A DNA stretch of 64,000 nt from Deltaproteobacteria bacterium. Its GTDB lineage: Bacteria > Desulfobacterota > Desulfarculia > Adiutricales > Adiutricaceae. Shown in pieces: positions 1 through 64,000 of this stretch. The notes under the pieces were generated by a model. It was given only the letters and a program-made list of their open reading frames with translations, had not been told where the DNA came from and did no database searches. Made by a program: the position numbers and the translations under genes. Location of the stretch: positions 1 through 64,000 of the forward strand of contig JAISEL010000037.1 of assembly GCA_031264185.1 (NCBI GenBank). The letters are read 5' to 3'. Each line of letters begins with the position of its first letter. Within the stretch, counting starts at the first letter, position 1.

Positions 1-109
1 TAAAAATCAAGTTATCCGTTGCTTATTTGCTTATCATATCTAAATTAATGAAATTTAGTATTTTTAAAAACATGGTTTACCTAAGAAGTTTCACCCATCA
101 AATTAAAGG

Positions 110-446
110 TTACGGGGTACTAAGTTTGATAACGTTTACGAATTGTTCACAGCATTCGGTCAATACAGCTCTAATAGCTGTCCGCCGCAAGTCCGGCGGT
201 TAATTCGTCTTTATAGATCTTCTCAACAATAGGATCCGCCAGCGGCGACATCACGTCTTTTTCTGTTATCAGATTCCTCTGAAAAATTATCCCCCGCTGT
301 TCCGGCCTTTTCTCCTCATTTTGAAAACCTAAGACTTTAATTATACCATGATGACCGATGTATTTCCACCATTTTTTTATGGTCCGACAGTAATCCCGGC
401 CTTCTAGACAGACGTGAGGTGTCCTCCATTTCACCTCGTATTTCAC
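110..446 (-). pseudogene. Decayed N-terminal remnant, possibly of a PD-(D/E)XK transposase/nuclease
   Basis: A 91-codon frame begins at a GTG (446) and stops at 171. Near its end it reads SPLADPIVEKIYKDE followed by GLAADSY, the sort of opening seen in the widespread 'Rpn/PD-(D/E)XK family transposase' proteins. If one base is skipped after the AGC TAT codons, the same protein continues as IRAVLTECCEQFVNVIKLSTP-like sequence to a TAA at 110, so I read this as a frameshifted, truncated copy. The catalytic half is absent. The family assignment is from memory of the motif style and is weak; a lineage-specific hypothetical protein is the alternative. Confidence 0.35.
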
Positions 447-935
447 CCCGAACTTTGATAGTAATTTATTTTATTCAGGTATTTTCGTATCATTGGGAGA
501 CACTGTCATACGAACCAGCTCAGAACTCAGGGGCTTTTCACAATAGCCGGACCGCCTGCCCATAGTCTTTTGATAAACCGGCCAGAGTCCCCTTACAAAA
601 TTTTGGACCAATTATCTTAAGGCCTGTTGGACACAAAACCAATCGTTGGAACGGCTAAATTTTGTCAATTTTACGCTTTAATAGGTTTTATTTTGTTTAA
701 TTTACTTTTAATTTTTTATTAATATTTGCTATAATTTAAAATATAGACCTAGAATTTGACATCTATTAAACCATCAGGTTAATATTCCCCGAACAGAACG
801 GCCAGGACAACTTTGCTGCTTTAGTCAGCAGACAGGCTCTCCGGCTAAGAGGTCGTAGGGCGGTAAAATGTTTGAATTTGTTCCGTTTTTTGGCCTTTTA
901 GGCACTTTCAGTAAAGGAGACATTAGAGGCCTTAA
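447..935. other. Intergenic, probable promoter for the phosphotransferase
   Basis: No reading frame of note. AT-rich between 660 and 780. An extended -10 element (TGCTATAAT, 727-735) lies about 200 bases upstream of the phosphotransferase start, but a convincing -35 is not visible. Nothing else is seen. Confidence 0.3.
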
Positions 936-1982
936 ATGTTTTTGGATACCCAAAAGCCCCTGGACATAGCGGAAAACCGTTACGGCATTGAGCCCCAAAA
1001 AATTATTCCCATAAACTCAGGGAAGGTTAACCTCAGCTTCCGGGTAGTAACCGCCTCCGGCGACTTTTGCCTTCAAAGATTAAACGACTATTTTCAAAAT
1101 TCCGAGGCATTGGGCCACAACTGGGAACTGGCACAAAAAGTCATAACCGGGCATCATTTGCCTTTTCCGGAAATTGTGCCCGCAGTTGACGGTAATCTTC
1201 TGGTCGCTGACGACGGGTCCTGGCGCCTGACAAAGTGGCTGGACGGTCACCTGCCCCCGGCCGGGGACAGAGATACGGCATATCTGGCCGGTCATACTCT
1301 AGGACTTATTCACCGGGTCTTAAACGTCCCCCGGCCTATCCCGGCCCTGTTTAAACTGCCTCAGGATTTTGCCTTCACTAACCAAAAACTGGCCTCCTCC
1401 AAAGATTTTGACAATATCTATCTTCTTTACCGGCGTCATCCCAATTTAGTCCAAATAAACCCTTTAATAAAAAGAGCCGCCCTGGCGGCTTTCAATCTGC
1501 CCCGAAGACCGGCTTTCCAGAGGGTTTTCCTTGCCCGTGATCTGGTTATCCACGGCGATCCAAAAAGGGAAAATTTTCTCGTCGAAAGCCATAAAATGGC
1601 TCTTTTGGACTGGGATACGATAGGCTACGGAGATCCTTTAATCGATCTGGGTGAACTCTGCCGGTCTTTTGCGGTCATAAAGCCCAATTCCGAATTTCAG
1701 ACCTCCCTGGCCGCCTGCGCTGTCCGGGGCTATGAAGAAAGCGGTTTTGATTTTGACAGTCAGATATCTCTGCTGCTGCCGGCGGTCATCAGGGCCCTGT
1801 GTTTAAATCTGACCCTCCGCTATTTAATAGACGCTCTAGCCGAAGTCTATTTCAGCTGGGATCCGGAGAAATTTGATTCTCTGTTTGCCCAAAACGAATC
1901 ACGGGCGGCAACTTTACTTTCGACCGTGGAAGAGATGGAAACTAGTGAGATGGAGTTTATTAATCTTCTGACCCGGGCATAA
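936..1982 (+). CDS. Aminoglycoside-phosphotransferase-fold kinase
   Basis: A 348-residue protein of the APH/choline-kinase-like fold. The Brenner-type catalytic motif HGDPKRENF starts near residue 205 and the metal-binding motif LLDWDT lies near 224, followed by GDPLIDLGE, which is diagnostic of the family. The N-terminal lobe contains SFRVVTASGDFCLQRLN, corresponding to the nucleotide-binding strand pair. Length and arrangement resemble sugar-1-kinases related to N-acetylhexosamine kinase rather than true antibiotic-resistance enzymes, but the substrate cannot be told. The ATG is preceded by AGAGG at good spacing. It is convergent with hydA and shares the GC-rich hairpin that follows. No neighbour suggests the substrate. 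Confidence 0.8.
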   Translation: MFLDTQKPLDIAENRYGIEPQKIIPINSGKVNLSFRVVTASGDFCLQRLNDYFQNSEALGHNWELAQKVITGHHLPFPEIVPAVDGNLLVADDGSWRLTKWLDGHLPPAGDRDTAYLAGHTLGLIHRVLNVPRPIPALFKLPQDFAFTNQKLASSKDFDNIYLLYRRHPNLVQINPLIKRAALAAFNLPRRPAFQRVFLARDLVIHGDPKRENFLVESHKMALLDWDTIGYGDPLIDLGELCRSFAVIKPNSEFQTSLAACAVRGYEESGFDFDSQISLLLPAVIRALCLNLTLRYLIDALAEVYFSWDPEKFDSLFAQNESRAATLLSTVEEMETSEMEFINLLTRA

Positions 1983-1997
1983 AGCTTATCTCTGGAC

Positions 1998-2025
1998 AAA
2001 AAAAAGGCCCCGGCGGCGCCGGGAC
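1998..2025 (-). terminator. Rho-independent terminator of hydA
   Basis: A GC-rich hairpin (GGTCCCGGC / GCCGGGGCC with a 3-base loop) is followed on the minus strand by a run of eight T. It sits 25 bases after the hydA stop codon. Confidence 0.85.
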
Positions 2026-2049
2026 CTTACTTGAAGGTAATGAACACCG

Positions 2050-3432
2050 TTAGTGGTGATGCTTGGGATCCCCGCAGTAAGTGGTGTGCAGGAGCTTATG
2101 ACTTTCCTCGCCCAGAGGTTTTTTGAGGAAACTGTCATAGAGCTTTTTGACCGAGGGGTTTTCATGGGATTTCCGGACCGGCAGTTCCCGATCGTGCTGG
2201 TAAGTGGCTTCGGCTCTGGCTTCATAAGCGGCCTGAAAATCCGTATCCAAAACCAGTTTCGGCTGACCGCCGCCGGTCACGCAGCCTTCCGGACAGGTCA
2301 TGACCTCAATAAAGTGGAGATCTAATTTTCCGGCTTTGAGATCTTCCAAGACTGGTTTAACGTTTTTAAGTCCAGTCACTATTCCCACTTTCAAAGTCAG
2401 CTCGCCTACCTGAATAGCCGCCGTTCTGAAACCGTCAGGACCTCGGACAGCTTTAATGTCTATGGCCGGGATAGCCTGACCGGTGATAAGTTCGTAGCCG
2501 GTCCTTAAGGCCGCTTCCATAACTCCCCCGGTCACTCCAAAAATTTCCGCAGCGCCAGTGTAGTCGCCCATGGGCAGATCAAACTTCTCATCCGGCAGGC
2601 TTAAAAAATCAATGCCTTTAAGTTTAATCAGGTAAGCCAGTTCTCTGGTCGTTAAAACAACATCCACATCCCTTTGGCCGCTGTCCGCCATTTCCGGCCT
2701 TCCCGACTCATACTGCTTACAGGTACACGGCATGATTGACACAGAGTAGATTTTTTTGGGATCTGTCTTCTGGGTCTTGGCTCCGTAAGTCTTCATTAAA
2801 GCGCCCTGCATCTGCTGGGGGCTCTTGCAGGTGGAGAGGTGGTGGCGCAGCTCGGGATAATTGAGTTCGAGATACCTGACCCAGCCCGGGCAACAGGAGG
2901 TGAACATCGGCAGTAAACCTTTGTTCGTGACCCGATGGATAAGTTCACTCCCCTCTTCCATGATGGTAACATCAGCGGCGAAATTGGTGTCATAGACTTT
3001 ATTAAAGCCCAGACGCCTCAAGGCGGCTGCCAGCTTACCGGCTCCCAGAGTTCCCAAAGAAGCCCCGAAGTCTTCGGCAATACCAACCCTAACCGCCGGA
3101 GCACTTTGGACCCACGTCTCGACATTCGGATCGGCTAAGGCCCGTAAGACCTCGTCTAAATGGCAGACGTTATGGGCCGCGAACAGAGGCTCGGTGACCG
3201 TCTCCGGAAGACCTCTTTCCTTACGGACTGTTTCGTAAGCCCCAAATCCATGCTCGGCTACCGAAACGTAGCTCTTGCACTTCTGGACACACTGGCCGCA
3301 CATGACGCATTTGGTCTCATCAACCTTCTGAGCCTGATGAGGCAGACCTTCAATAGCCAGGTTAGGGCAGACTTTGGTGCATTCCTGGCAGCCGGTGCAG
3401 ATTTTATCGTCAATGGCTATAACAGTTGTCAT
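2050..3432 (-). CDS. hydA2: [FeFe] hydrogenase catalytic subunit, HDCR HydA2 type
   Basis: A 460-residue [FeFe] hydrogenase. Two N-terminal [4Fe-4S] motifs are visible (Cys12/15/18/22 and Cys42/45/48/52). The three H-cluster signatures are intact: TSCCPGW (178-184), MPCTCKQYE (234-242) and FIEVMTCPEGCVTGGGQP (about 374-391). The small-subunit-like C-terminal tail is fused. This short architecture, two ferredoxin clusters plus the H domain, is that of HydA2 in the hydrogen-dependent CO2 reductase (HDCR) of acetogens, where it exchanges electrons with formate dehydrogenase through HycB-type proteins. The ATG overlaps the hycB stop as ATGA with an upstream GGAGG. No formate dehydrogenase gene is in the window, so the HDCR assignment rests on architecture and the partner gene. 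Confidence 0.88.
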   Translation of the reverse strand: MTTVIAIDDKICTGCQECTKVCPNLAIEGLPHQAQKVDETKCVMCGQCVQKCKSYVSVAEHGFGAYETVRKERGLPETVTEPLFAAHNVCHLDEVLRALADPNVETWVQSAPAVRVGIAEDFGASLGTLGAGKLAAALRRLGFNKVYDTNFAADVTIMEEGSELIHRVTNKGLLPMFTSCCPGWVRYLELNYPELRHHLSTCKSPQQMQGALMKTYGAKTQKTDPKKIYSVSIMPCTCKQYESGRPEMADSGQRDVDVVLTTRELAYLIKLKGIDFLSLPDEKFDLPMGDYTGAAEIFGVTGGVMEAALRTGYELITGQAIPAIDIKAVRGPDGFRTAAIQVGELTLKVGIVTGLKNVKPVLEDLKAGKLDLHFIEVMTCPEGCVTGGGQPKLVLDTDFQAAYEARAEATYQHDRELPVRKSHENPSVKKLYDSFLKKPLGEESHKLLHTTYCGDPKHHH

Positions 3433-4013
3433 GGCAGAAGCCTCCTTTCGGGAGCTCCGGCGTTGATAACCGCCAAAGCCTCAGCGGCCGCGATGTTTTT
3501 CTTCTTGCGGTCTTCATTAACATCGGATACGGACAGAGCCTCGTTGGGGCAGACCCGGACGCAGGCAGGACCGTCTGGATCGTCGATACACAGGTCGCAC
3601 TTGGAAGCGGCCACTTTGTTTTCGTCAGAACCGACCTGTTTGACCGGTTTGCCTTTATCATAGTAAGGTAATAAAGTAATTGCCCCAAATGGACAGGCCA
3701 CCAGACAGTCTTTGCACCCGATACACTTAGTCTCATCGACAATGACCTGGTGCCCGAAACGGACTATAGCCGATTGTTTGCAGACAGCCTTACAGGGGGA
3801 ATTTTCGCAGTGCTTACACTGAATCGGCATACTGGCCGTTTCAATGACTGTCACATACAGTTTCGGCGTCACCGGCACAGTAATGGTCCCCACAGTTTTC
3901 CCGACTTTGTTACGTTTGGCGTTGTGAGACTGGAAACACGCCATCTCACAGGCCCGGCAACCGGTACACTTTGTTGTATCGGTCGTAACAAATAAACCAA
4001 AATCATTGGCCAT
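3429..4013 (-). CDS. hycB: HycB/HydN-like four-cluster iron-sulfur electron-transfer protein
   Basis: A 194-residue polyferredoxin with four cysteine groups that would bind four [4Fe-4S] clusters: CTGCRACEMAC, CKHCENSPCKAVC, CIGCKDCLVAC and CDLCIDDPDGPACVRVC. This is the HycB/HydN/DmsB layout. It is translationally coupled to hydA2 (4-base overlap), which is the arrangement of the hydrogenase half of HDCR complexes; the role inferred is to wire HydA2 to formate dehydrogenase. The start has GAGGA upstream. It appears to be the first gene of its transcript, since 745 AT-rich non-coding bases lie upstream. Confidence 0.87.
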   Translation of the reverse strand: MANDFGLFVTTDTTKCTGCRACEMACFQSHNAKRNKVGKTVGTITVPVTPKLYVTVIETASMPIQCKHCENSPCKAVCKQSAIVRFGHQVIVDETKCIGCKDCLVACPFGAITLLPYYDKGKPVKQVGSDENKVAASKCDLCIDDPDGPACVRVCPNEALSVSDVNEDRKKKNIAAAEALAVINAGAPERRLLP

Positions 4014-4758
4014 ATATTTTCCTCATAACCAGATCAGCCTCTGGCGCTCGCGTTTACCCTGATGGAAACCCACCAAAGAAGCTAAGAGTAAAGCCCCCTA
4101 AGACCTGTTCCAGAGGGGCAGCAGTAAGTTATTGTTATTATCAGCGCTTATATTAAATGTTATCAATTTATCGCTGAATGCAAAAATCAACGTATTTAGA
4201 GCTTCATTTATTTTTGTTTTTAATAATTAGTTATTATTATTTTATATTCTCAATTATTACAATAATTTTTTGTTAATATAGCAATTTTTTGTTGCATCTA
4301 ATATTTTTAGATAAGATTCTGCCGTATTATTTAGCAAAAAATCGCATAGACAACAGTGCCCAGCTTTTCTAAAAATTTTGCCCTCTTTAAACCGCCACCT
4401 ATGTCAATTAATATAGTTTACATGCTTCACATGACCTTGTCAACCGGAAAAACCGGTGCCGAATGGCTTTACTCTGGTTTTTTAAAACTTAATTATTGTT
4501 TCACATCTAAACTAAAATTCAGTCTGTTTTATGTCTCAATTTCAGTATCTATTTGATTAGCTCAAGCAGGTCACCAAAATAATATGATTGGGAAAAACTG
4601 GCACTCGCCGGGATTTGGGGGAATTTATCTGACCTGCTGGGGAAAAAGAGGCTTGCCCAAAACAGAAAAAAGAGGTTTTACGGGCGTTTTATAAAATCAT
4701 TCTTGAAAATTAAAAAAGAATCCCCTTCATGATTACTGCCAGCTAAATCAGCCAATTT
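4014..4758. other. AT-rich intergenic upstream of hycB
   Basis: Very AT-rich between about 4140 and 4340. It must hold the hydrogenase promoter, but several -10-like boxes are possible and none can be chosen. The small open frames here have no ribosome site and biased composition. Confidence 0.5.
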
Positions 4759-5058
4759 CTAATCCTGCAGACAGGAAGACCAGACTGCCCGTGGGACTTC
4801 AACATAAGTCGAATGCCCCTGGTCGCTTAGGAGCCGGTCGTAGACACCCCGGATTTTTACCTGAGCTCCAGTCAGGACCCGCACCGCTCTGGCCAGTTCG
4901 GCCGGTAAAACCCGGAGACAAAACCCGCACTGAGCGCCCAATGAATTCGGTCTGGCCATGACCCAGACTTTCAGCCCCTCTTTCTGAAGAGCTTCCTCGC
5001 CGGTCAGAGCCGCTCCGGTGCCGTCAAATGTCAGAACCTTCTCTTCAGGTTTATCCAT
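4759..5058 (-). CDS. DUF3343 putative Se/S carrier-like protein
   Basis: A 99-residue protein matching the DUF3343 pattern: an N-terminal strand (KVLTFDGTGAALTGEEALQ), a central helix and the conserved GAQCGFCLRVLP with cysteines at about 58 and 61, then VKIRGVYDRLL. The family is usually 70-90 residues and co-occurs with selenium use and YedF-like proteins, hence its description as a putative Se/S carrier; its biochemistry is unproven. Here it lies between the hydrogenase pair and a molybdenum/tungsten gene set, with selC 5 kb away, which fits a selenium-related role. The ATG has a GGATG sequence upstream. It probably forms its own transcript. Confidence 0.7.
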   Translation of the reverse strand: MDKPEEKVLTFDGTGAALTGEEALQKEGLKVWVMARPNSLGAQCGFCLRVLPAELARAVRVLTGAQVKIRGVYDRLLSDQGHSTYVEVPRAVWSSCLQD

Positions 5059-6314
5059 GGTTTTGTCATCCTTCCCCGCCTAAAGCCGGGGTATTCTCAC
5101 AGAGCCCAAAACTTTACCTGCCCGGTCTCCTGCAGGTTCCTGCTTCATAGGCCTACTAACGTTTAATCCTCCATAGGCAGTAAAGACGGCCTGCCCGGCC
5201 GCCAAAACGTTTAACGCAGCGACCGGACCGGCCTCATTTCCGCACCTACATTAAGTATGACACTCAAAATAACTTATTGTAAATAGCCAATGGCGGCCTC
5301 ATATTTAGGGCTACAGATCTTTTAAAGCACAGGCGGCTTTTTCTTCGGCCAGCGACAAATGTTGAGAGTTTGACGGCCTTATCATTGGAACGGCTTTAAC
5401 CTCAGTTTGACTGGAAATGCAGAACCAATCAGTCTTGATTGTTACAGTTACGATCTTGGGCTAGCCGGCAACAGGCCGACTATGTTATATCGGAGCAGTC
5501 CAACTGGATAGTTTGATCCTCCTCTGGGCCTCACCAGTTTACAGCTGTTTTAACACCTGGAACAAAAAAAGCCTGATTCCATCCCTTTTTCTTTCCTGCG
5601 AAACTCAGAAAAAACAGCCCGTTCGGTCAGGAATTTTTTACAGGTCCGAACAGGCTCCTTTAAGGACTCTGTCGCCCATTGGGCTGCGCCTTTTTGAGTC
5701 AAAACATGGCAGGCTTGACTTTTTAGCGTTTAATTATAACTTATTCAAATTGATACCACAGCTCCTTTTGAGCTGAAGCCGAAATTTAACTGCTGGTGAT
5801 CTTAGAACAAATCCATGACAATTAGTTTATGGAAAATGCCAGTGAATGGAGACAAAAAAACACTTAGCTTTTATGATACCAGTCCATTTTGTTTAGCTCA
5901 CAAAACACCGCAGCAGCGTTTTCACTAAAGTGATTATATGTGATTGGCGGCCTGTTTTATCCTCAGCCTGTGTTGTTTTTTACTCAGAACTCGTTGAATT
6001 TGAAGTTGGCGGATAATGTTCATACGCTTGCCAAAAGTTGCTGTCTCTTCTCCGGCAAGCAGTCTGACATGAGTTTCCAGTCGACCGGTTGCAAAGCAAT
6101 CGACCGACACCAAGGAGAAATTTGGCGGGAAATATAGGCGGTCTCCCGGCCATTTGACCTGGAGTTACAGCGGAGAACCAGTTACAATTTTACGCAAGTC
6201 TATTGAAAATCAACGAGCAATGAACTGTAGCCCTAATTCAGACAGGAATGCGCCTTATATCCCCTCCTAACGGTCGGAGTTTTACGGCGCATCGGATAAA
6301 AGCCTTGCATTTTT
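5059..6314. other. Long intergenic region
   Basis: About 1.25 kb with no supportable gene. An inverted repeat (AGCCCGTTCGG / CCGAACAGGCT, 5618-5661) spans a T-rich loop. The region lies downstream of aor and upstream of the DUF3343 gene, and may contain the latter's promoter. An 87-codon plus-strand frame at 5513-5776 has no ribosome site and no recognisable content. Confidence 0.4.
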
Positions 6315-8057
6315 TTATTCCCCAAACTCCAAGACCCGGTCCAGGTCAGAATCGGTCACATCAAACGTTGACCTATGGGGTCCGACCTCCTCCTGACGGA
6401 AAAACTCCGGCAGACGATCGCTGGCCGAGGTCAGACCGGCTCTTTGATTAAAATCCACTTCAGTGGCCAGGACTCTCTGGCCTAATCCGTCTAAATCGGC
6501 TCTCTTCATGGACCAGCCGTAGCGGGCGTTTAACATGTCAACTACAGCCTCTATCGCCTCAGGAGTTTCAAAGAAAGCAAAAGAGACAAACATACAAAGA
6601 CCTAAGGTATCCACAGCTGCTGCTGAGATCTGGGTCCGGCGGGACAGTTCAGCCTGGCCTTCCGGGGACAAAGGATCAACGTCCCCGCCTAAAGCTAAGA
6701 TATTGGCTGCGTAACTGAAGCCGGCTGTGTGATCGGCGCCCTGAGGATTGGTGGCAAAAGTCACACCCTGCCCTTTGACACTTCTAGGGTCAAAGGCAGG
6801 CAGAGCCTGGCCCTTGACCTCGGCTACCCGTACAGCTCCGTAGACTTTACCTGTAACGGCCACGCCAGAACCTAAAATCCGGCCCAGAGGTGTACCCTGG
6901 CTAATCTGGGCTACGGCCTCAAGAGCGCCGGCGGCATCCCCGAACTCCAGAACCCCGGCTTCCATTAGAACAGCCACCGCCGCCCCAACATCAATAGTAT
7001 CCACCCCCGTATCGTCACAGAGGCGGTCGTATTGGGCCACTGAGTCTAAGTCAGTAATATCGGTATTGGGCCCAAAAGCCCACATGGTTTCATAGTCCGG
7101 CCACTTGCCGATCCTCTGGCCTAAGCGATCCGGAAAAACTCCGCTGCAGCGCATAACGCAACCGGTCATACAACCCCTGGCCACCCGACCCTGGCCGCCC
7201 CGTTCTTTGGTCAGCTGGTTTAATCTCTCTCCGGACAGGGTCTCAGGACTGTCAAAACGGCCGCTGGAAAAATTCCTGGTGGGCAGAGCTCCGGCCTCGT
7301 TAAAAAGACCCATCATGGCCGCAGAACCATACTCGGATAAACTGCGGCCGCAGACCGGGTGATCCAATAAAGCTTTGGTAAAACGTTTTGAGGCGCTGTT
7401 GAAGGCTTCGGGGTTAGCTAAGGTCAATCTGTTTTTTTTGGTCCCTGGCTTAATAATTATAGCCTTCAAGCCCTTAGAACCCATAACCGCGCCCAAACCG
7501 CCCCGGGCCGCATGTCTGGCCGGTTGGCCGTCTAAATCGGTCATGGCAATGGAAGCAGCAGCTAATCTGAATTCTCCGGCACGGCCTATAGTTATATAGC
7601 TGCTACCAGGTCCTGATTCCTCGGTCAGTCTGGCCACAGCCTCGTAGTTATTGAGTCCGCCCACCCGACAGGGCATAAGAACGGCCCCTTCCCGGCTGAT
7701 TTCCAGCTGCAGCCACTCACCTTTAGGGCCGGAATTTTCAATGACTAAAGCTAAGACGCCTAGACCAGCCAGATGGCCTCCGGGCTGACCGCCGCTATTG
7801 GATTCTTTGATACCGGAAGTCAAGGGGCTTTTGCCGCCCACTGACAGACGCCCGGAGTTGGCGCAGGCTGTACCGCCCAGCAGTCCGGGGGCAAAAACGA
7901 GTTTATTTCTGGGACCCAATGGATTAACCAATGGATCCACTTCCCTGGCCACAATGGCCGAAGTCAGGCCCCGTCCGCCCAAACCTTTATAGATTTCCGG
8001 AACATCAGAATAGGAGCATGTCCCGCTCGACATATCTACTCTTAAAATCTTAGCCAT
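6315..8057 (-). CDS. aor: Tungsten-containing aldehyde:ferredoxin oxidoreductase
   Basis: A 580-residue member of the AOR family. The N-terminus (KILRVDMSSG, then YKGLGGRGLTSAIV) and the GGTACANSGRLSVGGKSP segment are typical of the pterin-binding domain. The [4Fe-4S] cluster ligands are visible as C296, C300 and C304 (GCMTGCVMRC), with a fourth in GLCMF near residue 500. Family members interconvert aldehydes and carboxylic acids with ferredoxin, using a tungsto-bispterin. It is the last gene of mobB-lysR-aor, starting 8 bases after lysR. In an acetogen it could reduce acetate or oxidise amino-acid-derived aldehydes; the substrate cannot be read from sequence. Length is slightly below the usual 600-620 residues, but no domain seems lost. 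Confidence 0.88.
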   Translation of the reverse strand: MAKILRVDMSSGTCSYSDVPEIYKGLGGRGLTSAIVAREVDPLVNPLGPRNKLVFAPGLLGGTACANSGRLSVGGKSPLTSGIKESNSGGQPGGHLAGLGVLALVIENSGPKGEWLQLEISREGAVLMPCRVGGLNNYEAVARLTEESGPGSSYITIGRAGEFRLAAASIAMTDLDGQPARHAARGGLGAVMGSKGLKAIIIKPGTKKNRLTLANPEAFNSASKRFTKALLDHPVCGRSLSEYGSAAMMGLFNEAGALPTRNFSSGRFDSPETLSGERLNQLTKERGGQGRVARGCMTGCVMRCSGVFPDRLGQRIGKWPDYETMWAFGPNTDITDLDSVAQYDRLCDDTGVDTIDVGAAVAVLMEAGVLEFGDAAGALEAVAQISQGTPLGRILGSGVAVTGKVYGAVRVAEVKGQALPAFDPRSVKGQGVTFATNPQGADHTAGFSYAANILALGGDVDPLSPEGQAELSRRTQISAAAVDTLGLCMFVSFAFFETPEAIEAVVDMLNARYGWSMKRADLDGLGQRVLATEVDFNQRAGLTSASDRLPEFFRQEEVGPHRSTFDVTDSDLDRVLEFGE

Positions 8058-8065
8058 TATGTGTC

Positions 8066-8998
8066 TCAGCCATCTTTAGTTTTCGGCCGACGGTAGGTCA
8101 GAGGCATTTTTCCTTCCTTTTTTAGTTCAAAAAAGATATCCACCAGAGCCTGGGCCACTTGGGCGTTAAAGTGATCTTTTCTTCTAATTAGAAAAAAACG
8201 CCGGCAAGGACCAAACTCCAGCGGCCAGGCCACTAAATTAGTCATATCCAGAGTCGACAGAATCAGACTTGAAATAACCGTGGCCCCAAAAGCTCCTTGA
8301 ACCAGTGACATGGTAGGGCCCAGACCGGCCACCTCGGCCTTAAACCGAAAACGGCTGACCTCATCACCTAAGCTGGACAAAAAAGCCGCCCGGGTGCCGC
8401 TGCCGTCTTCTCTTAGTATTATAGGCCAATTGGCCAGTTCGGCGGGAGTTTTTGGCCTTGAGCCCATTTTAGCGGCCAGTTCGGCCGAAGCCACCAGAAC
8501 AAGCCGGTCGCTGGCAAACGGCCGCGACCAGATCTTCTCCGACTCCGAAACTACCGTGCCCACCAAACCCAGATCGAGATCGCCTTCGCCGACTAAACGG
8601 GCAATTTCCCGTGAATGGCCCTGAGTTAAAGTCAGAAACACGCGGGGATACCTCTGGCTGAAGACTTCCATAGCCGGAGGGACCAGAACCATAGAGGGAA
8701 CTGAAGAGGCTCCCACCGCCAGTTTTTCCTGGGCAATGGCCATCTGACGGTTAACAGCCCAGGCGGCCTGGCCGGCTGTCTCCACAATTTTAATGGCATA
8801 GGGAGCTAAGACCAGAGCAGCAGGCAGAGCTTTAACCCGGCGAGGAGTCCGCTCAAACAGTTTCTGACCTAAATATTCCTCCAGGCTTTTAAGGTTTTGG
8901 CTGACCGTAGGCTGGGACAGACCGAAAAACTTGGCAGTTTGGGAAAAACTCCGGGTATCCAATAGTTTTAAAAAAATTTCCAGTCTTTTTATATCCAT
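8066..8998 (-). CDS. LysR-family transcriptional regulator
   Basis: A 310-residue LysR protein: an N-terminal winged helix-turn-helix (residues 1-60, with SFSQTAKFFGLSQPTVSQNLKSLE) and a substrate-binding effector domain of periplasmic-binding fold. It lies between mobB and aor with gaps of 14 and 8 bases, so it probably controls its own operon or nearby molybdenum/selenium genes. Similar LysR proteins are annotated next to selenium-metabolism genes in anaerobes; the neighbours suggest the same here, but the ligand is unknown. The ribosome site before the ATG is weak. Confidence 0.85.
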   Translation of the reverse strand: MDIKRLEIFLKLLDTRSFSQTAKFFGLSQPTVSQNLKSLEEYLGQKLFERTPRRVKALPAALVLAPYAIKIVETAGQAAWAVNRQMAIAQEKLAVGASSVPSMVLVPPAMEVFSQRYPRVFLTLTQGHSREIARLVGEGDLDLGLVGTVVSESEKIWSRPFASDRLVLVASAELAAKMGSRPKTPAELANWPIILREDGSGTRAAFLSSLGDEVSRFRFKAEVAGLGPTMSLVQGAFGATVISSLILSTLDMTNLVAWPLEFGPCRRFFLIRRKDHFNAQVAQALVDIFFELKKEGKMPLTYRRPKTKDG

Positions 8999-9012
8999 AA
9001 AAAACCACTGCG

Positions 9013-9510
9013 CTATTTAAGACTCAGGCCTAATACAATCAATTCCGCTAACCTGTCGAATTCGTTCAGCCCCACCTTAGGTACTCCCGTCAGTTCCCAC
9101 GGTCCGTCAGTACAGACGGCCAGGTGAGGCGGACTGCTGACCAGGCCGTCAGATACCCCTTGCCTCAAAACCTCTATCTTGGGATAGGAGGTATTCTTGC
9201 CCCCTTCCAGTATTATTAGCCCGACCGGAAAATGGACCTTAAGATCCTCCGGGCCCAAACCGGGTGTTTCACAGGTCACCAAAAATCTGTTAGCTGAATA
9301 GACCGCAGTTCCGTAAGCCCCGGCCATTCTGGCGTTATAACTGTCAGTCCCGGGCACATCTGGCTGAAAATCATGGCCGTCATGCTTAATGACCGCGACT
9401 TTCTGGCCCCTTTTTAGCAGTTCAGGAATTAAACCTGTAATTAAATTGGTTTTGCCAACGTTTTTGGTCCCACAGACAGAAACTATGGGAGGATATAGTT
9501 TTGGCCGAAT
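9013..9510 (-). CDS. mobB: Molybdopterin-guanine dinucleotide biosynthesis adaptor MobB, apparent AUU start
   Basis: The first ATG in this frame (9357) would give only 114 residues and no P-loop. Reading back in frame adds 51 codons that encode the missing start of MobB: PPIVSVCGTKNVGKT (Walker A GTKNVGKT), then VAVIKHDGHDFQPDVPGTDS, the best-conserved MobB segment. The frame is closed by a TAA at 9532-9534, and no ATG, GTG or TTG lies between. The best start is ATT at 9508-9510, nine bases after AGGAAAAGG. The product is 166 residues, normal for MobB. MobB binds GTP and assists MobA in making the MGD cofactor used by formate dehydrogenases. It heads the mobB-lysR-aor run. Confidence 0.82.
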   Translation of the reverse strand: MRPKLYPPIVSVCGTKNVGKTNLITGLIPELLKRGQKVAVIKHDGHDFQPDVPGTDSYNARMAGAYGTAVYSANRFLVTCETPGLGPEDLKVHFPVGLIILEGGKNTSYPKIEVLRQGVSDGLVSSPPHLAVCTDGPWELTGVPKVGLNEFDRLAELIVLGLSLK

Positions 9511-9874
9511 AGTCTGGCACCTTTTCCTTTAAATTTAGAAACGACCTTAAAAATAAGTCAAAATATTATCTCACTTCCGGCCAAAACAATAAACCCCCCA
9601 GGCCAACGATTCCAGCCTAAAACTATTCCGGCCTAATCAGCGTTCAATATAGGCATCACATTAAAAAACAGCAGTTCTGGTTATTATAGCTTCCAGCATA
9701 CTTTATTTACAGATCTTTTTAAATAGCCGGTACAAAAAACGAAATGTTCGACCCAAACTTTACGTCAAGGTAGGGCAGTTAAGCATTCGCCAAAATTTTA
9801 TGACTTCCAATGGCTTTTGTACCCTAAATTTTGGGTTTATTGACGGCCCAAGCCTAATATTATAAATTTAGAGA
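9511..9874. other. Divergent intergenic region, mobB / selC
   Basis: No gene. It must carry the minus-strand promoter for mobB and the plus-strand promoter for selC, but no clear box pair was identified. Confidence 0.4.
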
Positions 9875-9971
9875 GGGAATATATGGGTTCTGGTGAACTC
9901 CTTGGTCTTCAAAACCAATGCTGGCGGCTGACCGTCGCCTAGGTGGGTTCGATTCCCACATGTTCCCGCCA
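9875..9971 (+). tRNA. selC: tRNA-Sec (selC), anticodon UCA
   Basis: An 8-bp acceptor stem (GGGAATAT with ATGTTCCC, one G-U pair) is followed by discriminator G and an encoded CCA. The anticodon arm is TTGGT-loop-ACCAA with UCA at 9909-9911. The long variable arm (GCGGCTGACCGTCGC region) and the T arm (GTGGGTTCGATTCCCAC) complete a bacterial selenocysteine tRNA. The long acceptor, UCA anticodon and large extra arm exclude tRNA-Ser. It decodes UGA as selenocysteine, so the genome should carry selA, selB, selD and at least one selenoprotein, most plausibly a formate dehydrogenase. Confidence 0.95.
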
Positions 9972-10296
9972 AAAATTCAGCCAAACAAACCTAAAAGAAA
10001 AGACATCCTTTAATTTACAGCAAAAATTACCGGTAAAACAGATTTTTTCTCCTGTTAAAGCTGATTCGGGTTAAGATAAAGATACCGGACCAAGGCGTTT
10101 GCTCCAGAAAGCCATTGATTTTATTAATAAACTAAATGTTCACTTGTTTATTTATTCAGATTATGGTGTTATATTTTTCACTGTTCTGGAAATTGGCATC
10201 TGGTCAGCCGGTGGCTCATCGTTTGGGCCACAGCGAAGAATATATTTTGGACTCAGTGGCGGGTAAATTCTCTTACCAGCAAAGCCGGAGTGACTT
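9972..10296. other. Intergenic after selC
   Basis: No coding potential and no clear terminator. The last bases carry a GGAG ribosome site for the next gene. Confidence 0.4.
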
Positions 10297-11061
10297 ATGC
10301 TAACTAACGCTAACTTTAATTTTAGTTATGATCCTGAAGATGAACTGTCTGATGTTTTCCTGGCTTCTTTTAGATTTTTCGTTAAAAAATACTCTGACAC
10401 CAGCTCTTTAGCCCTTAAAACTAGTTTTTCCCAGCAATACCTGGGATCAGTCCTGACCGGACGAAAAAAAATTACTCAGGAATCCATCAGACGCCAAATC
10501 GCCGGGGCTTTAGGTTTCCCAGAACGTCATTACGAAGATTTTCTGGACATCGGACGGACTATTTTAGCCGACCTGGAACCAAAGACAGCCGACCTTAAGC
10601 TTATTCCGGGCCTGGAACTGCTGAAAGACCGTGGCTATCTGGCGGTGCCATTTTCTAAGAACCTGACTTTAGCGCCCTCCGGCCGGTCTTTAGCCATAAC
10701 TTTCGAGGCCGAGTCCGGCAAGCTCTTTATTAACCCTAAACTTCACGGTCTTTCCTCGGTTAACGGTATTATAGGGGCCGGTTTTTTTGGCGATTATATG
10801 GAGCCGGTCATTACCAACGATTCTATCATTTTAATTAACCAGAAAGACAATAATCCCGGCAAAATGGAGGAAGGCCATATTTATGTCCTCAGCTATAATC
10901 CTAAGACCAAAGTAGCCCAAGCCAAAATAATTAAGTGGCAGGAGAAAGGCAAAAGCATTATCATCTGCTCCCCGTCCAATGATCCCTATAAACCGGTTTT
11001 CAGAAGCCTCAAAGACATTACTTTGATAGGCCGGGTGGTCAGTACGATTAATAATTTCTGA
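10297..11061 (+). CDS. XRE/S24-type repressor lacking the catalytic serine
   Basis: A 254-residue regulator with an N-terminal helix-turn-helix of XRE/phage-repressor type (about residues 35-75, SSLALKTSFSQQYLGSVLTGRKKIT) and a C-terminal LexA/peptidase-S24-like domain. The S24 active-site motif normally reads GDSMxP; here it reads GDYMEP (165-170), so the nucleophile is Tyr167. The following strand NDSIILIN and a downstream AKIIKW with the candidate lysine are kept. Without serine the protein should not self-cleave, so it probably acts as a stable or ligand-controlled repressor, as in other non-cleaving S24-like regulators. It stands alone with no phage genes near. The ATG has GGAG at good spacing. 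Confidence 0.75.
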   Translation: MLTNANFNFSYDPEDELSDVFLASFRFFVKKYSDTSSLALKTSFSQQYLGSVLTGRKKITQESIRRQIAGALGFPERHYEDFLDIGRTILADLEPKTADLKLIPGLELLKDRGYLAVPFSKNLTLAPSGRSLAITFEAESGKLFINPKLHGLSSVNGIIGAGFFGDYMEPVITNDSIILINQKDNNPGKMEEGHIYVLSYNPKTKVAQAKIIKWQEKGKSIIICSPSNDPYKPVFRSLKDITLIGRVVSTINNF

Positions 11062-11371
11062 CTCTATAACTATATACCCGTCATCCCCCTGTCTCAGCTG
11101 TTTTTTTATCCGGCCTCAACTCATATTTCTTAAAATACCTTCATGCCAGGCCACGCTTTTTTTACCTCTTGAAGAAAATAGCGCTCCGGTCCTAAGAGTC
11201 TTTCACCTGGAGGTTGCCTTGAAAAAAGGCCTGAATAAAGATATGTTTCTATAATTTCAGATTATTGACCTGTTAAAAAAAGAGAAAGCGTCTTTATTTT
11301 CTCGGCTGTCTTATTATGTCAGGCTGGGAAATATTCGTCTGGTTGAATCTAAGCTGACGGGAGGCCTCTTC
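11062..11371. other. Intergenic with possible gene debris
   Basis: No complete frame. Between about 11200 and 11360 several short frames look protein-like but are broken by stops. A GGGAGG ribosome site for nnr ends the stretch. Confidence 0.3.
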
Positions 11372-12919
11372 ATGTTCGTGACTTCTACTCAGGAAAGCCG
11401 GCAACTGGATCAGACAGCAATAGATCTGGGTCTGCCCAGCATAGTCCTAATGGAAAATGCCTCCCGCTCAATATTAAGGGCCTCTCTCAAGTTCTGGCCT
11501 GAGCTGGAAAGCAATCCGGAACTGCCAGTCGTGGTCATTGCCGGACCCGGCCAAAACGGCGGAGACGGTCTCGTTTTAGCCAGGCTTTTTCAGTCAATGG
11601 GTCACCCGGTTAAGATCGCCTTATTAGGCCGCGAGCCAGGAGGTAGCGCGGGTATAAATTTAGCCTTAGTCCGCAACTTAGGAATTCCGCTGGAGCACAT
11701 GTATAAAATTGATGATCCTTTTCCGGACATCCCTGCCCGGGCTTTACTGATTGATGCTCTTTTAGGTACCGGCTTAAACAGTCAGGTTACAGACTTAATG
11801 GCCATGGCTTTAGAGAAGATGAATATACATAACGGTCCCACTTTAGCTGTGGATCTGCCGTCGGGTCTTTCAGGGGATACGGGTTTATGCTTGGGACGAG
11901 TTAAAAAAGCCGATCTGACCGTGACGGTGGGCACATATAAAAAAGGACTCTTTTTAAATCAGGGCCCCATCGTCTCAGGTACAGTCATGCTAGGCGACAT
12001 CGGGCTGACTCCTCAGATGTTCCAAAAAGTAAACCCAAAAGGCTTTTATTTAGATGAATCATTAGCCAGAACATTTTTGCCCCCCAGGCCCGGATTTGGT
12101 CATAAGGGCACATTCGGCCATGCAGTCGTGGTCGGAGGTTCGGTCGGCAAAACCGGGGCCCTGGCTCTGGCTTCTTTAGGGGCTCTCCGCTCAGGTTGCG
12201 GACTGGTCACGGCCGGTCACCCCCAGAGTACGGGGGCCATAATGTCCCAGAAACTGACCTCGGCCATGACTTTGGCTCTGCCGGAAGAAGAGCCCGGTCA
12301 ACTTAGCCCTCTGGCAGGGGAAGTTCTGGTCAGATTTATGGATAATAAAAAAGCCTTAGGTTTAGGGCCCGGTCTTGGTCTGGGCCCAGGGGCCCGAAAG
12401 ACCGTCTCTCATGTTGTCAAGCAACTTAATAAACCTCTGGTTTTAGATGCCGACGCTCTGACCTTATTAAAAGGCAGCTTAAATATCCTGCCCCAAGCCA
12501 CTTCACCTCGGATTCTGACCCCTCATCCAGGGGAAGCGGGCCAGCTTTTAGACCTGACGCCTGCCGAAGTCCAGGCCGACCGTTTCCAAGCCCTGGACAC
12601 CCTGGCCGGGAGAAGTCAGGCCGTGGTGGTCTTAAAAGGGCAGCACACCCTAATAAAACATCCCCAATCCGGGCGTTACCTGGTCAACTCAACCGGCAAT
12701 CCGGCTCTGGCTGTTGGAGGTTCGGGCGATGTTCTGACCGGGATAATTACAGGTCTTCTGGCTCAGGGCTTAGAGCCGCTGGCAGCGGCCGGCTTGGGCG
12801 TCTATATCCACGGCCGGGCCGGGGATCTGGGAGTATTAAGATCGGGCCGCCGAGGTCTTTTGCCGGAAGAGATGGCCGGTTTTTTTCCGGAGATCTTCAC
12901 CGAACTTGAGTCTCTGTAA
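11372..12919 (+). CDS. nnr: Bifunctional NAD(P)H-hydrate epimerase / ADP-dependent hydratase
   Basis: A 515-residue fusion that repairs hydrated NAD(P)H. The N-terminal YjeF epimerase domain (about 1-215) shows AGPGQNGGDGLVLARLF. The C-terminal ribokinase-like dehydratase domain (about 225-515) shows LDADALTLL, TPHPGEA and NSTGNPALAVGGSGDVLTG, the ADP/substrate-binding end. Length and domain order are normal for bacterial Nnr. The ATG has a strong GGGAGG upstream. It is probably a single-gene transcript. Confidence 0.93.
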   Translation: MFVTSTQESRQLDQTAIDLGLPSIVLMENASRSILRASLKFWPELESNPELPVVVIAGPGQNGGDGLVLARLFQSMGHPVKIALLGREPGGSAGINLALVRNLGIPLEHMYKIDDPFPDIPARALLIDALLGTGLNSQVTDLMAMALEKMNIHNGPTLAVDLPSGLSGDTGLCLGRVKKADLTVTVGTYKKGLFLNQGPIVSGTVMLGDIGLTPQMFQKVNPKGFYLDESLARTFLPPRPGFGHKGTFGHAVVVGGSVGKTGALALASLGALRSGCGLVTAGHPQSTGAIMSQKLTSAMTLALPEEEPGQLSPLAGEVLVRFMDNKKALGLGPGLGLGPGARKTVSHVVKQLNKPLVLDADALTLLKGSLNILPQATSPRILTPHPGEAGQLLDLTPAEVQADRFQALDTLAGRSQAVVVLKGQHTLIKHPQSGRYLVNSTGNPALAVGGSGDVLTGIITGLLAQGLEPLAAAGLGVYIHGRAGDLGVLRSGRRGLLPEEMAGFFPEIFTELESL

Positions 12920-12981
12920 TTTGCTTTGAAAAAATATCTCCCAGAAGATATCAGATGATGAAGAATAGGAATACATTTTAG

Positions 12982-13164
12982 GATGAGACAGACGCTATAC
13001 ACCTTACTATTTACGAGCAAACGAAGCATATGACCGCTGGGGAGCTGAATTATTTTATACAAATGCAAATTGCTCCAATATATGAATATTATGGGTTTAA
13101 ACCTGTTTCCAATATTGAAGAACACAAATCCCCCAAAAAGCATAATCAAAGGACAATCGTATAA
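12982..13164 (+). pseudogene. Short open frame without start, possible remnant of a ~60-residue protein
   Basis: A 60-codon open stretch following an in-frame TAG reads as a credible small protein (AIHLTIYEQTKHMTAGELNYF, then GFKPVSNIEE) but has no start codon before its internal ATG at 13030. The style, a helix with the pattern 'IYExTKxMTxxE', is like the many small uncharacterised proteins often found near toxin-antitoxin or nuclease genes. No partner is visible. It may be a decayed gene whose start was lost. Confidence 0.25.
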
Positions 13165-13591
13165 GGAGAAAACTAAAAAACTGTAAAAAATCTTCGGCCG
13201 GAGGACATCCTGAAGGTACGGCTGCCTTCAAGCCTATGGATGAGGAGCAGTAATCAAACCTGCGGCCGGATAACAATTAAAGGTTCTGGCTGAGCCTGTA
13301 CCTACTACGGAAAGACGGAGGAACTCAACCAAATTATTAACAGCATCAAATATAGTTTATATTTAAAAATTTAAAATTATTATAGATGAAAATTAATTAG
13401 TTTTTTGTTTTTAAATAAATTCAGAGCTTAAAAAAATTCGCCGTTACTTTTACGTCTACATAAATAATGGGAACAGCTTACAGGCCCTTAACCTATGGGT
13501 CGATTCCATAAAGTCCGCCCATTTTGGCCCGATTTGTGCAGAGCAGTCTACGGTAATCTTTAGGTCTATTCTCTTTTCCAGGACTTACGCT
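13165..13591. other. Intergenic upstream of the exporter operon
   Basis: AT-rich core (13340-13430). No gene. It should contain the promoter of the MacA-like operon; no box pair stands out. Confidence 0.35.
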
Positions 13592-14803
13592 ATGAAATCT
13601 AAAAAATGGTCCTTAACCTTCCTGGCTTTGATTGTTACCGGCATGGTGGTTACAGTCTGGCGGCCATGGTCCAACGGGGTTCCGGTTAATTTTTACCGAA
13701 CTCAGCGTGTAATTAATAACCAGCTGCGTCTGGCCGTCAGCGCCACGGGAACTTTAAATCCGGTCCGTCTGGTCAATGTCGGCACCCAGGTCTCCGGTAC
13801 TATCCGGGAACTTCTGGTTGACTTTAACGATCAGGTTAAAGCCGGACAACTGATGGTCGTTTTAGACGATGATCTTTTCCAGGCCAAAGTAAGTATGTCC
13901 CGGGCCAATGTCAAAACGGCCGAAGCCCAGTGTTCTTTAGCTCAGATCAAATACGACCGCCTGGTCAAACTGAGGCAGGCCGGAGCCACTCCCCAGGAAG
14001 AACTGGACACGGCCAAGGCTAATTTAGATATTGCCGAGGCCGGTCTGGAACAGCAGAAAGCGGCTTTGAATCAGGATCTTTACAATTTAAACAATACCAG
14101 AATCCAAGCCCCCATTGACGGAGTGGTCATTAACCGGGCTGTGGATGTGGGCCAGACCGTAGCCGCCAGTTTTCAGACCCCGACTTTAATTGACATCGCA
14201 GGCGATCTGACCGAAATGCAGATTAACGCCAGTTTTGCCGAAGCCGACATAGGCCGCCTGAAACCAGGATTAAAAGCCTCCTTTACAGTTGACGCCTTCC
14301 CCGGTTCGACTTTCCAGGGAGTTCTCAGGCAGATCCGCTTGAATCCCACCATTACGTCCAATGTGGTAACCTATGACGTGGTGGTCGATGTGTCCAATCC
14401 CGACGGTCGGCTGCTGCCGGGCATGACCGCTTACGTTGATATTGAACTGTACCGGGAAGACAATGTTTTACTGATTCCCAATGCGGCTTTAAATTACCGG
14501 CCCTCCAGAACTCCCTCCTCCGGTCAGGACCCTCTGGCTTCGGCCGCCCAGACATTAACGGACACCAGCCCAGAAAATGCTCCCCAAACCGGCGAAGTTT
14601 ATGTTTTAACATCCGACAGCCGGCCAAAAGAAGTGGCCTTGCAACTGGGTGCCACCGATCTGAGATCCACAGTTGTTAAATCCGGGAACCTTAAAGTCGG
14701 GGACCAAATCATTATTGGGGAAAATGTCCAAAATGACGCTGACCAGACTCTCTTCTCCCGGGCGGCCGGCAACCGCAGGCCACCCAGAGGCGGGAGATTC
14801 TAA
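13592..14803 (+). CDS. MacA-like periplasmic adaptor (HlyD family)
   Basis: A 403-residue membrane-fusion protein. One N-terminal membrane anchor (residues 7-24) is followed by a biotinyl-lipoyl half-motif (GTLNPVRLVNVGTQVSGTI), a helical hairpin (about 100-165), the second lipoyl half (IQAPIDGVVINRAVDVGQTV), a beta-barrel and a membrane-proximal domain. It links an inner-membrane ABC transporter to an outer-membrane channel. The TAA is followed directly by the ATG of the ATPase gene, so the three genes form an operon. No TolC homologue is in the window. The substrate could be a peptide, glycolipid or siderophore; nothing here decides. Confidence 0.87.
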   Translation: MKSKKWSLTFLALIVTGMVVTVWRPWSNGVPVNFYRTQRVINNQLRLAVSATGTLNPVRLVNVGTQVSGTIRELLVDFNDQVKAGQLMVVLDDDLFQAKVSMSRANVKTAEAQCSLAQIKYDRLVKLRQAGATPQEELDTAKANLDIAEAGLEQQKAALNQDLYNLNNTRIQAPIDGVVINRAVDVGQTVAASFQTPTLIDIAGDLTEMQINASFAEADIGRLKPGLKASFTVDAFPGSTFQGVLRQIRLNPTITSNVVTYDVVVDVSNPDGRLLPGMTAYVDIELYREDNVLLIPNAALNYRPSRTPSSGQDPLASAAQTLTDTSPENAPQTGEVYVLTSDSRPKEVALQLGATDLRSTVVKSGNLKVGDQIIIGENVQNDADQTLFSRAAGNRRPPRGGRF

Positions 14804-15505
14804 ATGGGCTATGTCATCCAGACCGAGCATCTGACCAAGAGCTATCACACCGGAGCCGGAGACCTGGAAGTGCTCCACGGGGTTGATTTCGCTCTGGAGG
14901 AAGGTGAGTTCACCGCCATCATGGGGCCTTCCGGCTCGGGCAAATCGACTTTCATGAACATCTTAGGCTGTCTGGACAGCCCTACTTCCGGAGTGTACCG
15001 TCTTTTGGGTGAAGAGGTCGAAAAACTTTCCCCCGACCAACTGGCCGAACGCCGTCTTCATTATCTAGGCTTTGTTTTTCAGGGATATAATCTTCTGCCC
15101 AGGGCCGATCTTTTAGAGAACGTGGCCCTGCCTCTTCTTTACGCTAAGGTTCCGGCGGCCCAAAGAAAAAAAGAAGCTCAGGAAATGCTGGAGAGGGTTG
15201 GCTTAGGTCCCTGGTCCCATCACCGGCCGGCTCAGGTATCCGGCGGTCAGCAGCAGAGAGCGGCTATTGCCAGGGCTTTGGTGGGCCATCCTTCTTTGAT
15301 TCTGGCCGACGAACCGACCGGCAATCTTGACACCCAGACGTCTGATGAGATCATGGCTCTTCTTTCCGGCTTAAACGACACTGGCATCACCTTAGTCTTA
15401 GTCACCCATGAACCGGATGTGGCCAGTTACGCCAAACGCCTGACCCGGTTCCGGGACGGTCTTCTGGTGGAAGACTGTCCGGTTACTGATAGGCGGAGGC
15501 CCTAA
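14804..15505 (+). CDS. ABC transporter ATPase, MacB/LolD type
   Basis: A 233-residue ABC ATPase: Walker A GPSGSGKST (about 43-51), signature VSGGQQQRAAIARAL, Walker B LILADEPTGNLD and the switch histidine in LVTHEP. It belongs to the MacB/LolD/FtsE subfamily. Here the ATPase is separate from its permease, whereas E. coli MacB has both in one chain. It starts right after the adaptor stop with GGGAG upstream. Confidence 0.92.
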   Translation: MGYVIQTEHLTKSYHTGAGDLEVLHGVDFALEEGEFTAIMGPSGSGKSTFMNILGCLDSPTSGVYRLLGEEVEKLSPDQLAERRLHYLGFVFQGYNLLPRADLLENVALPLLYAKVPAAQRKKEAQEMLERVGLGPWSHHRPAQVSGGQQQRAAIARALVGHPSLILADEPTGNLDTQTSDEIMALLSGLNDTGITLVLVTHEPDVASYAKRLTRFRDGLLVEDCPVTDRRRP

Positions 15506-15507
15506 TA

Positions 15508-16728
15508 ATGTTTGTCTCTTTACTGTGGGAAGCCTGCCGGGCAATGGCCGCCAATCGTCTGAGAACTTTTCTGACCATGCTGGGGATGGTCATCGGAGTC
15601 GGAGCGGTCGTTTTAATGCTGGCCGTCGGTGAAGGCACCCGGGTCACCATCCGCAAACAGGTGGAGACTTTGGGTACCAATATTTTTATTATCTTAGCCG
15701 GTTTCCAGAATACTTCCGGGGTCAGAAGCGGTTCCGGCAGCAGCCATACCTTAAACGAGGCCGACGTTGAGGCTCTTCTGGAGCTGGACGGAGTGGCCCG
15801 GGCCTCTCCTGTTGTCAATAACAATCTTCAGTTGGTGGCCGGCGGTCAGAACTGGAACACCATGATCATAGGGGTCAATGAACTCTATCTGCCTTTGAGG
15901 GATTGGGAGGTAGGCGTGGGGCGGGATATGGACGGTTTAGATGTCCAGTCGGCCTCCCGTATGGTCTGGCTGGGCCAGTCCACAGCCAAAGAACTCTACG
16001 GCTCAACCGATCCGGTGGGCCAGAATATACGCTTAGGCCAAGTACCTTTTACCGTAGCCGGGATCCTGGCCCCCAAAGGTCAGAGTTTAGACGGAAGGGA
16101 CCAAGACGATACAGCTATTGTGCCTATCACCACTTCCCAGCGTTATCTAGTGGGCAGTTATTTCCGAGGTCAGATTCGTATGATCATGGTTCAGGCCGAA
16201 AACCCCCAGCTCATGGATCAGCTTGAGGAAGACATAAGAACCCTGCTACGGGAAAGGCACCATCTGACCGGGGCGGCCGAAGATGATTTTTTTATCAATA
16301 ATATGTCCGCCCTTATGGAGACGGCCGAAAACATGGCCAAAGCCATGACCCTACTTTTGGGAGCCATTGCCTCGGTCTCTCTGTGTGTGGGAGGCATCGG
16401 CATTATGAACATCATGCTGGTGTCGGTGACCGAAAGAACCAGGGAAATCGGTATCCGTCTTTCCATCGGAGCCAGACAGAAAGACATCTTAACCCAGTTT
16501 ATCTTAGAGGCTGTTTTAGTATCAGTGACCGGCGGTCTTCTGGGTCTGGGAACTGGCTCTTTGGGGGCATTTTTAGTTTCCTACTTTTTAAAAACCAGTG
16601 TTTTCATAACCCCGGCCTCACTCCTTTTGTCCTTCACGGTTTCGGCCGGTATCGGACTATTTTTCGGCTTTTATCCTGCCTATAAAGCAGCCGGTCAAAA
16701 CCCTATTGAGGCCTTAAGGTTCCAGTAA
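15508..16728 (+). CDS. ABC transporter permease, MacB/FtsX type
   Basis: A 406-residue permease: an N-terminal helix (LRTFLTMLGMVIGVGAVVLM), a large periplasmic MacB core domain (about 60-270) and the C-terminal FtsX domain with three helices starting near 280 (MTLLLGAIASVSLCVGGIGIMNIMLVS is the first, with the conserved TERTREIGIR following). It is coupled to the ATPase (2-base gap, GGAGG site). With its adaptor it should form a tripartite, mechanotransmission-type exporter. Confidence 0.92.
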   Translation: MFVSLLWEACRAMAANRLRTFLTMLGMVIGVGAVVLMLAVGEGTRVTIRKQVETLGTNIFIILAGFQNTSGVRSGSGSSHTLNEADVEALLELDGVARASPVVNNNLQLVAGGQNWNTMIIGVNELYLPLRDWEVGVGRDMDGLDVQSASRMVWLGQSTAKELYGSTDPVGQNIRLGQVPFTVAGILAPKGQSLDGRDQDDTAIVPITTSQRYLVGSYFRGQIRMIMVQAENPQLMDQLEEDIRTLLRERHHLTGAAEDDFFINNMSALMETAENMAKAMTLLLGAIASVSLCVGGIGIMNIMLVSVTERTREIGIRLSIGARQKDILTQFILEAVLVSVTGGLLGLGTGSLGAFLVSYFLKTSVFITPASLLLSFTVSAGIGLFFGFYPAYKAAGQNPIEALRFQ

Positions 16729-16749
16729 AAATTTTTCAACTGCTTTGTC

Positions 16750-16777
16750 CCCGGCTAAGGCCGTAGCCTTGGCCGGG
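16750..16777 (+). terminator. Hairpin after the exporter operon
   Basis: A 12-bp stem (CCCGGCTAAGGC / GCCTTGGCCGGG, one G-U pair) with a 4-base loop, 22 bases after the permease stop. No T run follows directly, so intrinsic termination is uncertain. Confidence 0.5.
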
Positions 16778-16893
16778 ATTGAAGCCGGTTTCAGCTGACT
16801 TTTTTAGGCATGGTTTCGGAAAAACTTTTGGTCCCCTTCTTCACCAAAACATTAGAAGAGGCTTTGGCGGAGTCCGGTAAAGCCCGGGCTGTC

Positions 16894-17847
16894 TTAAGCC
16901 TTTTGGTGACCGGAGGCGGGATCTCTTTTGTCCAAACTTTTCAAGCCCTCCTCATAGCCTCTGGTCATTAAACATTTTATTGACTTGGAACTTAAATCCA
17001 AAAGTTTAGTCAGTTTTCCTTTTCCCGACACCCTCGGCTTAATTTCTATAATCTGCCCCTTCTGATAATCCTCACTTCTAAAACCGGATTCTCTTCCAAA
17101 TTTATTACTATTATTTCTTTTAAGTCTGGCCAATAAAGGCGTAATAGGCGTGTTGCCCTGACTCATTTTATACCCGCCCTGCCCTCCGTCTGAATATAAC
17201 CTGCCGATAATTTCCTGAGGCGAATACAGTAGGGACAGCCGAGGAGGCCAGAGGGCCTTAATCCGGCCGTCTTTGGACAATGACTGTATATGCAGGAAGA
17301 CAGCTTCGGGTTGCCGGACAGACCCAGCCAGGCCGTTAAATACTGAAGGACGCTTTCGGTGTCAGACCGGTGTGGCATAACTGACACCCAGAAAGGCAGA
17401 GCCTTATCAAATTCCTGACAATAGCCTTGAAGCAGAATCTGGGACTTGAAGTTGGACAGAGATCCTTCTTTATTGTGAACAGATATTTATTTTCGAAAAA
17501 CGACGTAACTTTGTCGAAAATGTCGGCCAGCGGCTCGTGCCTGGGCCGGATGATGGGTGACAGAAAATCAGTCAAAACGGTAAACTGAGCTGCAAAGGCG
17601 ATTGTTCGGCCAAAGACAGCCACATTTTTTCATGTTCAGGGCTGCTTTGGTTAAAGAAGAGGCCGTAGCCACGACCGCTCCGTTTAAAGCGCCTCCTATA
17701 CTGGTTCCGGTCACGGCCTGGACCTGTGTATTTTAAGTTCTCAGCCATGGCTTTAATCACACCGACCTGAAAAGCTCCTTTGCCCCCGCCGCCGGAAAGG
17801 ACCAGACCGACTTTATCATTACTCATCTTTATATACCATTTAAGCAA
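16894..17847 (-). pseudogene. Patatin-like phospholipase (RssA family), broken by several frameshifts
   Basis: The pieces of one patatin protein lie in order across different minus-strand frames. First comes the oxyanion motif LVLSGGGGKGAFQVGVI (frame 1). Then the nucleophile motif GTSIGGALNG appears in a neighbouring frame after a shift near 17730. Next is a segment beginning TDFLSPIIRPRHEPLADIF after another shift near 17590, and finally YSDGGQGGYKMSQGNTPITPL with the catalytic DGG aspartate and the usual C-terminus ending GYEEGLKSLDK. At least three shifts are needed, so no functional lipase is made. The intact protein would have been about 310 residues. The preserved motifs show the decay is fairly recent. 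Confidence 0.82.
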
Positions 17848-18461
17848 TTATTTGATATAAAATAATAAATAGACAGAATATTATTTGTTTTATATCATCT
17901 TAAGCCTAATCGTAAGAATGATGCCTTCGCAAACTGTCATGAGGCCATGGCTTCACCCCCTGGTCATGAATCAGGCCTCAGCTATGGCTTGGCAGGCCAA
18001 TATATGGACAGCAAAATACCGAATAATACAATATATTGTCTGATTCACGGCAAAAACACCCTGTTTTCAGAAGTTGAACTAAAAAAATGTAATGATATCA
18101 CTTAGTTATAAATCTAATTTTCTAAAAAATGGGCTTCTTGCAAGGACGTCAAGAATAATATCATTCTCTTTTTAGCTCTCTTTAGTCAACATGCCAGAAC
18201 CTAGCCAGGACCAGCGGACCATAGGTCCTCTTGACTTATATTTTCGTCGGCGATAGATTTTAAAGAATAAGCCAAACATCTTTCCTTCACTATTTTTGGC
18301 AACTATCCTGATTATGAGCACATATTCTGTAATATTCTTATCTATAAATCAGAGCCCTGAACTTGAAAAAGAGCATTAGATCATTTTTCCCGGACTGTTC
18401 AGACTCAAGTCGACGTTCAGGACCTTGACTGCGGTCACAGAGACTATAAAAAGGGGTTAAA
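17848..18461. other. AT-rich intergenic with one copy of a dispersed repeat
   Basis: No gene is seen. 18064-18145 aligns with 33232-33314 (see repeat entries). AAGGGG at 18452-18457 serves as the ribosome site for the next small gene. Confidence 0.4.
18064..18145. repeat. Dispersed AT-rich repeat, copy A
   Basis: About 82 bases that align by eye to 33232-33314 at roughly three-quarters identity with few gaps. Shared blocks include CAGAAGT, AATGATATCA and TTATAAAT. Neither copy codes for protein, and both lie in decayed intergenic DNA. Confidence 0.5.
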
Positions 18462-18644
18462 ATGGGGCTTCCGTGTCCAAATTGCGGTTCAACCAAAACG
18501 AACTTTATTAAAAAAGGTTCCTTAATGAGTTGGATTTTTTCCAAAATCCGTTTACCGGTGCCTTCCTCTGAAAAATTCAAAATGGGCCAATACATTCTCG
18601 TCTGCCGCAATTGTGGCCATAAAACTGTTATATTTATAAATTAG
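18462..18644 (+). CDS. Small zinc-ribbon protein
   Basis: A 60-residue protein with CPNCG (5-9) and CRNCG (48-52) at its two ends, enough for a single zinc ribbon, separated by a basic, partly hydrophobic middle. An AAGGGG ribosome site lies 6 bases before the ATG. The two CxxC motifs in the right frame and the good start support a real gene, although it stands alone between decayed regions. Function unknown. Confidence 0.55.
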   Translation: MGLPCPNCGSTKTNFIKKGSLMSWIFSKIRLPVPSSEKFKMGQYILVCRNCGHKTVIFIN

Positions 18645-18720
18645 CTCTCTCAAAAATATTAACTTTTTTAGCCCGATCTTAGCAATTAGAGGCTGCTTCA
18701 CAGCTAACCCGGTAGCCGCC

Positions 18721-37516: not shown

Positions 37517-38485
37517 ATGCCCAGATACAGAACACTCCTGGCCGGAGGAGCCGGTTATTTAGGTCAGATGATAGCTAAAACCCTTCTGGCCACCGGCCGC
37601 CGGGTCACAGTTCTGGACAATTTACTCCATGGGCAGGAACTCAGTCTGACCGGACCTGATTTTTCCTTTATCCAGGGAGATATCCGGGATATAAGTCTCG
37701 TCCGGAGTCTTATGGCAGACCATGAAGAGGCCGTTTTACTGGCTGCCTTAGTGGGCGAGCCGGCCTGCAATCTTTGCCCCCAGGAGGCTTTGGAAATCAA
37801 TTATCTGGCCGCTTTAAACCTGGCCGAAACGGCCCGGGCCACCGGAGTCAAACGTTTTATTTTCGCCTCAACCGATTCCTGTTACGGGGTGAGGGAAAAG
37901 GAAATACTGACCGAACTCTCCCCTCTGTCCCCCATATCACTGTACGCTGATTTAAAAGCCCGGGCCGAGACTGCTATTTTAGCCCGAGGCTTTGAAAAAG
38001 AATTTTCTCCGACTGTTTTAAGGATGGCCACGGTCTACGGTTTAGCTCCCCGGATGCGATTTGACCTGGCCGTCAATCTTCTGGCCCGAGAGGCCACTTT
38101 AAAGGGAAAAGTCAAAATTTTCTCCGGTGAGCAGTGGCGGCCCATGGTCCATGTGGCCGATGCGGCCCGGGCCTTTCAGCTGACTTTGGACGCTCCGCCG
38201 GAATTAGTGGCCGGGCAGATATTTAATGTCGGCTCCGACACCCAAAATATCCAGTTCAAAGCTTTAGGCCGCCTCTTAGCCGAAACCGTGCCAGGCACTG
38301 TCATTGAAACCGTGCCCCAGGTTCCTGATTTAAGGGACTATTTTGTCAGTTTTAGAAAAATACAAAAAATTTTAGACTTTCAGCCAAGCTTTTCTTTGGC
38401 CGACGGTCTTAAAGAAATCAATAAATCTTTAAAAGAGGGCCTGTTTCCCGACCCCTACGCCAAACAGTATGCTAACTGCCGGTAA
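37517..38485 (+). CDS. NAD-dependent epimerase/dehydratase (SDR, nucleotide-sugar type)
   Basis: A 322-residue extended short-chain dehydrogenase. GGAGYLGQMIAKTLL (Rossmann, GxxGxxG) opens the protein; the active-site pattern is altered: the usual Ser/Thr is found in FASTDSCYG and the YxxxK is YADLK. Nucleotide-sugar enzymes normally have these. I start at the ATG 37517, which has GGAG upstream, rather than the TTG at 37481. It would convert a nucleotide sugar, probably as the first enzyme of a five-gene cluster; the aminotransferase gene overlaps its end by 17 bases. Confidence 0.85.
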   Translation: MPRYRTLLAGGAGYLGQMIAKTLLATGRRVTVLDNLLHGQELSLTGPDFSFIQGDIRDISLVRSLMADHEEAVLLAALVGEPACNLCPQEALEINYLAALNLAETARATGVKRFIFASTDSCYGVREKEILTELSPLSPISLYADLKARAETAILARGFEKEFSPTVLRMATVYGLAPRMRFDLAVNLLAREATLKGKVKIFSGEQWRPMVHVADAARAFQLTLDAPPELVAGQIFNVGSDTQNIQFKALGRLLAETVPGTVIETVPQVPDLRDYFVSFRKIQKILDFQPSFSLADGLKEINKSLKEGLFPDPYAKQYANCR

Positions 38486-39749
38486 AAAAAATATCCCCCT
38501 GACACCTTTGCCCAGGTTCCTGCCCTTTGCCCCGCCTCTGATGGGCCAGAGGGAACTTAAAGAAATTGCCGGAACCTTAAAGTCCGGCTGGCTGACAACC
38601 GGCCCGAAAGCCGAAAGATTTGAAGCGGCCATGGCCGAATATCTGGGCGCCCCATCGTCTTTAGCCGTGTCTTCCTGTACCGCAGCTCTCCACCTGGCCT
38701 TACTGGTCTTAAACTTAAAGCCAGGAGAGGGGGTTATAACCACGCCTTTGACTTTCGCCTCCACAGCCCACGCCATAATTTACTGCGGCGCCCGTCCTTT
38801 TTTAGCCGACATAAGCCCGGACACCGGCAATTTAGATCCCCAAAAGGTCCTGGAGTTTATAGAAAACGAGTGTGTTACCGGCCCCGACGGCCGGCCTGTT
38901 CACCGGGCTTCCAAAGTAAAAATTACGACCCTGCTGCCGATCCACTACGGCGGACACCCGGCTGATCTGCCGGCTTTCTGGTCCCTGGCCCGAGAGTATC
39001 AGCTTAATATTCTGGAAGACGCAGCTCACGCCACAGGCACATTTTTAGGCGACCTCCCTGTAGGACATCCAGACCTGCGCCCGCCCCAGGCCCCGCCCGG
39101 CATGACGGCTTTTTCTTTTTACGCCACTAAAAACCTGGCCACCGGCGAAGGCGGCTTACTGACCGCCTCCAGTCCCCTTTTACTGGACCGGGCCCGGAAA
39201 CTGTCCGCTTACGGTCTGTCCGACGCCCGGCGCATCTGGGGCCGTTACGCTCCCCAGGGCACCTGGGTTTACGACATAGAAGAACTGGGCTATAAATATA
39301 ATTTTACCGACATTCAGGCCTCCTTAGGGCTGGTCCAGTTAAGCCGCTTAAGGGGCATGCTGGAGGCCCGGAGGCTTCGGGCCGACCTTTGGACTAAAAT
39401 TCTGGCCGAATTGGACGATTTGGTTATTCTGCCCAGGGAAAGAAGCGGGGCTAAGCCGTCGTGGCATCTTTATCCTTTAAGAGTTAATACTGAAAGATTA
39501 AAAATAAGCCGGGATGAACTGATCGTCAGACTCAGGGAACTTAACATCGGCACCAGTGTTATGTTTATACCTATCCATTATCATTCCTATTATCAAAAAT
39601 CCTTAGGCTACGTGCCCGGCTCTTTTCCCGAAGCGGAGAGCTTTTTCCAAAAGGAAATCAGTCTGCCCGTATCGCCGGCCGCTTCCCTCAAGAATATCCG
39701 GTCAGCGGCTAATCTGACTGTCAATTTAATAAAAACCTGGGCCAAATAG
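38469..39749 (+). CDS. DegT/DnrJ/EryC1 PLP-dependent aminotransferase
   Basis: A 426-residue sugar aminotransferase. Recognisable: GWLTTGPKAERFEAAMAEYLG at the N-terminal side, SSCTAALHLALL, the LEDAAHATG aspartate that binds the PLP ring nitrogen, and FSFYATKNLATGEGG with the Schiff-base lysine near residue 221. Enzymes of this class transfer an amino group from glutamate to a keto-sugar nucleotide. It overlaps the epimerase by 17 bases, which suggests the pair makes an amino sugar. A 40-residue insertion (about 130-150) carrying charged residues is unremarkable. Confidence 0.92.
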   Translation: MLTAGKKNIPLTPLPRFLPFAPPLMGQRELKEIAGTLKSGWLTTGPKAERFEAAMAEYLGAPSSLAVSSCTAALHLALLVLNLKPGEGVITTPLTFASTAHAIIYCGARPFLADISPDTGNLDPQKVLEFIENECVTGPDGRPVHRASKVKITTLLPIHYGGHPADLPAFWSLAREYQLNILEDAAHATGTFLGDLPVGHPDLRPPQAPPGMTAFSFYATKNLATGEGGLLTASSPLLLDRARKLSAYGLSDARRIWGRYAPQGTWVYDIEELGYKYNFTDIQASLGLVQLSRLRGMLEARRLRADLWTKILAELDDLVILPRERSGAKPSWHLYPLRVNTERLKISRDELIVRLRELNIGTSVMFIPIHYHSYYQKSLGYVPGSFPEAESFFQKEISLPVSPAASLKNIRSAANLTVNLIKTWAK

Positions 39750-40242
39750 ACTCTCGGAGTCTCAAAACTGACCGTCAGCCACCCCCGGATAAAACAGGGG
39801 GCTTATAGGAGCCCTGGACTGACCAGGGAAGCGGTAACCGCCCTGCTGTATTTTTGCAGGCAGTCCGGCGGCGGGAGGCTCCAAAATCTCCGCCCTCATG
39901 AAGTCTGGGGTTCAAGACCAGCCAATGGCAGGTTTGAGACGGGTCAGGACCTGACGCCTGCGGAAAACATTTCTGCTAGCGGTTCCAAAGGCCCTTCTTT
40001 TTCAACCCGTAACGGCATTTTTAAGGGTTCGTATGCGGCTTTAAGGCTTGTTCAGCGCCAAAATCCTTCCGGCCCGCGTTCTAATTTTAATAAGCCGGTC
40101 AGTGTTATCCGTAACCCATAAGTATGACCGCCTGATTCAGGGAGCGGACGGATACGGATATTTCGTTTCTAACTTTAACTAAACTTCAGGAGGCGGCGTC
40201 CCCAACGGCCTTTCAGCCGGGCAGGCAGCGCCGAAGATTCGG
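39750..40242. other. Intergenic within the biosynthetic cluster
   Basis: No open frame and no recognised element. GC content is coding-like, so a lost gene is possible. The following methyltransferase start has only a weak ribosome site. Confidence 0.35.
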
Positions 40243-40974
40243 ATGACCAAAAGCCATCTGTCCAATGACTATGAAAAATATTTTATCGTAAACGGGGTTC
40301 ACATAGGCGAATACGAGGCCATGTACCGCAACTGCCGGGATCCCTGGCGGATTGAAGAAACAGGCGTCCGTCTGGATATGAAGGCCGCCGTTATCCTCCT
40401 GGATTACTGCCAGGGACCTTTGAATAAAGCCCTGGACGCCGGAGCCGGCAACGGCCTTTTTACCGAACAGATTGTCCGGCACCTGTGGGAAAAAAACCAT
40501 AAATGTGCGGTCACGGTCAGCGATATCTCGACTACTGCCTTAACTTTAGCCGCCAACCGGCTGTCCGGTCCAGGAAGTCACGGCCGGCCCGATCCCATAG
40601 GTGAACCGGTGCCGCCCTCCCGGGGCACGAGACTTGATTATGTAGCCTTTGATTTAAGGTGGGCTAACTCCGATCTGTGTCCCTGGCCGCCGGATAATTT
40701 TGATTTAATTATCCTGTCGCAGGTTGTATGGGGTTTACTGGAAAATTTAGGACAGTGCCTGGAGGGACTGGCCCGCTTAACCCGGCCGGGCGGCTACCTT
40801 CTTATTTCCCAGCATTTTTTTAAACCCGGTCAGCAGGAATATGGTCTGGGTCTGGTGGAGAACCCCGATGATCTGTCTTTATTTGTCCGTCAGGCCGGCT
40901 ATCAGCTCATCCACAGCCTGGAGACCGACCGGGACTTCAATCACCACTGGGCCGGCCTGTGGCAGTGGAACTGA
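40243..40974 (+). CDS. Class I SAM-dependent methyltransferase
   Basis: A 243-residue methyltransferase with motif I LDAGAGNGLFTEQI (about 63-76), an acidic end of strand 2 (VSDIS), and motif IV-like FDLIILSQVVWGLLEN. It resembles the UbiE/type-11 group. It overlaps the next methyltransferase gene by 16 bases, so the two are coupled. The substrate is unknown; the neighbouring sugar enzymes suggest a carbohydrate or lipid-linked acceptor. Confidence 0.83.
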   Translation: MTKSHLSNDYEKYFIVNGVHIGEYEAMYRNCRDPWRIEETGVRLDMKAAVILLDYCQGPLNKALDAGAGNGLFTEQIVRHLWEKNHKCAVTVSDISTTALTLAANRLSGPGSHGRPDPIGEPVPPSRGTRLDYVAFDLRWANSDLCPWPPDNFDLIILSQVVWGLLENLGQCLEGLARLTRPGGYLLISQHFFKPGQQEYGLGLVENPDDLSLFVRQAGYQLIHSLETDRDFNHHWAGLWQWN

Positions 40975-41909
40975 CCCATACTCCCGTCTGCCGTCTCTGC
41001 GGGCAGGGCCCTTTGGAGCCCCGCCTGGTTTTTCGCGCCCCGACTTATTCTTTATCCGGGGATTTTTATCTGGTGGCCTGCTCTAAGTGCGGAACCTGGC
41101 AGATTAATCCCCATCCGGGCCAGAAACTGTGTCAGGCTTATTTCTCCCGGCCGGAACTGTGGGCCGAAGGCTTGGATCCTGACAATAACCCGGTCTCACC
41201 GGTTAAAAGAGCTGAGGAAAGACTTAAAGAATATATTATCTATGCCAGGGCTGTGAATCATTTTTTACCAAAAGGCGGTCTGGTCATGGATATAGGGGCC
41301 GGAACCGGCTTAATGCTGTCTTTAATCCCCGATTCTTTTTCCAGACTGGCCATTGAACCTAATCAGGAGGCAGCCGAGGTAGCCAGAAGCCGGGGGCTGG
41401 AAGTTGTCAGAGAGTGGGCCGAAAATTTAAATTTTTCTCATAAACCCCTGTCTGGCCTTATTTTTAACCAGGCCTTAGACCATCTGCCCAGACCGGATAT
41501 AATATTAAACCGTACTTTAAACCGCCTCACTCCCGGGGGTCTTATTTTAATTACCGGACTTATTAATCCCTTATCTCTGCCTGCCCGGCTCTACGGCCAG
41601 GGACACCGCCTGTGGAATCCTTTCCATCAGATATATCCGCCTCTTTCGGCTGTTCAAAGCGTTCTGGCGGCCTACGGTCTGGAGACTGTCGGGGTCTGGC
41701 GGCCTTATTTCAATACGCCTTACGGAAACACCGTAAAACTTATAGCTGATTTTTTTAAGCTTATGGGGGCCCTGTTCATCCGGCCCAAAGGAGCCGTATC
41801 TCCGCCCTGGCCGGGCAGTACCTATTCTCTTCTGGCCCGGAAAAAAGTTCTCTTTAAACCTCTGTCCGCCCGCTCTCCCCAGGCCGCGCCCATAGGCTCC
41901 GCCTATTAA
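40959..41909 (+). CDS. SAM methyltransferase with N-terminal zinc-binding motif
   Basis: A 316-residue protein. CRLCG (residues 10-14) and CSKCG (about 42-46) form an N-terminal zinc ribbon, as in C-methyltransferases that act on nucleotide sugars and in related polyketide or saccharide enzymes. The SAM-binding motif MDIGAGTGLMLSLI (about 109-122) and the post-motif LIFNQALDHLPRPD follow. The combination is common in surface-polysaccharide clusters. It overlaps the previous gene and is 27 bases before the asparagine-synthetase-like gene. Confidence 0.8.
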   Translation: MAVELTHTPVCRLCGQGPLEPRLVFRAPTYSLSGDFYLVACSKCGTWQINPHPGQKLCQAYFSRPELWAEGLDPDNNPVSPVKRAEERLKEYIIYARAVNHFLPKGGLVMDIGAGTGLMLSLIPDSFSRLAIEPNQEAAEVARSRGLEVVREWAENLNFSHKPLSGLIFNQALDHLPRPDIILNRTLNRLTPGGLILITGLINPLSLPARLYGQGHRLWNPFHQIYPPLSAVQSVLAAYGLETVGVWRPYFNTPYGNTVKLIADFFKLMGALFIRPKGAVSPPWPGSTYSLLARKKVLFKPLSARSPQAAPIGSAY

Positions 41910-41936
41910 GCAGTACATTAACCCAGAGGAAACTCA

Positions 41937-43631
41937 ATGTCTTTAGCCATTCACAACCGGGCCGGAATATACAGGCCCGGCCAGGGCCCAGAAATATTTT
42001 TAGCCCACGGCCGCGTTTTTACCCCGACTGACGACAGCTGCCATGATCTCTTTCGCCGCCTGGCCAGTGATCCTCAAATCCTAAACGATTTGGAATCCGA
42101 TTTAAGTCTGGCCTTCTACCGCCCCGAGGACGACAGCCTGATCCTGATCCGGGACGCCTGCGGGGCCACACCTCTCTTTTTGGCCAAAACTCCTGAGGGA
42201 GACTGGGGCCTGGCTTTTACTCTGGCCGATCTTTTTAATTTACTGGGCCGGGTGCCGGACATAAACGAAGAAACTTTCTATGATTTTCTGGCCACCCATT
42301 ACCGGTATATCTTCCGAGAGCCCCAAAGAACATTTCACCGGGGGGTTATCCAGATTCCGGCCGGACATTACGCGGTCATAAACCGTCACGGACTTTCAGT
42401 TAAACCCTGGCTGAAACTGACTTTTGACCCCGAGGCCTCGAAAATGGATATCTCTGAGGCCGGACAGAAATATTTAACCCTGCTCAAAGAAAATGTCCGA
42501 TGGCGCTTACAAGCCCTGTCGCCGGAGAATCTGGCTTTCAGTATATCTTCGGGCATGGACAGCAGCACCGTGGCCTCCCTGGCCGCCAGCATCATAGGGC
42601 CCGTTGAGACCTGGTTTATGGCTTATAAAGATCAGGCCCACAGTCCTTACGACGAAACGAAGGGGGTCAAGGCTCTAATCCAGGATAAAGGCTGGACCTT
42701 AAACCGCCTGTCCCTGTCTTCCCCTGATTTATTAAAAGAAACTTCTTCTCTTTTGGCCAAAACCCGGGCCCCCATAATTACGGTCACCTGGCTGGCCCAT
42801 TATGTCCTGGCCAAAGCCGCCGCCCAGACCGGCTATAAGTTCCTTTTCTCCGGTTTAGGCGGCGATGAGTCTCTGGCCGGGGAGTTTGAGCACTTTTTTC
42901 TTTTCTTTGCTGATCTTAAAAGCCGGGGGCAGACCGATCTTCTGAATGAAGAAACCAGGGCCTGGATTAAACTTCACGATCACCGTGTTTTTAAAAAAAG
43001 CCCCCAGGTCCGGGACGACTGGTTTGACCGCAACCTGGACTTTAAGTCCGGTGAAATAAAAGTTGACCAGATCCGCTATCAGGCTTACCGGAGGTTCTTT
43101 GAGCCCGGATGGGTGGAAGCTCTGGAAAAGAGAATCCCCCCGCCGCCCATGCCCAGACCGTATCCCTATTTTCTGTCCAACCGCCTGTATCAGGAGATGA
43201 ATTACGAAACGTCTCCGCCCACTTTGTGGAGTGAGACTTTAAGCTCACAGGCCGGGGGTATTAAAGGCATCTTTCCTATGGCCAGTCCCCGCCTTTTCCG
43301 GCTGGCTTTGAGTCTGCCCGGCACGTTTAAGTACCGAAACGGTGTCACTAAAATGTTCCTGAGGCTGGCTACCCGGGATCTATTGCCAGACTCTACCCGT
43401 CTTAATCCGGTCAAAACCGGTTTTAACGCCCCTTTAGATCTCTGGCTGCAGGACTACCGTCTGGCCAAAGAGGTCCTCGATCTTTTAACGGACGGTCCTT
43501 TATGCCGTCTGGGCTGGCTTAAAAAAGGCGCTCCGGAAGAACTGGTGACAGCCCACTTAAAAGGTGAGGCCAATTATATGATGCTCCTGTGGCCTTTAAT
43601 TGTGACCAGTCTTTTTTTGGAGGGCAAATAA
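41937..43631 (+). CDS. Asparagine-synthetase-like enzyme without the Cys2 nucleophile
   Basis: A 564-residue protein with a class-II glutamine-amidotransferase-like N-terminal domain and an Asn-synthetase C-terminal domain. The PP-loop ISSGMDSSTVAS (near residue 203) binds ATP, and FSGLGGDESLAG supports the synthetase fold. AsnB normally starts MCGI, where Cys2 releases ammonia from glutamine; this chain begins MSLAIHN with no cysteine near, although AGGAA at proper spacing fixes the start. Such Cys-less members include beta-lactam synthetase, carbapenam synthetase and lasso-peptide cyclases, which form amide bonds without glutamine. It may amidate or cyclise a product of the cluster. Confidence 0.83.
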   Translation: MSLAIHNRAGIYRPGQGPEIFLAHGRVFTPTDDSCHDLFRRLASDPQILNDLESDLSLAFYRPEDDSLILIRDACGATPLFLAKTPEGDWGLAFTLADLFNLLGRVPDINEETFYDFLATHYRYIFREPQRTFHRGVIQIPAGHYAVINRHGLSVKPWLKLTFDPEASKMDISEAGQKYLTLLKENVRWRLQALSPENLAFSISSGMDSSTVASLAASIIGPVETWFMAYKDQAHSPYDETKGVKALIQDKGWTLNRLSLSSPDLLKETSSLLAKTRAPIITVTWLAHYVLAKAAAQTGYKFLFSGLGGDESLAGEFEHFFLFFADLKSRGQTDLLNEETRAWIKLHDHRVFKKSPQVRDDWFDRNLDFKSGEIKVDQIRYQAYRRFFEPGWVEALEKRIPPPPMPRPYPYFLSNRLYQEMNYETSPPTLWSETLSSQAGGIKGIFPMASPRLFRLALSLPGTFKYRNGVTKMFLRLATRDLLPDSTRLNPVKTGFNAPLDLWLQDYRLAKEVLDLLTDGPLCRLGWLKKGAPEELVTAHLKGEANYMMLLWPLIVTSLFLEGK

Positions 43632-43781
43632 TATTTTTTGCGTCTCAAATTAACAGGTAACTGACCTAAACTAACAATTTTTTGACTTAAAAACAGTAAA
43701 ACCATACCAGGACCTGTGCCCGGAAACCGCTGCCTGCGGCCTTTTGGTCAAGCAAACCTTCGGCCTTCATTCTTATAGCTA

Positions 43782-43810
43782 TTGAAACTTAATTTCATTT
43801 ACAATATAAT
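43782..43810 (+). promoter_or_regulatory. Sigma-70-like promoter of the sensor gene
   Basis: TTGAAA, 17-base spacer, TATAAT, 75 bases upstream of the next gene. It is the clearest promoter in the window. Confidence 0.65.
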
Positions 43811-43885
43811 GGTCTAAAACCATGGCCTTAAGGCCAAAGGTCTGACCGTGATTTTAGTTCTATACCTTAAATACGAGTCCGGATT

Positions 43886-45229
43886 TTGAAGAGCAGTACT
43901 GTCATCTTTGGCCGGATATTTCTGTGGGCTTTATTTGCTTCCGCAGGCGCTCTAATCCTGTTTTTTATTCTGATTAACTTACGGGGCGACGCTTTGGACA
44001 AAAGTCTGGCTGAAGCTCACCTGACTTGGACTTTAGCCGATCGGATGTCCGACTTAGGCTGGGAGGCGGCCGAGTCTTTGTTCCGCCTCCCCAGTCTGAC
44101 TCAGGATGCTTTATGGCTGGAAGATGAGGCTGGAGGCACTGTTTTGGGTCTTCCAAACCCATTATTTTCTCTGGCCCAAAGAGTAAAACTGCCGGTTAAA
44201 AACAGTTTCGGGAACCTGACTTTATGGGAAAACGGCCAAAATATCTTAATTAAGGCTAAAGTCAGCCTGGATAATAAAACTTTCTGGCTGCTCCGGCTTC
44301 AAACCGCCACCCAACCCCTTAGTCAGGGGGAAATAATATTTTTCGGGTTCTTTTCTTTTTTAGCCTCAGGGTCGGCTTTCGGCTGTATCCTGGCTAAAAG
44401 AGCCGTCAATCCCATAATTAAAATGTCCAAAGAAATAGTTCCCCTGACCAAAGGGGACCATAACTTAAGGATCAGTCTCCCGTCGGACCCGATCCTGTCA
44501 TCTCTTGGGGCTGATATTAATATACTGGTCCGGACAATCGGCCGTCTGAATGACCAAAATATGTTTTTAAGTCAGGCTCTTTCTTACTGCCGGACCTATC
44601 TGGCTAACGGCCTCCTTATGAGTCATCTGACAGAGACTGCGGCCCAGCCCGGAACTTTGCCCAGGGAGCCCGAAAAACTGGACCGGTTTTTAAGCGACTC
44701 TCTTTTGATCTATAAACTGGATACCCAACCAGAGGCCTTTAAATTAGAGCCCGTCACTCTGTCGGCTCTGACTTTTGAACTTGTCTGCCGCTACCGGGAC
44801 TTAGGACGGGAAAAAGGATGGACCTTAAACTCCCAGGTCGGCTCTGATCTGGTCATCAGGGCCAATTACGAGCTGGCTTACCTTATGGTAGCTGACTTAC
44901 TCGAACTTGCCGCCCTTGGCAGCCCGGAGCCGGTTAACCTTGATTTGAAAAGAAGCCGGGAAAACATCCTCCTGTCCGTGGACTACAGCCACCCTTACCT
45001 TTCCTCCGAAGCCCTGGAAGAACTGTTCAGTCCGGATTTTCACCTGCCGCCCGAACAGGGCGTAAACGGCGAAAAGCCCCCTCTGACTCTGGCTGTTGTC
45101 CGGCGCATAGCCGAGCTGTTTAAAGCCGAAGTCAAAGCTGAAAACGCTCCCAGGCCGGACGGCAACTCTTTGAGGCTCCATTTTCTCTTTCCCGATCTGG
45201 GCCACTTTCCTTATCCGGCTGCTGACTAA
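43886..45229 (+). CDS. Degenerate membrane histidine-kinase-like protein
   Basis: A 447-residue protein with two membrane helices (about 9-29 and 148-170) around a periplasmic domain, then a HAMP-like linker (LAKRAVNPIIKMSKEIVPLTKGD) and a kinase-like C-terminus. The usual SHELRTPL phosphoacceptor is missing: the corresponding helix reads LSQALSYCRTYLANG. The N-box helix NYELAYLMVADLLELA lacks the canonical NLLxNA, and the G-boxes are weak, so autophosphorylation is unlikely. It may be a scaffold, a co-sensor or a decaying kinase. No response regulator is nearby. The TTG start has a poor ribosome site. Confidence 0.6.
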   Translation: MKSSTVIFGRIFLWALFASAGALILFFILINLRGDALDKSLAEAHLTWTLADRMSDLGWEAAESLFRLPSLTQDALWLEDEAGGTVLGLPNPLFSLAQRVKLPVKNSFGNLTLWENGQNILIKAKVSLDNKTFWLLRLQTATQPLSQGEIIFFGFFSFLASGSAFGCILAKRAVNPIIKMSKEIVPLTKGDHNLRISLPSDPILSSLGADINILVRTIGRLNDQNMFLSQALSYCRTYLANGLLMSHLTETAAQPGTLPREPEKLDRFLSDSLLIYKLDTQPEAFKLEPVTLSALTFELVCRYRDLGREKGWTLNSQVGSDLVIRANYELAYLMVADLLELAALGSPEPVNLDLKRSRENILLSVDYSHPYLSSEALEELFSPDFHLPPEQGVNGEKPPLTLAVVRRIAELFKAEVKAENAPRPDGNSLRLHFLFPDLGHFPYPAAD

Positions 45230-45734
45230 AAGCCGTCTGAGGCGAATTAGCCATACAGAGTTTATGCCCAGATCTAAACATAACCGTCCAGGCCCTGTTT
45301 TAACCAGATCTTTAATTACCGGCGCCGCATCCAGCCAAAAATCACCACTTCATAATGGAAATTTGATTGTTTATGTCTTTCTGTCAGGCCATAACTTCGC
45401 ACTTCATGTATTCAAGCCGGGAATCCGTCGGTTCAAGCCATGGCTTGACTGAAGACTGAGCTCCGCTTAAGCAGGTTCATCCGTTTTCACATTCATGAGG
45501 CTGTATGCCTGAGAGTGAAAAGGAATGGTCTCCAAATTCCGAAGTCAGGAATGCTTATTCAGCGGCAATAACAGTCTTTTTCGTATTCAGGACTTTGGTG
45601 TCAAAATTAAGTTTGTTCACTTAAATTTCAGTGCTATAATAAGGAAAATTTGGCTCCTGGTGGCTGCCTGACCTGAACTGTCTTCAGCCTGCCTATCATA
45701 TTTTTACCGGTCTTTAGGTTCCGGGGAGTGGCCA
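45230..45734. other. Intergenic before the ybjQ-like operon
   Basis: No gene seen. The promoter for the next operon is listed separately. Confidence 0.35.
45613..45640 (+). promoter_or_regulatory. Sigma-70-like promoter for the ybjQ-uppP-rfaE2-dnaJ operon
   Basis: TTGTTC, 16-base spacer, TATAAT with an extended TGC before the -10, 95 bases upstream of the first gene. Confidence 0.6.
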
Positions 45735-46295
45735 ATGTCCAAATTCTGCGTCAACTGCGGCATCAATATCAGTCCTTTTACCGGGGCCATGGAACAAAAC
45801 CCGGCCAAACTTGAGCAGCTGAGGAAATGGAATGTCTATGTACCCGAACCTCTCTGTGTCAGCTGTTTCAGTAACTTCCTGACCAAAGCCGAGACCAGAT
45901 ACGGATCTGATTTCGTGTACGAAGAAGATCCTCCCAAGGTTTTTCTGGAAAAACTTTATCAGAAGATCAATAAGATTGAGGTCTTTACCTTTAATCCGTT
46001 TAATGAAGAGGGGGCCTACCGTAACCTGGGCCTGGTCTCAGGTTACGCCACCATAGGGACAAGTTTTCTGACCAGTCTCGTTTCCTCCATTGATGATTTT
46101 TTAGGTGAGGATTCCAAAGTCTACAATGACAAAATGTCCGAAGCCGAGGCGGCCTGCCTTTATAAACTTAAAACCAGGGCCCACGCTTTGGGCGCCACCG
46201 CCGTCATCGCCCTTTCGGTGACCTTCACTGAGCTGACTTTAGGTCATGGTATGCTCATGTTAGGCATGATCGGGACAGCGGTCACGACCCACTGA
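45735..46295 (+). CDS. Zinc-ribbon/YbjQ (DUF74) fusion protein
   Basis: A 186-residue protein. The N-terminal part (CVNCG, then CVSCF at about 40) can form a zinc ribbon; the C-terminal 85 residues (GYATIGTSFLTSLVSSIDDF, then ALGATAVIALSVTF) match the YbjQ/DUF74 heavy-metal-binding-like fold. Stand-alone YbjQ proteins are about 105 residues, so the added ribbon is noteworthy. The role is unknown. It is the first gene of an operon whose other members act on cell-wall and LPS precursors. Confidence 0.7.
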   Translation: MSKFCVNCGINISPFTGAMEQNPAKLEQLRKWNVYVPEPLCVSCFSNFLTKAETRYGSDFVYEEDPPKVFLEKLYQKINKIEVFTFNPFNEEGAYRNLGLVSGYATIGTSFLTSLVSSIDDFLGEDSKVYNDKMSEAEAACLYKLKTRAHALGATAVIALSVTFTELTLGHGMLMLGMIGTAVTTH

Positions 46296-46298
46296 GCC

Positions 46299-47120
46299 AT
46301 GGCCCCTGTTACCGTGGTTTTAATTCTCGGTCTTGTCCAGGGACTGGGAGAGTTTCTGCCCATATCATCTTCTGGCCATCTGGTTTTAGCTCAGGCTTAC
46401 CTGGGTTTAGACGAACCGGAAATCTTTTTTGACCTGGTGCTCCACTTAGGCACCTTACTGGCTGTCATCTATTTTTACCGGTCCTGCTTAGTCGATCTTA
46501 TAAGAGCCGTACGGCTTCTGCCAGGGGCTGTAATTCATCCCTCCAGGTTTGCAGCCTATTACCGCTTAAGGCCTGATTTTCATCTGGGAATTTTAATACT
46601 GGTCGGCTGTGTGCCCACAGCTTTAATCGGCTTAATTTTCCAGGACACTTTCGAAGCCCTTTTTGCCTCACCCAGGGCAGTGGGTTTTGCCCTTTTAATC
46701 ACAGCCTTATTTATTGGGGCGACCGTCAAAGCTCCCCTGGCCAAAATCTTAACCCCCCAGGCTATGACCATAAAAATGGCCCTGGCCATAGGTCTTATCC
46801 AGGGACTGGCCATTACTCCCGGACTTTCCCGAAGCGGTCTGACCATCGGCCTGGGGCTTTTTTTAGGCTTAGAGAACGCTTTAGCCGCCAGGTATTCCTT
46901 TTTACTGTCCATTCCGGCTATTTTAGGCGGCCTTTTGCTGACCGCCCATAAATCCCTGGCCACCTCTTTCGGGACCCCGGAAATTATAGCCGGATTTTTG
47001 GCGGCCTTAGCTACGGGCTATCTGGCTTTATGGTTTTTAGTCAGAATCATAAAACCCGGCCGGCTGGCGTTTTTCGCTCCTTGGTGCGCTCTGGTGGGTC
47101 TTTTGGCGGTTATTTTCTGA
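46299..47120 (+). CDS. uppP: Undecaprenyl-diphosphatase
   Basis: A 273-residue integral membrane phosphatase (BacA/UppP). LGLVQGLGEFLPISSSGHL holds the first catalytic motif (ExxxE region) and TPGLSRSGLTIG the second (PGxSRSG). About eight helices follow. It recycles undecaprenyl pyrophosphate to the monophosphate carrier used for peptidoglycan, O-antigen and other glycans. It starts 3 bases after the preceding stop. Confidence 0.95.
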   Translation: MAPVTVVLILGLVQGLGEFLPISSSGHLVLAQAYLGLDEPEIFFDLVLHLGTLLAVIYFYRSCLVDLIRAVRLLPGAVIHPSRFAAYYRLRPDFHLGILILVGCVPTALIGLIFQDTFEALFASPRAVGFALLITALFIGATVKAPLAKILTPQAMTIKMALAIGLIQGLAITPGLSRSGLTIGLGLFLGLENALAARYSFLLSIPAILGGLLLTAHKSLATSFGTPEIIAGFLAALATGYLALWFLVRIIKPGRLAFFAPWCALVGLLAVIF

Positions 47121-47137
47121 TTCACTACGGAAAGTCC

Positions 47138-47626
47138 ATGCGTTTTTGGGATAAAATAACAACTCAGGAGCAGGCCGCATTATGGCGGACCGAACTTTTG
47201 GCTTTAAAAAAAGTTCTGGTCATGACGAACGGCTGCTTTGATCTGCTCCATCCAGGACATCTCTGTTATCTCGAAGAGGCCAGACAGTTAGGTGACTATC
47301 TTCTGGTGGCCGTTAACAGCGATGATTCCATTTCCCGGCTAAAAGGCCCCCAAAGACCTATCCGCCCTGAAAAGGAAAGATGCCTGATGCTGGCCGGTTT
47401 GGAGATGGTCAGTCGGGTAGTCTTATTTTCCGAAGACACGCCATTTAATCTAATTGAACTCCTGAAACCGGATATTCTGGTTAAAGGCGGCGACTGGCCT
47501 CCAGACAAAATTGTCGGCGGCCCGGAGACTCTGGCCAGAGGTGGTCTGGTCAGATCCCTAAGTCTCCTTGACGGTTATTCAACCACTAATCTTATTGAGA
47601 ATATTTTAGCTCGAAACGCCGGGTAA
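47138..47626 (+). CDS. rfaE2: D-glycero-beta-D-manno-heptose 1-phosphate adenylyltransferase
   Basis: A 162-residue nucleotidyltransferase: TNGCFDLLHPGHLCYL carries the HxGH motif (HPGH) and the protein continues with VAVNSDDSISRLKGPQRP and DILVKGGDW. It is the stand-alone C-terminal half of E. coli HldE and makes ADP-heptose for the LPS inner core. I start at the ATG 47138, which has GGAAAG upstream; the longer in-frame TTG start at 47030 lies inside uppP. Its presence shows that the cell makes a heptose-containing LPS core or a derivative. Confidence 0.92.
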   Translation: MRFWDKITTQEQAALWRTELLALKKVLVMTNGCFDLLHPGHLCYLEEARQLGDYLLVAVNSDDSISRLKGPQRPIRPEKERCLMLAGLEMVSRVVLFSEDTPFNLIELLKPDILVKGGDWPPDKIVGGPETLARGGLVRSLSLLDGYSTTNLIENILARNAG

Positions 47627-47629
47627 ACT

Positions 47630-48565
47630 GTGGCCAAACCGTCCAGTCCTGATTTTTACGCTATTTTGGGAGTCCGCGAGGATGCCTCCGGCGAGCAGCT
47701 CCGGGAGGCTTATCTGCGTCTGGCAAAAAAGTATCATCCGGACAAAAACCCTGATAAACCTCAGTTTGCCGAACTTTTTAAAAGCATCTCCGAAGCGTAT
47801 GCCGTCTTAAGGGAAGCCCAGACTAGAGCCCGATACGACCGGCTCAGAAAAAAGTTTCAAAAACCGAAAGCGGACGTCAGACCCAAAACAACCGTCAAAC
47901 CGGCTCCTAAACCGGGACCGGCCGCCAAAGGCCCCGCTGCCGGCCAGAGCAGGACTAAATCTCAAACCGCCGAGACCAAAGCCAAAGCCGCCGAAGCTCA
48001 AAAGACAAGGTCTCAGACTCAAACTCAGGCTAAGACCCAAGCCCAGGCCAAAAATCAGGCCAATAGCCAGACCGGCCAAGGCCCCAAAACAGGAACCGCT
48101 TCGGAAAGTTCGGCCGAGAGCATTTTAGAAAATTTCCTGACCCAGCTTTTTAAAACAAGGACCGGCAGGAGCGCTCTCCAAAAAACTCAGGGGGATCTTT
48201 CCAAAGAAGGTCTGGGGGTGACCATAGACCGCTTAAGCCGCCATAAAGTGGCCGGCTCCCCTAAAGGAAAAAAATCCCTGATGCATAAAGTGGCCAGGGC
48301 GCTCAAGGAATTTTTCTCTCCTTCAGGCCAGTCTCAGACGGTTTATGACGTCGCCCATAAACTGGCCGTCTCGCCCCATTTTGCCAAAGCAGGGACCACA
48401 ATCACCATAAGCTACCTGAGGGATAACAATCAGAACCACAGCCTTGAAGTCAATGTTCCGCCGGGAATAACGGATCAGACTAAACTTCGGATGCCCGGGG
48501 CGGGGCACTTAAAACCCGACCGCACCCGGGGCGATTTAATCCTGACCGTCAATATCGTCTCCTGA
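47630..48565 (+). CDS. DnaJ/CbpA-like co-chaperone
   Basis: A 311-residue protein from a GTG: an N-terminal J domain (about 8-75) with the HPD motif (YHPDKNPDKPQF), then a long Lys/Ala/Gln/Thr-rich low-complexity linker (about 78-160), and a C-terminal DnaJ substrate-binding domain that ends GDLILTVNIVS. It lacks the central zinc-finger and Gly/Phe regions, so it is a type-B/C J protein that stimulates DnaK ATPase. A decayed copy of its 3' end lies at 52313-52526. Last gene of the operon. Confidence 0.82.
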   Translation: MAKPSSPDFYAILGVREDASGEQLREAYLRLAKKYHPDKNPDKPQFAELFKSISEAYAVLREAQTRARYDRLRKKFQKPKADVRPKTTVKPAPKPGPAAKGPAAGQSRTKSQTAETKAKAAEAQKTRSQTQTQAKTQAQAKNQANSQTGQGPKTGTASESSAESILENFLTQLFKTRTGRSALQKTQGDLSKEGLGVTIDRLSRHKVAGSPKGKKSLMHKVARALKEFFSPSGQSQTVYDVAHKLAVSPHFAKAGTTITISYLRDNNQNHSLEVNVPPGITDQTKLRMPGAGHLKPDRTRGDLILTVNIVS

Positions 48566-48836
48566 GCCCATACCCTGGATTCCGGGCGGTACACGGCGGT
48601 AAAAGTTTGACATTAATACCATTTTCACATAAAACAATAAAAAATTGCTGTTCGTCATATTAGGGGCAACTCAAAAACATGCATTAAACGTTCACAGTTC
48701 AATGCTCGTCACCGGCCCTGGAGAAACCGGCCTGTGCCCATTGACCGCAGCAAGCCGGTTTATCCAAAATATGATCTTGATTTTTAAGGTAAAAACCGGA
48801 TATCAAGCTCCTGTTAAGCCAGCGCAGAAATTTAAC
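48566..48836. other. Convergent intergenic
   Basis: No gene. A CCGGCC / GGCCGG pair lies near 48710-48740, and CTTGAT / ATCAAG stands at 48776-48810; either may help terminate the TonB-receptor transcript but no clear T run follows. Confidence 0.3.
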
Positions 48837-50864
48837 TCAATTGTAACTGTATGTTATGCCCACGTAAAAACTCCGGCCCTGTCCGGCGTAGTCCAGGATC
48901 GGTTCATAATATTCGTCAAACAGGTTCCGGACAGCGACATCCATAGAAATTTTGCTCTTTTCGCCGATACTGAACAAAGTCTTTTTCAAAGATAAATCAA
49001 CTAAAGTGTATGCCGGCGCTTTCACAACGGTTTTGGCGCCGTAGTTGTAGCCAAAATTCTGCTCGTATGCTCTGGCGAAATAAGAAACATTAAGGTTAGA
49101 GGAAAATTCATATTTAGGATAATCAAAATTGATTCCGGCCGCCAAAGAATGAGGCATATAATAACCCGCGACTTTTTTCCCCGTAGCGTCCACCGCCTCC
49201 CGCGTTGTATAAAGGGTGGCCTTGACGTAAGGTTCCAATTCAAATTCCTGCCCCAAAAGGCTTCCCAAGTACAGGTTCGCTCCAAATTCAAAACCGGCGT
49301 AAGTAGATTCTCCGGGAGCATTGTAGTAGGTTGAAATATTCGGCGGCAAACGTCGTCCTGATCTTATCTCATTCTTATACTTAGTATAAAAATATGTGAT
49401 ATTAGAAGAAAAATAGTCAAAATTAAAATCCAGCCCCAGTTCATAGGTATCGCTTTTTTCCGGAGATAAGTCCGGATTACCCAAATAAAGGGTTGCGCCT
49501 GACTGATATACTTGGGCAACTTCAGTCGGCGTGGGAGTCCGAAATCCTTTGGAGTAATTTGCCCTAATTTTAAGCCAGTCAATAGGTATGAAGACTATAC
49601 CTGCAGAAGGAGAAACATTATGTTCCTTGATAGTGTTTCCGGTTGCGTCATTTTCGAAATTGTCATAACGGACACCGGCGTTAAATATTAAACTGTCTTC
49701 CAAAAACTTGAGCTTTCCAATAAAAAAGGCTGCGTAGTTTGACATTTTGTAGTTTTTCAAAGCCCTGGTCGGAAGATCATACTGAGAGAATCTCTCAGTG
49801 GCATATTTCAGCCAGTCAAGACCTGCCGTCAACTCAAATGTATCAAAAGCAGCTTTCATTTGAGCCTGAATTCCGTCCATTTTGGTGTCCGTCGAGTAAG
49901 GTCTGAGATCCCTTCTGTGAGAATTATGCGATTCGTATTTATCAGTTATGTGATAGTATCTTGTTTGCCAGGAAAGGGCTCCTCTCTCGTTAGCTCCGGT
50001 ATATAGAAAATCAAAAGATGTGTTTTTGTTAACTACATTGGAACCTCCGATATCATTCGGGGTGATTGGGCCGTAGCTGTGACTGCCGCTAGTTCCCTGA
50101 TAGTTATTATCGTAAAAACCGGCAGTCATACCCAGCCGCTGACGGTCATCCATAAAATTGTATCCGATATTAAGACTGCCGGTATAAATTCCGTGATTAA
50201 GAGTGTTATACAGCCTTTGGCCGTTACCATCTTCAATGTCGTTGTTTCTTGTTCTGTACAGCCCGAGCGCAAAATCTACCGGCCCCTGACGAAAATCCAT
50301 ACCGATGGTTTGGTCATTGAAGGAAAAACTGCCGAATCCGGCTTTAGCCCGAACAGAAAGATCCCCTTGACCTTTTTTGGTAATGACGTTAATAACCCCA
50401 CCCATAGCAGCTGTTCCGTACTGAACCGCTGCCGGGCCGCGGATGATTTCCACAGTTTCAATGTTGGACTTCATGATCCTGTAAAGATTTCCAGTTCCTG
50501 CCGGTCTCCCGTCCACCAAAAGCAGGACTCTGCCGCCGAGACCGCCGTCATTGCCTACTGTTGCCGTTCTGAATCCCCTGATATCCACTGCGGCGGTTCC
50601 TTGACCCGGATAGTCGCGGATGTGGAATCCCTCGTGCCTCAATATCCCTGACAATGTGTCAAATGGAATTATATCCAACTGCTTTTCATCAATAACCGTA
50701 ACATGTGAACTGACTTCCCGCAGAGATTCCTGACCTCTGGAGGAAGTAACGACTATCGTATCCAGAGTGCTGGCAACGCCGCCTCTCTCTCCTTGGGCCA
50801 TAAGTTCGGCAGATACTATACATATTGTAAATAAGACCAACAAAGTCATCACCGATCGGAACAT
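48837..50864 (-). CDS. TonB-dependent outer-membrane receptor, BtuB-like
   Basis: A 675-residue receptor. It has a signal peptide (1-23), a TonB box followed by TIVVTSSRGQESLRE, a plug domain (DIRGFRTATVGNDGGLGGRVLLLVDGRP and VEIIRGPAAVQYGTAAMGGVINVITK) and a 22-strand barrel. Size and plug resemble vitamin-B12 or catecholate-siderophore receptors. A cobalamin riboswitch on the same strand lies 1.2 kb upstream, which favours corrinoid uptake; the corrinoid-dependent acetyl-CoA pathway gives a reason. AAGGAG precedes the ATG. No TonB, ExbB or ABC importer is in the window. Confidence 0.87.
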   Translation of the reverse strand: MFRSVMTLLVLFTICIVSAELMAQGERGGVASTLDTIVVTSSRGQESLREVSSHVTVIDEKQLDIIPFDTLSGILRHEGFHIRDYPGQGTAAVDIRGFRTATVGNDGGLGGRVLLLVDGRPAGTGNLYRIMKSNIETVEIIRGPAAVQYGTAAMGGVINVITKKGQGDLSVRAKAGFGSFSFNDQTIGMDFRQGPVDFALGLYRTRNNDIEDGNGQRLYNTLNHGIYTGSLNIGYNFMDDRQRLGMTAGFYDNNYQGTSGSHSYGPITPNDIGGSNVVNKNTSFDFLYTGANERGALSWQTRYYHITDKYESHNSHRRDLRPYSTDTKMDGIQAQMKAAFDTFELTAGLDWLKYATERFSQYDLPTRALKNYKMSNYAAFFIGKLKFLEDSLIFNAGVRYDNFENDATGNTIKEHNVSPSAGIVFIPIDWLKIRANYSKGFRTPTPTEVAQVYQSGATLYLGNPDLSPEKSDTYELGLDFNFDYFSSNITYFYTKYKNEIRSGRRLPPNISTYYNAPGESTYAGFEFGANLYLGSLLGQEFELEPYVKATLYTTREAVDATGKKVAGYYMPHSLAAGINFDYPKYEFSSNLNVSYFARAYEQNFGYNYGAKTVVKAPAYTLVDLSLKKTLFSIGEKSKISMDVAVRNLFDEYYEPILDYAGQGRSFYVGITYSYN

Positions 50865-51649
50865 TTCATCTCCTTGTAAAAATCTCCCCTGTGGGGAGCA
50901 AGCCGGCGGCCTCTACCTCCAAAAGCCGCCAATTTCAGATAACCTCCTCGGTAAGCCCGAAAAGGCTGCGCCCAAAACCGGAACTGATCAAAACAGTTCA
51001 GGAAAAAATTTCTGACAGAATTCCGCCCGTAATTACGTTTATTCTCATGCTTCGGAACAATATCCAATGACATCTCCATTTTGTAGAGTTCATATTTGAC
51101 TGCCATTTGCCTTCCCAGGCCATAAATGCATGACCATGGATTTTTTATTGTCAATTTTGAAACGGCTTTATCTTAAAACTCTATTTACATTTTTCATATT
51201 ATTTTTTCCTTTATTGCTGCCTTCTTGACCTAAAAACCATTTTTCAATCATCATTGCCTTTCAATATGGGCTTGCCGGCATTTGCCAGTTCAGATGGCCA
51301 TTAAGCTGATTTTCATATTACCCGTATATTTGCTCTCCAGCCTGGAATATAAGTCAACTCAAAAACCCGCCCCTGTCCGTCAAAAACCTTGAATCCGGGA
51401 CGCGACAAGGCTGATCAGGGATTTGTTCCGGCTTTGGCGTTTGAAAATTATCGGCGAAGACTTGTATCATTTGGCATGGGAACAAAAAAAGCCAGCTCCT
51501 GTTTAAGGTCCACGGATTGGCTTCAAAATAAGACGAAAGCAATATTAATATTGGAAACACGGAACAGGTTAAATGCCCGGCTCCAGACACTTCTGATGGA
51601 ATAGCTGTCGGAAAAAAGGAGAAAAAATACTCTGAGTTGGCTAAATTAT
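50865..51649. other. Long leader between riboswitch and TonB receptor, first part
   Basis: Near the receptor start two hairpins occur on the minus strand: one with GGCGGC / GCCGCC (50899-50926) and one with CTGAACTGTTTTGATCAGTTC (50983-51003). Otherwise only short frames without recognised content. Confidence 0.35.
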
Positions 51650-51968
<319 letters not shown>

Positions 51969-52005
51969 AAAAAACTCCCGGACCACAAAAAAAATGATCC
52001 GGGAG
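51969..52005 (-). terminator. Rho-independent terminator downstream of the cobalamin riboswitch
   Basis: Stem CTCCCGGA / TCCGGGAG with a 15-base loop and TTTTTT after it on the minus strand, 75 bases after the aptamer. It fits an expression platform that stops transcription when cobalamin binds. Confidence 0.8.
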
Positions 52006-52080
52006 CCCATTATCCCGAAAAGCATAATATTATAATATTAGTTCTTTGGTCCCAATTCCCCTTGAGTCCAACAAACAACA

Positions 52081-52245
52081 ATTCAGGCAGGTCTTCTGGC
52101 TTGTCCTTTTTCCCGAGGCCTTCCCGTCTTAACTGACAGTGGCCAAAATACGGAAAAATCTGAATTAATTCCAGGACTTACAGCGATGGGCCCGCTCCTG
52201 ATTCTCACAGGATTCCCTATTCTCCCCTTTACGAGGCACCTGAAT
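52081..52245 (-). ncRNA. Cobalamin (B12) riboswitch
   Basis: On the minus strand a P1 stem ATTCAGG / CCTGAAT encloses the conserved aptamer. In order come GGGGAGAATAGGGAATCCTG, then TGAGAATCAGGAGCGGGCCC, then GGCCACTGTCAG, then GGGAAGGCCTC, and finally AGCCAGAAGACCTGCC. These are the class-I cobalamin riboswitch consensus blocks. It points toward the TonB receptor at 50864 and is followed by its own terminator. Confidence 0.93.
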
Positions 52246-52312
52246 GATGTAAATAATAGTGTAATTTTAATTGGGTGTCAATAAATTTCTCCAGTAAAAT
52301 ACCTCTGAAAAA

Positions 52313-52526
52313 GGCCCATAAACTGGCCGCCTGCCCTCGTTTCGCCAAAGCCGGAACCGCAGTCACATAAGCTTCCTGAGAGTTAAAAATCTGTCCCATA
52401 TTCTTGAAAGTCATTGTCCCGCCTCGGATAAAAGATCAGGCTCTGCTTTTGATGTCTGGGGCAAGCCAATTGAAACCCGGCCGCATCCAGGGCGATTTAA
52501 TCCTGACCATCAATATTTTCCCTTGA
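52313..52526 (+). pseudogene. Decayed duplicate of the dnaJ-like 3' end
   Basis: This stretch aligns to 48350-48565, the last ~70 codons of the dnaJ-like gene. Shared blocks include GCCCATAAACTGGCCG, CATAAGCT.CCTGAG and GGGCGATTTAATCCTGACC.TCAATAT.., ending at the equivalent TGA (52524). Many substitutions and small indels break the frame, so it is a non-functional copy. It starts abruptly next to the riboswitch aptamer. Confidence 0.82.
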
Positions 52527-53173
52527 GCTGCCTGCTTTTTCAGTGATCCCAGAAATTCAGGCGAATTCGCCTTTAAAACTGTTCAAAATTGCCAAGGTAC
52601 GGTCTCAAACTGCCCTTATCCTACCTGGAACACCAGACGTCAAGATAGCAAAACTTTTGAAGCTCTCAGAGAAGGTCCGCCTGAGTAAGACTTAGCTGAC
52701 TGGCTGCCGCATTCCATGGGCACCCCAGGCTCTAAAAAAGCACCCATGCTTCCGCCGGGAAACGATTAATATGAGCTCAAAAAAAACGATGCGGATGAGA
52801 GCCTGAATTCCTTCCAAAAATCACACAGTCAACCTCATTTTTGCCGAGAGAAACTCACAAACAAAAAATCTGGGGTATTTGTTTAAACTTTTTATTGACT
52901 TAAGCTTTAAACCCAGTTAAACTATATTATGTATCGTAGTTCAAAACAAAGTAATCAAAACAAATAAATTAGAGACGATGACAAGAATATTCTGAATTAG
53001 GTCAAAAACGCAAAAAAACAAATGGGTTGCAGTCTCACAACTGCAAATATTAGACTGCGATTGGCTAAACCTTCTAAACCGCTGCATATCTTTGGCAAAT
53101 GGAAATAGCCAACTGAGGCCGTCTAAGCCAAAATTAAATTGCTGAATTTTACTGACTTACAGGCGAAATCAGT
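52527..53173. other. Intergenic before the AAA-ATPase gene
   Basis: No gene. TTGACT (52895-52900) lies 22 bases before a weak TATATT-like -10 at 52923; a 17-base alternative (TAAACT) is poor. One of these probably serves the next gene. Confidence 0.35.
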
Positions 53174-54847
53174 ATGAAACAACTTCAAATCGGAATGGCT
53201 TCTTTCCAGGAACTCATCGAAGACAACTATGTTTACGCTGACAAAACCAGGCACGTCTACGAACTGGTCAGTAAAGGTAAATTTTATTTCCTGTCCCGTC
53301 CAAGGAGGTTCGGCAAATCACTCCTTCTAAGCACCTTTGAGGCTCTTTTCAGCGGTCCGCCGGACCCGAATGGACCGCAAAAGGGACTTTTCCAAGACCT
53401 ATGGATTGGACGCCACTCAAATTATGATTTTTCACAAAAATACCCAATCATAAACTTGTCGATGAGTACATTGGGCTCGACACAAGAAGCTTTAATCCAA
53501 TATTTATCTGATAAACTGCAGAACATTATTATCAGAGAAAAATTGAGTTTATCTTTGTCTCCTCTGAATCTTGATTTTGGCTCAGTCGTTGAAAGCCTGA
53601 ACTGTAAGTACGGTCAAAAAGTGGTCGTCTTAATCGACGAATATGATGCCCCTATAAGCGAAAATATCGGCGATCTCCCTTTGGCTTTAAAATTTAGGGA
53701 TGTTCTGAAAGGCTTTTACTCAAGCCTGAAGGGCTCAGACAAATACCTGCGTTTCGTTTTTGTGACCGGCGTGACCCGTTACGCCCTGACGGGTCTGTCG
53801 GCCGGCCTCAACCAGCTGAAGGATCTGACTTTTGATGAAAAATACGCTGACATATGCGGCTTTACCCCTGAAGAATTCGACAGCTGTTTTGAGGAGCATC
53901 TGCCGGTTGTCCTTCAAAATATGAAAAACAAAGGCCGTTTGCCCGAGGACCAGACGGTGTCCGACCTGCGGAAAAAATTCCTCAGCTGGTATGACGGTTA
54001 CAGTTGGGACGGCGAGACCAGAGTGTTAAACCCTTACTCAATTTTGAACTGTCTGGACATGTCAAAATTTGATAATTACTGGGTTAATACTTATCCTTCA
54101 GCCGGCTTTCTTCGCAATCTGATAGCTGAATATGACGGGGACCCGACGGTTGTCCTGCAAGATAAATATGATTCTTATTCCCAGACAGTTCTCGGTTCAG
54201 CTGAAGTGAGTGAACTTACGCCTGTGGCCGGCCTGTTTCAGACAGGCTATCTGACGACAGATACGATTACTGCAAAACCAAACGCCCCTGAAGTTTATTC
54301 TTTAAAAATACCTAATTGGGAGGTTAAATATAATAATTATAATATTTTTTCCAACACTCTGTTCTCCCTTTTGGGTCGAACTCCGACCGCCGCCAAAAAC
54401 AGCTTCGAATCCGCGCTCATGGACAGAGACAGCGGGAGGATGACTGAGCTCATCGGTTCAGTTTTTGCCAGTTTGCCGGCCATACACCACCGTGACAATG
54501 AATCATTTTATCACAGTGTTCTGTTTGGATTTTGCCGTAGCGTTTGTAATCTGGTTTTTTCGGAGACTCCGGGTGCTGTCGGGACTCCGGATCTGTTCTT
54601 TTACTGCCCTAATGAAGTGTATGTGGCGCTTGAGCTTAAATACGATAAGGGCACGAAATCTTCTGACCAAGAGGCTCTTCTGAAAAAACAGGCCTTAAAG
54701 GCCATTTATACCATTGACACCAAAAGTTACCTGAGTCCCTATCTGGACAAAGCCAAGCAGTTAATTAAAATAGGTCTGGGAGTTACCTACAGGGGAAAAT
54801 GTCTGGCCATAGTGCAGGATTTCGTCCGCAAAAATGACCGACAATAA
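53174..54847 (+). CDS. AAA-ATPase-like / PD-(D/E)XK nuclease protein
   Basis: A 557-residue protein of the AAA-ATPase_like plus PDDEXK_9 (DUF1703) group. Residues 1-30 (GMASFQELIEDNYVYADKT) are the family's hallmark; Walker A lies in RPRRFGKSLLLSTFEA (about 41-56) and Walker B in VVLIDEYDAPI. The C-terminal nuclease-like core has VALELKYDKG (E-x-K) near residue 484. The family is highly expanded in host-associated anaerobes and is thought to be a mobile or selfish element, or a defence factor; its function is unproven. Size is about normal (520-560). No partner gene is adjacent; it is flanked by decayed DNA. Confidence 0.85.
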   Translation: MKQLQIGMASFQELIEDNYVYADKTRHVYELVSKGKFYFLSRPRRFGKSLLLSTFEALFSGPPDPNGPQKGLFQDLWIGRHSNYDFSQKYPIINLSMSTLGSTQEALIQYLSDKLQNIIIREKLSLSLSPLNLDFGSVVESLNCKYGQKVVVLIDEYDAPISENIGDLPLALKFRDVLKGFYSSLKGSDKYLRFVFVTGVTRYALTGLSAGLNQLKDLTFDEKYADICGFTPEEFDSCFEEHLPVVLQNMKNKGRLPEDQTVSDLRKKFLSWYDGYSWDGETRVLNPYSILNCLDMSKFDNYWVNTYPSAGFLRNLIAEYDGDPTVVLQDKYDSYSQTVLGSAEVSELTPVAGLFQTGYLTTDTITAKPNAPEVYSLKIPNWEVKYNNYNIFSNTLFSLLGRTPTAAKNSFESALMDRDSGRMTELIGSVFASLPAIHHRDNESFYHSVLFGFCRSVCNLVFSETPGAVGTPDLFFYCPNEVYVALELKYDKGTKSSDQEALLKKQALKAIYTIDTKSYLSPYLDKAKQLIKIGLGVTYRGKCLAIVQDFVRKNDRQ

Positions 54848-55006
54848 AGATCTGTTTCAGCCGGAGATTGTTATTTTTGGGCAAAAAAACCGCTCACGAA
54901 TTAAAAGATAAGCAAATCTTCCGAACCAGAGCACTGGAGGTTTTTTATAGATTGAAGATGGTGAACAGACACAAAAGGCGCTAAATAAGCATTAAAGAAA
55001 AACAAC

Positions 55007-55560
55007 CATGACAAATATATGAAATAATTAGATTTTTATATTTATAAATTAATGATATTAAATTCATAACAAACATTCAGTAAATATTGTGCGATAAAAA
55101 AGCAACGCTGCCTCCTCAAATTCATTAATTAAATTCAAAGTTGGTCAAGGGCAACCATGAAAACCCTTGACCAAACCTTGTAGAGTCAAAAAAGGAGGAT
55201 CAACATCAACAATTTTTCTCTTGTTTCGCACCGTAAAGAATTTTACAGTAGTCCTCTAATCACTGTCAAGACATTTTTAGACCAGCCATGATATTTTTTA
55301 TGTTGATTTATTTCATGTTTAGTATGTAATTAAATATATTCCATTTTATTTTCCAGTTTCAGATGAAATGCTTTTTGGAACAGTCTTACGTTAATGAACA
55401 TTATGTTCAATAGCGCGACTAGGAAAGGCACAAAAAAAACCATATCCGGCAGTTTTACTTTTATAGGCAGGCAATGAATGACAGGTCTCAAGAGAATCCC
55501 AACTTAATCGCTTTGCCAAAATAGCAAAATGCTTCCGTCTATCCCATAAATTTGTTTTTG
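55007..55560. repeat. Direct duplication, copy 1
   Basis: Aligns with 55619-56130. Shared blocks at the left end include ATTTTTATATTT.TAAATT.ATGAT and ATTAAATTCA.AACAAA; at the right end GACAGGTCTCAAGAGAATC and TCTATCC.ATAAATTT. Divergence and small indels throughout show it is old. No protein is encoded. Confidence 0.7.
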
Positions 55561-55618
55561 GTCTCCTCGGATTGCTGTTAAGCAGACTCAGAAGGCGGCA
55601 GAATAATCAAGAGAGCAA

Positions 55619-56130
55619 TGCCCATGACAATATTTGACATAATTGGATTTTTATATTTGTAAATTGATGATATTAAATTCACAACAAATTTTCAGTCCAT
55701 ACTAATCAATTATTGTGTATTAATAGTTTATTTATGTTACTACATAACTATTTACTCTAAATTAGATAAAAACAATATAATATAATTATTATTCTAATAT
55801 TTAGAATTAAATAACTTATTAAAGAAATATTTTTTCTCATATACAATAATTTTTTTATGTTAATTTATTTTTATATTTAATATATAATAGAATTAATTAA
55901 ACACATGCCCTTTTATATCCTAACCGTTTCAGGAGGAATTTTTTTGGACGGCCTTGAGTGCTGTACATCATGTTCAATAACGACCAGGAAAACTCCAAAA
56001 AAACTATAAAGCAGCTGTCGTTTTATAGACAGGGAATGGCTGACAGGTCTCAAGAGAATCTATCAATGCAATAACATTGCCGAAATAACCAAGAATTGCA
56101 GTCTATCCATAAATTTATTATTGCTTTATC
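55619..56130. repeat. Direct duplication, copy 2
   Basis: Second copy of the repeat starting about 610 bases after the first; spacing at the right end is about 570, so roughly 40 bases were lost from this copy or gained by copy 1. Confidence 0.7.
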
Positions 56131-57118
56131 TGATTTTGATCACTAGAAATGCAATAGTAAAATTTTTCACCATTTGCCTGGATGCTCTAAGTTTTGACTT
56201 TACCCAGAAGTGTTTTGGACGGTAAAAATTGTCCAAAAATAGACGGTTAATTTTATCCAGGAATTGACGATAAACTTGTCCAATTCTACAGTCCGCCACC
56301 ATTCATCGGCCTTATTTGTTGGTGAAGATTAGCGATTTATTGTCAACATCTGCCGATGGGTCTAAAAAAATTTTGCCTTAATCAAAGTAGCTTCGTTGGA
56401 GTTTTAAACCAATTCAAGCTCAACAATAAGCCGGCACTTCAACCTTTTTTCCCTAAAAATAAAATCTTTAAAATTTTCACCTTTTTATCAGCATGACAGA
56501 CTGTCGGATAAGTTTTCAGTTTAATTTTTTAATTTTACTCGTAAAGCCTGATTGGACAAATTTTTCGTCGCTTTCTGGACAAATCGACCCGTCTATTTTA
56601 AGACAAGACACACCATCCATAACACCAGAAGTCAAAATCTCTTAAATCTTCCTTATAGACAGATTTGATGCATCTATAGTGTTGTGAGGCATCCGGACGA
56701 CAGAAAAACTCAAGCTATGAATTTTTTAGATGACCTGCCTTTCCTTATCAAAGCTTGACCCTAAAGCGTTGCTTTTTTGATTGGCAAAATCTTGGCCGGT
56801 TCGTCGCTGAGAACAAAAGCTAATCCTGATTCCGCCTGTTAAAACAATAATCCCTCCTTAAACAAGTCTCACCGGTGACCAAGGGCTGTTTTTGCCGACC
56901 TAAGATGATGATTGCCTGAGGACAGGACAACAAATTTACGTCCCTGCCTCCGCCTTTGATGTCCGGAATTAAGAATTAATGAACCCAAAAAATCCTAACC
57001 CTGGCCGGCTTTTTTTCTTAAAATGCCGTCTTATTTGAGATTAAGGAGCTGAACGGACTTTGGTCACCAGTGTGGCTGGATGGAGGCTTACAGAAGTTAG
57101 AGGATAATTTTGAAATGC

Positions 57119-57148
57119 CTAAAAAAGGCCGATCAACGTGATCGGCCT
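57119..57148 (-). terminator. Rho-independent terminator of the DUF2292 transcript
   Basis: A perfect 10-bp stem (AGGCCGATCA / TGATCGGCCT) with a 3-base loop and a following T run on the minus strand. Confidence 0.9.
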
Positions 57149-57158
57149 GGCTGGTAAG

Positions 57159-57509
57159 CTAAATGCCGTCTCCGGCCATACCCTGCAAATCGGAAAATCG
57201 CTCTTTCTGGAGTCGCTCAATCTGGGTCAGATGTCCCTTCTTGAAAACTAAAATTACCTGCCCGAATTCCAGGCTCTTCAAGGCCTGGGTTATCTTATCT
57301 TTTAAGGCCTGGACTTTCAGTCTTTCGCCCGCAAGTCCCAAATTCTGATCAAGCAAATCTTCGGGATTGAAGTTTTCTTTGCGCTCAACCTGGACCACGC
57401 GAAAATTCTGGGTTATCAAGATTATCTGACCGTGATATGTCCTTTTGACAAGATGAATCAGACCTTCCAACACTGCCGGGTCTAACCCCGGAGAAACGGC
57501 TTTGCTCAT
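57159..57509 (-). CDS. Tandem DUF2292 (YezD-like) protein
   Basis: A 116-residue protein with two copies of the small DUF2292 motif. The first (about 17-46) is LVKRTYHGQIILITQNFRVV followed by QVERKENF; the second (about 76-104) is LKSLEFGQVILVFKKGHLTQ followed by IERLQKERF. Each forms the strand-turn-strand 'yGxVxxxxxxgxxxqIExxEKxR'. Family members are usually single and about 60 residues long, and are linked to sulfur or selenium metabolism only by gene neighbourhoods. Function unknown. It shares a short operon with the next upstream gene. Confidence 0.65.
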   Translation of the reverse strand: MSKAVSPGLDPAVLEGLIHLVKRTYHGQIILITQNFRVVQVERKENFNPEDLLDQNLGLAGERLKVQALKDKITQALKSLEFGQVILVFKKGHLTQIERLQKERFSDLQGMAGDGI

Positions 57510-57577
57510 ATAAACCTTCTGGTGACGACCCCCACCGCATCATCAAAACGCGAAATATTATTCAGCCGAAGTCCCCT

Positions 57578-57838
57578 CTAATTGATGGTGGGCTGAAAGG
57601 ACTCAACCCGACTGAAATCTCCCCGCTCAACCTTCATGCTGATACCGGCCAGCATTTCTAAAACTACCTCTGGAGGCAGGTCATGGCAGAGACGGATTAC
57701 TGAAATGGACAGAAGCACACTCGGATAGAGCTTTATCCCGTTGGTGTCGCCGGACCGGCGTAACTCTTCCTCGATCCTGTCCAATGAGTACAGGAGCCGA
57801 TGGCTGACCCGCTCCAAAGCTTCCATTTCTTCTAGCAT
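57578..57838 (-). CDS. Hypothetical 86-residue protein
   Basis: A small soluble protein: a long N-terminal helix (MLEEMEALERVSHRLLYSLD, coiled-coil-like, extending to about residue 30) and a second half with VLLSISVIRLCHDLPPEVV. No family is recognised. It is the first gene of a two-gene transcript with the DUF2292 protein (68-base gap). An AAGGAGC sequence is placed 4 bases before the ATG, so translation is likely. Confidence 0.55.
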   Translation of the reverse strand: MLEEMEALERVSHRLLYSLDRIEEELRRSGDTNGIKLYPSVLLSISVIRLCHDLPPEVVLEMLAGISMKVERGDFSRVESFQPTIN

Positions 57839-57991
57839 AATGCTCCTTTTTATATAAAAAGGTCAGAAAAGTAAATATCAATCTCCAAGGCTCTGGATAA
57901 AGCCCAAAGCCTGGCCTATAATCTTCCAAGCTGACTCAGGGGCCGTTAGCCCCTTTGCTTCATTATATCACTTTTTAAAGAGAGGGCCCTT

Positions 57992-59269
57992 ATGTCTGAA
58001 TCCAGCCGTCTTTACCGGGAGGCTTTAAAACTTATCCCCGGCGGTGTCAACTCTCCAGTCCGGGCTTGCCGGACAGTAGGCCGTGAGCCACTGTTTGTCT
58101 CACATGGCCGAGGAGCATACATCTGGGACGCAGACGGAAAAAAATATATTGATTTTGTCAGTTCCTGGGGTCCTTTGATTCTGGGACACGCTCATCCGGA
58201 AATAGTTGCTGCCGTAACCCGGGCCGCCGAAAAAGGCTCCTCTTTCGGAGCTCCCCATGAGGCGGAAACCAGACTGGCCGAACTAATCAACCGGCTCATG
58301 CCGGGCCTGGAAATGGTCCGCCTGGTAAGCTCAGGAACCGAGGCGGCCATGTCGGCCGTCAGACTGGCCCGAGGCGCCACCGGACGGGACAAAATACTAA
58401 AATTTACGGGCTGTTACCACGGCCACGCTGACAGTTTATTGGTGGCAGCCGGCAGCGGTCTGGCCACCTTTTCTCTGCCCGGCAGTTTAGGAGTGCCAAA
58501 ATGTTTAGCCGGACTGACTGTCACCTGTCCCTATAATGACCCGGAAAGCCTCAAAACGCTATTGGCTAGAACCGGAGACAGCCTGGCTGCGGTCATTGTG
58601 GAGGTAGCGGCTGGCAACATGGGTCTGGTGCCGCCGAAACCTGAATTTTTAGATGTCTTAAAAGATTTAAAGCGCTACGGCATATTACTCATTGCCGATG
58701 AAGTCATCACCGGTTTCCGGGTTGGACTCAAAGGAGCCCAGCATTATTACGGTCTAAGCCCGGAACTGACTGTTTTAGGTAAGATCATAGGCGGCGGACT
58801 GCCTCTGGCTGCTTTTGGCGGACGGAAAGAACTGATGGAGCTTCTCGCCCCCTTGGGCGGTGTTTATCAGGCCGGAACCCTTTCCGGCAATCCTCCGGCT
58901 GTGGCTGCCGGACTTAAAACTCTGGAAATATTGGCCGAAAACCCTGATATTTACCCCAAGACAGCCTCTTTAAACGATATCTGGACGTCCGGCTTAGGTG
59001 AGCTGGCCAAAGTCAAAGGCTGCCCCCATTACCTGACTAAACTGGAATCCATGTCGACTATCTTTTTTACTGAAGGGCCGGTCTTTGACCTCAGTTCGGC
59101 CTCCAAAAGCGATCTTAATTTTTACGGGGCTTACTTCAGGGCTATGTCGGACGAAGGAATATGGCTGGCTCCCAGCCAGTTTGAGACAGCCTTTTTATCG
59201 GCCGCCTTTACCGAATCTATTGTTTCAGAGGCTTTGGACAAGGCCAAAAAGGCTTTTCAGAAAATTTGA
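57992..59269 (+). CDS. hemL: Glutamate-1-semialdehyde 2,1-aminomutase
   Basis: A 425-residue PLP enzyme of the C5 haem/corrin route. LIPGGVNSPVRACRTVG at the N-terminus, VSSGTEAAMSAVRLARGATG, and the PLP-lysine region LGKIIGGGLPLAAFGG (lysine near residue 265) identify HemL. It turns glutamate semialdehyde into 5-aminolevulinate, the precursor of corrinoids, sirohaem and haem. A GAGGG site precedes the ATG. It is probably monocistronic. Confidence 0.96.
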   Translation: MSESSRLYREALKLIPGGVNSPVRACRTVGREPLFVSHGRGAYIWDADGKKYIDFVSSWGPLILGHAHPEIVAAVTRAAEKGSSFGAPHEAETRLAELINRLMPGLEMVRLVSSGTEAAMSAVRLARGATGRDKILKFTGCYHGHADSLLVAAGSGLATFSLPGSLGVPKCLAGLTVTCPYNDPESLKTLLARTGDSLAAVIVEVAAGNMGLVPPKPEFLDVLKDLKRYGILLIADEVITGFRVGLKGAQHYYGLSPELTVLGKIIGGGLPLAAFGGRKELMELLAPLGGVYQAGTLSGNPPAVAAGLKTLEILAENPDIYPKTASLNDIWTSGLGELAKVKGCPHYLTKLESMSTIFFTEGPVFDLSSASKSDLNFYGAYFRAMSDEGIWLAPSQFETAFLSAAFTESIVSEALDKAKKAFQKI

Positions 59270-59321
59270 GCCCCTTGATCCAAAAAAATCATCTGCTGAA
59301 GGCTATTTTTTTCATCCAAAA

Positions 59322-59357
59322 CAAAAAAACCGGCCACCAACAAATAGGGGCCGGTTT
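59322..59357 (-). terminator. Terminator of the acs transcript
   Basis: Stem AAACCGGCC / GGCCGGTTT with a 13-base loop; on the minus strand TTTTTTTGTTTT follows. It sits 24 bases after the acsE stop and also follows hemL on the other strand. Confidence 0.85.
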
Positions 59358-59381
59358 GATAAGCCTCAGGCGAACCGATTT

Positions 59382-60293
59382 TTAGATATCCAGCCAGCTG
59401 GCGCTGAAGAGGGAGTGACCTAAAATGACTTTAGCGGTCTTGACCACGTTAACTTCTTCCTTCTTCATGGTGCTGTAATCATATTCCTTGCCATCCATAA
59501 CTCCGTAGACCAGATCCACAAACCAGGGAGATTTGCCCTGAGCCAGATCCATGATGTCCTTGTCAAAGGCGTCAACAATGGAGCTGTACATGCCACGGCG
59601 GGCCAGCATGCACATATAGACCTGGTTTAAAATGGGACGGAGATGATCAGGGTTGCCGTTGGAAATATTGGACAGACCGTTAGTGGACCTGCAAACGCCG
59701 CCATCTTCAATGGCCCCGACAATATCCGGCAGCATCTCAAAGAACTCAAGGTTGTTCATGAGCTGATCTTGCTGGATGTTAACCGGAGTTATGATAGGAT
59801 CGACCCAGGCGTTGGCGACCGGGATACCCAGTCCGGCGGCGTGCATCAGAAGCTCGGTCGTCAGCTCGGCTCTTTCGTTGGCATCGCGGGCCATACCAGT
59901 GGGACCCCACATTAAAGCCACATAGGAACAGCCGTATTGCTTGACCAGAGGCAGCATAACTGTATAACGTTCCGGGCGACACATAATAGAGTTAATGAGC
60001 GGCGGCTTTTTACAGACCTTTAGACCGGCTTCAATTGCCTCAATATTCGTGGTGTCCAAAACCAAAGGAATGTCGGTAATTTCCTGGACCAAACCAACCA
60101 CCCAGGGCATCAGTTCAGCCCCGTTCTTGCGGGCCGGTCCCAGGTTAATATCAATCCAATCGGGATTTGTAGCCACAAGGGCTTTGACCATATCCTGGAT
60201 CGGACCTGGATCTTTAGCCTTAAAAGCGGCCCCGATCTTTTTGTTGATGACGTTGAGATTCTCAGCGATTGTAACCATGTAAGTTTGAGCCAT
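59382..60293 (-). CDS. acsE: Methyltetrahydrofolate:corrinoid/iron-sulfur protein methyltransferase
   Basis: A 303-residue pterin-binding TIM-barrel protein, somewhat above the classical AcsE length (about 262-270). WIDINLGPARKNGAELMPWVV, LVLDTTNIEAIEAGLKV and the STNGLSNISNGNP motif carry the folate-binding Asp and Asn residues. It transfers the methyl group of methyl-THF to the cobalamin of the corrinoid iron-sulfur protein. It is the last gene of acsB-acsC-acsE (115 bases after acsC). GAGGAT precedes the ATG. Confidence 0.93.
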   Translation of the reverse strand: MAQTYMVTIAENLNVINKKIGAAFKAKDPGPIQDMVKALVATNPDWIDINLGPARKNGAELMPWVVGLVQEITDIPLVLDTTNIEAIEAGLKVCKKPPLINSIMCRPERYTVMLPLVKQYGCSYVALMWGPTGMARDANERAELTTELLMHAAGLGIPVANAWVDPIITPVNIQQDQLMNNLEFFEMLPDIVGAIEDGGVCRSTNGLSNISNGNPDHLRPILNQVYMCMLARRGMYSSIVDAFDKDIMDLAQGKSPWFVDLVYGVMDGKEYDYSTMKKEEVNVVKTAKVILGHSLFSASWLDI

Positions 60294-60407
60294 GGAATTA
60301 TTATCCTCTCTGACGGCAAGCCGAAAACCTGCCGCATCAATATGTATTAACGTAGAACATAAGGAGGTTGACAGCTGTAATTAACTGCCAACCCTGGGCC
60401 TGTTTTA

Positions 60408-61748
60408 TCAGGAGACCGTGAACTCCTTCAGGAATTTGGTCAGGTGGGCCGCCTCACGAGGTCCGATGGCCACTTTCCATCCGGGCAGTTCTTCTTCCAT
60501 ATCTCCGGATATAGCCGCTGCGTAACCGGGAATAATGACGGATTTATGTTTAATCTTGTCCACTATTCCGCTACGTTTCAAGACGAACTGGCCTACATCG
60601 TCGCCGGAGAATTTTCCGGCGGCCCAGGCAGTTAAAACCGACAGTCCTTCGGAATCCTTGATTAGTAACCAGCAGGGTACCCGGCTGGCTTCCACTTCGC
60701 CGGAAACAATAAAGTACGTTAAAGAGAAGTTCGTTGTTACCAGAACAGGGCTGCTATCATTGGGTTCGTTAATGGGATAGATGCCTTCGGTCTGGGTCAT
60801 GGGCCGCTGAGGATCGGTAAAAATGTTAAGGCGCTGGAGTAACAGCGGGAAGACAACCGCACCGTCGAAATCCGACAGAACCACGATACCGGCATACTTG
60901 GCGATCAGGTTAGCGGCCACCGCTACCTGCATGGCCAGGTTTTTGGTAATCTCGGCCGGGAAAGCAATAGTCCCGTAACCATAGTCGCGATTCTGGCCGA
61001 CCAAGGCCGCCCGGCGCATGGCCACCGAATCCTCAAAGGCCTTTTTGGGAGTCCGGGCACCAGTGTCAACAACCAGATCCTTAACCCCGGCCTCGTTGAG
61101 ACCCTTTGTCAGGACAGCCACCTCATCCATGTCTTTAGCTTTCAGCCAGACCGGCACCTTTGCCGCTACAGCCACAGCCGCCACATCTTTGTAATTGGCT
61201 GCAGTAGCCGGACCAATTAAAGGATTCTTGCCGGCTAAAGCTTCGGCGGCCGCTTTTAAAGCCGCGATGTCTTCACTGTAGAGAATAACCGATAAATCGC
61301 TGTTATCCACAACAGCCTTAGCCGCAGCGGCCAGTCTGGGACCGCCTTTGACCACGACCAGTTCGGGCCGTAAATTCAAGCCAACGCGCAGATACTGATA
61401 CTTCTGGAACCTTTTGACCGTAGCCGCGATATCGGCATCGTCCCGGCTGTCTTCGATTAAAGCCGCAATACCGGTAGGATTGAAGAACGTCTTCTCATGA
61501 CGATACTGAACAGTTTCACCGCCGACCTTAACGGCGGTATCCCCGTAACCGACGACCACCGGACGAATAGGAGGAGCTGAGGCTGCGGACAGTTTTTCCC
61601 GAGATTCCGGGGAAACATCCGAACAGGCGTCAAGCTCGGCTTTTCCGGAGGCCAGATTCATGGCAAAAGCCAGGCAAGTTGGGGAACCGCACTTTTTGCA
61701 GTTAGTCCCCGGCAGAAGTTTAAAAATTTGAATACCGGTCAGAGCCAT
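60408..61748 (-). CDS. acsC: Corrinoid/iron-sulfur protein large subunit
   Basis: A 446-residue gamma subunit of the CFeSP. An N-terminal [4Fe-4S] domain (CKKCGSPTCLAFAMNLASG, with Cys17, Cys20 and Cys25 and a distal Cys42) is followed by a TIM barrel and a C-terminal corrinoid-binding domain. It carries the methyl group from AcsE to AcsB. AGGAG precedes the ATG. Its usual small-subunit partner AcsD is not between acsC and acsE. Confidence 0.94.
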   Translation of the reverse strand: MALTGIQIFKLLPGTNCKKCGSPTCLAFAMNLASGKAELDACSDVSPESREKLSAASAPPIRPVVVGYGDTAVKVGGETVQYRHEKTFFNPTGIAALIEDSRDDADIAATVKRFQKYQYLRVGLNLRPELVVVKGGPRLAAAAKAVVDNSDLSVILYSEDIAALKAAAEALAGKNPLIGPATAANYKDVAAVAVAAKVPVWLKAKDMDEVAVLTKGLNEAGVKDLVVDTGARTPKKAFEDSVAMRRAALVGQNRDYGYGTIAFPAEITKNLAMQVAVAANLIAKYAGIVVLSDFDGAVVFPLLLQRLNIFTDPQRPMTQTEGIYPINEPNDSSPVLVTTNFSLTYFIVSGEVEASRVPCWLLIKDSEGLSVLTAWAAGKFSGDDVGQFVLKRSGIVDKIKHKSVIIPGYAAAISGDMEEELPGWKVAIGPREAAHLTKFLKEFTVS

Positions 61749-61854
61749 TTGGTAACTCCTGAATCTGCCAGGTTGGCGCCTGGCTTTAATTTAAGATGTT
61801 GCCCGCCTGGCCTAAACCAGCTAAGTCTAAGGTCTTAAGTCAGCGGGGATATTA

Positions 61855-61883
61855 TAGGGTCCCCCTTTGGGTAGGGGACCCTA
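61855..61883 (-). terminator. Hairpin between acsB and acsC
   Basis: A perfect 10-bp inverted repeat (TAGGGTCCCC / GGGGACCCTA) with a 9-base loop, 18 bases after the acsB stop. No T run follows, so it more likely stabilises or processes the transcript than ends it. Confidence 0.5.
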
Positions 61884-61901
61884 GATTCAGTTTAAAAACA
61901 A

Positions 61902-64000
61902 TTACAGGATGGAATCCATCTCCAGAGCCGGGTGCTTCTTCTCGGTCAGGAAGGGCAGTATTTCCTCTTCCGACATTCCGACCGTCTCATCGGCTATCCG
62001 GTCAACTAAATCAGGAATACCAATTTCCTCGCCACGCTTCAGGAGGTTGTCCCTCAGCTCGTCTTTCAAGGATTTGGGCATCCAAACCAGTCTTTTGAGA
62101 CCGCCGTCACCCAGTAAGAACTTCTTCTGAATGATGTTGTACTTGGAGTGACCGACAAACCCGGGAGCCTGATTGCCGCCGCCCATAGTACCAGCCAGAG
62201 TGGAGAACTTCATACCGCTGGGAGTCTCACCAGTGTAATCCCGGTTAACAGTCATGATGCCGTTACAACTGGGCAGAACAGCCGCGATACACTCGCAACA
62301 GCCGCAGGTCGTCATGGGATCATTGATTAAGCTGTAAAAGCAGACATTGGTCACCGCCTGGCGAGAGGCCTTCTCAATGAACTCATTGGCGCCTTTGTAG
62401 ATGCCCAGGCGGGTATCTAACGTCTCGCCCTTTTCAATGGGCTGGTTGGGGCCGGTGGGGTTAATCTCAAAGCTGGCCTTGCAGTCCATCCAGTTGTAAG
62501 CGCCGCAAAGACCGGTCCGTTCCGGAGAAACGACGCAGACGTGGTTGGGTGCGAAACTCTGACACAGAGTACAGCTGTAGTAAATATCGGTCCCTTCATC
62601 GGTCATGTTTTCCACGCGGGCATCGCGAACTACGTAAACGTGGCGGGCCTTGTCTCTCATTTCGATGGCTTTGGCCTCATCGGAATAGAGCTTAACCTGC
62701 AGTTTGTCAAAGACAGCTCCGAAATCCTGATGGAGTTTGGCGTGAAGAATGGTGCCAATATGTTTTAAGGTCAGGCCCTTGGCCACTGCGTCTTTGGAGA
62801 AGCGAATCATGCCGATATCGCGCTGACCGGTATGCATGAGGCCTTGAGCGTAGTTGATTAAGTGGTGAATCTGACGCTCTAAGATGGGCTCGAAGTCTTC
62901 CTGGAACTTCCGGCCGGCCACTTCAACCACAATGGCTAAAGGCAGGGAGCCGCCTTCTTTCACTTCTGTGACATCGGGACCGAAAAGTTCAACTTTACCG
63001 TCTTCAACTTTGTCCATGGGCGCGGAAGTGACCCACTCGACCGTCGGAGTCTTCGAACCGCCGCCGATTTCCAGGTACATATCGTTTTTACGGATACGCT
63101 CGCCTTCAAAAGCCGGACCGTAGGCCACAGGGATATCGACGGTGGCCACGGTGGTCTTAAGACCCCGGACTTCCACCGATTTCTGAACCATTTCGGCCAG
63201 CGGAACATTGGCCACGACGTGCTCATACGTGCAAACGCCGGTGGGCAAAATTTCCGGAATATCCGTATCGGCCAAAGTCGGGAACCCCCAATTAACGCAA
63301 CCGGCCGCATTAGCCGCCCATTCGGCGTTAACTTCACCTAAAGCATTAATAAAAGCGAAAATACGGTCTTTATTGTACAGGAGCATCCGGCGGTAATCGC
63401 CAGGTTTGACACCGCCGAAAGCCATGGCCGCCCGGTTGGCAAAACCTAAGGCAAAAACGGCCGCCGAAATGTCAGGACCAAATGAGACTAACCGGGTATT
63501 CCAGCCAATTTCTACGCCGGCCTGGACAAGCTGCTCGGAAAAAGTGGTGCCGGCCTGGTTGGCGCACATGAACACATAGATGGACCTTCTCTGATACTCC
63601 AGAGCGATCTCCTTGGCTATCTCCGGATTGGGCGCAGCACCGACAATGGCCACAAAGCCAGGGGCAGAACCGTCCACGAACTGGACACCGCGTTTACGGA
63701 ACACGGTATCTTCGGCCGCTCCCAGCCAGATCTTGCCTTTTTCCAGATCCACTTCCTCGGAAACGATGTAGAAATCGGGATCCTCGACATAGCGGATAGC
63801 CTCAATGATTTCCTCGGCCAGGATGGCGGCCATGCCGGCATCCAGCAGCGGCCCCAAGTAAGGTAAATAGTTTAAACTTTTGACGTGAGGGGGCAGAAGG
63901 GAACGGGCCACATCCAGGGCTTTTTTGGCATCGCCCAGAGTTTTGACCGGCAGTCCCAGCAAAGAGTAAATGATAGGAAGATAGTAGGCCGTGTTGGGGA
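61902..64000 (-). CDS. acsB: CO-methylating acetyl-CoA synthase (5'-truncated by the window)
   Basis: At least 698 residues are visible; the frame runs unbroken to the right edge (NTAYYLPIIYSLLGLPV), so the true start lies outside, perhaps 30-60 residues further. The TTG at 63962 is not the start. The A-cluster ligands are visible in CTLCQSFAPNHVCVVSPERTG followed by LCG (four cysteines) and TTCGCCECIAAVLPSC (the CGC nickel site). The N-terminal Rossmann-like and central ferredoxin-activating domains are present. It joins CO, methyl-CFeSP and CoA to make acetyl-CoA. It heads the acs gene run in this window. Confidence 0.96.
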   Translation of the reverse strand, partial: PNTAYYLPIIYSLLGLPVKTLGDAKKALDVARSLLPPHVKSLNYLPYLGPLLDAGMAAILAEEIIEAIRYVEDPDFYIVSEEVDLEKGKIWLGAAEDTVFRKRGVQFVDGSAPGFVAIVGAAPNPEIAKEIALEYQRRSIYVFMCANQAGTTFSEQLVQAGVEIGWNTRLVSFGPDISAAVFALGFANRAAMAFGGVKPGDYRRMLLYNKDRIFAFINALGEVNAEWAANAAGCVNWGFPTLADTDIPEILPTGVCTYEHVVANVPLAEMVQKSVEVRGLKTTVATVDIPVAYGPAFEGERIRKNDMYLEIGGGSKTPTVEWVTSAPMDKVEDGKVELFGPDVTEVKEGGSLPLAIVVEVAGRKFQEDFEPILERQIHHLINYAQGLMHTGQRDIGMIRFSKDAVAKGLTLKHIGTILHAKLHQDFGAVFDKLQVKLYSDEAKAIEMRDKARHVYVVRDARVENMTDEGTDIYYSCTLCQSFAPNHVCVVSPERTGLCGAYNWMDCKASFEINPTGPNQPIEKGETLDTRLGIYKGANEFIEKASRQAVTNVCFYSLINDPMTTCGCCECIAAVLPSCNGIMTVNRDYTGETPSGMKFSTLAGTMGGGNQAPGFVGHSKYNIIQKKFLLGDGGLKRLVWMPKSLKDELRDNLLKRGEEIGIPDLVDRIADETVGMSEEEILPFLTEKKHPALEMDSIL

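What the first reader, a model, noticed from the sequence alone, without database searches (positions are those of the whole stretch)
37517..43631. Uncharacterised biosynthetic cluster with a Cys-less asparagine-synthetase-like enzyme
Epimerase, DegT aminotransferase, two methyltransferases (one with a zinc ribbon) and an AsnB homologue lacking Cys2 lie on one strand with two overlapping gene pairs. The combination suggests a methylated amino sugar that is amidated or acylated, or a small cyclic amide like those made by beta-lactam synthetases. No glycosyltransferase, polymerase or transporter is attached, so the product may be a free metabolite or a decoration for the LPS made with rfaE2 and uppP downstream.
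Basis: partly seen in the sequence, partly recalled or inferred. Interest (0 to 1): 0.62.

Follow-up and report, generated by a model that had tools for sequence, protein, structure and literature searches.

The report
Amino-sugar operon, probably for flagella
Termite-gut bacteria carry a conserved five-gene pathway that probably builds an unusual methylated amino sugar, finished by an asparagine-synthetase relative that has lost its glutamine-cutting cysteine, and the sugar is more likely meant for the flagellum than for a free metabolite.

Summary
The five genes are real and intact (37517-43631). They form a conserved operon of the termite/cockroach-gut family that contains Candidatus Adiutrix. 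A reading frame for the AsnB-like protein is present in 32 of 37 family genomes, and 17 of 36 fetched neighbourhoods keep all five genes in order. The missing Cys2 is real: the start codon is secure, and none of 30 aligned rows has Cys at position 2. The Cys-less proteins form one clade. The ATP-pyrophosphatase motif and the catalytic-type lysine are invariant; AsnB's E348 and TTIRAS motif are replaced. The predicted fold matches TsnB9, AsnB and beta-lactam synthetase.

The chemistry reads as C4 oxidation (Cj1427-like), C4 amination (ArnB/PseC-like), sugar C3-methylation (the zinc-ribbon enzyme's model matches MtmC/TcaB9/KijD1 best), NodS-like methylation, and glutamine-independent amide formation.

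The destination is probably the flagellum. The endosymbiont that lost flagellin, FliF, Maf and NeuB lost or degraded these genes, yet keeps Wzy_C; three motile relatives keep the pathway with no Wzy_C found. Physical linkage to flagellar genes is only modest; LPS decoration remains a serious rival. Nothing was tested at the bench.

The parts
37517..38485 (+). Extended SDR enzyme, proposed NDP-sugar C4-dehydrogenase (Cj1427-like; STDSCYG + YxxxK, not the TDE motif recalled for 4,6-dehydratases)
   Evidence: Pfam Epimerase 8.7e-39; best PDB match 6vo6 at E 7e-44, next at 1.8e-23; no NCBIfam equivalog cut-off met
38469..39749 (+). DegT/ArnB/PseC-like PLP aminotransferase, proposed C4 amination of the 4-keto sugar
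   Evidence: Pfam 2.4e-94; PseC 297 bits against cut-off 423.5; PDB ArnB 1mdo 6e-59
39750..40242 (.). Non-coding insertion: dispersed intergenic repeat, not part of the pathway
   Evidence: 73-78% identical pieces at L095 17011-17471 in the same genome; no significant match to the query proteins
40243..40974 (+). MT1, NodS-like SAM methyltransferase (DPW motif), proposed N-methylation of the amino sugar
   Evidence: Only PDB match by sequence is NodS 3ofj 1.8e-6; profile: CurJ 5.8e-10, NodS 1.7e-9
40959..41909 (+). MT2, zinc-ribbon (4 invariant Cys) short relative of sugar C-3'-methyltransferases
   Evidence: AlphaFold model pLDDT 90.4; Foldseek ranks 1-18 all MtmC/KijD1/TcaB9; Z 20.2-23.0 against 17.1 or less for the rest
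41937..43631 (+). AsnB-like amide ligase without Cys2, trimmed glutaminase-type N-domain, intact ATP-pyrophosphatase site
   Evidence: Pfam Asn_synthase 1.1e-33; A1 alignment and residue counts; model pLDDT 90.3, TsnB9 Z 27.1, AsnB 22.7, beta-lactam synthetase 22.5

Best explanation
The operon makes and finishes an unusual amino sugar on a nucleotide carrier, most likely for flagellar (Maf-type) glycosylation. Proposed order: the SDR enzyme oxidises C4 of an NDP-sugar (possibly a heptose); MT2 methylates C3 of the 4-keto intermediate; DegT aminates C4; MT1 methylates the nitrogen or a hydroxyl; the Cys-less AsnB-like enzyme adenylates a carboxylate with ATP and joins it to an amine, with no glutamine hydrolysis, giving an amide. 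The product would be passed to the genome's Maf/GT island. Shown: gene content, conservation, single origin of the Cys-less clade, retained ATP site, fold relationships, loss pattern. Inferred: every substrate, the order of steps, which carboxylate and which amine react, and the destination. My estimates for the parts: nucleotide amino-sugar module 0.85; glutamine-independent amide or acyl ligase 0.7; flagellar destination 0.5.
For: Enzyme types. MT2 models best onto C-3'-methyltransferases of dTDP-sugars, which is consistent with an SDR that yields a 4-keto sugar; TcaB9's TLCH histidine aligns with the invariant His of MT2. AsnB-like: S204, G206, D208, D310, E311 and K493 in 30 of 30 rows; K493 aligns with beta-lactam synthetase K443. 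Related genomes outside the family keep a Cys-less copy with a fuller N-domain beside MT1 and near a second AsnB that does have Cys2, as if the two roles had split. Conservation. A third methyltransferase type follows degT directly in 4 loci, and its paralogue is the gene next to fliH in 6 of 12 fetched loci, including the window's own genome (FliF/G/H by Pfam in the own genome only). MT1-MT2-asnB lies 0.5 kb from a flagellin gene in G032 (L041), epimerase-degT 5 kb from flagellin in G018 (L085) and about 1 kb from a motB-fliL-fliM run in G011 (L084).
Against: Flagellar genes were found in only 3 of 48 cluster-gene neighbourhoods (0.55 Mb), none at the ancestral five-gene locus; with several flagellar loci per genome this is weak by itself. 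The window locus neighbours uppP and rfaE2, which hints at LPS. G002 has flagellin and Maf but no asnB, epimerase or MT1 match (83% complete). Strong NeuB matches occur in 29 of 37 family genomes only. In G023 MT2 is still an open frame. The loss argument rests on one lineage. Many flagellated relatives outside the family lack the pathway.
Confidence: 0.5

Rival explanations
1. The same amino sugar decorates LPS or another envelope polysaccharide, with uppP and rfaE2 as functional neighbours.
For: UppP follows the cluster in 18 of 36 loci and RfaE2 often; a polyprenyl-phosphate sugar transferase (Bac_transf 2.9e-61) lies near epimerase-degT in G018; the SDR's closest solved relative is the capsular heptose enzyme Cj1427 (the link of entry 6vo6 to Cj1427 is recalled).
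Against: G023 keeps an intact Wzy_C protein but lost the pathway; G011, G018 and Smac51 keep the pathway with no Wzy_C match. The neighbourhood is broad synteny, and the genes lie away from uppP in the Adiutrix genus.
Confidence: 0.25
2. Chemistry variant: P0005 makes a primary amide on a uronic-type sugar with free ammonia or with ammonia from another glutaminase, instead of coupling an acid to the amino sugar.
For: The ATP-pyrophosphatase site is intact and the glutaminase site is dead; in related genomes a Cys2-bearing AsnB sits in the same cluster.
Against: No uronic-acid dehydrogenase lies in the operon; no second PF00733 protein was found in the window's genome; the AsnB glutamate E348 is replaced by Leu in 29 of 30 rows and Ile in one.
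Confidence: 0.15
3. A free small metabolite, such as a cyclic amide of beta-lactam-synthetase type.
For: The closest folds include beta-lactam and carbapenam synthetases; no transporter or glycosyltransferase sits in the operon.
Against: The partner enzymes are of sugar-nucleotide types; near-universal retention within one family and loss together with the flagellum fit a surface structure better.
Confidence: 0.07
4. P0005 is simply the organism's ammonia-dependent asparagine synthetase.
For: It is the only PF00733 protein found in G000.
Against: 101.9 bits against the curated cut-off 267.1; the TTIRAS stretch reads TVTWLAH and E348 is Leu; GatB is present, so a tRNA-dependent route is possible; Smac51 carries a separate, much better-scoring PF00733 protein.
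Confidence: 0.03

Closest known systems
Beta-lactam synthetase, carbapenam synthetase and other AsnB-like amide synthetases; TsnB9 hydroxyamidotransferase
   Same: AsnB fold, adenylating site kept, catalytic lysine position; beta-lactam synthetases also lack Cys2 (recalled)
   Different: 20% identity or less in the structural alignments, shorter N-domain, sugar-operon context, no ring-forming partner genes in the operon
Shewanella sfmABCDE flagellin-modification operon (PMC3765264; passages read)
   Same: Flagellin modification with a methyltransferase and a predicted carboxylate-amine ligase
   Different: Its ligase is ATP-grasp, and a PseI-like SfmA is in the operon; here the ligase is AsnB-like
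C. jejuni di-O-methylglyceroyl pseudaminic acid (PMC3068675; abstract and passages read)
   Same: Amide-linked, methylated acyl group on a flagellar amino sugar
   Different: Different genes (Cj1295); nonulosonate core
C. jejuni Cj1427 GDP-heptose C4-dehydrogenase (PMC10680097; passages read)
   Same: Closest solved relative of the SDR enzyme (entry identity recalled)
   Different: In C. jejuni the 4-keto heptose goes to an epimerase and a reductase, not to a 4-aminotransferase
Sugar C-3'-methyltransferases MtmC, KijD1, TcaB9
   Same: N-terminal zinc ribbon and methyltransferase fold over residues 3-298
   Different: MT2 ends where their C-terminal domain begins (model aligned to residues 6-269 of about 405)

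Membership tests
Asparagine synthetase B (glutamine-hydrolysing) | N-terminal nucleophile Cys2 | tested here: not met
   0 of 30 aligned rows have Cys at position 2; start codon secure
Asparagine synthetase B (glutamine-hydrolysing) | Score over the curated cut-off TIGR01536 | tested here: not met
   101.9 against 267.1 bits
Asparagine synthetase B (glutamine-hydrolysing) | Catalytic Glu348 and the TTIRAS stretch (roles recalled) | tested here: not met
   Leu307 in 29 of 30 rows; TVTWLAH in the window protein
AsnB-like adenylating amide synthetases without glutaminase (beta-lactam synthetase type) | ATP-pyrophosphatase loop and catalytic Lys | tested here: met
   SSG[LM]DS and K493 invariant; K493 aligned with K443 of beta-lactam synthetase
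AsnB-like adenylating amide synthetases without glutaminase (beta-lactam synthetase type) | Tyr-Glu catalytic dyad of the beta-lactam forming enzymes (recalled) | not tested
   No residue-level superposition was made; the alignment does not cover that stretch
Sugar C-3'-methyltransferase (TcaB9/TylC3 type) | Zinc ribbon plus methyltransferase fold | tested here: met
   4 invariant Cys; Z 20.2-23.0
Sugar C-3'-methyltransferase (TcaB9/TylC3 type) | C-terminal domain of the family | tested here: not met
   316 aa; alignment ends at chain residue 269 of about 405
PseC / ArnB 4-aminotransferase equivalogs | Curated cut-off | tested here: not met
   297 against 423.5 and 245.9 against 631 bits; family DegT clearly met
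NodS N-methyltransferase | Curated cut-off NF041650 | tested here: not met
   33 against 300 bits
Maf-type flagellin glycosylation system | Flagellin and a Maf protein in the same genome | tested here: met
   G000 has 7 flagellin matches and 1 PF01973 match
Maf-type flagellin glycosylation system | Gene product shown to modify flagellin | not testable with these tools
   Needs mass spectrometry of flagellin

The most novel reading that the evidence does not exclude
Adiutricaceae flagella carry a C-branched, N-methylated 4-amino sugar (possibly a heptose) not described before, acylated by a glutaminase-dead AsnB that arose once by loss of Cys2 and then by shrinkage of the glutaminase domain, and this whole pathway decayed when one lineage became an intracellular, non-flagellated symbiont.
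Probability: 0.25. Interest if true: 0.7.

Novelty: new variant of a known kind. Interest (0 to 1): 0.52.

Why it matters
If right, it adds AsnB-fold ligases to the tools that bacteria use to acylate flagellar sugars, gives a stepwise series (Cys2-bearing paralogue, Cys-less full-length, Cys-less trimmed) for the conversion of an amidotransferase into a glutamine-independent ligase, and offers a surface-glycan marker of a poorly cultured termite-gut family whose loss tracks the move to life inside protist cells.

Tried and rejected
Hidden Cys2 by a misassigned start: rejected. A gene remnant in the 493-bp gap: no significant match to the third methyltransferase or to any other query protein; it is a repeat. 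Third methyltransferase missing in the window genome: not missing, one copy lies beside fliH on another contig. P0001 as a classical 4,6-dehydratase: no equivalog cut-off met and the motif is TDS (motif role recalled). Conserved extra genes inside the cluster: none found by clustering of the neighbourhood frames. A wider search for MT1 in the phylum at E 1e-25: 6 of 395 genomes, all in this family, so no better-known cluster turned up there. phmmer of P0005 alone against solved structures found nothing. Literature: searches (with 56 and 59 for the organisms and Cj1427) listed no paper that joins an AsnB-like enzyme to flagellar glycosylation; only listings and starts of abstracts were seen except for the papers cited; subscription papers are not held. 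The missing flagellin in G026 first looked like a counter-example, but G026 has FliF.

Rows left out: alignment A1 holds the window protein and 29 of the 36 fetched neighbourhoods; left out were L037 and L039 (full frames, uncertain starts), L044 (distant) and L045-L048 (partial). The residue counts use A1. Of the sequences in A4, frames with non-ATG starts were used without their first codon. The folds of MT1, P0001 and P0002 were not predicted.
Full report
What is there. Five intact genes lie on the + strand between 37517 and 43631: an extended SDR enzyme, a DegT aminotransferase, two SAM methyltransferases and an AsnB-like protein. Genes 1-2 and 3-4 overlap by 17 and 16 nt. A 493-bp non-coding insertion separates DegT from MT1. 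It is a dispersed intergenic repeat; in the four other loci of the genus that gap is below 100 bp. The window belongs to a 4.4-Mb draft genome in the family of Candidatus Adiutrix (termite and cockroach gut Deltaproteobacteria; the habitat is recalled). Named loci came from the genome-contig scan, whose 33 hits are Deltaproteobacteria MAGs, Ca. Adiutrix, strain Smac51 and one Proteobacteria MAG.

Conservation. The AsnB-like protein was found as a reading frame in 32 of 37 family genomes (G000-G036); some copies are cut by contig ends. G023 holds a decayed copy. G002, G005, G009 and G031 gave no match, although G005, G009 and G031 hold the epimerase and G009 and G031 hold MT1. Of 36 neighbourhoods fetched, 17 have all five genes in order; L046 and L048 among them are cut at contig ends. 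UppP follows in 18 of 36. In the Adiutrix genus the set is split: MT1-MT2-asnB in one place and epimerase-degT in another. In Smac51 asnB stands apart as well. Retention despite being split argues that the genes share one function. In a phylum sample MT1 at E 1e-25 occurs in 6 of 395 genomes, all of this family; the one family genome in the sample without it is G023.

The AsnB-like protein. No Cys2 is hidden by a wrong start, and none of 30 aligned rows has one. The Arg of the RD motif lies at rank 65-88 in the 28 family rows and at 127-132 in the two outside rows, so the glutaminase-type domain has been trimmed by about 50 residues. The two outside relatives (G040, G058) keep a longer N-domain, still without Cys2, and in both the gene stands beside MT1 (in G040 with MT2 between) and near a second AsnB that begins MCGIAG or MCGLCG. 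GATase_7 still matches the G058 copy at 8.9e-21, while P0005 matches only Asn_synthase. All 30 Cys-less rows form one side of a branch, 98/95; two of the four Cys2 rows have long branches, so the rooting is uncertain. The ATP-pyrophosphatase residues and K493 are invariant. The position of AsnB Glu348 is Leu in 29 and Ile in 1 of 30 rows. In the profile alignment K493 falls on K443 of beta-lactam synthetase, and the AsnB stretch TTIRAS falls on TVTWLAH; the catalytic roles of those residues are recalled. The AlphaFold model (pLDDT 90.3) matches TsnB9 best (Foldseek E 1.1e-19; Z 27.1 over 459 residues, rmsd 3.2), then AsnB (Z 22.7) and beta-lactam synthetase (Z 22.5). It is therefore an adenylating amide-forming enzyme by fold and site, and unlikely to use glutamine. 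Its substrates are unknown.

The sugar enzymes. The SDR enzyme's best solved relative is 6vo6 (E 7.4e-44; the next is 1.8e-23). I recall this entry as Cj1427, which is a GDP-heptose C4-dehydrogenase (PMC10680097, passages). The aminotransferase is ArnB/PseC-like. MT2 is the clearest new assignment: Foldseek ranks 1-18 are all sugar C-3'-methyltransferases, Z 20.2-23.0 against at most 17.1 for the rest, and TcaB9's TLCH histidine aligns with an invariant His. Enzymes of that group act on 4-keto sugars (recalled), which would fit the first step. MT2 lacks their C-terminal domain. MT1 resembles NodS, but at profile level the polyketide methyltransferase CurJ scores equally well, so N- rather than C- or O-methylation is only a guess.

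Destination. Three lines point to the flagellum. Yet Wzy_C is intact there, and in G011, G018 and Smac51 the pathway, flagellin and Maf persist without a Wzy_C match (9 genomes tested for Wzy_C, 5 over the cut-off). (2) A third methyltransferase type follows degT directly in Smac51, G032, G038 and G058, and its paralogue stands beside fliH in 6 of 12 fetched loci, including the window's own genome; FliF, FliG and FliH were confirmed by Pfam there only, and read by eye elsewhere. The degT-linked and the fliH-linked copies fall on different sides of a well-supported branch. (3) Flagellar genes lie beside cluster genes in 3 of 48 neighbourhoods: L041, L085 and L084. That is little more than chance could give, and all three are in one genus. 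The genome also has a Maf island (radical SAM, Maf, GT2 with TPR, GT4-type, GT9; G000:C58) and a neuB locus with a CMP-sugar synthetase (G000:C32).

Against the flagellar reading: the five-gene locus is next to uppP and rfaE2; G002 has flagellin and Maf but none of the three pathway genes tested (83% complete); strong NeuB matches (E below 1e-20) occur in 29 of 37 genomes; the loss argument is one event; and flagellated genomes outside the family mostly lack the pathway. I put the flagellar destination at about 0.5 and LPS or another polysaccharide at 0.25.

Known systems. Flagellar sugars carrying methylated acyl groups in amide linkage exist (C. jejuni, PMC3068675, abstract and passages), and Shewanella's flagellin-modification operon holds a methyltransferase and a predicted ATP-grasp carboxylate-amine ligase (PMC3765264, passages). 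An AsnB-fold enzyme in that role was not found in the searches listed under Tried and rejected. The finding is thus a new variant of a known kind: a flagellar or envelope amino-sugar pathway with an unusual ligase.

Noticed in passing
window 39750-40242 and 36301-36990; window 5390-5957; L095 17011-17471: Dispersed non-coding intergenic repeats, 73-78% identical pieces; hand-picked frames cover only about 62% of the window.
   Followed up: partly
window 9875-9971: A selenocysteine tRNA gene.
   Followed up: no
L113 (G000:C32) 6917-7768: A protein of the MbnB/TglH/ChrH family (PF05114, 2.2e-12) lies between neuB and a zinc-ribbon methyltransferase with a CMP-sugar synthetase next to it; a gene in the same position accompanies neuB in Smac51 (L115, by eye).
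   Followed up: no
L114 (G000:C58) 4341-13856: Maf island beginning with a radical SAM/SPASM gene and including GT2 plus TPR and GT9 proteins; similar gene order by eye in Smac51 (L116), G010 (L118) and G018 (L120).
   Followed up: partly
L091 (G023:C3) 7331-9872: Decay of the pathway in the endosymbiont is uneven: MT1 stub, MT2 still open, asnB full of stops.
   Followed up: partly
L035 and L036: Two AsnB homologues in one cluster, one with and one without Cys2, plus an aldo/keto reductase (Pfam in L035) and, in L036, a radical SAM/SPASM gene.
   Followed up: partly
several flagellin frames, e.g. G000:C157:13181, G007:C159, G013:C95: Flagellin_N matches in open frames of about 1,650-1,700 codons, far longer than common flagellins.
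   Followed up: no
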